Below, one piece after another: positions 1 to 39,598 of a stretch of 39,598 bases of DNA. Below the pieces are notes generated by a model. It saw nothing but the letters and a program-made list of their open reading frames with translations, searched no databases and had not been told where the DNA came from. Origin of the DNA: an uncultured Alphaproteobacteria bacterium (GTDB lineage Bacteria; Pseudomonadota; Alphaproteobacteria; CADEGL01); NCBI GenBank assembly GCA_902826885.1, contig CADEGL010000003.1, positions 83,831-123,428 on the forward strand. Direction: 5' to 3'. Both the position numbers and the translations under genes were made by a program. How positions within the stretch are numbered: position 1 is the first letter of the stretch; each line of letters opens with the position of its first letter.

Positions 1-84
1 TTCCGACCGGTCCAGCGCCTCATCCATCAGCTCATCAGCGAACTCGTGTTCGGTGGGCTGGTCGGCCTGCGTTATTGCACTCAT
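1..84 (-). CDS. N-terminus of a small acidic peptide, RiPP-leader-like (cut by window edge)
   Basis: Reading the minus strand from an ATG at 84-82, 28 codons stay open to base 1, with GGAG a few bases upstream. An out-of-phase ATG four bases earlier gives only a short dead-end frame. The visible peptide is acidic and ends in DELMDEALDRSE. This resembles the (D)ELSDEALDR motif I associate with leader regions of short proteobacterial modified peptides, where a Cys-rich core follows; that link is from memory and the core lies outside the window. No function can be given from 28 residues. It could also be an ordinary small acidic protein. Confidence 0.4.
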   Translation of the reverse strand, partial: MSAITQADQPTEHEFADELMDEALDRSE

Positions 85-130
85 TCATAATCTCCGGATT
101 GCAGATCATCGATCCCGTAAGACACGCGGT

Positions 131-159
131 ACCATAAAGCCGGGATATGACCTATCCAA
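131..159 (-). promoter_or_regulatory. candidate sigma70-like promoter for the edge peptide gene
   Basis: On the minus strand, TTGGAT (159-154) and TATGGT (136-131) are separated by exactly 17 bases, about 45 bases upstream of the ATG at 84. The hexamers match consensus at 3/6 and 4/6, so this is only a plausible promoter. Confidence 0.3.
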
Positions 160-279
160 GTGCCAATGGCCGGTCGTCATGCTTGTGCGCTTTCCGGCCT
201 GGATCGCTAGCGCGATCACCATCCGCCTGCCGCCCTGCGGGTCGAGTATGCGCACGGGCGATTCGCCACACCGCGCGAG

Positions 280-308
280 TTGACAGGTTGTTTCGCGCAT
301 CCTTTATT
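280..308 (+). promoter_or_regulatory. sigma70-type promoter of the TPP enzyme gene
   Basis: A perfect -35 box TTGACA (280-285) is followed after a 17-base spacer by TTTATT (303-308, 4/6 match to the -10 consensus). Transcription would begin near 315 and leave a leader of about 25 bases before the ATG at 341, with AGCAGGA as a modest ribosome binding site. It is the best-looking promoter in the window. Confidence 0.55.
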
Positions 309-340
309 GCCGCATCTTCCCTCCAGCAGGAACCCCGATC

Positions 341-2020
341 ATGTCGAAGAACTCGCGCACCGGCGGCCGCATCCTCGTTGACGCGCTGCGCAGCCAGAAA
401 GTGGACATGGTTTTCTGCGTCGCCGGCGAGAGCTATCTCGAAGTGCTCGATTCGCTCTATGACGTGCGCGACGAGATCAAGGTCATCACCTGCCGGCACG
501 AATCGGGCGCGTCGCACATGGCCGAGGCCTACGGCAAGCTGACCGGCAAGCCCGGCGTCGTCATGGTCACGCGCGGTCCGGGCGCTTGCCACGCCAGCAT
601 CGGCATCCACACGGCGAAGCAGGATTCGACGCCGGTCGTCATGTTCGTGGGCCAGATCGACCGCGACCATTTCGAGCGCGAGGCGTTTCAGGAGGTCGAC
701 TACCGCCGCATGTTCGGCCCGCTGTCGAAGTGGGTGGCGCAGATCGACCATGCCGAGCGCATCCCGGAATTCGTCAGCCGCGCCTTCAAGACGGCGGCCT
801 CGGGCCGTCCCGGCCCGGTCGTGCTGGCCTTGCCGGAAGACATGCAGAAGGACCAGGTGGCGGTCGAGGATGTGGCGCCCTACGCGGTGATCCAGCCGCA
901 CGCGGGCGCGGGCGATCTGGCCAAGATGCAGACGCTCCTAGCCGCGGCGAAGAAACCCGTGATGATCGTGGGCGGCGGCGTCTGGTCGCTCCAGGGCGGC
1001 GCGGGCCTGGTGAAGTTCGCGGAGGCCAACGACATTCCGGTCGCCTGTTCCTTCCGCCGCCAGGACGTGTTCGACAACACGCACAAATGCTTCGTGGGCG
1101 ACTTGTCCACGGCGCCCAATCCGCCGCTGCTCAAGCGCGTCAAGGAAAGCGACCTGTTGCTGGTGGTGGGCTCGCGCCTCGACGAGATCGCGACCCAGCG
1201 CTACACGCTGATCGACCTGCCCAAGCCCAAGCAGGTGATGATCCATGTCCATCCGGATTCGGACGTGCTGGGCAGCGTCTATCAGCCGACCTTGGCCATC
1301 CAATCCGGCCTCAACGAATTCGCGGCCGCGGCCGCCGCGATGAAGCCTGTCGCATCCGGCGCCTGGAAGGCGTGGCGGGAAGAGGCGCGCAAGGATTACG
1401 AGGCGCAGCTCGCGCCCGCGTCCTACTCGGGCGACCTCGATCTCGGCGCCTGCATGCTGTGGCTGCGCGACAAGCTGCCCAAGGATGCCATCATCACGCT
1501 CGATGCCGGCAATTTCTCCGGCTGGCCCATGCGCTTCCTGCAGTGGAAGCAGCCGCGCACGCAGTTGGGTCCGCAATGCGGCGCCATGGGGCACGGCGCG
1601 CCCGCGGCCATCGCGGCCAAGCTGGTTCACCCGGACCGGGTCGTGGTCGGCTTCTCCGGCGACGGCGGCTTCATGATGAACGGGCAGGAGCTGGCGACCG
1701 CCGTGAAGCACGGCGCGAACGCGATCTTCCTGGTCTTCAACAACGGCATGTACGGCACGATCCGCATGCACCAGGAGCGCGACCATCCGGGCCGCGAGGT
1801 GGCGACTTCGCTGACCAATCCGGACTTCGTGGCGCTGGCCAAGGCCTATGGCGCCCATGGCGAGGCCGTCTCGCGCACGGCAGAGTTCGGGCCGGCCTTC
1901 GAGCGCGCGCTGACGGCGGGCAAGCCCGCGCTGATCGAGCTGCGCATGGACCCGGATGTCATCACCACGCGCACGACCTTGACCAAGATGCGCGAGGCGG
2001 CGCTGGCCAAGCAGAAGTAG
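341..2020 (+). CDS. thiamine-diphosphate-dependent enzyme, acetolactate synthase large-subunit-like
   Basis: A 559-residue protein with the three-domain layout of the acetolactate synthase/benzoylformate decarboxylase family. The N-terminal pyrimidine-binding domain carries the catalytic glutamate in CRHESGASHMAEAYGK (Glu54). A central Rossmann-like domain follows from about residue 190. The C-terminal diphosphate-binding domain has the GDGG...NN motif (around residues 442-470). The family makes or breaks C-C bonds next to a keto acid. No ilvN regulatory subunit is adjacent and the gene stands alone, so branched-chain synthesis is not implied. A catabolic carboligase or decarboxylase (sulfoacetaldehyde acetyltransferase, oxalyl-CoA decarboxylase or glyoxylate carboligase type) is equally possible. 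Its stop lies one base from the stop of the convergent P450 gene. Family call is secure, substrate unknown. Confidence 0.9.
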   Translation: MSKNSRTGGRILVDALRSQKVDMVFCVAGESYLEVLDSLYDVRDEIKVITCRHESGASHMAEAYGKLTGKPGVVMVTRGPGACHASIGIHTAKQDSTPVVMFVGQIDRDHFEREAFQEVDYRRMFGPLSKWVAQIDHAERIPEFVSRAFKTAASGRPGPVVLALPEDMQKDQVAVEDVAPYAVIQPHAGAGDLAKMQTLLAAAKKPVMIVGGGVWSLQGGAGLVKFAEANDIPVACSFRRQDVFDNTHKCFVGDLSTAPNPPLLKRVKESDLLLVVGSRLDEIATQRYTLIDLPKPKQVMIHVHPDSDVLGSVYQPTLAIQSGLNEFAAAAAAMKPVASGAWKAWREEARKDYEAQLAPASYSGDLDLGACMLWLRDKLPKDAIITLDAGNFSGWPMRFLQWKQPRTQLGPQCGAMGHGAPAAIAAKLVHPDRVVVGFSGDGGFMMNGQELATAVKHGANAIFLVFNNGMYGTIRMHQERDHPGREVATSLTNPDFVALAKAYGAHGEAVSRTAEFGPAFERALTAGKPALIELRMDPDVITTRTTLTKMREAALAKQK

Positions 2021-2021
2021 G

Positions 2022-3242
2022 TCACCAGACCAGCTTCAGGCCCTTCAGCGTCCGCACGTTGTGGTTGTCGTTGTATTCGACCGCCTCCGGGCCGAGTTTC
2101 AGCGCGGGCAGGCGCTTGCGTAAGGCGCCGAGCGCGATCTCCGTTTCCATCTTCGCGAGCGCGCCGCCAAGGCAGAAATGAAAGCCGTGGCCAAGCGCCA
2201 CGTTGCGCCCATGCGGCCGCGTGATGTCCAGCCGTTCGGGGTCTGGGAAACGGGCCGGGTCGCGATTGGCCGCCGCGAGCATCAGAAACAGCGCATCGCC
2301 TTTGCGGATCGTCTTGCCGCCCAGCGTCACATCCTCCAGTGCGCGGCGGCGGATGAACTGGTTGGGGCTGAGGTAACGCAAAAGCTCCTCGACCACGTTT
2401 TCCATCGGCGCCGGCTCCTCGCCCAGGCGCTTCCATTGATCCGGGTGACGCGCGAAGGCCAGCACGGCGCTGCCGAGCAGCCCGGTCATGTTCTCATGCC
2501 CGCCGATGATCAAGAGGATGATGGTGGCGAACAGCTCGTCCGTGCCAAGGCGGTCGCCGCCGTCGGCCACATGCACCAGGCCCGAGATCAATCCATCGGA
2601 TGGTTTTTTGCGCGCGTCTTCGACCAGCCCGCTCACGTAACCGCGCAGGGCGGCGGCGCTTTCGTTCGCTTCGTGCCACTCTGCTTGCGACAGGGAATCC
2701 GGCGCGCGCCCAAATGGCACCAGGAAACCGTCGCACCAATGCTTGATGCGCTGCCGGTCCTCCGTGGGGATGCCGAGAAGGGTCAGGATCACGATGATGG
2801 GAAAGGGGAATGCGAAGTCCCAGACGGCGTCCATGCCGCCCGCGTTTCGCTTGGCGTCCAACAACTCTTCGGCCACCGCGACGATCTTGGGCCGCAGCGC
2901 TTCGACGGCCCTTGCATTGAAGGCCTTGGCGGCCAAGGCGCGCAGCCGCGTATGCTGTGGCGGGTCGGTGAAGACCATACTGTTGGCGACGAACGTGAAG
3001 AGTGTCTGGATGTCGCGCCTGGTGCCGGCGTCCCCCGACGGGCCCATGGCGTCGGTGACGGTGGAGGAGAAGCGCGGGTCGCGCAGCGCGGTGTCGACAT
3101 CGTCGTAGCGGGTCAGGACCCAGACGCCGAATGGTTCGTGCCAATGCACGGGATCATCCGTGCGCAGCCGCACATAGACCGGGTAGGGATCGGCCAACAT
3201 CTCGGGGCCGAACAGCGTGATGCCCGTCTTGGTGTCCGTCAT
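2022..3242 (-). CDS. bacterial cytochrome P450 with Asn in place of the I-helix Thr
   Basis: A 406-residue soluble class I-type P450. Visible landmarks are DPPQHTRLR (about 93-101), the I-helix segment IGGHEN (246-251), the ExxR motif in EELLRY (Glu286/Arg289) and the heme-ligand loop GHGFHFCLGG with Cys357. The usual acid-alcohol pair (Glu/Asp-Thr) reads Glu250-Asn251. P450cin (CYP176A1) is a known P450 with Asn at this position. The start is an ATG with GGGAGGGG just upstream. No ferredoxin or reductase gene is adjacent. It reads in the same direction as hpnM but a strong hairpin separates the two, so it is probably a separate unit. A hopanoid or terpenoid substrate is only a guess from neighbourhood. 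Confidence 0.93.
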   Translation of the reverse strand: MTDTKTGITLFGPEMLADPYPVYVRLRTDDPVHWHEPFGVWVLTRYDDVDTALRDPRFSSTVTDAMGPSGDAGTRRDIQTLFTFVANSMVFTDPPQHTRLRALAAKAFNARAVEALRPKIVAVAEELLDAKRNAGGMDAVWDFAFPFPIIVILTLLGIPTEDRQRIKHWCDGFLVPFGRAPDSLSQAEWHEANESAAALRGYVSGLVEDARKKPSDGLISGLVHVADGGDRLGTDELFATIILLIIGGHENMTGLLGSAVLAFARHPDQWKRLGEEPAPMENVVEELLRYLSPNQFIRRRALEDVTLGGKTIRKGDALFLMLAAANRDPARFPDPERLDITRPHGRNVALGHGFHFCLGGALAKMETEIALGALRKRLPALKLGPEAVEYNDNHNVRTLKGLKLVW

Positions 3243-3291
3243 GGCCCCTCCCTGCGCGGGAAGGGTGCCAATGGGTTTGGCCCCAAAGCAA

Positions 3292-3319
3292 GACCGGCCG
3301 GACTTGCGTCCGGCCGGTC
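3292..3319 (-). terminator. hairpin terminator after hpnM
   Basis: A perfect 12-bp stem (3292-3303 with 3308-3319) closes a TTGC loop. Read on the minus strand it lies about 25 bases past the hpnM stop, ahead of the P450 start, and is followed by TTGCTTTGG rather than a pure T run. It is probably an intrinsic terminator or transcript-end hairpin for hpnM. Confidence 0.55.
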
Positions 3320-3344
3320 GGGCATTCCATGGAAGATGGCGTCG

Positions 3345-3983
3345 CTATGACGCGCGGCCAGACTCCACGTCTTTCACCTTCTGCTCCAGCGTGGCCAGCA
3401 GCTTGTCGACGCCGTCTCGGCGCGCGACCGCGCTGTACTCGGACCGGCGCACCGCCAGCTCGCTGATGCGGCTCAGATAGACGTCGGCCACCTTCCACGT
3501 CCCGTCGGTGGAACGCAGCAGATAGTCGATCGCCACTTTGTCCTTGCCGGGGTCGGTCAGCACCGTGCGGACATAGATCGCGTCCTGCGGCGTGGCCTGG
3601 ACCGCTTCGACCTTCCAGGTCTGGCCGGAATAGCCCTTGAAGCGCGCGGCATAGGTCGAGACCGTCATGCGGCGGAAGAGCTGCACCAGCTCATCACGCT
3701 GCGCGGGCGTCATGGTTTCCCACGCCGAGCCGACGCTGGTTTGCGCCATGTATTTAAGGTCGAACGTCTGGTCCACGGTGGGCGTCAGCTTGGCGCGCCG
3801 TCCGTCGAAACCCAGCGCGTCCGCGTTCTTCATGACGCCCAAAAGCTGGTCCTGGAATTTCTCCACGACCTGTTTAGCCGTCGCCTGCTGATCCGGCGCG
3901 GCCGCGAGCTGCTGAGCCGAGGCTATAGCGGGAGAAAGGGCCAACAGGCCCGCGAACAAACCGATGCGAAGAAGCCGATTCAC
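3345..3983 (-). CDS. hpnM: HpnM, hopanoid-associated MlaC/Ttg2D-like periplasmic protein
   Basis: A 212-residue precursor with a signal peptide (basic MNRLLR, hydrophobic stretch, cleavage near AIASAQQ), then an MlaC/toluene-tolerance Ttg2D-type domain over most of the chain. MlaC proteins shuttle phospholipid between membranes; the HpnM subgroup accompanies hopanoid genes and is thought to help move hopanoids. The GTG start at 3983 is decided by a strong AGGAGGG seven bases upstream. It is divergent from hpnA, with 231 bases between. Naming it HpnM instead of a generic MlaC rests on this location as well as the family. Confidence 0.85.
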   Translation of the reverse strand: MNRLLRIGLFAGLLALSPAIASAQQLAAAPDQQATAKQVVEKFQDQLLGVMKNADALGFDGRRAKLTPTVDQTFDLKYMAQTSVGSAWETMTPAQRDELVQLFRRMTVSTYAARFKGYSGQTWKVEAVQATPQDAIYVRTVLTDPGKDKVAIDYLLRSTDGTWKVADVYLSRISELAVRRSEYSAVARRDGVDKLLATLEQKVKDVESGRAS

Positions 3984-4214
3984 AGTACAACCCTCCTGTG
4001 TCAGGTTCCCCTCCCCGGGACATCCTGCCCCTCATATGGGGAAGGGATTCCGGTCTGGCAACCCGTAAGCGTGTTTTTCCTATATATTACAGAATGTTAA
4101 CGGACGGCCCCGGAAGGCCGTCCGCCCTTTCGAGGAGCAGAATGGCCGGCCGGAGCCCTTCGTGTCTGTGATGATACGCACACCCCCCTCGCCACCAGGC
4201 GCGGATGTTCGCCC
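3984..4214. promoter_or_regulatory. divergent hpnM/hpnA control region with a 9-bp hairpin and a possible 9-codon leader ORF
   Basis: This 231-base gap must hold promoters for both hpnM and hpnA. It contains an AT-rich core (TATATATTA around 4081-4089), then a perfect 9-bp stem-loop (4101-4109 with 4116-4124, loop CCGGAA) followed by CGCCCTTTCG. Next is AGGAG (4133-4137) four bases before an ATG at 4142 that opens a 9-codon frame ending at 4171 (MAGRSPSCL). hpnA itself starts at a GTG with a poor ribosome binding site. The layout could be an attenuator or translated leader, but I find no convincing -35/-10 pair. Confidence 0.35.
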
Positions 4215-5207
4215 GTGACCACATTGATCACAGGCGCGTCAGGCTTTGTCGGCTCGGCCGTGCTTCGCCGTCTCTTGGCCGAAGGGCACCGCATGCGCGT
4301 CTTGGTGCGCGCGGGCAGCGACCGGCGCAATCTGGCGGGGCTGGACGTGGAGCTCGCGGTCGGTGATTTGAGCAACCCCGAGACGTTGCGCGACGCCGTT
4401 GCCGGGGCGAAGGCCGTCTTCCATGTCGCGGCGGATTACCGTCTGTGGGTGCCCCGGCCCGAGGAAATCTACCGGGCCAACGTAGAGGGCACCGGCGCCT
4501 TGCTGCGCGCCGCGGCCAAGGCCGGGGTGGAGCGGGTGGTCTATACCTCGAGCGTCGCCACGCTTGGCCTTCTGCCCGACGGTACGCCCGCGGACGAACT
4601 GACCCCGTCGGCCCTCGACAACATGATCGGGCACTACAAACGCTCGAAATTCCTGGCCGAGGAGGAGGCGCGCAAGGTCGCGGCGGAGACGGGCCTGCCG
4701 ATCGTGATCGTCAATCCGTCGACGCCCATCGGTCCGCGCGACGTGAAGCCGACACCCACGGGACGCATGGTGGCCCAGGCGGCGGCGGGGAAGATCCCCG
4801 CGTTCCTAGATACCGGGCTCAACGTCGTCCACGTCGACGACGTGGCGGAGGGGCATCTCTTGGCCTTCGCGCGCGGCAAGCCGGGCGAGCGATACATCCT
4901 GGGCGGCGAGAATATGAGCTTGAGCCAGATCCTGGCCGAGATCGCAGGCCTAGTGGGCCGCCGCGCGCCGCGCATCCGCCTGCGCCACGGCATGGTGATG
5001 CCCGTGGCCTACATCGCCGAGAGCTGGGCGCGGGTGGCGCGCCGGGGCGAGCCCATGGTGACGCGCGACGGCGTCCGCATGGCGCGCAAATGGATGTATT
5101 TCTCCTCCGCCAAGGCCGAGCGGGAGTTGGGATACACCCATCGCCCCGCGATCGAGGCCCTGCGTGACGCGGTGGCCTGGTTCAAGGCCCACGGCTATTG
5201 CCCTTAG
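4215..5207 (+). CDS. hpnA: HpnA, hopanoid-associated NAD-dependent sugar epimerase/dehydratase
   Basis: A 330-residue extended short-chain dehydrogenase/reductase. The N-terminal nucleotide-binding motif is TGASGFVGSAVLRRL (residues 6-20), the Ser-bearing strand is YTSSVATLG, and the catalytic YxxxK appears in HYKRSK. The length and the HVAADYRLW segment fit the hopanoid-associated epimerase subfamily named HpnA. It is thought to act on the sugar part of the hopanoid side chain, though its exact reaction is not settled. The start is a GTG preceded by little Shine-Dalgarno sequence. It leads the plus-strand set hpnA-ispH-hpnH. Confidence 0.88.
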   Translation: MTTLITGASGFVGSAVLRRLLAEGHRMRVLVRAGSDRRNLAGLDVELAVGDLSNPETLRDAVAGAKAVFHVAADYRLWVPRPEEIYRANVEGTGALLRAAAKAGVERVVYTSSVATLGLLPDGTPADELTPSALDNMIGHYKRSKFLAEEEARKVAAETGLPIVIVNPSTPIGPRDVKPTPTGRMVAQAAAGKIPAFLDTGLNVVHVDDVAEGHLLAFARGKPGERYILGGENMSLSQILAEIAGLVGRRAPRIRLRHGMVMPVAYIAESWARVARRGEPMVTRDGVRMARKWMYFSSAKAERELGYTHRPAIEALRDAVAWFKAHGYCP

Positions 5208-5217
5208 GGCCATGGCG

Positions 5218-5260
5218 TTTCCGCCACGGTGCGGAAATCCCTTGCCTCATAAGGGGTTTT
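5218..5260 (+). terminator. two small hairpins after hpnA
   Basis: A 7-bp stem TTTCCGC/GCGGAAA (5218-5224 with 5231-5237) is followed by a 5-bp stem CCCTT/AAGGG (5239-5243 with 5251-5255) and GTTTT. The second has the look of a weak intrinsic terminator ahead of the 209-base gap before ispH. I see no confident promoter in the rest of that gap. Confidence 0.35.
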
Positions 5261-5416
5261 GCAGGTATTGACTGTGGCCAATCGGCCGCACTCCAGGTGT
5301 CAGGCCGTTGATTTTCGACTCGATACAATCCATTCTCACCGCGGATCGGAAGGCCCGCGGAAGAGGGGTCTTCTTTTGCCGCGTTCGCCGCGGGGACCCA
5401 ACCAATTGAGGATTAG

Positions 5417-6352
5417 ATGCGCGTAGTGTTGGCCCAGCCGAGGGGTTTTTGCGCCGGAGTGGAGCGCGCGATCGAGATCGTCGAGCGTGCGCTGAAGCTC
5501 TACGGCCCTCCCGTCTATGTCCGGCACGAGATCGTTCACAACAAGCGCGTGGTCGAGGACCTGAAGGCCAAGGGCGCCGTGTTCGTGGAAGAGCTCGACG
5601 AGATTCCCGATGGCGCGATCTCGGTCTTTAGCGCCCACGGCGTGTCGCAAAAGGTCGAGGACAACGCGGCCTCGCGCAGCCTGCCGGTCTTGGACGCGAC
5701 TTGCCCGCTGGTCGCCAAGGTCCACAAGGAAGGCCAACGCTATTCGGCCAAGGGCTTCGACATCATCCTGATCGGCCACCACGGCCATCCGGAGGTCGAG
5801 GGCACCATGGGCCGTATTCCGGGTAACGTTTATCTGGTCTCCTCGCCCGAGGACGCCGCGACGCTTGAGGTCAAGGACCCGGAGCGCGTGGCCTATGTGA
5901 CGCAGACGACGCTGTCGGTCGACGACACGCGCGAGGTGATCGAGGCGCTCAAGGTGCGCTTCCCCAAGATCGTCGGCCCGGACGTGAAGGACATCTGCTA
6001 CGCGACGCAGAACCGCCAGGCCGCGGTGCGCGAGCTGGCCAAGGAAGTGAACGTCATCTTGGTGGTCGGCGCCAAGAACAGTTCGAACTCGAACCGCTTG
6101 CGCGAGATCGGCGAGGAGATGGGCGTGCCCAGCTATCTGATCGACGACGCGCGCGCGCTCGATCCGAAATGGCTGACGGATGCCAAGTCCATCGGCGTGA
6201 CCGCCGGCGCCTCGGCGCCCGAAGAACTGGTGCAGGAACTGATCGCGCGCCTGCGCGATTTCGGCGATCTGGAGTTGGAGCTTCTCGACGGCATCAAGGA
6301 GAGCGTCTACTTCAAGCTGCCCGAGCAGCTTCGCGAAGTGGCGGCGTCCTAA
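5417..6352 (+). CDS. ispH: 4-hydroxy-3-methylbut-2-enyl diphosphate reductase
   Basis: A 311-residue IspH/LytB, the last enzyme of the MEP pathway, giving IPP and DMAPP through a [4Fe-4S] cluster. The three cluster cysteines are visible: Cys12 (GFCAGV), Cys96 (DATCPLV) and the Cys of [10 protein letters not shown]. So are His41, His124 and Glu126 (HPEVEGT), at the same numbers as in E. coli. The ATG follows a GAGGATTAG ribosome binding site. Its place between hpnA and hpnH ties isoprenoid precursor supply to hopanoid production. This may be the only copy or a second, cluster-linked copy; the window cannot tell. Confidence 0.96.
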
Positions 6353-6398
6353 TCCAACGGCGGCTTGACCATCCTCTTCCATCAAGAACGGTGACAAC

Positions 6399-7550
6399 GT
6401 GGCCATTCCCCTGATTCAGCAAGCGCGCATCGGCGCTTACGTGCTCAAGCACCGCGTCAAGGGCACCAAACGCTATCCGCTCGTGCTCATGCTCGAGCCG
6501 CTGTTTCGTTGCAACCTGGCTTGCGCCGGTTGCGGCAAGATCGACTATCCCGACGACATTCTGAACCAGCGTCTTTCGGTGAAGGACTGCCTGGACGCCG
6601 TCGACGAATGCGGCGCGCCCGTCGTCGCCATCCCGGGCGGCGAGCCGCTCCTGCACAAGGAGATGGACCAGATCGTCGCGGGCATCGTCGCGCGCAAGAA
6701 GTTCGTCATCATGTGCACGAACGCGCTTCTGCTCGAGAAGAAGCTGCATCTGTTCACGCCGAGCCCGTATTTGACCTTCTCGATCCATCTGGATGGCCTG
6801 AAGGAAGAGCACGACAAGTCCGTTTGTCAGCACGGTGTGTTCGACCGCGCCGTCGCGGCCACGCGCAAGGCGCGCGAGATGGGCTTCCGTGTCATCGCGA
6901 ACTGCACTCTGTTCGACAATGCCAATCCGGAACGCGTGGCCCAGTTCATGGACTACGCGATGAACGATTTGGGCGTCGAGCACGTGACCATGTCGCCGGG
7001 CTATGCCTATGAGCGCGCGCCGGACCAGCAGCATTTCCTTTCGCGCAAGAAGACGAAGGTTCTGTTCCGCGAAATCCTAAAGCGCGGCAAGGGCAAGAAG
7101 TGGCGCTTCAGCCAGTCGACCAACTTCCTCGACTTCCTGGCCGGCAACCGCGAGTACCATTGCACGCCGTGGGGCATGCCCACGCGCAACGTGTTCGGTT
7201 GGCAGCGCCCCTGCTACTTGCTGGGCGAGGGCTACGCCAACAGCTTCCGCGAGCTGATGGAAGAGACCGAATGGGACAAGTACGGCACGGGCAACTACGA
7301 GAAGTGCTCGAACTGCATGGTCCATTGCGGCTATGAGCCGTCTTCGGTCACCGATACGCTGAAGCATCCGCTAAAGGCGCTGAAGACCACCGTGTTCGGC
7401 ATCAAGACCGAGGGCGAGATGGCGCCCGAGATCGATCTGTCGAAGGCGCGGCCGGCGGAATGGGTGCACGACCGCAACGTGGCCAAGTTCCTGACCGACC
7501 TACACACCAAGCGCCAGGCCGCCAAGGCTCGCGAGAGCAACGCGGCGTAA
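6399..7550 (+). CDS. hpnH: HpnH, radical SAM adenosylhopane synthase
   Basis: A 383-residue radical SAM protein. The cluster motif CNLACAGC (Cys38, Cys42, Cys45) is preceded by MLEPLFR, and the SAM-binding GGEP follows (IPGGEPLLHKE). A C-terminal region has further cysteines (KCSNCMVHCGYEPSS). HpnH attaches the 5'-deoxyadenosyl group to hopene, the first step of C35 side-chain synthesis. The start is a GTG at 6399 with a weak ribosome binding site. It is convergent with hpnG, the enzyme of the next step, and the two coding regions overlap by 51 bases (7500-7550). Confidence 0.95.
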   Translation: MAIPLIQQARIGAYVLKHRVKGTKRYPLVLMLEPLFRCNLACAGCGKIDYPDDILNQRLSVKDCLDAVDECGAPVVAIPGGEPLLHKEMDQIVAGIVARKKFVIMCTNALLLEKKLHLFTPSPYLTFSIHLDGLKEEHDKSVCQHGVFDRAVAATRKAREMGFRVIANCTLFDNANPERVAQFMDYAMNDLGVEHVTMSPGYAYERAPDQQHFLSRKKTKVLFREILKRGKGKKWRFSQSTNFLDFLAGNREYHCTPWGMPTRNVFGWQRPCYLLGEGYANSFRELMEETEWDKYGTGNYEKCSNCMVHCGYEPSSVTDTLKHPLKALKTTVFGIKTEGEMAPEIDLSKARPAEWVHDRNVAKFLTDLHTKRQAAKARESNAA

Positions 7551-8198
7551 GGTTTCGAAACCCGCGCGGCTGTCGGCCGCGAGGCGCAAAAGGCCCGGCA
7601 ACTCGCCGGGCCTTTTCGTTAGGGCCAGGATCACGGGCAAAACCAGCGTACGCCCTTCGGCATCGAGGCCGGCCATGGCTGCCCGCGGAATCGCGCGCGT
7701 TGCGGGGTCGGCCACCGCCCGCACCACGAGGAACGGAAGTTTCGCGGCGGCGGCGACAGACGCGGCCACATGGCTTTCCATGTCCACCGCCACGGCACCT
7801 GTCTCTTGAAAAAGCCGCGCCTTGTCGGCCGCCGTCGCGACGACGGTGTCGCCGCCGGCCAGCGTGCTGCACGACTCGGCGCCGGCCATGGCCTCCAGCC
7901 GTCGACGCCAGTCGGCATCGGTCGCATAGACGGTCCGGTCCGGTCCGATCACGCGTGCCGGTAGCAACAATGCGCCTGGCGCCAGACGCGGATCGAGCGC
8001 GCCCGCCAAGCCGAAGCTGACGATGCCCGTGGCGCCTTGCGCGACCAAACGCTCCGCGCAGGCGCGGGTGTTGCCGGGCCGCGCGGCGGTGACGGCAAAA
8101 AGAGGTTGATCGTGCGTGGGGGCGGCGTGACGCAGGATGTCGGCCTCGGCGACGAGGCCGCAGAGAACGCCCAGCTTGTTTGCGGGCGCCGCGCTCAC
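7500..8198 (-). CDS. hpnG: HpnG, adenosylhopane nucleosidase/phosphorylase
   Basis: A 232-residue nucleoside phosphorylase-family protein (PNP_UDP type). Visible are the base/ribose-site motif VDMESH and the following RAVADPA aspartate loop. HpnG removes adenine from adenosylhopane to yield ribosylhopane. It starts at a GTG (8198-8196) whose GTGA overlaps the shc stop, so it is translationally coupled to shc. Its reading frame crosses the hairpin terminator that serves hpnH and ends inside the hpnH 3' end. The residues encoded across the hairpin (KRPGELPGLLRLAADSRA) look like a normal HpnG C-terminus, so this is not run-on. Confidence 0.92.
   Translation of the reverse strand: MSAAPANKLGVLCGLVAEADILRHAAPTHDQPLFAVTAARPGNTRACAERLVAQGATGIVSFGLAGALDPRLAPGALLLPARVIGPDRTVYATDADWRRRLEAMAGAESCSTLAGGDTVVATAADKARLFQETGAVAVDMESHVAASVAAAAKLPFLVVRAVADPATRAIPRAAMAGLDAEGRTLVLPVILALTKRPGELPGLLRLAADSRAGFETLRRVALASLGGLALGV
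7588..7616. terminator. bidirectional intrinsic terminator downstream of hpnH, inside hpnG
   Basis: A perfect 12-bp stem AAAAGGCCCGGC/GCCGGGCCTTTT (7588-7599 with 7605-7616) closes an AACTC loop. It has the A-stem-T form of a two-way intrinsic terminator, 37 bases beyond the hpnH stop. On the minus strand it is part of the hpnG coding sequence, so the operon would have to read through it to complete hpnG. Confidence 0.8.
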
Positions 8199-10168
8199 AT
8201 TCCGTAGGCGACGGTCTTGGCGTTGCCGCGCATCAGGTTGCGGTAGCGCGCCAAGGCCCAGAGCGGAAAGTAGGCCGAATAGCCGTGATAGATCAGGTAG
8301 AACACGCGCGGAAAGCCGACGGCGTTGTAATAGCTTTCCTTCCAGCGCCCGTTCTCGCGCGGCGTGTTCAGGATGTATTCGATGCCACGGCGCACGGCGG
8401 GATGTTCCACTTCGCCCGCGGCCATCAGGCCGAGCACGGCCCACGAGGTCTGCGAGGGCGTGGAGGATTTGCACTCCGCCCGCCGCCCTTCCCAATAGGT
8501 CGCGCCGTCTTCGCCCCAGCCGCCGTCCGCGCGCTGGCGCGAGATCAGCCACTCGACCGCCTTGCGAATATAGGGCGCCTTCATGTCCTCGCCCGCCGCG
8601 TTCAGCGCGCACAGGACCGACCAGGTGCCGTAGACGTAGTTCGTGCCCCAGCGGCCGAACCAGGACCCGTCGGCTTGCTGGGTCTTCTTCAGATAGTCGA
8701 TGCCGCGCGCCATGGTCGGATGCGAGCGGCTGTGGCCCAGCTGCGCCATCATGCTGATGCAGCGGGCGCTGACGTCTTCCGTCGGCGGGTCCAGCAACGC
8801 ACCGTGATCGGCGAAGGGAATGTTGTTGAGCACATGGTGCGTGTTGTCGGCGTCGAAGGCGCCCCAACCGCCGTTCTTGCTCTGCATCCCCACGATCCAT
8901 TCTTCGGCGCGCGCGATGGATTCGCGGTATTTGGGATCGCCCGCGCGGTCCAGCGCCATGGCGACGACGGCCGTGTCGTCCACGTCGGGATAGTGGTCGT
9001 TCCAGTATTGAAAGGCCCAGCCGCCGGGCCGCAGGCCGGGCCGCTGCACCGCCCAATCGCCCTTCACATCCAGGATCTGGCGGTCGACCAGCCACTCCAT
9101 GGCGCTCTTCATGGATGCGCCATCGCCGGGCTCGCCCGCTTCCATCATCGCGTGCGCGGCCAAACCCGTGTCCCAGATGGGCGACAGGCAAGGCTGGCAA
9201 TAGTCGCGGCTGCCGTTGTTGGTCAGCAGCTTCTTCACCGCCTTCTTGGCGATGACCAGGTCCGGATGGTCCTTGGGATAGCCCAGCACCTCGAAGGCGA
9301 AGACCGAGTTCACGACCGCGGGAAAGATGCCGCCCAGCCCGTCCTCGCCGTTCAGGCGTTCCGTCGAGAACTTGACGGCCGCGTCGATGGCGCGCCTGCG
9401 GGACACCTTGGGAAAATGGGGCTCGGCGACCTGCAGGATCTTGTCGACGTTCAGGAAGAAGCTGCCCCAGGCGCTCTTCGTCGGGTTGGTCAAATAGTGG
9501 CGTTCCTCGTCCGGCGGTGTGACGAACAGCTCGCGGATATGGACGCGCTTCGGATTCTTGGCCTTGGGCTTCTTCGCCATGACGACCAGCAGCGGCGCGA
9601 TCACGGTGCGCGACCAATAGGAAATCTTCGTCATGTGGAAGGGAAACCAGCGCGGCAGCAGCATGATCTCGACCGGCATCACCGGCACGGCGCGCCACGG
9701 CACCTGCTCGAACAGCGCCAGCGCGATGCGCGTGAAGACGTTGGCGCGCGCGGCGCCGCCCTTGGCCAAGATGGCCTCGCGCGCGCGGCGCATGTGCGGC
9801 GCGTCGATGTCGTCGCCCGCCAGCTTCAGCGCGTAATAGGCTTTCACGCTGGCGCTGATGTCGATGTCGCCGTCATGGAACAGGGGCCAGCCGCCATGCG
9901 TGCCCTGGATCGAGCGCAGATAGGCGGCGCACTTGGCTTCGTGCTCGGGGTCCGGCTCGTCGAGATAGTGGCAATAGAGGATGTATTCGGCCGGGATGGT
10001 CGCGTCGGCCTCCAGCTCGTACACCCAGTGGCCGTCCTTGGCCTGGCGCTTCAGGAGGTCCTGGCGCGCGCCCTCGATGGCGGGCTCGACAGCCTCGCCG
10101 ATCCAGCGGCGCAGCGCGTCGATGCTCTCCGGGCCGTTCGGGGTGCTAGCGTGGGTTGCGGCGTCCAT
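8195..10168 (-). CDS. shc: squalene-hopene cyclase
   Basis: A 657-residue class II triterpene cyclase (also called HpnF) that protonates squalene and folds it to hopene at the membrane. The acid motif is DVDDTA (about residues 395-400), and several QW repeats are visible (for example ADGSWFGRWG and ADGGWGEDGATYWEGRR). The N-terminus IDALRRWIGEAVEPAIEGARQ is typical. I chose the ATG at 10168; a GTG at 10207 in the same frame is the alternative, and neither has a strong ribosome binding site. It is followed by hpnG with a 4-base overlap and preceded by a 122-base gap after the SIMPL gene. Confidence 0.96.
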   Translation of the reverse strand: MDAATHASTPNGPESIDALRRWIGEAVEPAIEGARQDLLKRQAKDGHWVYELEADATIPAEYILYCHYLDEPDPEHEAKCAAYLRSIQGTHGGWPLFHDGDIDISASVKAYYALKLAGDDIDAPHMRRAREAILAKGGAARANVFTRIALALFEQVPWRAVPVMPVEIMLLPRWFPFHMTKISYWSRTVIAPLLVVMAKKPKAKNPKRVHIRELFVTPPDEERHYLTNPTKSAWGSFFLNVDKILQVAEPHFPKVSRRRAIDAAVKFSTERLNGEDGLGGIFPAVVNSVFAFEVLGYPKDHPDLVIAKKAVKKLLTNNGSRDYCQPCLSPIWDTGLAAHAMMEAGEPGDGASMKSAMEWLVDRQILDVKGDWAVQRPGLRPGGWAFQYWNDHYPDVDDTAVVAMALDRAGDPKYRESIARAEEWIVGMQSKNGGWGAFDADNTHHVLNNIPFADHGALLDPPTEDVSARCISMMAQLGHSRSHPTMARGIDYLKKTQQADGSWFGRWGTNYVYGTWSVLCALNAAGEDMKAPYIRKAVEWLISRQRADGGWGEDGATYWEGRRAECKSSTPSQTSWAVLGLMAAGEVEHPAVRRGIEYILNTPRENGRWKESYYNAVGFPRVFYLIYHGYSAYFPLWALARYRNLMRGNAKTVAYGM

Positions 10169-10186
10169 CTCTGGCCAGACGTCGTG

Positions 10187-10230
10187 CTCGACTTTCGAAT
10201 TTTCCACGGTCGGCCGGGAAACTAGTCGAG
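10187..10230 (-). repeat. inverted repeat upstream of shc
   Basis: CTCGACT (10187-10193) and AGTCGAG (10224-10230) are perfect complements, with an inner TTTCC/GGGAAA pairing, all within the 122-base leader of shc. It may fold in the 5' untranslated region or be an operator; nothing shows which. Part of it would be coding if shc starts at the GTG at 10207. Confidence 0.35.
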
Positions 10231-10290
10231 GCCTTTCGCCTTGTCCAGAAACGTCCCCGGGCCTGACCGTGGTTCGCGGTGTAAAAACCC

Positions 10291-11010
10291 TTACTTTACG
10301 GGGGCTATGACCACTTCCGCTTCCACGTTGACCCGCACGGTCTCCTCGCCGGCCTCGGCGGCGGGCGCCTGCATGGGGGCCGCCGCCATGCGGGCCTCCA
10401 TCATCTTCGGCATGGGCATCGGCGGACGATAGCCCGAGGGCTCGCCCACGCGGATCACGCGAAAGCGGATCACGGAGGAATCGGCCGCCTTGGCCAGGGC
10501 CCGGCCGCGCGTGACCGCCTTGGCGACGGCCTCGGCCTCCAGCTCGTCCTTCAGCTTTTGATAGGCCTCGGGCGTCAGATCGAAGCCCATGCCGGACATC
10601 AACAAGCCGCCGGATTGCAGATCGCGGGCGACCGCCAGCACGGCGTCGAAATCGGTCGAGACGACCGAGACGAACTGCGAGCCGCGCCACTGGGTATTCT
10701 TGTTCTGGTCGACGAAGGAATAGATCGAATAGCCGCCGGTCTCGGCCTTCACGCCGGACGCCGCGCGGGCGCGCTCCAGCGCCTTGTTCATGCGCTTGTT
10801 GATTTCGGCCTGGACCTTGAGCGGATCGGCATCCGTCACCTCGGCGCGCAGGGTGGCGCGCAGCCGGTCGCGCGGCACCGCGCGTTCGGCGGCGGCGGAA
10901 AGCTGCAGCACCGTCTTTCCTTTGTCGTCCTTGTCCTTGTCGTCCGCATGGGCGGCCGGAGCGAGAGAGAGCAGAGCGGCGGCGAACAACGCGAGGGCGG
11001 CGAGGCGCAT
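10291..11010 (-). CDS. secreted SIMPL-domain (DUF541) protein
   Basis: A 239-residue precursor with a signal peptide (MRLAALALFAAALLSLAPAAHA), then a charged DDKDKDDKGK linker and a SIMPL/DUF541 domain (about residues 35-190). Recognisable segments are LSAAAERAVPRDRLRATLR, an N-Q-W-R-G motif and LEAEAVAKAVTRGRALAKA. A Met/Pro/Ala-rich stretch near the C-terminus (MPMPKMMEARMAAAPMQAP) precedes a final strand. SIMPL proteins are periplasmic or envelope proteins of unclear role, linked to oxidative stress in some species. The ATG has AGGAGG upstream. It sits between hpnE and shc, in the same direction, so it is probably co-transcribed with hopanoid genes. Confidence 0.85.
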   Translation of the reverse strand: MRLAALALFAAALLSLAPAAHADDKDKDDKGKTVLQLSAAAERAVPRDRLRATLRAEVTDADPLKVQAEINKRMNKALERARAASGVKAETGGYSIYSFVDQNKNTQWRGSQFVSVVSTDFDAVLAVARDLQSGGLLMSGMGFDLTPEAYQKLKDELEAEAVAKAVTRGRALAKAADSSVIRFRVIRVGEPSGYRPPMPMPKMMEARMAAAPMQAPAAEAGEETVRVNVEAEVVIAPVK

Positions 11011-11059
11011 GAAAACCTCCTGGTTTGACGCGCCGGTATCGCGGACCGGCGTGGCGAAA

Positions 11060-12313
11060 CTATGGCGTCGATGCGAGGTCGGCGGCGCTGAAGCCGGAGC
11101 GCAGCGTCCCTTCGATGGATGCCGGCAAGCCGGTATCGATCCAATCCCCAGCCAGAAAAAGGTTCCGCCACGGGGTGCGCGGGCTGGGGCGCAGGGCGAC
11201 CTGAGAGGGGGTTTGGGCGAAGGTGGCGCGTTTTTCCTTCACGATGCGCCAAGGCAGCAGGGGCGCATCGCCAAGCGCCAAGGCCTTGGCCGTGTCTTTC
11301 CACAGGATCGCGGCGATCTCGTCGTTGGGTTTCTCGGCCAGCGCATCCGCCGCGCTGACCGTGATGGAGGCGATATCGCGGCGCAGGAACAGCCAATGGG
11401 CCGTTCCGCCGACCAGGCCTAGGAAGGGGACGCCGTCTTCCTCCACGGCCCGCGGCAGGCGGAAATGTGCATTCACGATGGCGCGCGTCGCCTCGGGCCC
11501 CTTGATCTCCGGCAACAGCGCCATGGTCGGCATCGGCGGGATGGCAAGGACGACGCGATCGTCCGGGCCCAGCGCGACACGCTCGCGCACCAAGTCCAGC
11601 GCGGTGACGCGATCGCCGTCGCGCTCGATCTCGCGCAGGCGCTGGTTGAAACGCACCGTTGCGCCCGCGCGGTCGAGCAGGCGCAAAGCGGGTTCGATGA
11701 AACTCTGGCTCAAGCCTTCGCGCGCGATCAACGGGCGGGATGCCTCGGCGCCCTTGCCGAAGATCTCGGTCATCACCGGCCACAGCAGGTTGGCCGAGGC
11801 TTCCTCGATACCGGCGTTCAGCACGGCGATGGTCAACGGTTCCCAGAAATTGTGGTAGGCCGCGCGCGAAACTTTCAAACAGCCGGCGACCGTGTCGTTT
11901 TTGCCCGCGCGCGCGAGGCGCATGGCGGCCAGGTAGTCGCCCGCCGTCGTGCCCGGCACGCGGCGCGAGGGCGCGAAGATCCACCAGGGCAGGCGGCCCG
12001 CGTTCGGGCGCACGGCCCAGCGCTTGCCGTCGGTCAGATCGATGAAGGGGATGGCGGGTTCTTTCGGTCCAACCAGGCTGTCGCGGCTGCCGACCGCGTC
12101 GAGGAACTCCATCACCGTGAAGTTGCCGGACAGGAGCAGGTGGTTGCCGTTGTCGATCACCCGGTCGAGCGCGTCGTCATAGAACGAGCGGCAGCGCCCG
12201 CCCGCGTGGCCCGCGCTTTCGTGCAGGGCCACGCGCACGCCGCGGGTCGTCAGGCGCACGGCCGCGCCCAGCCCCGCGAGGCCCGCGCCGATGATATGGA
12301 CGGTTCTGGTCAC
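11060..12313 (-). CDS. hpnE: HpnE, hydroxysqualene dehydroxylase
   Basis: A 417-residue FAD-dependent amine-oxidase-fold protein. The N-terminal dinucleotide motif is HIIGAGLAGLGAAVRL, the substrate/flavin region follows (HESAGHAGGRCRSFYDD), and the C-terminal FAD segment is NLFLAGDWIDTGLPASIEG. HpnE reduces hydroxysqualene to squalene, the last of the three HpnCDE steps. The start is the GTG at 12313, 16 bases after the hpnD stop. The frame is open further upstream, but that stretch overlaps hpnD and has no family likeness. Confidence 0.93.
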   Translation of the reverse strand: MTRTVHIIGAGLAGLGAAVRLTTRGVRVALHESAGHAGGRCRSFYDDALDRVIDNGNHLLLSGNFTVMEFLDAVGSRDSLVGPKEPAIPFIDLTDGKRWAVRPNAGRLPWWIFAPSRRVPGTTAGDYLAAMRLARAGKNDTVAGCLKVSRAAYHNFWEPLTIAVLNAGIEEASANLLWPVMTEIFGKGAEASRPLIAREGLSQSFIEPALRLLDRAGATVRFNQRLREIERDGDRVTALDLVRERVALGPDDRVVLAIPPMPTMALLPEIKGPEATRAIVNAHFRLPRAVEEDGVPFLGLVGGTAHWLFLRRDIASITVSAADALAEKPNDEIAAILWKDTAKALALGDAPLLPWRIVKEKRATFAQTPSQVALRPSPRTPWRNLFLAGDWIDTGLPASIEGTLRSGFSAADLASTP

Positions 12314-12329
12314 GTTTCGTCTGCCGTTG

Positions 12330-13199
12330 TCAGAGAAGGCCGTAGCGGAAGGCGATCCAGAGCTTCGCCGGTTTGGAGAGGCTCGCGCGCTGGTCGAGCG
12401 CGCGCCAGCCCCGGCGGCGCAGCGCGACCAGGATGCCGTGATAGACATGCATCATGACGACCGCAGGGCGCATGGGGCCGCGCGCGCACCGGGCGATGGC
12501 GCGGCGCGCATTGGCGAAACGCTCCTCGGCCTTGGCCGCGATGGTGTCGCAGACAACGGCCAGATTCGGATGAGCCAGCACCTTGGCGGGATCGCGCTCG
12601 CGGATACCGGCCCGATCCAGCAATTCGGCCGGCAGATAGAGGCGGCCGCGCTCGGCGTCCTCCTTCAGGTCGCGCAGGATGTTGGTGAGCTGCAAGGCCT
12701 GGCCGAGATGGAGCGCCACATCGCGCGCATCCGGCTCCGTCGCGCCGAACGCGCGCACCGACAGGCGGCCGACGGCGCTCGCGACCCGGTCGCAATAGAG
12801 TTCCAGCTCCACCATCGTTTGCGCGGAGAAATCGTTGGCGTCCATCTCCATGCCGTCGATGAGCGCGATGAAATCCTCCCGCGCGAGGCCGTACGCTCGC
12901 ACCGGACCGAGCAGTGCGCGCGACGTCGGCCACTCGGGCTTGCCGGCATAGAGGTGGTCGATCTCCTGCCGCCACGAGGCTAGGCGGCGGCGCTTTTCCT
13001 CGATGGGCAGGGGATCGTCGGCGATGTCGTCGACTTCGCGGCAGAAGGCATAGATGGCGAACATGGCGTCGCGCCGCGTGGCGGGCAGCAGACGCATGGC
13101 CCAGAAGAAGGACGTGCGCGACCCGGTGACGACCTTCTGCACATGATCGCGCGAGGCCTGGTCCAGGCTGTTCGCCGTGCCGACGGCGCCGCTGTTCAT
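12330..13199 (-). CDS. hpnD: HpnD, presqualene diphosphate synthase
   Basis: A 289-residue trans-isoprenyl diphosphate synthase-like protein. It has two aspartate-rich motifs, DDIADD (in FCREVDDIADDPLP) and the second in NILRDLKEDAERGRLYLP. HpnD condenses two farnesyl diphosphates to presqualene diphosphate. The ATG at 13199 overlaps the stop of hpnB as ATGA, so translation is coupled. HpnC and HpnD are homologous; this is called HpnD from its RDLKED motif and position ahead of hpnE. Confidence 0.94.
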   Translation of the reverse strand: MNSGAVGTANSLDQASRDHVQKVVTGSRTSFFWAMRLLPATRRDAMFAIYAFCREVDDIADDPLPIEEKRRRLASWRQEIDHLYAGKPEWPTSRALLGPVRAYGLAREDFIALIDGMEMDANDFSAQTMVELELYCDRVASAVGRLSVRAFGATEPDARDVALHLGQALQLTNILRDLKEDAERGRLYLPAELLDRAGIRERDPAKVLAHPNLAVVCDTIAAKAEERFANARRAIARCARGPMRPAVVMMHVYHGILVALRRRGWRALDQRASLSKPAKLWIAFRYGLL

Positions 13200-14335
13200 G
13201 CGTAGGTCCGCCCCTTCCACGCCCCACCCCGGCCAGCCCAGTGAGCGCGCGCCGAATCGACCGTCATCAGAACATAAAGGACCGCGGCGACAGGCAACAG
13301 CAAGGCTTCCCACGCGGGCCGTCCGTAGAGGTCGAGCGTGGGCTTGTAGCATAGAGCCATGGTCGCCCAAGCGGCCGCGCCCAGAAGCGCGAGCAACGCG
13401 TGGTTGTCGAACAGGCCGTCCAGCGCGGCCAGGGGCGGCACGACATAGAGAATCAACATGCCCAGGACACAGCCGGCCAAGAGGGCGGTGGAGTAGCGAA
13501 GCTGGTTGAAGGCCGAGCGCGCGACCATGCGCCAAACGCCGCCGAGCCCGCCATAGGGGCGCAGGCTGCGCGTATCGGTGGAAAGACCCAGCCAGATCGG
13601 CCCACCCGGCTTAATCGCGCGCGCGAGCGCGCAATCGTCGATGATCTCGCCCTTGATGGCGCTCATCCCGCCGATGCGCTCCAGCGCTGCGCGCCGCACC
13701 AGCATGCAGCCGCCGGCGGCGCCTGCCATGCGGTGACTGGGGTCGTTCACCAGCGGGAAGGGATAAAGCTTCTGGAAGAAGAAGACGAAGGCGGGAATGA
13801 GCAGCCGCTCCCAGAAGGTTCGGGCCTCGAGCTTGACCATGAGCGAGGTCAGGTCGAGCCGGCCGGTCTCGGCCTTGGAAACCAAACGGCGCAGATTATC
13901 CGCCGGGTGCTCGATGTCGGCGTCGGTAAACAGAACATAATGTGCATCCGGCATCGCACGCTCGGCTTCCGCCACGCCGGCCGCCATGGCGGCGACCTTG
14001 CCGGCCCAGCCTTCGGGCAAGGGCGGGGCGGTCATGATGGTAAGACGTGCATCGTCGCCCGCATCGCGCGCGGCGGCGGCGGTTTGATCGGTGCTGCGGT
14101 CGTCCACGACGAAAACGTGAAAGACACCGGGGTAATCTTGCGCCATGTGCGACGCCACGGCGCGGCCGATGACGTCGGCTTCATTGCGCGCCGGGATGAC
14201 GATGGCGACGGGCGGCCATTCGGCGGGGGCGTTGGGCAACGCATCGAGACGCTGGTCGCCGCGCCAGAAGCGGCCATGACGGAAGGCGAGATAAATCCAC
14301 GCCGCGCACGCCAGCAGCGCCAGAAGCGTGAACAT
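13196..14335 (-). CDS. hpnB: HpnB, hopene-associated family 2 glycosyltransferase
   Basis: A 379-residue membrane-anchored GT2 enzyme. An N-terminal transmembrane helix (MFTLLALLACAAWIYLAF) leads into the GT-A domain with IPARNEADVIGRA, FVVDDRSTDQT and the metal-binding FTDADIEHP (DxD). Two or three transmembrane segments follow near the C-terminus. HpnB homologues accompany hopanoid genes and are proposed to glycosylate the side chain; the exact donor and acceptor are not certain. The ATG at 14335 lies two bases after the hpnC stop and its own stop overlaps hpnD. Placement between hpnC and hpnD splits the common hpnCDE order. Confidence 0.88.
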   Translation of the reverse strand: MFTLLALLACAAWIYLAFRHGRFWRGDQRLDALPNAPAEWPPVAIVIPARNEADVIGRAVASHMAQDYPGVFHVFVVDDRSTDQTAAAARDAGDDARLTIMTAPPLPEGWAGKVAAMAAGVAEAERAMPDAHYVLFTDADIEHPADNLRRLVSKAETGRLDLTSLMVKLEARTFWERLLIPAFVFFFQKLYPFPLVNDPSHRMAGAAGGCMLVRRAALERIGGMSAIKGEIIDDCALARAIKPGGPIWLGLSTDTRSLRPYGGLGGVWRMVARSAFNQLRYSTALLAGCVLGMLILYVVPPLAALDGLFDNHALLALLGAAAWATMALCYKPTLDLYGRPAWEALLLPVAAVLYVLMTVDSARAHWAGRGGAWKGRTYA

Positions 14336-14337
14336 GA

Positions 14338-15210
14338 TCAGCGCCGCTTTGGCCGCGGCGAGAGCAGCACGCCGATGGCGCCCATCGCGAAGCAGCCCAT
14401 GAATTGCGGCTTGGTGAGCTGCACGCGGCCCGCGACGGGGTCGCGCGCGCGCAGCGCCTTGGTCAATTTGATGGCGATGCGCACGATGGCGGCCGATTCC
14501 ATGGCCAAATGCGTGCTGTTGAGCGCGCCGGGCAGCTTGCGGGCCTCGGCATTCAGCCTTTCCGTGGCGGCCAGGCAGCGATCGATGACGCGGCGCAGGC
14601 CCGGGCTCGCTTGGCTTCGGTCCAGATCCTCGACCGTCGCGCCCTCGCCGCGCATCCAATCTTGCGGCAGATAGACGCGGTTCATCGCGCGGTAGTCGGC
14701 CTGGCAATCTTGCAGATGGTTCAGCACCTGCAATGCATTGCACAACGCGTCGGAGAAGGGATAGCCCGAGCGATCCTCGCCGTGCAGGTCGAGCAAATAA
14801 CGGCCGACGGGCGACGCCGACAGGTAGCAATAGCCCATCAGGTCGTCCCAGTCGTCATAGCGCAGCTTGACGGCGTCTTGCTTGAAGGCGGCGACCAGAT
14901 CGAGGCAGTGCCGGGTGGTGACGCCGGTTTCCAACAAGCTGGCGCGGCAGCGATGGGCGGTGATGTAGCGCGCATCGCCGGCGTGGCCGCCTTCGATGGC
15001 TTCGGCGAAACCGGTCAGGCGCGCGATCTTGTCCTGCGGTTCGAGCTTCGGGTTGTCGGCGATGTCGTCGATGGCGCGGGCATAGGCGTAGAAGCGCGCG
15101 ACATGCGGTCGCAGGCGCGCCGGCAACAGGAATGACCCGACCGGAAAATTCTCGTCGCCCGAGCCTTTGCCCGATGGAGTCTCGACCGATGCGTTGATGT
15201 GAGTGGTCAC
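14338..15210 (-). CDS. hpnC: HpnC, hydroxysqualene synthase
   Basis: A 290-residue squalene/phytoene synthase-family protein. The first aspartate motif is in YARAIDDIADNPK, the second in NHLQDCQADYRAMNRVYLP. The N-terminal segment ENFPVGSFLLPARLRPHVARFYAYAR is typical of HpnC. The enzyme turns presqualene diphosphate into hydroxysqualene for HpnE. The start is a GTG four bases after the yhhQ stop, with only a weak ribosome binding site, so coupling to yhhQ is likely. Confidence 0.94.
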   Translation of the reverse strand: MTTHINASVETPSGKGSGDENFPVGSFLLPARLRPHVARFYAYARAIDDIADNPKLEPQDKIARLTGFAEAIEGGHAGDARYITAHRCRASLLETGVTTRHCLDLVAAFKQDAVKLRYDDWDDLMGYCYLSASPVGRYLLDLHGEDRSGYPFSDALCNALQVLNHLQDCQADYRAMNRVYLPQDWMRGEGATVEDLDRSQASPGLRRVIDRCLAATERLNAEARKLPGALNSTHLAMESAAIVRIAIKLTKALRARDPVAGRVQLTKPQFMGCFAMGAIGVLLSPRPKRR

Positions 15211-15214
15211 GGAC

Positions 15215-15907
15215 TCAGGTGGTGACGGCGAAGGGGTTGAAGCGCGTGCCGTGATCGTACATGTCCACGCCCTCCTTCCGCTTCAGGTAATTGACGACCA
15301 GATAGGTCAGCGGCGTGGCGGCGGTCTCGTAGAGGCACTTCGCTATCCATTGCGTCGCGACGATGCCGACGATCGCCGAGACCGGAAACTTTCCGGCGAA
15401 GGCGATGGTGACGAAAATGGCGCTGTCGCAGGCCTGGCCGACGACGGTCGAACCGATCGTGCGCGTCCACAACCAGCGGCCCTTGGTCATGATCTTCATC
15501 TTGGCCAGGACATAGGAATTGACGAACTCGCCGACCAGGAAGGCCAGGAACGAGGCCGCCAGGATACGCGGCGCCTGACCCAGGATCTGGTCATAGGCGC
15601 CCTGGTGCGGCCAGAAGCCGGGGGCGGGCAGGACGTCCGCGATGGACACCGACACGACGAATAGGAGATTGGCGCCGAAGCCCAGCCAGATCACGCGCCG
15701 CGCGGCCGAATAGCCATAGACCTCGGTCAACACGTCGCCGATCACATAGCTGATCGGGAAGATCACGATGCCCGCGGGCAGCACGAAGCCGGCCACGTCG
15801 ACCAGCTTGACGCTGATCACGTTGGCCGTGATCAGGCAGGTCACGAAAGCCGCGGCAACGGCGACGAAAAGGCCCGAATAGCGGATGTCTGCGGGGCGGA
15901 TAGTCAT
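15215..15907 (-). CDS. yhhQ: queuosine precursor transporter, YhhQ/VUT family
   Basis: A 230-residue polytopic membrane protein with about six hydrophobic segments. Family marks include [17 protein letters not shown] and the [20 protein letters not shown] loop. YhhQ-family proteins import 7-deazaguanines (preQ0/preQ1) for queuosine synthesis. The ATG at 15907 has AAGGGAAAG upstream. It is divergent from queA-tgt by only about 60 bases, which supports the queuosine role. On its own strand it is the first gene of the hopanoid operon, four bases from hpnC. Confidence 0.92.
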
Positions 15908-15970
15908 AACTTTCCCTTGGCTACGGACGGATCGTCTGGCCACGGGGCTTCGTGTAAGTTGCCGCCGATC

Positions 15971-17053
15971 ATGGGTCAAGCCCGCACGCCGCACACCGTC
16001 TCTCCGGCCGCCCAAGCCTGGGACATCGGAACCTACGATTTCGACCTGCCGCCGCATCTGATCGCGGCGCGGCCGGCCAATCCGCGCGATTCCGCGCGGC
16101 TTCTCCATATCGCCGGAGATTTGAGCGACCGTTCCGTGCGCGACCTGCCCGGATTGCTTCGCCGTGGCGATATCCTGGTCGTCAACGACACCAAGGTCAT
16201 CCCGGCGCATCTGGTGGGCAAGCGCGGCGCGGCCCGGGTCGAAATCACCCTGCACCGGCAGGAGGGCGCAGGCGTTTGGCGCGGTCTGGCGCGTCCGGCC
16301 AAGCGGCTCAGGCCCGGCGACCGTGTCGAATTCGGCGGGACGCTGTCCGCCGAGGTGATCGCGCGGAACGAGGGCGAGGTGACGCTATCGTTCGGCCTGG
16401 ACGATGCCGCCATGCGCGAGGCCTTGGCGCGCCACGGGGCTGTGCCGCTGCCGCCTTATATCCCGCGCGAACGAGGCGCCGATGTTCAGGACCGGGCGGA
16501 CTATCAGACGTTGTTCGCCCGCGCGGAAGGGGCGGTGGCCGCGCCCACGGCGGGGTTGCATTTCACGCCCGCGCTTCTCGACGCGCTGCAGGCGGCTGGC
16601 ATCGCCCGCGCCTCCGTCACGCTCCATGTCGGGCCAGGCACGTTCCTGCCGATCAAGACTGACGATATTCGCGCCCACCGCATGCATGCCGAGCGCGCGA
16701 CATTGACGGACGAGGCCGCACGCGCCATCAACGCGGCGCGCGCGTCAGGCGGCCGTGTCGTCGCGGTGGGTTCGACGGCGCTGCGCACGCTGGAGAGCGC
16801 CGTGGGAGAGGACGGCATCCTGCGTGCGTTCGACGGCGACACCTCCTTATTCATCACGCCGGGTTACCGCTTCAAGTCCGTGGATGTGCTGATGACCAAT
16901 TTTCACCTGCCGCGTTCGACCCTGTTCGTGCTCGTGGCGGCTTTCGGCGGCCTCGCGCGGATGCGCGCGGCCTATGACCATGCCATCCGGGCCGAGTATC
17001 GATTCTTCTCTTATGGCGACGCCTGCCTGATCGAGCCGGAGGCGCGGCCGTGA
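15971..17053 (+). CDS. queA: S-adenosylmethionine:tRNA ribosyltransferase-isomerase
   Basis: A 360-residue QueA, which transfers and rearranges the ribosyl part of SAM onto preQ1 in tRNA to give epoxyqueuosine. Visible motifs are [14 protein letters not shown] near the start, [45 protein letters not shown] and STALRTLES. The ATG at 15971 is preferred. A TTG 54 bases upstream would add 18 residues with no family match, and even the chosen start leaves about 16 residues ahead of the usual beginning. The stop overlaps tgt as GTGA. Confidence 0.95.
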
Positions 17054-18177
17054 CCGGTCTCGGCTTCCAGCTTTTGGCCACCAGCGGCGCGGCGCGGCGC
17101 GGACGGCTTTCGACGGCGCACGGCACGGCCGAGACACCGGCCTTCATGCCGGTCGGCACGGCGGCCACGGTCAAGGCCATGACGGCGGATGCCGTGCGCT
17201 CGACCGGTGCCGAGATTGTGTTGGGCAACACCTATCATCTGATGCTGCGGCCGGGCGCCGAGCGGGTGGAGCGCCTGGGCGGTCTTCACAAGTTCATGGA
17301 TTGGCCGGGGCCGATCCTGACCGATTCGGGCGGTTTCCAGGTCATGTCGCTGGCGCAGCTGCGCGATATCGACGAGCGCGGTGTGCGCTTCCAATCCCAT
17401 ATCGACGGCGCGAAGGAAGAACTGACGCCCGAGCGCGCGATGGACATCCAGCGGCGGTTGGATGCCGACGTGACGATGGTGCTGGACGAATGCACCTCTT
17501 GGCCCATCGAGGCGGGGCCGGCCGCCGAATCCATGCGCCGCTCCATGCGCTGGGCCGAGCGTTGCAAGGCGGCCTTCGTGAAGCGGCCGGGCTACGGGTT
17601 GTTCGGCATCGTGCAGGGCAGCGTCTATCCGGAGTTGCGCGCGGAATCGGCCGAGGCGCTGGTGAAGATCGGCTTCGACGGCTACGCCATCGGCGGGCTG
17701 GCGGTGGGCGAGGGGCGTGACCACATGCTGACGACCGTGCGGCAGACCGCTTCGCTGCTGCCCGCGGACCGGCCGCGTTACTTCATGGGTATCGGCCGGC
17801 CGGAGGATATCGTGGCTTCGGTTGCGCTTGGCATCGACATGTTCGACTGCGTGATCCCGACCCGCTCGGGACGCACCGGCCAGGCCTTCACCCGGCGCGG
17901 GCCGATCAACATCCGCAACGCACGTCACGCCGAAGACCCTCGTCCCATCGACCAGGATTGCGCGTGTCCCGCCTGCCGGACATATAGCCGCGCTTATATC
18001 CACCATCTCGTGCGGGCCGAGGAGATCCTGGGCTTGATGCTGATGAGCTGGCACAACGTCCACTATTATCAGGATCTGATGCGCGACATTCGCGCGTCCA
18101 TCGAGGCGGACGGGTACGAAGCCTTCATGGCGCGCTTCGCGGCGGAGCAGGCGCGAGGCGACATCGCGCCCGTCTAG
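17050..18177 (+). CDS. tgt: queuine/preQ1 tRNA-guanine transglycosylase
   Basis: A 375-residue TIM-barrel enzyme that swaps guanine-34 for preQ1 in tRNAs with a GUN anticodon. The base-recognition aspartate is in [11 protein letters not shown]. The nucleophile aspartate is in [18 protein letters not shown]. The zinc site is [17 protein letters not shown]. It starts with GTG inside the queA stop, so expression is coupled, and ends 32 bases before queF. Confidence 0.96.
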
Positions 18178-18181
18178 CCAT

Positions 18182-18193
18182 GCAAGGCCTTGC
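18182..18193. repeat. 12-bp perfect palindrome between tgt and queF
   Basis: GCAAGGCCTTGC is its own reverse complement and lies in the 32-base gap between tgt and queF. It could be an operator or a small hairpin near the queF ribosome binding site, or chance in GC-rich DNA. Confidence 0.3.
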
Positions 18194-18209
18194 CGCGTAG
18201 TCTGCCGCC

Positions 18210-18668
18210 ATGCCCAAGACCACACGCCTGACCCAGCTTGGACGCGCTGCGCGCATTCCGGCCTCGCCCGAGAAGGCGCGGCTGGAGACGGTGCCCAATC
18301 CCCATCCGGGCACGGCCTATCTGGTGCGCTTCGTTTGCCCGGAGTTCACCTCGCTGTGTCCCATGACTGGCCAGCCGGATTTCGCGCATCTGGTGCTGGA
18401 CTACGCGCCGCGCGCGCGGCTGGTTGAAAGCAAGTCGCTGAAGCTCTACCTGGCGTCCTATCGCAACCACGGCGCGTTCCACGAGGATTGCACGGTGGCG
18501 ATCGCCAAGGCGCTGGAGCGGGCGATGAAGCCGCGTTGGCTTCGCATCGGCGGCTATTGGTACCCGCGCGGAGGGATGCCCATCGATGTCTTCTACCAAA
18601 GCGGCGCCGCGCCCAAGGGGCTCTGGGTCCCCGACCAGGGCGTCCCGCCCTATCGCGGCCGCGGCTGA
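18210..18668 (+). CDS. queF: NADPH-dependent 7-cyano-7-deazaguanine (preQ0) reductase
   Basis: A 152-residue single-domain (YkvM-type) QueF of the tunnelling fold. The catalytic cysteine is in [12 protein letters not shown]. The family signature ESKSLKLYL (NADPH-binding motif) is intact, as is the HEDC segment. It reduces the nitrile of preQ0 to preQ1, which Tgt then inserts. The 3' end overlaps queG by 83 bases in another frame, longer than the usual 4-base overlaps in this window. Confidence 0.95.
18570..18575 (+). promoter_or_regulatory. ribosome binding site that sets the queG start inside queF
   Basis: GGAGGG lies ten bases before the ATG at 18586, all within queF coding sequence. No other ATG, GTG or TTG is available in the queG frame before its conserved N-terminus, so this site supports the long overlap. 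Confidence 0.55.
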
Positions 18669-19773
18669 CGCCGATCCGCGCCGGTCGATCCGCGACCTGG
18701 CGCTGGCGCAAGGATTCGATGCGGTCGGCTTCGCACGCGCCGAAAGCTCGGACGCCGCGAAGCAAGGGTTGGCCGACTACCTGACGCAAGGCTTCCACGG
18801 CGACATGGGCTGGCTGGCGGCGAACGCCGACCGGCGCGCCGATCCGCGCGCCATGTGGCCCGAGGCGCGCACGGCCATCGTCGTCGGCCTCAACTACGGG
18901 CCCGAGCGCAATCCGTTGGAGGGCCTCGCCGACAAAGCGGGCGGCAACGTTTCGGTTTATGCGCGCGGACGCGACTATCACGATCTGATCAAGAAGCGCC
19001 TGAAGGCATTGGCGCGCGAGATCGTGGCGCGCCACGGCGGCGCGGTGAAGGTGTTTGTCGACACCGCACCCTTGATGGAAAAGCCGCTGGCCATGCGCGC
19101 CGGCATCGGCTGGCAGGGCAAGCACACCAACCTCGTCTCCCGCGCGCACGGCTCGTGGCTGTTCCTCGGCTCGGTGCTGACGACACTGGAGATCGCGGCC
19201 GATGCGCCTGAGACCGATCATTGCGGCCAGTGCCGCCGCTGCCACGATGCCTGCCCGACCAACGCGTTTCCCGCGCCCTACCGGCTCGACGCGCGCCGCT
19301 GCATCTCCTATCTCACCATCGAGCACAAAGGGCATATCCCGCGCGAGTTCCGCGCGCCCATGGGCAACCGCATTTATGGCTGCGACGACTGCTTGGCCGT
19401 CTGCCCGTGGAACAAGTTTGCGTCCGCCACCGGCGAGGCAAGCTTCGCTGCGCGGCCGGGTTTGGAGGCGCCGCGGCTGTCCGATCTGGCGCGGCTCGAC
19501 GATGCGTCTTTTCGCGCGCTCTTCGCGGGTTCGCCGATCAAGCGCATCGGGCGCGACCGCTTCGTGCGCAACGTGACCATCGCGCTCGGCAACAGCGGCG
19601 ATCCGGCCGCCACCGGAATCGTCGAAGACCTGCTCGGTGACGTTTCGCCACTGGTGCGTGCCATGGCCGTGTGGGCTTTGGCGCGCCTGGCGCCCGATAG
19701 GATTCCGGCCGCACGCGCGAAACATGGCGCGGCGGAAGCCGATGCCGATGTGCGCGCGGAATGGGACTCTTGA
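18586..19773 (+). CDS. queG: epoxyqueuosine reductase
   Basis: A 395-residue QueG, a cobalamin- and iron-sulfur-dependent enzyme that removes the epoxide oxygen to finish queuosine. Two ferredoxin-type [4Fe-4S] motifs are visible, [13 protein letters not shown] and, further on, [13 protein letters not shown]. The cobalamin-binding reductase domain precedes them ([20 protein letters not shown]). A HEAT-like C-terminal part covers the last 90 residues. The first about 25 residues, which overlap queF, are Ala/Pro/Arg-rich and not conserved in feel. QueG closes the set queA-tgt-queF-queG. Confidence 0.95.
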
Positions 19774-19843
19774 AAAGAATTTAATGGTCTTGGCCGCTGA
19801 ATTGGGCCACTACGGGCGGCGGTGAATGAAAAGGGGATTCCAA

Positions 19844-20677
19844 ATGATGCGCATGTCCCGGTTGCTGGTCTTGGGCTTGGCTTTCGCGACGCTTGGCATG
19901 GGCTCGGCGCCTGCTGTGGCCGACGATCCCGGCTATGCGAAGCTGCGCGCCTTGATCGACGGGCCGCAACGCAGCGAGCGCAACCGCGTGCGCGATCCCT
20001 ATCGTCATCCCCTGGAGACGCTGACCTTCTTCGGCTTGCGCGACAACATGCGCGTGGTCGAGATCTGGCCGGGCGCGAACGGTTACTGGTTGGAGATCCT
20101 TGCGCCCTATCTGAAGGAGAACGGCACCTACTACGCGGCGGGCCCGGAGAAGACGACGAAGTCCGAGGAACTGCAGCACGACATTTCGGGCCTTGCCGCC
20201 AAGATTACCAACGATCCCCGCGACTACGGCAAGGTCGTGGTCACGGAATTCGCGGGCGACAAATACGAGATCGCGCCGCCCGGCACGGCCGACATGGTCT
20301 TGACCTTCCGCAACCTGCACAATTGGGTGAAGAACGGCGAGGCCGATGCGGCCCTGCGCGCGTTCCACAAGGCGCTCAAGCCTGGTGGCATCCTCGGCAT
20401 CGAAGGCCATCGCGGCTCCAACGCCCAGCCGCAGGACCCGCAAGCCAAGAGCGGTTATCTGCGCGAGGACTTCGCGATCGCCCTGGTCGAGAAGGCTGGC
20501 TTCAAGCTGGTGGAGAAGTCCGAGGTGAACGCCAATCCCAAGGACACCAAGGACTATCCTGAGGGTGTCTGGACCCTGCCACCGACCTATCGCCTGAAGG
20601 ATCAGGACCGCGCCAAGTATGCCGCCATCGGCGAGAGCGACCGCTTCACCCTCAAGTTCGTAAAGGTCGCGCCCTAG
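19844..20677 (+). CDS. secreted class I SAM methyltransferase-like protein (COG4798 type)
   Basis: A 277-residue precursor with a signal peptide (MMRMSRLLVLGLAFATLGMGSAPAVA) followed by a methyltransferase-like fold. The motif I equivalent is VVEIWPGANGYWLEILAPYL, and LTFRNLHNW and LKPGGILGIEGH follow. The start at 19844 is set by AAGGGGA six bases upstream; an ATG at 19826 would extend it by six residues. Methyltransferases of this family are predicted to be exported, which is puzzling because SAM is cytoplasmic; their substrate is unknown. It begins the long plus-strand run after queG and may be a separate unit. Confidence 0.85.
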   Translation: MMRMSRLLVLGLAFATLGMGSAPAVADDPGYAKLRALIDGPQRSERNRVRDPYRHPLETLTFFGLRDNMRVVEIWPGANGYWLEILAPYLKENGTYYAAGPEKTTKSEELQHDISGLAAKITNDPRDYGKVVVTEFAGDKYEIAPPGTADMVLTFRNLHNWVKNGEADAALRAFHKALKPGGILGIEGHRGSNAQPQDPQAKSGYLREDFAIALVEKAGFKLVEKSEVNANPKDTKDYPEGVWTLPPTYRLKDQDRAKYAAIGESDRFTLKFVKVAP

Positions 20678-20767
20678 GCGCGGATTCCCGCCTCTCGCGG
20701 CGATTGCGTCGGCTGGCGGGATCGCCCAGAATCCCGGCCCCTTTTCGCGAGATTGTCGGAGACGTAC

Positions 20768-21931
20768 ATGGGTCCGCTGGCCGGATTGAAAGTTGTTGAA
20801 TTGGCGGGCATCGGCCCCGGTCCCTTTTGCGCCATGTTGCTTTCGGACATGGGCGCGGAAGTGTTGCGCGTCGACCGCACCCAGCCTTCGGGCCTCGGCG
20901 TCACGCGGCCCGCGAAGTTCGATCTGCTCAACCGCGGCCGCCGCTCTATCGCGGTCGATCTGAAGCACAAGCAGGGCATCGAGACGGTGATGCGCCTGGT
21001 CGAGAAGGCCGATGCGCTGATCGAGCCGTTCCGCCCTGGTGTCGCCGAGCGTCTGGGTGTCGGGCCCGAGGATTGCTTGAAGCGTAATCCGAAGCTGATC
21101 TACGCGCGCATGACCGGCTGGGGCCAGGATGGTCCCTTGGCGCACGCCGCGGGTCACGACCTCAACTACATCTCCATCTCCGGTGCGCTTAACGCCATCG
21201 GTCCGGCCGATGCGCCCGTGCCGCCCTTGAATCTGGTCGGCGATTTCGGCGGCGGCGCGCTCTACATGGCCTTCGGCATCATGTGCGGGGTGTGGGAGGC
21301 CCAGCGTTCCGGTAAGGGACAGGTCGTCGACGTTTCCATGGTCGAAGGCGCGGCGGCCTTGGCCACCGGCTTCTACGGCATGATGGCCGCCGGCATCTGG
21401 CAGGACAAACGCGCGGTCAACATCCTGGATGGCGGCGCGCATTTCTACGGTGTCTACGAGACGAAGGATGGACGCCACGTCTCGCTCGGCGCCATCGAAG
21501 GCAAGTTCTACGACCTGATGCTGGACAAGCTGGGTATCCCCAAGGAAGGGCTACCGAAGCAGTTCGACCGCGCGCAGTGGCCCGCCATGCGCAAGCGCAT
21601 CGCCGACGTGGTCAAGACGAAGACGCAGGAAGAGTGGCGCACAATCATGGAGGGCACGGATGTGTGCTTCGCGCCCGTCCTGTCGTTCCTGGAGGCGCCG
21701 AACCATCCGCACAACAAGGCGCGCGGCAGCTTCGTCGAGGTCGAAGGCGTGGTGCAGCCGGGCCCGGCACCGAAGTTCAGCCGCACGAAGCCCAAGGTGC
21801 AGCGCCCGCCGTCGAATCCCGGCCAGCACACCGACGAGGCGCTGCGGGATTGGGGATTTGCGGCCGGCGACATCGCCGAGCTGAAGAAACAAGGCGCTAT
21901 CGGCTGGCAATCCAGCGAGGCGGCTGACTGA
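20768..21931 (+). CDS. alpha-methylacyl-CoA racemase (CaiB/BaiF family)
   Basis: A 387-residue class III CoA-transferase-fold protein. The racemase triad seems intact: His130-Asp131 (GHDLNY), Asp159 (NLVGDFGGG) and the Glu of GAIEGKFYD, as in the mycobacterial enzyme. This favours epimerisation of 2-methylacyl-CoA thioesters over CoA transfer. I chose the ATG at 20768, preceded by CGGAG at good spacing; a TTG at 20753 is the alternative. It could handle branched-chain, bile-acid or arylpropionyl-CoA substrates. It stands 40 bases before the first M24 gene, in the same direction, but the metabolic link is unclear. Confidence 0.9.
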   Translation: MGPLAGLKVVELAGIGPGPFCAMLLSDMGAEVLRVDRTQPSGLGVTRPAKFDLLNRGRRSIAVDLKHKQGIETVMRLVEKADALIEPFRPGVAERLGVGPEDCLKRNPKLIYARMTGWGQDGPLAHAAGHDLNYISISGALNAIGPADAPVPPLNLVGDFGGGALYMAFGIMCGVWEAQRSGKGQVVDVSMVEGAAALATGFYGMMAAGIWQDKRAVNILDGGAHFYGVYETKDGRHVSLGAIEGKFYDLMLDKLGIPKEGLPKQFDRAQWPAMRKRIADVVKTKTQEEWRTIMEGTDVCFAPVLSFLEAPNHPHNKARGSFVEVEGVVQPGPAPKFSRTKPKVQRPPSNPGQHTDEALRDWGFAAGDIAELKKQGAIGWQSSEAAD

Positions 21932-21971
21932 CGCGGCATCGGGCCGCGGGCGAGATTGCGGGAGGGGAGCC

Positions 21972-23258
21972 ATGATCACGTCCAAAGACGTCAAGATGAT
22001 CCAGCACGACCGTCTGGCCTTCTCGCTGGGCGAATACCGCCGCCGCTTCGATGCCGTCCTTCACGCGATGGGCGAGAAGGGGATCGACGTGCTGCTGGTG
22101 CGCACGCCGGAGAACATTGCCTATCTGACCGGCTACGTGACGCCCGGTTACTACGGCTATCACTGTCTGATCGTCGCGCGCGACCAAGCGCCCACCCTCG
22201 TCGTGCGCTATCTCGAGCAGACCAACGTGTTCGAGTATTCCTGGCTGTCGGACTCGGTGCCCGTCACCGACGACCGTATTCCCTACGAAGTCACGATCGA
22301 CACGCTGCGCAAGCGCGGCCTGGCCGACAAGCGCGTGGGTGTCGAGAAGACCTCGTTCTTCTCGACCATCGAGGAATATGAAGGGCTGCGGGGCAAGCTG
22401 CCGGAAGCCCATTTCGCCGACGGCTCCGGCATCGTCGAATGGGTGCGGGTGGTCAAATCGCCCGAGGAAATCGCGCTGATGAAGCGCTGCGCCAAGATGC
22501 TGGACCACGGTTCGCGCGCGGGCCTCGATGCGCTCCGCGCGGGCACCACGGAAGACGCCATCGCGGCGGCGATCCACAACGAACTGGTCGGACGCGGCAG
22601 CGAGTATCCCGGCCTGCCTCACTTCGTCGTTTCCGGCCCCCGCATCTCGGTCACCCACGCCACCTGGGAAGGGCGCAAGATCGCCAAGGGCGATCCCGTC
22701 TTCTACGAGCTGTCGGCGACCAAGCATCGCTATTCCTCGGCCATCATGTTCACGGCTTGCGACGGCGAGCCGGAAAAGCGCGTGCGCGCCATGGCCGATG
22801 CTTCGCTGGCGGCGCTGCATGCCGGCATGGCCGCGCTCAAGCCGGGCGTGCCGTGCGAGGAGGTCGATCGCGCCGTCCATGGCGAATGGGTGAAAGCCGG
22901 TTTCGGCGAATACCATCGCCACCGCGCGGCCTATTCCATCGGTATGTGTTTCCCGCCCGATTGGGGCGAGGGCCAGATCCTGTCGTTGAAGAAGGGCGAG
23001 AAGCGCCTGGTTCAGAAGGACATGGTCTTTCACATGGTTCCGGCGGCCTTCATCTATCGCGAGACGGGGGTGGGCTTCAGCGCGACCTTGCACGTGACCG
23101 CGAATGGTTGCGAGCCGCTGTCCATGTTCCCTGGTAAGCTGATCGTGAAGAATGCCGGCGGCGCCAAGCGCGCCTCGGCGAAGAAGTCCGGTGCCAAGGC
23201 GGCCAAGGCGAAGCGTAAGCCCGCCAAGAAGGCCGCGAAGGCAAAGCGTAAGACGTGA
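21972..23258 (+). CDS. creatinase/ectoine-hydrolase-like M24 protein with a Lys/Ala-rich tail
   Basis: A 428-residue pita-bread-fold protein: N-terminal creatinase domain (about 20-160), C-terminal M24 domain (about 165-390), then a basic tail (394-428). Metal ligands of true M24 peptidases are missing: the two-Asp stretch reads FYELSATKHRYSSAIMF, the GHG-type site reads AAYSIG, and the EP and final Glu sites read HMVPAAF and GFSATLHVT. His229 and Glu246, aligning with catalytic/substrate residues of the metal-free enzymes, are kept. Creatinase and EutD/DoeA work without metal on C-N bonds of creatine and ectoine. The tail has 12 Lys and 3 Arg in 35 residues, like histone H1. The ATG follows GGGAGGGGAG. 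Substrate unknown; ectoine-like is a guess. Confidence 0.85.
   Translation: MITSKDVKMIQHDRLAFSLGEYRRRFDAVLHAMGEKGIDVLLVRTPENIAYLTGYVTPGYYGYHCLIVARDQAPTLVVRYLEQTNVFEYSWLSDSVPVTDDRIPYEVTIDTLRKRGLADKRVGVEKTSFFSTIEEYEGLRGKLPEAHFADGSGIVEWVRVVKSPEEIALMKRCAKMLDHGSRAGLDALRAGTTEDAIAAAIHNELVGRGSEYPGLPHFVVSGPRISVTHATWEGRKIAKGDPVFYELSATKHRYSSAIMFTACDGEPEKRVRAMADASLAALHAGMAALKPGVPCEEVDRAVHGEWVKAGFGEYHRHRAAYSIGMCFPPDWGEGQILSLKKGEKRLVQKDMVFHMVPAAFIYRETGVGFSATLHVTANGCEPLSMFPGKLIVKNAGGAKRASAKKSGAKAAKAKRKPAKKAAKAKRKT
23151..23255 (+). repeat. tail-coding Lys/Ala repeat of the first M24 gene
   Basis: This stretch encodes the last 35 residues of the M24 protein and contains an imperfect internal duplication: two copies of an AAKAKRK unit (near residues 410-416 and 421-427) separated by PAKK. 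The second M24 paralogue ends right where this tail begins. Such tails occur on bacterial histone-H1-like proteins and some DNA- or RNA-associated enzymes. Confidence 0.7.
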
Positions 23259-23265
23259 CGGTGAG

Positions 23266-23862
23266 ATGACGACGAAACCACCCCAAGCCGGACGGGTCGG
23301 CAAGGCCGGAACGCGTGCCGTGCTTCCCGTGGCGGGCGCCGGCACCGGCGCGCGCATCAAGCTGGATGCCATCGACCTCAAGATCCTGGCGGCCCTCCAG
23401 CGCGATGGCCGTCTGACCAAGATCAAGCTGGCCGAGGAGGTCGGTCTTTCCGTCAGCCCGTGCCTGGAGCGCATGCGCCGGCTCGAGAAAGCCGGTTTCA
23501 TCCGCGGCTACAACGCCGAGATCGACCTGTCGAAGCTGTTGTCGGCTTCGCGCGTATTCGTCGAGATCACGCTGGGCGGTCACACGGCGGTAGATTTCGA
23601 GCGGTTCGAGGCGGCCATCGAGGCCGTGCCCGAGGTGGTCGAATGCCATGCCATCGGTGGCGGCATGGATTACCTGATGAAGGTCGTGGCGACCGATATC
23701 GACCACTATCAGCAGGTCATCGAGGAGCTGCTGAACGCCAATATCGGCATCGCGCGCTACTTCACCTACATCGTTACAAAGCCCGTGAAGCGCGCGCAGG
23801 GTTACCCCATCCAGCATCTTTTGACGCGCGCCAAGCAGCGCCGGACGACCGAGCAGACCTAA
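23266..23862 (+). CDS. Lrp/AsnC-family transcriptional regulator
   Basis: A 198-residue regulator. After a disordered Ala/Gly-rich lead of about 30 residues comes the AsnC helix-turn-helix (LDAIDLKILAALQRDGRLTK through GLSVSPCLERMRRLEKAGFI) and a RAM ligand-binding domain (VFVEITLGGHTAVDFERFEA to the KPVKRAQGYP end). The ATG is eight bases past the M24 stop, so the two are probably co-transcribed. Lrp/AsnC members sense amino acids. AsnC-type regulators (DoeX/AsnC) are found in ectoine-degradation gene sets, which is one reason to compare this locus with them. A nearby palindrome in the gap before ald is a candidate target. Confidence 0.92.
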   Translation: MTTKPPQAGRVGKAGTRAVLPVAGAGTGARIKLDAIDLKILAALQRDGRLTKIKLAEEVGLSVSPCLERMRRLEKAGFIRGYNAEIDLSKLLSASRVFVEITLGGHTAVDFERFEAAIEAVPEVVECHAIGGGMDYLMKVVATDIDHYQQVIEELLNANIGIARYFTYIVTKPVKRAQGYPIQHLLTRAKQRRTTEQT

Positions 23863-24022
23863 GCTCGGCAATAGTTTCTGTCCGCCCCGATAGCCGGCGA
23901 AATATTTCCTGCCCTCATCATCGCTTTCGGTCGCTCCCGCCGCGCGAAACTTGATAGCTCATCGTCCCTGAACCGCGCGGTCCGCGCGGGGTTTACAAAA
24001 AACAGGGATGGGGAGTTTCGCG
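23863..24022 (+). promoter_or_regulatory. lrp-ald intergenic region with a palindromic operator-like site
   Basis: This 160-base gap holds GAAATATTTC (23899-23908), a perfect 10-bp AT-rich palindrome flanked by GGC and GCC, in otherwise GC-rich DNA. That is the kind of site an Lrp/AsnC dimer binds. A GC hairpin (CCGCGC/GCGCGG near 23971-23988) and GGGGAG (24010-24015), the ald ribosome binding site, follow. I find no clear -35/-10 pair. Binding by the adjacent regulator is inference. Confidence 0.4.
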
Positions 24023-25141
24023 ATGCTGGTCGGCGTTCCGAAGGAGATTAAGACGGAAGAGCATCGCGTGGGCATGGTGCCCGGCGGTGTGCGCGAGTTG
24101 GCCTCGCGCGGCCACAAGGTCATCGTGCAGGCGGGCGCGGGCGCGGGCATCAACTGCGACGACGCGGAATACCAGGCTGCTGGCGCGCGCATCGCCAAGG
24201 ATGCCGCCGAGGTCTTCGCCGCCGCGGACATGATCGTGAAGGTCAAGGAACCACAGGCCGCCGAATGCGCCATGCTGCGCCCCGGTCAGGTCTTGTTCAC
24301 CTATCTGCACCTGGCCGCGGATGCGGCGCAAAAGGACGGGCTGCTCAAATCCGGCGGTATCGCCATTGCCTACGAGACCGTCACGGGGCCGACGGGCGGA
24401 TTGCCGCTTTTGGCGCCCATGTCGGAAGTGGCCGGCCGCATGAGCGTGCAGGTCGGCGCCCATTGCCTGGAAAAGGCGCGTGGCGGCCGGGGCATGCTTT
24501 TGGGCGGCGTGCCGGGCGTCGAGCCGGGCCACGTGGTGGTGGTCGGCGGCGGCATCTCGGGCCTCAACGCGGCCCGCATGGCCATGGGCCTGGGCGCGCG
24601 CACGACCGTGATCGACAATTCCATCAACAAGTTGCGCGAGATCGACGCACTGTTCGGCGGCCGCATCCAGACGATCTATTCGACGCGAGATGCTATCGAG
24701 CGTCAGGTGCGGGACGCGGATCTCGTGATCGGCGCCGTGCTGGTGCCGGGCGCGACCGCGCCCAAGCTGGTCGACCGCAAGACCATCGCCGCCATGCGGC
24801 CGGGCTCGGTCGTCGTCGACATCGCCATCGACCAGGGCGGCTGCTTCGAGACCAGCAAGCCCACGACCCATTCCAAGCCGACCTACGAGGTCGATGGCGT
24901 GGTGCATTACTGCGTCACGAACATGCCGGGCGCCGTGCCCCGCACCTCGACCTATGCACTGACCAACGCGACGTTGCCGTTCGTCCTGGCGCTGGCCGAC
25001 AAGGGCTACAAGAAAGCCCTGACCGACGACGCGCATCTGGCGCTCGGTCTCAACGTGCACAAGGGCGTGCTGACGCACCCCGAAGTGGCGCGCGCCTTCA
25101 ACGAAACATTCGTTCCGACGCCGCAGGCTCTCGCCGCCTGA
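24023..25141 (+). CDS. ald: alanine dehydrogenase
   Basis: A 372-residue AlaDH/PNT-family enzyme, the normal length. It opens with [22 protein letters not shown]. The substrate-binding lysine is in VKVKEPQ, the catalytic His in FTYLHLAAD, the NAD-binding motif in [15 protein letters not shown] and the signature DQGG in [13 protein letters not shown]. It interconverts alanine and pyruvate plus ammonia with NAD. The ATG at 24023 is set by GGGGAG seven bases upstream; an ATG at 24008 is a poorer choice. Being next to an Lrp/AsnC gene is a common arrangement. In this cluster it could also recycle amino groups from a transaminase step, but no transaminase is in the window. Confidence 0.94.
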
Positions 25142-25184
25142 TCTGTCGGGAATCGTGGGAAGCCGGGGAAAAGAGGAGACGGCC

Positions 25185-26687
25185 ATGCCGTACGACAACG
25201 ACCTCTTCCGGATGCTCAAGGACGCGTCGCTTTTTCGCCAACAGGCATACCTGAACGGTGCCTGGTGCGACGCCGATTCCGGCGAAACCGATGCCGTCGA
25301 GAACCCGGCGGACGGCAGCCGGATCGGCGCGGTGCCCAACATGGGTGCCGTGGAGACGCGGCGCGCGATCGCGGCGGCTTCGGCGGCGTTCGCCCATTGG
25401 CGCGGTCTGACCGCCACCGAGCGGGCCCGCGCCTTGCGGCGCTGGAACGATCTGATCCTCGCAAACCGGGACGATCTGGCCCTGATCATGACGCTGGAGC
25501 AGGGAAAGTCCCTGGCCGAATCGCGTGGCGAGATCGAGTACGCGGCCAGCTTCGTCGAATGGTTCGCCGAGGAAGCCAAGCGTGCTTATGGCGAGGTCAT
25601 TCCGAGCCACCTGGCCGGGCGGCGCCTGATCGCGACGCGCGAGCCGATCGGCGTCGCGGCCGCCATCACGCCGTGGAACTTCCCATCCGCCATGATCACG
25701 CGTAAGGCCGCCGCCGCGATGGCGGCCGGCTGTCCCATGATCGTGCGTCCGTCGCCTGAAACGCCGTTCTCGGCCTTGGCGCTGGCCGAACTGGCCGCGC
25801 GCGCGAGCCTGCCGAAAGGCGTGTTCCAGGTCGTGACCGGCGATGCCGTCGCGATCTCGAACGCGCTGATGGAAAGCGCCGAGGTGCGCGCGGTGTCCTT
25901 CACCGGCTCGACCGAGGTGGGGCGCATCCTGCTGGCGGGCGGCGCCGCGACCGTCAAGAAGATGTCCATGGAGCTGGGCGGCCATGCGCCGTTCATCGTC
26001 TTCGATGACGTGGACCTGCCCACGGCGTCGTTGGACGCCATCGGCGCCAAGTTCGTGACCACGGGCCAGGATTGCCTGGCGGCCAACCGCATCTTCGTAC
26101 AGGACGGTATTTACGACGCCTTCGCGGCCGATTTCACCGCCCGTGCCGCCGCGCTCAAGGTGGGCGCTGGGCTCGAGCCCGATGTCGACCTGGGGCCGCT
26201 GATCGATGCGCGCGCGATCGTGAAACTGGAGCGCCAGGTGGCCGATGCCCTGTCCAAGGGCGCGCGGCTTCTGACCGGCGGCAAACGCCATGCGCGCGGC
26301 GGATTGTTCTTCGAGCCGACCGTCCTGGCCGATGCGACGCCGGAGATGGAGATCTTCCGCGAGGAGACGTTTGGCCCGGTGGCGGCGTTGTTCCGCTTCC
26401 ACGACGAGGACGCGGTCATCCGCCAGGCCAACGATTCGATCTACGGCCTCGCGGCCTATGTCTACAGCGCCGATCTGGCGCGGGCCTGGCGCGTGGGCGA
26501 GCAGCTCGACTACGGCATGGTCGCCTTCAACGGCGTGAAGATGACCGGCCCGCCGGTTCCCTTCGGCGGGGTGAAGCAATCGGGCCTGGGCCGCGAAGGC
26601 TCGCGCCATGGCCTCGACGAATACATGCAGCTCAAGTATTTCTGCGTTAACGGAATCGACCGGCCGGCTTTGAAGCGGACCGGTTGA
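25185..26687 (+). CDS. NAD(P)-dependent semialdehyde dehydrogenase, GabD-like
   Basis: A 500-residue aldehyde dehydrogenase closest in feel to succinate-semialdehyde dehydrogenases. Visible are ITPWNFPSAMITRKAAAAMA, the catalytic Glu263 in MELGGHAPF, and the nucleophile Cys297 in TTGQDCLAANR. The usual cofactor-binding Lys (KPS..TP) is Arg188 here, and the GabD-typical ELGGNAPF has His for Asn. The ATG follows AGAGGAG. Substrate could be succinate, aspartate or malonate semialdehyde. In ectoine degradation an SSADH-like enzyme oxidises aspartate semialdehyde, which would fit the neighbours. Confidence 0.9.
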   Translation: MPYDNDLFRMLKDASLFRQQAYLNGAWCDADSGETDAVENPADGSRIGAVPNMGAVETRRAIAAASAAFAHWRGLTATERARALRRWNDLILANRDDLALIMTLEQGKSLAESRGEIEYAASFVEWFAEEAKRAYGEVIPSHLAGRRLIATREPIGVAAAITPWNFPSAMITRKAAAAMAAGCPMIVRPSPETPFSALALAELAARASLPKGVFQVVTGDAVAISNALMESAEVRAVSFTGSTEVGRILLAGGAATVKKMSMELGGHAPFIVFDDVDLPTASLDAIGAKFVTTGQDCLAANRIFVQDGIYDAFAADFTARAAALKVGAGLEPDVDLGPLIDARAIVKLERQVADALSKGARLLTGGKRHARGGLFFEPTVLADATPEMEIFREETFGPVAALFRFHDEDAVIRQANDSIYGLAAYVYSADLARAWRVGEQLDYGMVAFNGVKMTGPPVPFGGVKQSGLGREGSRHGLDEYMQLKYFCVNGIDRPALKRTG

Positions 26688-26706
26688 CCGAATGGCCGGG
26701 GGGCGC

Positions 26707-27768
26707 ATGGCGGTAACGGAACGTCCGTCGCGGATTCTCGATGCCGGCACGCTGCGCCGATTCGCCGCCGATCTCCTGGTCGCGGCCGGCTGTTCGCGCG
26801 AAGACGCGGCGGCATCGGCCGAAGTCTTCGTCGAGGCCGATCTGCGCGGCTTCTCGGGCCAGGGCGTCGATTATCTGCCCTACATGGTCCACTACCTGCG
26901 GGACGGTAAGATCGACCCGAAGGGCAAGCCGGAAATCCTCCGCGATCTGCCCGCCGCCGTCCTGATCGATGGACATAAGGGGCCGGGCCACGCGGCGGCC
27001 TTTCTGGCCTGCGACATCGCCGCGAAGAAGGCGAAGGAAGCGGGAAGCGCCACGGTGGCGCTGGCCAACTCGGCCGACATCTACATGATCGGGTACTACG
27101 CCGAACGGCTGGCGCGCGCCGGTGTCGTCGGCATGGTCGCGACGTCGGGGCCGCCGCTGGTCCATCCGCCGGGCGGCATGGAGCGGATGCTGTCCACCAA
27201 TCCGATCGCCTTCGCCTTTCCGCTCGACGGGCCCGACCCGTTCGTCGTGGACATGGCGATGAGCACGATGTCGCGCTCCCACGTCCGCCTTGCCGCCTAT
27301 CACAAGGAGCAGGTTCCATCCGGTACCGGCATTGGGCCCGATGGCCGTCCCTCGACCGACGCGGTCACGGTGATGGCGGGTGCGCTCAGCACCTTGGCGG
27401 GACACAAGGGCTTCGGGCTGGCCTTGTCGGTGGCGCTCATGTGCGGGCCTTTGACCACGAGCGAGGCTGGCCCCGCGCTGGTGGGCTGGCAGGACGAAGG
27501 CAAGGTCGGCCGCCACGGCCATCTGTTCGTCGCCATCGATCCGGCCGCGTTTGGCGCGCCGGATGAGTTCCGCCGTGCGGCGAGCGCGCACATCGCCGAG
27601 ATCAAGAATTCCAAGACCGCGCCTGGGTCGGCCGGAATTCGCATTCCGGGCGAGCGCGGTTTCGCCGAGCGCGCGAAACGTCTGAAATCGGGCGTGTCGG
27701 TGTTGGAAGCGACCTGGACGACGCTCGGCAAGATCGCCGCCGAATTGAAGGTGACAATGCCCGCATAA
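26707..27768 (+). CDS. Ldh_2-family oxidoreductase lacking the conserved histidines
   Basis: A 353-residue member of the malate/L-lactate/ureidoglycolate dehydrogenase (Ldh_2, DpkA/YlbC) family. The scaffold is clear: PPGGMERMLSTNPIAFAFP, FVVDMAMSTM and LAGHKGFGLALSVALM. Two normally conserved histidine motifs are changed. The RG-x-x-SHG loop reads RGFSGQG (residues 47-53) and the NS-x-H-x-G loop reads NSADIYMIG (121-129). The flanks match the family, so this is not a frameshift. An ATG at 26692 could also be the start; GGGGGG precedes the one chosen. Known members reduce cyclic imines or 2-keto acids; with the His lost, the reaction here is uncertain. It lies 19 bases after the aldehyde dehydrogenase. 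Confidence 0.85.
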   Translation: MAVTERPSRILDAGTLRRFAADLLVAAGCSREDAAASAEVFVEADLRGFSGQGVDYLPYMVHYLRDGKIDPKGKPEILRDLPAAVLIDGHKGPGHAAAFLACDIAAKKAKEAGSATVALANSADIYMIGYYAERLARAGVVGMVATSGPPLVHPPGGMERMLSTNPIAFAFPLDGPDPFVVDMAMSTMSRSHVRLAAYHKEQVPSGTGIGPDGRPSTDAVTVMAGALSTLAGHKGFGLALSVALMCGPLTTSEAGPALVGWQDEGKVGRHGHLFVAIDPAAFGAPDEFRRAASAHIAEIKNSKTAPGSAGIRIPGERGFAERAKRLKSGVSVLEATWTTLGKIAAELKVTMPA

Positions 27769-27774
27769 GAACGG

Positions 27775-27839
27775 CCAAGTCCGCCGTTCATCGGCGGGTG
27801 GGCTTGGGGTTTGTAAAGCCGATGCGAGGCCGCTAGGCT
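27775..27839 (+). promoter_or_regulatory. hairpin and candidate promoter ahead of the second M24 gene
   Basis: A hairpin (CCAAG with CTTGG outside, TCCGCCG with CGGCGGG inside, 27775-27807) follows the Ldh_2 stop. It has no T run, so is at best a weak terminator. Then TTGTAA (27811-27816) and TAGGCT (27834-27839) with a 17-base spacer make a weak sigma70-like promoter about 95 bases before the ATG at 27933. Confidence 0.3.
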
Positions 27840-27932
27840 TCGTCCGTCTCGTACCGCGGGGCCCGCGCGACACGCATCGCGGCCGTGTGGCGGCAGGTAC
27901 GGGAAGAAGAACCAACCATCAGGGGACCCCCA

Positions 27933-29117
27933 ATGGCCAAACCTGGCTTCAAGCTCAAGCTTGTTGAGCATGAACGGCTCAACTTTACGCCTGCCGAATA
28001 CCGCCGCCGCTACGACCTCGTCACCGCGATGATGAAGAAGGAGGGCATCGACGTCCTCTTGGTTCGTGGCCCGGAAAACCTCTGTTACCTGACCGGCTAC
28101 GAGACGCCGGGCTATTACGGCTATCACTGCCTCGTCCTGTCGTTGCAGGACCAGCCGGTGATGGTCATGCGCAGCTTCGAGTCGCTCAACGTGTACGAGT
28201 ACACGTGGCTCGATGGCTTCACCGAGATCAAGGACTACATGGTGCCGGCCGACGTGACGGCCTCGGTGATCCAGAAGCTCGGCCTCGGCAACAAGACCAT
28301 CGGCGTCGAGAAGCGCGGCTGGTTCTTCAACGTCTTCGAATACGAGAACCTGAAGAGCCACTTCCCCAAGGCGAAGATCGTCGATTCGACGCACATCGTC
28401 GAGGAAGCGCGCCTCATCAAGTCCGATGAGGAGCTGGACACGATGCGCAAGGCCGCGCGCATCCTGGACCGCGCCGTTCAGGCCGGCATCGACAAGGTTG
28501 CCGGTGGCGTCACGGACAACGACGTGGCCGCCGAGGTGGAGCGCGTGCTGACCACCAACGGCAGCCAGTATCCGGGCCTGCCGCCCTTCATCCTGTCGGG
28601 CGCGCGCACCTGCCTGCCGCACCAGACCTGGCGTAACGAAGTGATCCAGGAAGGCGAGCCGGTTTATTTCGAGGTCTCCGCCAACATCAACCGCTATACG
28701 GCGGCGATCATGCGCTGCTGTAACGTGGGTGAGCCGCGCCCGATCGTGCGCAAGATGGCGGATGCGGTCATCGGCGGCCTGGAAGCGGCCATCGACAAGA
28801 TCAAGCCGGGCGTCACCTGCGAGGCCGTGGACAAGGCCGCGCGCAGCGTGGTGGAGAAGGCGGGCTTCGGCGAATTCTTCCGCCACCGCACGGGCTACTC
28901 CATCGGCGTTGCGTTCCCGCCGGACTGGGGCGAGGGGCAGATCCTGTCGCTCAAGCCGCGCGAGACACGGAAGCTCGAGACCAACATGACGTTCCACATG
29001 GTGCCGCTGACGCTCAAGTATCGCGATTGCGGCATCGGCTTCAGCGCGTCGGTCCGCGTCACCAAGACCGGTTGCGAGGTGCTGAACGGCCTTCCGCGCA
29101 AGCTGATCATCAAGTGA
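27933..29117 (+). CDS. second creatinase/ectoine-hydrolase-like M24 protein
   Basis: A 394-residue paralogue of the M24 protein at 21972, sharing long near-identical stretches such as KxGIDVLLVRxPEN, the LTGYxTPGYYGYHC segment and FPPDWGEGQILSLK. It too has lost the M24 metal ligands (VYFEVSANINRYTAAIMR, GYSIG, HMVPLTLKY, GFSASVRVT) while keeping His230 and Glu247. It ends at LPRKLIIK with no basic tail. The ATG has AGGGGA seven bases upstream. A terminator-like hairpin follows, then the M20 hydrolase, which could deacylate or decarbamoylate its product. Possibly each paralogue handles one of two related substrates. Confidence 0.87.
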   Translation: MAKPGFKLKLVEHERLNFTPAEYRRRYDLVTAMMKKEGIDVLLVRGPENLCYLTGYETPGYYGYHCLVLSLQDQPVMVMRSFESLNVYEYTWLDGFTEIKDYMVPADVTASVIQKLGLGNKTIGVEKRGWFFNVFEYENLKSHFPKAKIVDSTHIVEEARLIKSDEELDTMRKAARILDRAVQAGIDKVAGGVTDNDVAAEVERVLTTNGSQYPGLPPFILSGARTCLPHQTWRNEVIQEGEPVYFEVSANINRYTAAIMRCCNVGEPRPIVRKMADAVIGGLEAAIDKIKPGVTCEAVDKAARSVVEKAGFGEFFRHRTGYSIGVAFPPDWGEGQILSLKPRETRKLETNMTFHMVPLTLKYRDCGIGFSASVRVTKTGCEVLNGLPRKLIIK

Positions 29118-29165
29118 TCTGACTTGCGAGCCCGCGCTAACCGGCGCGGAGAACGGTGGTCCAAG

Positions 29166-29199
29166 GGGCCCCATCCCGAGCGGATCGAGGGTGGGGCCC
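29166..29199 (+). terminator. intrinsic terminator-like hairpin after the second M24 gene
   Basis: GGGCCCCA (29166-29173) pairs with TGGGGCCC (29192-29199), extended inward by CCC/GGG across a one-base bulge, and is followed by TCTTGCTTT. It lies between the M24 stop and the M20 start, so M20 may depend on read-through or be reduced relative to M24. Confidence 0.55.
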
Positions 29200-29223
29200 T
29201 CTTGCTTTGAAGTGGAGACGAAC

Positions 29224-30471
29224 ATGGCTGCCTGGGAATCCCTGCGCGTCGACATCGCGCGCTTGCGCAACGACATCGAGACGCTTTCCAAGATCGGCCG
29301 CGCGCCCGATGGCGCCTTGACGCGCCACGCTTTCGCGCCCGCCTATGAAGAGGCGCGGCGCTGGCTCAAGGGCCGCATGGAAGAGGCCGATATCCCCTCG
29401 CGCGACGACGCGGCGGGCAACACGATCGGCCATGTCGGCGCGGCCGATGGGCCGGTGGTCATGTCGGGCTCGCACATCGACACGGTGCCGGACGGTGGGC
29501 CGCTGGACGGCGCCTTTGGTGTTCTGTCCGCGCTTGAATGCGCCCGCGTGATCCGGGCCGCGAATCTCAGCGCGCCGCGCGGGTTCGAGCCTGTCGCCTT
29601 CATCGACGAGGAAGGCCGCTTTCTCGACTGCATGGGCTCCAAGGCCATGGCCGGGCGCCTGGACATGAACGAAGTCGCCCATGCCAAGGACCCGAACGGC
29701 GGCTCGCTCGGCGACGCCATGCGCCAGGCCGGTTTCGACCTGGAGAAGATCGGCAAGGCCAAGCGCAAGAAGGGCGACATCGCGGCCTATATCGAGCTGC
29801 ATATCGAGCAGGGGCCGGTGCTGGAAGCCAAGGGCATGCCGATCGGCGTGGTCGAGGGCATCGTCGGCATCGACCATTCGGACTTCGTCTTCAAGGGCGA
29901 GCCGGACCATGCCGGCACCACGCCCATGGACATGCGCAAGGACGCCTTCACCGGCGCGGCCGAATTCGCCTACAAGGCGCGGCGCATGGCGCTCAAGCGC
30001 GGGACGCCCCTGACGCGCATCACCTACGGCATCGTGAAGTCGAAGACGGCGGCGGCCAATATCGTGCCGCCCGAGATCTATATGCGTCAGGAGTTGCGCG
30101 ACATCGACCAGAAGCTGCTGAAGCGTCTGGTCAAGGCGAGCTATCGGCTGGCCGACAAGGTCGCGGCCGAGCACCGGCTCACGGTCACGCACGAGCACAT
30201 CTCCGGCAACACCTCGGCGCTCATGGCGCCGCGGGTGCAGGACATGATCGAGGGCGCGGCCAAGGCGTTGGGATTGGGTTCGCACCGCATGCCGTCGGGC
30301 GCCGGCCACGATGCCCAGGTGATGGCGCGGGTGGCCGATGCCGGCATGATCTTCGTGCCGTCCGAAGGCGGGCGCAGCCACCGGCGCGACGAATGGACCG
30401 ACTGGAAGCTGTTGGAGCAGGGCGCCAACGTGCTGCTGCAGTCGATCCTGCGGCTGATGCACGCGGCGTAG
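29224..30471 (+). CDS. M20 zinc amidohydrolase, N-carbamoyl-L-amino-acid hydrolase/AllC-like
   Basis: A 415-residue dizinc hydrolase of the hydantoinase/carbamoylase branch. The metal and catalytic residues look intact: SGSHIDTVPDGGPLDGAFGV, the acidic pair in AFIDEEGRF, ELHIEQGPVLE and PSEGGRSHRRDEWT. The dimerisation domain sits between (GEPDHAGTTPMDMRKDA). Family members remove carbamoyl, acyl or ureido groups from amino acids (N-carbamoylases, ureidopropionase, allantoate amidohydrolase). The ATG has GTGGAG upstream. Next to two metal-free M24 proteins it is a candidate for the second hydrolysis after ring or amidine opening, the step done in ectoine breakdown by EutE/DoeB, which is a different family and absent here. 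Confidence 0.92.
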   Translation: MAAWESLRVDIARLRNDIETLSKIGRAPDGALTRHAFAPAYEEARRWLKGRMEEADIPSRDDAAGNTIGHVGAADGPVVMSGSHIDTVPDGGPLDGAFGVLSALECARVIRAANLSAPRGFEPVAFIDEEGRFLDCMGSKAMAGRLDMNEVAHAKDPNGGSLGDAMRQAGFDLEKIGKAKRKKGDIAAYIELHIEQGPVLEAKGMPIGVVEGIVGIDHSDFVFKGEPDHAGTTPMDMRKDAFTGAAEFAYKARRMALKRGTPLTRITYGIVKSKTAAANIVPPEIYMRQELRDIDQKLLKRLVKASYRLADKVAAEHRLTVTHEHISGNTSALMAPRVQDMIEGAAKALGLGSHRMPSGAGHDAQVMARVADAGMIFVPSEGGRSHRRDEWTDWKLLEQGANVLLQSILRLMHAA

Positions 30472-30490
30472 GCGCGAGGGGCCGGGCGGC

Positions 30491-31114
30491 GTGGGCGCCA
30501 TCCTGCGGTTCTGGCAGACGCCCTGGCTGCGCGCGGGCCTCTTGTGCGGCATCGCGGGCTTCGTCGATGCCGTCGGCTATGTCGACCTGGGCGGCGTCTT
30601 CGCGGCCAACATGACCGGCAACACGGTGTTGCTGGCCATGTCGTTCGCGCACGGCAACTGGGCGCACATGTTGGTCTATGTGATCACGTTGGCCAGCTTC
30701 TCCGCCGGCGTGGCCTTCGCCTATCTGCTCGAAGCCAAGCATCTGCGCGTGCCGCTGTTGCTCGAGGCGCTGTTGATCGCGCTGGTCGCGATTTTGGCGC
30801 CCGGCAAGACGGTCGCGCTGATCATGCTGGCGGGTGCGATGGGCCTGCAGGCCGCCAGCATGACGCGTTTCGGCACGGTCACGATCTCGACCGTGGTGGT
30901 GACCTCGGTCATCGTTCGCATCGTGGAGGGCGGCGTGTCGAAGCGGCCGCCGCCCGACATCCGTCTCACGATGCCGGTCCTGGCCGCCGCTTGGTCGGCC
31001 TACGCCATCGGCGCCGCGCTCAGCGTGGCGGCTTCACCCTTGGGCGACCTGATCCTGCTCGTACCCGTGGCATTGCTGCTGCCCTTCATCTTCGAGAAGC
31101 CGCACACGGCCTAG
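30491..31114 (+). CDS. YoaK/DUF1275-family membrane protein
   Basis: A 207-residue protein with about six transmembrane segments. The family signature FVDAVGYVDLGGVFAANMTGNTVLL is spread over residues 22-46. Function of the family is not established; a transport role is often assumed. It starts with GTG 19 bases after the M20 gene and so may be an exporter or importer linked to that cluster. Its stop overlaps the stop of the convergent epimerase gene by four bases, with no terminator between. Confidence 0.88.
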   Translation: MGAILRFWQTPWLRAGLLCGIAGFVDAVGYVDLGGVFAANMTGNTVLLAMSFAHGNWAHMLVYVITLASFSAGVAFAYLLEAKHLRVPLLLEALLIALVAILAPGKTVALIMLAGAMGLQAASMTRFGTVTISTVVVTSVIVRIVEGGVSKRPPPDIRLTMPVLAAAWSAYAIGAALSVAASPLGDLILLVPVALLLPFIFEKPHTA

Positions 31115-31956
31115 GCGCGAAGCTTCCGCCAGTCGCGGTGGGGCTTAAAGCCCAATCGCGCCTGCGCGCGCGCAATCGAGAACACGCCTGCGTGCGGATC
31201 GCGCTCGTACAGCTCCGGCTCTCGCACCTCCGGCAGCTTGCCGTAAAAGGCCCGCAGCAGGTCGAGCGTCGGGATGTCGGACAGCGTGTTCGGCGCGCTG
31301 ATGAAGAACACGTCGTAGGGTGCGCCGCCGCGGCCGAGCGCGAGCCGATAGGCCTCGGCCACGTCCTCGGGGTCGGCCCAGCCCCATAGGTCGATATTGC
31401 GCGGGTCGGTGCCCAGAGCATCGAGCTTGGGCGCGATGGTCTCGGTTGCGACCAGGGTCGGGCGGATGACCGTCACGGTCATACCGCCGCGCAAGGCGAA
31501 CATCTTGGCGATCTCCTCGCTCATCGCCTTGCTCATGCCGTAGGGCTCGGAGGGGTGGAGCGGATGATCCTCGTCGATCGGAAGATAGCGGGGCGGGCGG
31601 GCGGGGTCGGCGAAGACCACGCCGGTCGCCGTCTCGCTGGAGGTGTGGACGAGTTTTTTCACACCCGCCTCCGCGGCCGCCGCGAAGACATGCCAGGTGC
31701 CCATGACGTTGGTCTGCACCAGCTTCTCGTCAGGCAGCTTGTGGGCCACGAGGGCAGCCGCCAGATGGATGACGGCGTCATGGCCGCGCACGGCGCGCTT
31801 CACCGCGCCGAAATCCAGGATGTCGGCCTGGATGTGATGATGGGCCGCGGAATCGACGGTCTTCATGTCGAAGGCGGTGACCTCGTCCGTCTTGGCCAGC
31901 AGGGCGACGATCCGCCGCCCCAGCCGGCCGCTGGCGCCGGTGACGAGGATTTTCAT
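31111..31956 (-). CDS. NAD-dependent epimerase/dehydratase (extended SDR)
   Basis: A 281-residue short-chain dehydrogenase/reductase. The nucleotide-binding motif is VTGASGRLGRRIVALL, the Ser strand is LVHTSSETATG, and YxxxK is in YGMSKAMSE. This shape occurs in uronate dehydrogenases as well as sugar epimerases; the exact substrate is not readable. Its ATG overlaps the ridA stop (ATGA), making it the last gene of a three-gene minus operon with the FAD oxidase and RidA. Confidence 0.88.
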   Translation of the reverse strand: MKILVTGASGRLGRRIVALLAKTDEVTAFDMKTVDSAAHHHIQADILDFGAVKRAVRGHDAVIHLAAALVAHKLPDEKLVQTNVMGTWHVFAAAAEAGVKKLVHTSSETATGVVFADPARPPRYLPIDEDHPLHPSEPYGMSKAMSEEIAKMFALRGGMTVTVIRPTLVATETIAPKLDALGTDPRNIDLWGWADPEDVAEAYRLALGRGGAPYDVFFISAPNTLSDIPTLDLLRAFYGKLPEVREPELYERDPHAGVFSIARAQARLGFKPHRDWRKLRA

Positions 31957-32390
31957 CGGGCATGCTCTATACGCGGCGCGCCCAGATGCTTCGCCGAATC
32001 GAACTTGCGTATCCGTGCCACGAAATCGATCTCGATCTTGCAGCCGTTCAACAGGTTGGCCACGCCGACGCAGGTGCGGGCGGGGGTTTCGCCGGCGGGG
32101 AAGAAGGTGCCATAGACCTTGTTCATGCGCGCGAACTCCGACAGGTCGGTCATGAACACGCGCGCCTGCATCACGTCGGTGAAATCCAGCCCGACGGAAT
32201 TCAACGCCGCGCCCAAAAGCTCCATCGCCGTGCGCGTTTCCGTTTCGATATCGCCGAGGGCCGGCGGCGGGCTGGTGCGGTCCGAGGCCAACTGCCCGGC
32301 GATGAAGACATAGTCGCCGTCGAAGACGACGTGACGATAGACCTGGGCGGCCTTCGATTCGGGGATGTCGTGGCGCCTGATGTCGTTCAT
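31953..32390 (-). CDS. RidA/YjgF-family imine deaminase
   Basis: A 145-residue Rid protein. Landmarks are VFIAGQLASD, the central VMQARVFMTDL, the substrate-binding arginine in PARTCVGV and CKIEIDFVA. RidA-type proteins hydrolyse reactive 2-imino acids or enamines. The ATG follows AGGAGC and overlaps the stop of the FAD oxidase gene as ATGA. This coupling suits the role: the oxidase would release an imine that RidA converts to keto acid and ammonia. Confidence 0.92.
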   Translation of the reverse strand: MNDIRRHDIPESKAAQVYRHVVFDGDYVFIAGQLASDRTSPPPALGDIETETRTAMELLGAALNSVGLDFTDVMQARVFMTDLSEFARMNKVYGTFFPAGETPARTCVGVANLLNGCKIEIDFVARIRKFDSAKHLGAPRIEHAR

Positions 32391-33529
32391 GGGTTGCTCC
32401 TGAAGCGGGCGGGCGAAAAGGTGGCGGGTGTAACGTCGCGGGCGGAAAGAGATGTGGGCCATTCCGTGCCGAGGATGAGGCTGGCAGCGGCTTGCGACAA
32501 TCCGGCGGAGGTCTGGATGCCGGCCCCGCCTTGGCCGGCCAGCCAGAAGAAACCTTCGGCGCCGGGGTCGAAGCCGAACACGGGCGTGCGATCGGCGACG
32601 AAACTGCGCAGGCCCGCCCAGCTTCGCTCGATGCGCCGGACCTTGAATGTCATGGCTCGCTCCATCCGGTCGACCGCGATGGCGATATCCATCTCGTCGG
32701 GCTGGGCGTCTGTCGGGAGCGAAGGCGTCTCGTCGGACGGGGAAAGCAGGAACTTGCCTGCCTCGGGCTTCACATAGAATTCGCCGCCGACATCGTCGAT
32801 CTCGGGCCAGCGAGAGACATCCGCGCCATCCGGCGGAGCCACGATCATCGCCGTGCGCCGCTTGGGCACCAGGCCGACCGGCTGCACGCCGGCCAAGCGC
32901 GCCGTCTCGTCGGACCAGGCGCCGCCCGCGTTCACCAGAACGGGCGCCGCATACGTGCTGGATTTCGTCGCCGCGCGCCAAAGCGCGCCGTCGCGCGCGA
33001 TGCCGAGAACCTCGGCGTCGGCGGTCAGCGTGCCGCCCTGGGCGCGCAGGCCGCGCAGATAGCCTTGCAGGATCGCGTCCACGTCCAAGTCCGTGGCCTC
33101 GGCTTCGAGGAATGCCCGGTCGACATAGTCGCGGCGCAGCAGCGGGAACAGCTTCACCGCCGCGTCGGCGTCGAGCTCTGTGATGACGGGGCAAGTCTCG
33201 CGCGCCTCGGCCAGGTGGCTTTCGAACGCGTCGCGCTGGTCCGCGCGCGCGATGAAGAGCCAGGGCCGGGGCTTCATCAGCGGTGCATCGGCGAAGCCTT
33301 TCGGCGGTGCCGCGAGGAATGGGCGGGAAAGGGCGGTCAGCGCGCGGATCGGCCGTGTGCCGAGATTTTCCGACAGGCCGGCGGCGGAGCGGCCGGTCGA
33401 GTGATATCCGGGCGCCGCCTCGCGCTCCAGCAGGATCACCTTGCGATGGGGGGCCAAACGATAGGCGAGCGAGGCGCCGGCGATGCCGCCGCCCACGATC
33501 AGAACGTCGCACTGGATAGGTTGAGGCAA
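32387..33529 (-). CDS. FAD-dependent amino-acid/amine oxidase (DAO family)
   Basis: A 380-residue DAO-fold flavoprotein. The dinucleotide motif is DVLIVGGGIAGASLAYRL near the N-terminus; GYHSTGRSAAGLSENLG follows, and the C-terminal FAD segment is FFWLAGQGGAGIQTSAGL. Family members oxidise the C-N bond of D-amino acids, glycine, sarcosine and similar amines. The likely start is a TTG at 33529 preceded by GGGGGA; upstream in-frame sequence runs through the promoter region and lacks family likeness. First gene of the oxidase-RidA-epimerase operon. Confidence 0.88.
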   Translation of the reverse strand: MPQPIQCDVLIVGGGIAGASLAYRLAPHRKVILLEREAAPGYHSTGRSAAGLSENLGTRPIRALTALSRPFLAAPPKGFADAPLMKPRPWLFIARADQRDAFESHLAEARETCPVITELDADAAVKLFPLLRRDYVDRAFLEAEATDLDVDAILQGYLRGLRAQGGTLTADAEVLGIARDGALWRAATKSSTYAAPVLVNAGGAWSDETARLAGVQPVGLVPKRRTAMIVAPPDGADVSRWPEIDDVGGEFYVKPEAGKFLLSPSDETPSLPTDAQPDEMDIAIAVDRMERAMTFKVRRIERSWAGLRSFVADRTPVFGFDPGAEGFFWLAGQGGAGIQTSAGLSQAAASLILGTEWPTSLSARDVTPATFSPARFRSNP

Positions 33530-33542
33530 ACCGGTCCCCCGC

Positions 33543-33586
33543 TTGACTGCCCGAACCGCCGGATTTAATTTTAGGCCGTTCGGCCT
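33543..33586. promoter_or_regulatory. divergent promoter/operator region between the oxidase and aldolase operons
   Basis: On the plus strand TTGACT (33543-33548) and TTTAAT (33564-33569, 15-base spacer, 5/6 match) make a plausible promoter. Just after it is an inverted repeat AGGCCG-TT-CGGCCT (33573-33586), well placed for a repressor. On the minus strand the same AT-rich core offers TAAAAT as a -10 for the oxidase operon. The aldolase leader would be about 140 bases. No regulator gene is adjacent. Confidence 0.4.
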
Positions 33587-33716
33587 GGAATTTGGGTGGC
33601 GGTGTCCGTGGAAATGGTCGCGGGCGCCGGCCCCTCTGACAAGGGGTATTTCGGCCGGTTCGTTGCTAGGATACGGCCCTCGGCGCGGGGACGCGCGCGA
33701 AGGGAGGGAGGCGGTC

Positions 33717-34478
33717 ATGACGGGCAACGTGGTGCGGATCGACGAGAAGGCCGATCCGGTTTGGCGGGCGCGGGTCGACCTGGCGGCGGCGCATCGGCTG
33801 GCGCACCGTTTCGGCTTCGACGACGGGATCTGGAACCATTTCACGTTGGTGGTGCCGGGCACGACCGACCGCTTCTTCGTGAAGCCGCACGGCGTGCTGA
33901 TGTCGGAAGTCACCGCGTCCAACCTGATTGTCTCGGATTTCGACGGCAATATCGTGGAGGGGCGCGGCAAGATCGAGCGCTCGGCGCTCTGTATCCACGC
34001 CTCGTTCCACAAGCTCGGGCCGCATGCGGCGTGCGTGCTGCATTGTCATCCGGCTTATACGACGTGGCTGACCATGACCAAGCCGGGACGGCTGCTGATG
34101 GTCCACCAGGATGCGCTGCGCTTCCACGACCGCGTCGCCTACGACGACCATTTTGGTGGACTCGGCACGTCTTTCGAGGAAGGCGCGCGCATGGCCGCCG
34201 CGTTGGGCGACAAGCCGCTGCTGTTGTCGGCCAATCACGGCGTCACGGCCGTGGGCGCGAACGTCTCGCAGACTTGGTACGACCTCTATTACATGGAGCT
34301 GGCCTGCCAGCAGCTTCATCGGATCAAGGAATCGGGCGAAGAGCCGCGCGTGGTACCCCAGCAGATCGCACAGTTCACGCGCAGCCAGCTCGACGACGAA
34401 TGGGAAGAGAGCGCGGCCTTGAGCTATGAGGCGCTGAAGCGTGATCTCGACCGCGAAGAACCCGACTACAAGAGCTGA
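33717..34478 (+). CDS. class II aldolase/adducin-family protein
   Basis: A 253-residue zinc aldolase-like protein. The zinc site HCHPAY is visible, with further His residues in LLSANHGVTAVG and an upstream HASFH segment. The ATG at 33717 is set by an AGGGAGGGAGG run; the open frame upstream is noncoding leader. Family members cleave sugar phosphates (fuculose-, ribulose-phosphate) or act as dehydratases and decarboxylases on related compounds. It heads a run with two PhyH dioxygenases eight bases downstream, so it may cleave a hydroxylated product. Confidence 0.88.
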   Translation: MTGNVVRIDEKADPVWRARVDLAAAHRLAHRFGFDDGIWNHFTLVVPGTTDRFFVKPHGVLMSEVTASNLIVSDFDGNIVEGRGKIERSALCIHASFHKLGPHAACVLHCHPAYTTWLTMTKPGRLLMVHQDALRFHDRVAYDDHFGGLGTSFEEGARMAAALGDKPLLLSANHGVTAVGANVSQTWYDLYYMELACQQLHRIKESGEEPRVVPQQIAQFTRSQLDDEWEESAALSYEALKRDLDREEPDYKS

Positions 34479-34486
34479 GGCGCGCG

Positions 34487-35323
34487 ATGGGCAAGGCACT
34501 GACGGACAAAGAGATCGCGGCCTATCGCGCGAACGGTTTCCACGCGCCCTTGCGGGTGATGTCCGAGGAGGACGCGTTGGAATACCGCCGCCACCTCGAG
34601 CGCATCGAGGCGGAACGGCCGGAAAGCCTCAACAAGCTCGACCTCAAGGGCAACTTGCTGCTGCCGTGGATGGATCGGATCACCCGCACGCCGCGCATGC
34701 TGGACGCGCTGGAGGACATCATGGGCCCCAATCTCCTGTGCTGGAACGCGAGTGTTCGGAACAAGAAGGCGAAAAGCCCGACCTATGCCGGCTGGCACCA
34801 GGACACGCGCTACATCACGATCCGCCCGACCGGCACGATCGCGTTCCTGGCTCTGTCGCCCACCAACACCGACAGCGGCACGGTCAGCGTCGTTCCCGGC
34901 TCGCACAAGTGGGACGTGCTGCCCCACGAAGACACCCACGACAAGGACAGCATCTTGACGCGCGGCCAGTACATCACCGCCGAATTCGATAAATCGAGCA
35001 TCGCGCCCTTGCAGTTGCGCCCGGGCGAATGCGGCTTCTTCGACCACAACATCGTCCACAGCTCCGGTCCCAATCACACGAACGACCGGCGGTTGGTCAT
35101 GCTGATGGGGTATTTCGCGACCAAGTCGAAGCCCATGGACGATCGCCGCGTCTCGGCCTTCGTCGTGCGCGGCACCGACGAATATCGCTATTTCGACGCC
35201 GACCGCGCGCCGGTGGAGGAGTTCGGCCCGGCCGAGCTGGCCGCCCACCGCGAGGCCGTGGAAGTACAGGCCAAGAAGATTCTCTACAAGGACAGTGACC
35301 GCCAGGCGATCGCGTTGAGCTGA
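34487..35323 (+). CDS. phytanoyl-CoA dioxygenase (PhyH)-family Fe(II)/2-oxoglutarate oxygenase, copy 1
   Basis: A 278-residue non-heme iron oxygenase with the facial triad intact: HxD in AGWHQDTRYI, and the distal His in FDHNIVHSSGPNHTNDRR, which also bears the 2-oxoglutarate-binding arginine. The middle has VSVVPGSHKWDVLPHEDTHDK. Members hydroxylate small acids, amines or phosphonates. It lacks the sequence signature of ectoine hydroxylase EctD, so it is not called that. The next gene is a same-length paralogue eleven bases on. The ATG is eight bases past the aldolase stop. Confidence 0.9.
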   Translation: MGKALTDKEIAAYRANGFHAPLRVMSEEDALEYRRHLERIEAERPESLNKLDLKGNLLLPWMDRITRTPRMLDALEDIMGPNLLCWNASVRNKKAKSPTYAGWHQDTRYITIRPTGTIAFLALSPTNTDSGTVSVVPGSHKWDVLPHEDTHDKDSILTRGQYITAEFDKSSIAPLQLRPGECGFFDHNIVHSSGPNHTNDRRLVMLMGYFATKSKPMDDRRVSAFVVRGTDEYRYFDADRAPVEEFGPAELAAHREAVEVQAKKILYKDSDRQAIALS

Positions 35324-35333
35324 GGGAAACACA

Positions 35334-36170
35334 ATGGCGCCCAAATACGGACTGACCAAGGAACAGCTTGCCGCTTACGACCGAGACGGCTACCTCGCGC
35401 CCATCCCGGTTTACACCGAGGCCGAGATGGCCGAGATCCGCGGCAAGCTGGAGGAACTCCAGGCGCGCTATCCCGAAGCCACCAAGAAGATCGATCTGAA
35501 GGCGCACCTGGTTTGTCCGTGGCTCGACGAGATGATCCGCCATCCGCGCTTCCTCGACGTGGTGGAAAGCGTCTTCGGCACACCGGACATCCTGTGCTGG
35601 ACCAGCTCGTTCCGCTTCAAGAAGCCGAACAGCCCGACCTACGCGGGTTGGCACCAGGACACGATGTACATCAAGATCGAGCCCGCCGTGACGTTCTGGC
35701 TGGCTTTTACGCCCTCCAGCGAGGCCAACGGCGGCATGAAAGTCATTCCTGGTTCGCACAAGGGGCCGCTCCTGCCGCACGCGGACACGCAAGACAAAGA
35801 CAGTATCCTCACGCGCGGCCAGTACATCACCTCCAAGGTCGACGACTCGAAGGCCATCTCGGTCGACCTCAAGGCCGGCGAGGCCGCCATATTTCACCAC
35901 AACCTGATCCACGGGTCGGGGCCGAACTTCGTGGACCGTTGGCGCATCCTGTTCCTGCCGAGCTACATGCCGACCTCGGCGGTGAACAAGGGTCCGCGCG
36001 ACTGCGCGGCCGTCGTGCGCGGCAAGGACATCCACCATAATTTCGACCCCGAGCCGCCGTGCCATGGCGAGATGACGCCCGAGGCCATCGAGGCGCATCG
36101 CGTGGCCGTCGAGTACAGCGCGGCCACCATGTACAAGGACGCCCAGCACAAGCCGGTCGCCCTGTCCTAA
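35334..36170 (+). CDS. PhyH-family Fe(II)/2-oxoglutarate oxygenase, copy 2
   Basis: Also 278 residues and clearly a tandem duplicate of the preceding gene: AGWHQDTMYIKI, KDSILTRGQYITSK and FHHNLIHGSGPNFVDRWR align without gaps. Iron and 2-oxoglutarate ligands are kept, so both copies should be active. The residue after the HxD motif and the segment before the distal His differ, suggesting different substrates or successive steps on one molecule, or a heterodimer. The ATG has GAGGGAAA upstream. Confidence 0.9.
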   Translation: MAPKYGLTKEQLAAYDRDGYLAPIPVYTEAEMAEIRGKLEELQARYPEATKKIDLKAHLVCPWLDEMIRHPRFLDVVESVFGTPDILCWTSSFRFKKPNSPTYAGWHQDTMYIKIEPAVTFWLAFTPSSEANGGMKVIPGSHKGPLLPHADTQDKDSILTRGQYITSKVDDSKAISVDLKAGEAAIFHHNLIHGSGPNFVDRWRILFLPSYMPTSAVNKGPRDCAAVVRGKDIHHNFDPEPPCHGEMTPEAIEAHRVAVEYSAATMYKDAQHKPVALS

Positions 36171-36219
36171 ACCGGATACCGTCGCTTCCCATGTGGCGCA
36201 TGGTTATGCTGCGCGCCGC

Positions 36220-37077
36220 ATGGATGCCGTCTCCGGCTTGAGTCCCGAGGAGCGTTTGCGCCGCCTGCCGATCTGGTCGGCCGCGCCCACGGTCACGCGC
36301 CTGGCGGTCGGCCGCACCAACATCAACTACAGCGTCGCGGCGGGCGGACAGCGTTTCTTCGCGCGAGTCGCGGCCGATCTGCCGCATCACGGCATCGTGC
36401 GCGGCCGCGAGGCGCTGTGCGCATCGCTGGCCGCCGACCTCGGCGTGGCGCCGCCGGTCGTCCATGCCCACGATGGCGTGCTGGTGCAACGCTTCATGGA
36501 CGGCGAGACGTTGCGGCAGGGTGACACGCTTTCGTCCGCGCGCCTGGACCGCATCGTGGACGTTCTGCGCCGTATCCATGAAGGCCGTTTGCCCGCGGAT
36601 ACGCCCGACGCCAATCCCGCCGCCTGGTCGCGCGCGTATCTGGCGCGTTTGAAGCCGGGCGTGTTGCCGTCCGCCGCCCGCGCCCGCATCGAAGCCATCC
36701 TGGACGCATCGCCCAAAGGCGCGCTGCAGGGGCTCATCCACACCGACCTGATCCCCGAGAACTTCATCGACGATGGCCACCGCATGTGGCTGATCGATTG
36801 GGAGTATGCGGGCCTGGGCGATCCCGCGACCGACTTGGCCAATCTGGGGATGAATTTCGCCCTCGACGAGGCGGTTCTTGCGCGCGCGGTCGAACGTCAC
36901 GGCGGCGTGGACCGCGCCACGGTCGATGGGCTCAAGGACGCGGTTGTTGTGCGCGAAGCGCTCTGGTGCCTGATCCAAATTCAGGCCGAAGGCATTCGCG
37001 GCGATCTGGCCGATTACACGCGCCTGTGCCTCGGCCGGCTCGGCATCGATGCCGCCGGTATCCGGGGGATCGGCTAA
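36220..37077 (+). CDS. APH/choline-kinase-like phosphotransferase
   Basis: A 285-residue kinase of the aminoglycoside-phosphotransferase superfamily. The catalytic loop is LIHTDLIPENFID (HxDxxxxN), the metal-binding motif is WLIDWEYAGLGDP, typical of choline and ethanolamine kinases (LicA-like), and RTNINYSV is the glycine-poor nucleotide loop. It may phosphorylate a small amine alcohol. The ATG at 36220 is chosen; a GTG at 36193 would add nine residues. Its stop shares a base with the next ATG (TAATG), so it is coupled to the GlpA-like flavoprotein. Confidence 0.85.
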   Translation: MDAVSGLSPEERLRRLPIWSAAPTVTRLAVGRTNINYSVAAGGQRFFARVAADLPHHGIVRGREALCASLAADLGVAPPVVHAHDGVLVQRFMDGETLRQGDTLSSARLDRIVDVLRRIHEGRLPADTPDANPAAWSRAYLARLKPGVLPSAARARIEAILDASPKGALQGLIHTDLIPENFIDDGHRMWLIDWEYAGLGDPATDLANLGMNFALDEAVLARAVERHGGVDRATVDGLKDAVVVREALWCLIQIQAEGIRGDLADYTRLCLGRLGIDAAGIRGIG

Positions 37078-38450
37078 TGGCGGATTACGATGTCGCCATC
37101 ATCGGCGCGGGTGTGGTCGGCTGCGCGGTCGCGCGCGAATTCTCGCGCTATCATCTGCGCGCCATCTTGCTCGAAGCCAACAGCGATCTGTGCGACGAGG
37201 CCAGCAAGGGCAACACGGCCACCCTCGCCACGGGCAATGACACGCCGGCCGGCTCGCTGGAGCGCCAGCTGGTCGTGCGCGGCCATCAGCGTTACTTGGC
37301 TGAAGCCCCGTCGCTCGGCCTGCCCATCCGCCTGGTCGGTGCGATGACGGTCGCCTTCGACGAGGCCGAGGCACGGGTGGTGAGCGAGGAAGTGCGCGCC
37401 TCGCGCGCCGAAGGCTTTTCTTCGGTCGAGCTTCTGGGCGCCGACGGTATCTATGCGCGCGTGCCGCATCTGGCGCCGGGCGCCGTGGCCGCGGCTTGGG
37501 CGCCGGAGGAAGGCATTATCGACGGCTTCTCCACGGCTTATGCCTATGCGCTGGACGCGGTGGTGAACGGCGTGGACTACAGGGATTCATCGCCCGTCAC
37601 GGCTGCCGCGCGCCGCGATGGCGTTTGGTCGTTGACGACGCCGGGCGAAGAGGTGCGCGCGCGGCTCGTCATCAACTGCGCGGGTCTCCGCGCGGATCAT
37701 GTCGAGGCCTTGGCCGGCTACCGCGACCTGACGGTCAAGCCGCGGCGCGGCCAGTACATCGTCTACGACAAGCGCGCGCGGCGTCTGGTCGATGTCATCC
37801 TCCGCCCCGCGCCCACGCCGACCACGCGCGGCGTCTATATCGCGCCGTCCATTTTCGGGAACGTGCTGCTGGGTCCGACGGCGGAGGAGGTGCCCGATCC
37901 CGACGACCGGCGCGTGACGCCGGAGGGAATCGCGCAGTTGACGGCCGCCGCGCGGCGTATGTTGCCTGGCTTGCTCGATGAGCCGGTCGCCGCCATGTAC
38001 GCGGGCATGCGGCCGGCCACGGAGAGGCCCGAGTACCGCATCATCCCGCGCTTCGCCGACGGTTGGCTCACCTGTGCGGGCATCCGCTCGACCGGCCTTT
38101 CGGGCGCGCTCGGCATCGCTGAATACGTCGCGGGGGCCGTCGTGCCGGACATCGTGAAGGCGGCGCGTAAGCAGACGATCAAGCCCGCGCGCGTGCCGAG
38201 CCTGGCCGATCCGAACGTCGCGCGTCCTTGGACCGATGCCGCGCGCGTTGCCGCCGATCCGTCCTATGGCGAGATGGTCTGCCATTGCGAGCGGGTCAGC
38301 GTGGGTGAAATCCGCGACGCGCTGTCCGGCCCCATCCCCGCGCATTCCCTCAAGGCGTTGAAGCGCCGCACGCGCGTAATGATGGGGCGCTGCCAGGGCT
38401 TCTTCTGCGGCGCGCGGGTCGAGAGCATGCTGCGGACGGGGAAGCCGTGA
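37077..38450 (+). CDS. GlpA-like FAD oxidoreductase with C-terminal BFD [2Fe-2S] domain
   Basis: A 457-residue protein: DAO-type FAD domain (residues 1-370) opening with DVAIIGAGVVGCAVAREFSRY, then a bacterioferritin-associated-ferredoxin (BFD) domain with CHC in MVCHCERVSVGEI and CxxxxC in MMGRCQGFFCGAR. This is the architecture of anaerobic glycerol-3-phosphate dehydrogenase GlpA and of related two- or three-part dehydrogenases. With a choline-kinase-like gene before it, a phosphorylated polyol or amine alcohol is a possible substrate. The stop overlaps the next flavoprotein (GTGA), as expected for a complex partner. Confidence 0.9.
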   Translation: MADYDVAIIGAGVVGCAVAREFSRYHLRAILLEANSDLCDEASKGNTATLATGNDTPAGSLERQLVVRGHQRYLAEAPSLGLPIRLVGAMTVAFDEAEARVVSEEVRASRAEGFSSVELLGADGIYARVPHLAPGAVAAAWAPEEGIIDGFSTAYAYALDAVVNGVDYRDSSPVTAAARRDGVWSLTTPGEEVRARLVINCAGLRADHVEALAGYRDLTVKPRRGQYIVYDKRARRLVDVILRPAPTPTTRGVYIAPSIFGNVLLGPTAEEVPDPDDRRVTPEGIAQLTAAARRMLPGLLDEPVAAMYAGMRPATERPEYRIIPRFADGWLTCAGIRSTGLSGALGIAEYVAGAVVPDIVKAARKQTIKPARVPSLADPNVARPWTDAARVAADPSYGEMVCHCERVSVGEIRDALSGPIPAHSLKALKRRTRVMMGRCQGFFCGARVESMLRTGKP

Positions 38451-39598
38451 ATCCCACGGTTGCCATCGTGGGGGCGGGTCCCGCCGGACTCGCAGCCGCC
38501 GCGGCGCTCACCGCGCGCGGCGTGCGCGATATCGCCGTCTTCGACCGCGACGATACGGTCGGCGGCCTGCCGCGCTATTGCGGCCATCTGGGTTTCGGCT
38601 GGGAGTATTCGCACCGGCTGGAGAAAGGCTCTTCCTTCATCCGCCGGCTGATCGGCGAGACGGACCTGTCCCGCGCGACGCTCCATCCGCGCACGACGGT
38701 ATTGGAGATGGCGCCGGGCCCCGTGCTGCGCGTGGTGGGGCCCGAGACAGGCTTGCGCGAAATCCGGCCCAAGGCCGTGCTGGTCGCGACCGGTGTGCGC
38801 GAACGCCCGCGCGCGGCGCGGCTCGTGCCCGGCGCGCGGCCCGAACGCGGCGTCCTCACCACCGGCGCGTTGCAGCAGATGGAGACGCGCGGCATTCCCG
38901 TGCCCGGCCCGCGCGCGGTCGTGATCGGTTCGGAGCATGTGGCGTTCTCTGTTTTGCTGACCGCTCGCCATTGCGGGCTGAAAGTCGTGGCCATGGCCGA
39001 GCCCGGTCCGCGCGTATTGTCGCTGCCGATCGCGCGACCGGTTGCCCGCGCCGTGTTCGGCGTGCCCGTGCTGCTCAACGCCGAGGTCGAGGCGATCGAA
39101 GGCCGCGCCACGGTCGAAGCCGTGATCTTGCGCACGCCAGAAGGCACGCGCCGCATTCCCTGCGATTGCGTGATCTTCTCCGGCAGCTTCGTGCCCGATG
39201 CGCCTTTGTCGGAGGAGGCCGGCCTGATCATCGACCCGCGCACCGGCGGTCCCGCGATCGACCAGTTCATGCGGACCAGCCATCCGGGCGTGTTCGCCGC
39301 CGGCAATCTGCTGCGTCCGGTGGAATCGAGCGGCGTCGCGGCCCTTGAGGGTGCGAGGGCCGGCGCCTGCATCGCCGCCTTCCTGGCCGGGCGCCTGGAC
39401 GGCGCCCAGGCCGAAGCCGGGTTCCGGTTGGGCGAGGGCGTGCGCTATCTGGTGCCGCAGCGCTGGGCCGCCGAGACGGCCGATCTGCGCGATGCGCGTC
39501 CCTTGCGCCCATCCTTGCGCGTTTTGGCCGACATCACTGGGCGTGTCGCGCTCTCGGCGGATGGCGCTCCGGTCTGGCGGGGTTCGCGGCGGCCGCTG
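38447..39598 (+). CDS. FAD/NAD-binding oxidoreductase, partner of the GlpA-like protein (3' end outside window)
   Basis: 384 codons are open from the GTG at 38447 to the window edge with no stop, so the gene is truncated here. The N-terminal FAD motif is VAIVGAGPAGLAAAAALTARG, the second nucleotide motif is VVIGSEHVAFSVLLTA, and the C-terminal FAD part is HPGVFAAGNLLRPVESSGVAA. It belongs to the Pyr_redox type found beside GlpA-like and HcnC/HcnB-like proteins. The last 50 visible residues (EGVRYLVPQRW onward) are a C-terminal extension. A small CxxC (DUF1667-type) or ferredoxin subunit may follow outside the window. Confidence 0.88.
   Translation, partial: MNPTVAIVGAGPAGLAAAAALTARGVRDIAVFDRDDTVGGLPRYCGHLGFGWEYSHRLEKGSSFIRRLIGETDLSRATLHPRTTVLEMAPGPVLRVVGPETGLREIRPKAVLVATGVRERPRAARLVPGARPERGVLTTGALQQMETRGIPVPGPRAVVIGSEHVAFSVLLTARHCGLKVVAMAEPGPRVLSLPIARPVARAVFGVPVLLNAEVEAIEGRATVEAVILRTPEGTRRIPCDCVIFSGSFVPDAPLSEEAGLIIDPRTGGPAIDQFMRTSHPGVFAAGNLLRPVESSGVAALEGARAGACIAAFLAGRLDGAQAEAGFRLGEGVRYLVPQRWAAETADLRDARPLRPSLRVLADITGRVALSADGAPVWRGSRRPL

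Follow-up and report, generated by a model that had tools for sequence, protein, structure and literature searches.

The DNA stretch analysed here (the window, 39,598 nucleotides) encodes an oxidoreductase of the Ldh_2 family (PF02615) without either of the conserved histidines (26707..27768, + strand; P0001, 353 aa). It is one of 11 copies from five genomes of the same bacterial family that share these losses; Ldh_2 copies with Gln52 and Asp124 in this family are referred to as the QD clade. The clade is best explained as a catalytically rebuilt L-sulfolactate-dehydrogenase-like enzyme: both histidines and their hydrogen-bond partners were lost, and the residues contacting NAD(P) were kept. 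Judged from its sequence, it likely has a changed reaction or substrate.

The frame at 26707-27768 is open, and its two motifs read RGFSGQGVDY and NSADIYMIG. The Pfam Ldh_2 model matches the full length of the protein (residues 13-340; 346 bits against a cut-off of 38.8). None of the NCBIfam equivalog cut-offs is reached, be it for sulfolactate (218 vs 500 bits), ureidoglycolate (150 vs 496) or malate/lactate dehydrogenase (200 vs 336), and P0001 is an Ldh_2 fold-family protein outside every characterised equivalog. Among proteins of solved structure, the closest in sequence are L-sulfolactate dehydrogenase 2x06, 1v9n, 3uoe, 1vbi, and AllD 1xrh, all five of which have both histidines. An ungapped alignment with Escherichia coli AllD, for which residue numbers and roles were taken from PMC3527362, places Gln52 (codon CAG, 26860..26862, +) on His44, the histidine of the SHG motif, and Asp124 (codon GAC, 27076..27078, +) on His116, the general base and the histidine of the NxxH motif. 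The same two substitutions are present in the orthologue of a sister species (93% identity, shared ATG start). Alignment, codons, and orthologue thus confirm the first-pass annotation of the window, which had reported both active-site histidine motifs as missing. The cofactor residues Thr164, Pro166, Asp182, and Lys234 correspond to Thr156, Pro158, Asp174, and Lys224 of AllD.

In AllD, the H116A variant is inactive, and H44A lowers kcat/Km from 54.3 to 0.10 mM-1 s-1, i.e. about 540-fold (PMC3527362, Table 2). The old reaction is therefore unlikely to survive a silent loss of these residues. According to the authors of that study, neither histidine varies among family members, and they infer that every member uses one of the two (PMC3527362). 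A literature search, with most subscription papers outside its reach, found no report of a histidine-less Ldh_2 protein. The QD clade resembles the known Ldh_2 enzymes (ComC/2x06, AllD, YlbC, YiaK, and 3uoe) in whole-length sequence, fold, and cofactor residues, but differs from them in the replacement of both histidines together with their Ser and Tyr partners. An AlphaFold model built from six sequences (pLDDT 73, pTM 0.75; low confidence at residues 149-165 and 228-269) gave 27 Foldseek matches in the PDB with E under 0.001, all of them Ldh_2 enzymes and the best being 2x06 (TM about 0.73). The predicted structure supports the Ldh_2 fold, but not an active-site geometry around Asp124 and His153.

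The 11 QD copies were compared with 115 other Ldh_2 proteins, comprising 105 from a search of the class, eight from a search of the phylum, L015, and L018; the 105 class proteins consisted of 25 given loci and 80 of 91 further rows from outside the family, with 11 rows omitted. Most of the 115 are best matches to a QD-clade profile, and the sample is biased towards the clade. Position 52 is Gln in all QD copies and His in all 115 others, and position 124 is Asp in 10 of 11 copies vs His in 113 of 115. Ser at position 51 (AllD Ser43) and Tyr at position 60 (AllD Tyr52) occur in none of the QD copies, compared to 103 and 106 of the 115, respectively. Two active-site glycines are also replaced across the clade: position 126 (Tyr in P0001, 27082..27084, +) is Tyr or Phe in 11/11 copies and Gly in 110/115 others, and position 191 (Ser in P0001, 27277..27279, +) is Ser or Thr in 11/11 and Gly in 109/115. 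His153 of a VHPxGG motif (27163..27165, +), a candidate new acid/base, is found in 11/11 QD copies and 5/115 others. Asp182 (27250..27252, +), a conserved residue of the cofactor site, is present in 11/11 and 115/115 proteins; Asn165 and Pro166 are likewise retained in all QD copies, and Lys or Arg at position 234 in the 10 copies with data. The earlier statement that the scaffold is otherwise normal therefore holds for the cofactor residues, but not for the active site, in which positions 51, 60, 126, and 191 are altered in every copy. By these counts, the substitutions appear to be beyond chance and not a one-off. The single copy with another residue at position 124, L009 (G004:C378:4778-5827), is a tandem copy with Gly; its orthologue L008 has Asp. 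Six plasmid-borne relatives (two from Actinomycetota and one each from Thermus, Halomarina, Priestia, and Sinorhizobium) have both histidines.

To place the clade, a tree of 126 rows was calculated after removal of columns 51, 52, 55, 56, 124, 126, 153, and 191 (quick search, no bootstrap). All 11 QD copies fall on one side of a branch with an SH-aLRT support of 99, so that a clade sharing the substitutions, which the first-pass annotation had suggested looking for, was recovered. The nearest branch (L047, L055, L056, L057, and L114; support 88) has SHG and NxxHxG intact in each of its five proteins, and these are the only ones among the 115 in which His153 occurs, beside normal histidines. 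For five QD orthologue pairs, dN/dS values (Nei-Gojobori) of 0.075, 0.111, 0.099, 0.127, and 0.118 were obtained, compared to 0.02-0.12 for the neighbouring genes of the window. The clade is under purifying selection and, since dN/dS is 0.07-0.13 in all five pairs, is not decaying. An assembly or sequencing artefact, or a gene in decay, might be suspected because the five genomes all have the look of fragmented assemblies and L009 has Gly at position 124. Against this, the ten remaining copies, drawn from five assemblies, are in agreement and the frames are open; together, residue counts, the one-branch tree, and dN/dS led us to reject this explanation, which we consider extremely improbable. 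The view of the first-pass annotation that the losses do not reflect decay is upheld by monophyly, selection, full length, and retained cofactor residues, and neither a single aberrant sequence nor relaxed selection was found: there are 11 copies in five genomes.

A tandem pair elsewhere in the sample, L095 and L146 (G057; L174 5980-8323, G057:C96), keeps SHG and has Ser and Ala at position 124. Next to it are genes for a TRAP transporter and for a protein of the creatininase family. As the pair is placed far from the QD clade in the tree, loss of the second histidine has occurred more than once. Loss of the first histidine appears to be particular to the QD clade among the sequences sampled.

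The QD type was found in all five genomes searched of the window's family, which is the whole order as sampled. The window's genome (G000) has two Ldh_2 genes, both of the QD type, and no canonical Ldh_2. Like G001, it has one of its copies in an operon and the other in a trp region, whereas G003 and G004 have three tandem copies each and G002 has one gene, apparently divided between two contigs. In profile searches, the clade scored at least 298 bits (the lowest value belonging to a partial gene), and the next best protein 256 bits (385 class and 398 phylum genomes). No member from outside the family was seen in the class scan (385 genomes) or in the phylum scans (398 genomes, repeated with 398 of largely the same draw), with up to five candidates scored per genome in each case. 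The genome_contigs search returned two relatives from the family and one relative of 29% identity with both histidines, but no outside QD member; none was found among viral contigs, or among plasmids, where the best identities were 37% and 35% among the matches listed. Recent transfer and a wide subfamily were both rejected on the basis of these non-exhaustive scans. Among the DNA sampled, the QD clade thus appears to be lineage-restricted, confined to one bacterial family.

In the window, the gene belongs to a same-strand run (nine genes, 20.7-31.1 kb) that reaches from a CoA-transferase gene at 20.8 kb to a DUF1275 gene at 31.1 kb. The run starts with the family III CoA-transferase (20768..21931, +; the listed ORF starts at TTG 20753), followed by a creatinase/ectoine-hydrolase-like gene, M24a (21972..23258, +), a Lrp/AsnC-type regulator (23266..23862, +; assigned at family level), and an alanine dehydrogenase (24008..25141, +; TIGR00518, over cut-off). 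A succinate-semialdehyde-type (SSADH-type) aldehyde dehydrogenase with a DoeC-like role (25155..26687, +), assigned at family level, stops 19 bases upstream of the Ldh_2 gene. Downstream are a second ectoine-hydrolase-like gene, M24b (27933..29117, +), and an M20 hydrolase of the hydantoinase/carbamoylase type (29224..30471, +). Gene order in G001 is identical. For both M24 proteins, the top-scoring models are those of ectoine hydrolase, DoeA_2 (M24a 289 and M24b 294 bits; cut-off 575) and DoeA (cut-off 613). For M24b, the closest solved structures are those of DoeA (6twk and 6twj), with an E value of 2e-55 and a common PPDWGE stretch for 6twk.

Around the other copies, a similar setting is found in part. 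The G004 locus runs from M20 (319 bits to the DoeB2 model, cut-off 550) through M24 (DoeA_2 426, cut-off 575) and an acyl-CoA dehydrogenase to the three Ldh_2 copies; the G003 locus resembles this order. In G002, a distance of 4.4 kb separates the C-terminal Ldh_2 fragment from an M24 gene (DoeA 422 bits, cut-off 613). Ectoine hydrolase models are therefore the best-scoring ones for the neighbouring M24 gene in each of three distinct locus types, all scores in the window, G002, and G004 being under the curated cut-offs. Enolase-family and PLP genes near the G002 fragment had raised a EutABC-like reading of this locus, which was set aside, the PLP and sulfurtransferase genes resembling ordinary cysteine metabolism by eye. 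No aldehyde dehydrogenase was found near the copies in G002-G004. The trp-region copies of G000 and G001 have no adjacent M24 gene; what follows downstream on the same strand, after about 0.6 kb in G000 and 1 kb in G001, is a double EctC-like gene (PF06339; 242 bits to NCBIfam PRK13290, cut-off 128), a neighbour seen in both genomes of this one genus only. The expectation that the gene always sits beside M24/M20 genes was therefore met in part: M24 lies within 4.5 kb of a QD copy in 5/5 genomes, and M20 as well in 4/5, but the second copies of G000 and G001 break the rule. Moreover, G000-G004 have 33-39 genes with a Peptidase_M24 domain per 3.1-3.9 Mb genome, which makes M24 adjacency less telling than it appears; a random gene has a 4-9% chance of an M24 neighbour within 2-4.5 kb. 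We regard the context as no more than suggestive.

Ectoine is a stress protectant. Its breakdown proceeds by ring opening (DoeA), deacetylation (DoeB), transamination (DoeD), and oxidation by the SSADH-related DoeC, which in Halomonas elongata acts on the semialdehyde made by DoeD; DoeX is an AsnC/Lrp protein (PMC5924519, PMC3187862). Putative ectoine clusters of Bacillaceae are without eutE and include abgB, a putative amidohydrolase (PMC13188858). Compared with the doeABXCD and eutABCDE clusters, the window likewise has, by family, a DoeA-like M24 gene, a Lrp/AsnC regulator, and an SSADH-type dehydrogenase. It differs in scoring below the cut-offs, in having two M24 genes and an M20 gene in the place of DoeB/EutE, and in having the QD Ldh_2 and alanine dehydrogenase instead of an aminotransferase (DoeD/Atf), none of which occurs among the nine genes of the run. 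Within the fold family, to which the malate-lactate transhydrogenase of Veillonella also belongs (PMC13034625), DpkA (piperideine/pyrroline-2-carboxylate reductase, 1wtj) reduces a cyclic imino acid (PMC6110843). Its six-ring imine reduction models the chemistry proposed below; its proposed acid is the equivalent of His44 (PMC3527362), where the QD clade has Gln.

Because of the DpkA precedent in the fold and the counterparts of DoeA, DoeX, and DoeC in the window, we propose that the QD Ldh_2 is an active NAD(P)-dependent C-N oxidoreductase, acting on a cyclic imino or amidino acid of the ectoine-like kind and not on a 2-hydroxy acid, a reading we hold with somewhat less than even confidence. 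Hydride would be transferred to or from the retained nicotinamide site. Asp124, which occupies the position of the general base, would serve as proton donor/acceptor or stabilise a cationic imine, perhaps together with the invariant His153. Carboxylates serve as acid/base in other imine-reducing enzymes. In the window, the enzyme would act between the ring-opening DoeA-like M24 proteins, the M20 deacylase/decarbamoylase, and the DoeC-type aldehyde dehydrogenase. The creatininase gene beside the L095/L146 pair, in which only the second histidine is lost, also counts in favour of C-N chemistry, as does the double EctC-like gene near the second copy in both genomes of the genus. Counted against it are the ectoine-model scores below cut-off, the chance frequency of M24 neighbours, and the distance and one-genus occurrence of the EctC-like neighbour. 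A wider reading seems to us tentative and rather doubtful: the Ldh_2 active site would have been re-invented in nature, and the QD clade, the first to lack both catalytic histidines, would have become a (de)hydrogenase of cyclic imino or amidino acids that relies on an Asp acid/base, its hosts being bacteria with multiplied ectoine-synthase-like and ectoine-hydrolase-like genes.

The sister branch bears on what the ancestor did. It has VHPxGG and a neighbouring SSADH-type aldehyde dehydrogenase (43-47% identical to that of the window) in common with the QD clade, but differs in keeping SHG and NxxHxG (3uoe-like motifs by eye) and in having an iron-dependent alcohol dehydrogenase (Fe-ADH); Ldh_2, Fe-ADH, and SSADH-type dehydrogenase stand together in 5/5 sister loci. 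This association suggests alcohol/aldehyde chemistry in the ancestor and counts against the C-N reading. Together with the invariance of His153, its presence in the sister branch, and the SSADH-type gene that the window retains 19 bases upstream, it would fit an enzyme that is still a 2-hydroxyacid or alcohol dehydrogenase, with the proton relay shifted to His153 or Asp124. We find such a shift unlikely, as the Ser43 and Tyr52 partners are gone too and tblastn detected no Fe-ADH in the QD loci examined (window, L020, L021, and L023).

The run without an aminotransferase, with its DoeA-like, Lrp, DoeC-like, and M20 genes, and the role of DoeD in H. elongata would suit a deaminating dehydrogenase that stands in for DoeD and turns a diamino acid into the semialdehyde for the adjacent aldehyde dehydrogenase. 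This is improbable given that the copies in G002-G004 have no such dehydrogenase nearby, that aminotransferases elsewhere in the genome could serve, and that the run already includes an alanine dehydrogenase to process an amino acid. The known proton network is replaced at each of its four residues around an intact cofactor site, which could also point to a non-catalytic NAD(P)-binding homologue, i.e. a pseudoenzyme or sensor. We give this little credence, because genomes have up to three diverged tandem copies, the new residues (Gln, Asp, Tyr/Phe, His, and Ser/Thr) are strictly conserved, the gene sits within a catabolic run, and G000 has no canonical Ldh_2 to regulate.

Preserved in nature with neither histidine, the QD clade offers a ready test of what hydride transfer demands of the Ldh_2 fold, and may lead to nitrogen-rich solutes as yet undescribed. 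If the C-N reading is true, annotation as malate/lactate dehydrogenase (Ldh family) is wrong for the QD clade; if the re-invention is true as well, the enzyme would belong to a larger set of undescribed ectoine-like solutes and the routes that break them down.

The M24 abundance in the window's family is a lineage-specific expansion: in a class sample (192 genomes, up to 15 scored each), first-look M24 candidates mostly numbered 1-13 per genome, with a maximum of 20. Ectoine-synthase-like (PF06339) domains number 5-10 per genome in the family, often in double-domain proteins and tandem arrays (L075, G003:C194; L076, G004:C81; L021; L024; L077-L088), and 1-3 in 19 of 189 genomes elsewhere in the class sample. 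Past the cluster, the window has a class II aldolase, two PhyH-type dioxygenase-like genes, a GntI/APH-like kinase, and DAO-type oxidoreductases (33543-38450), possibly another catabolic set. Ahead of it, queA, tgt, and queG are consecutive (15917-19773), representing queuosine synthesis.
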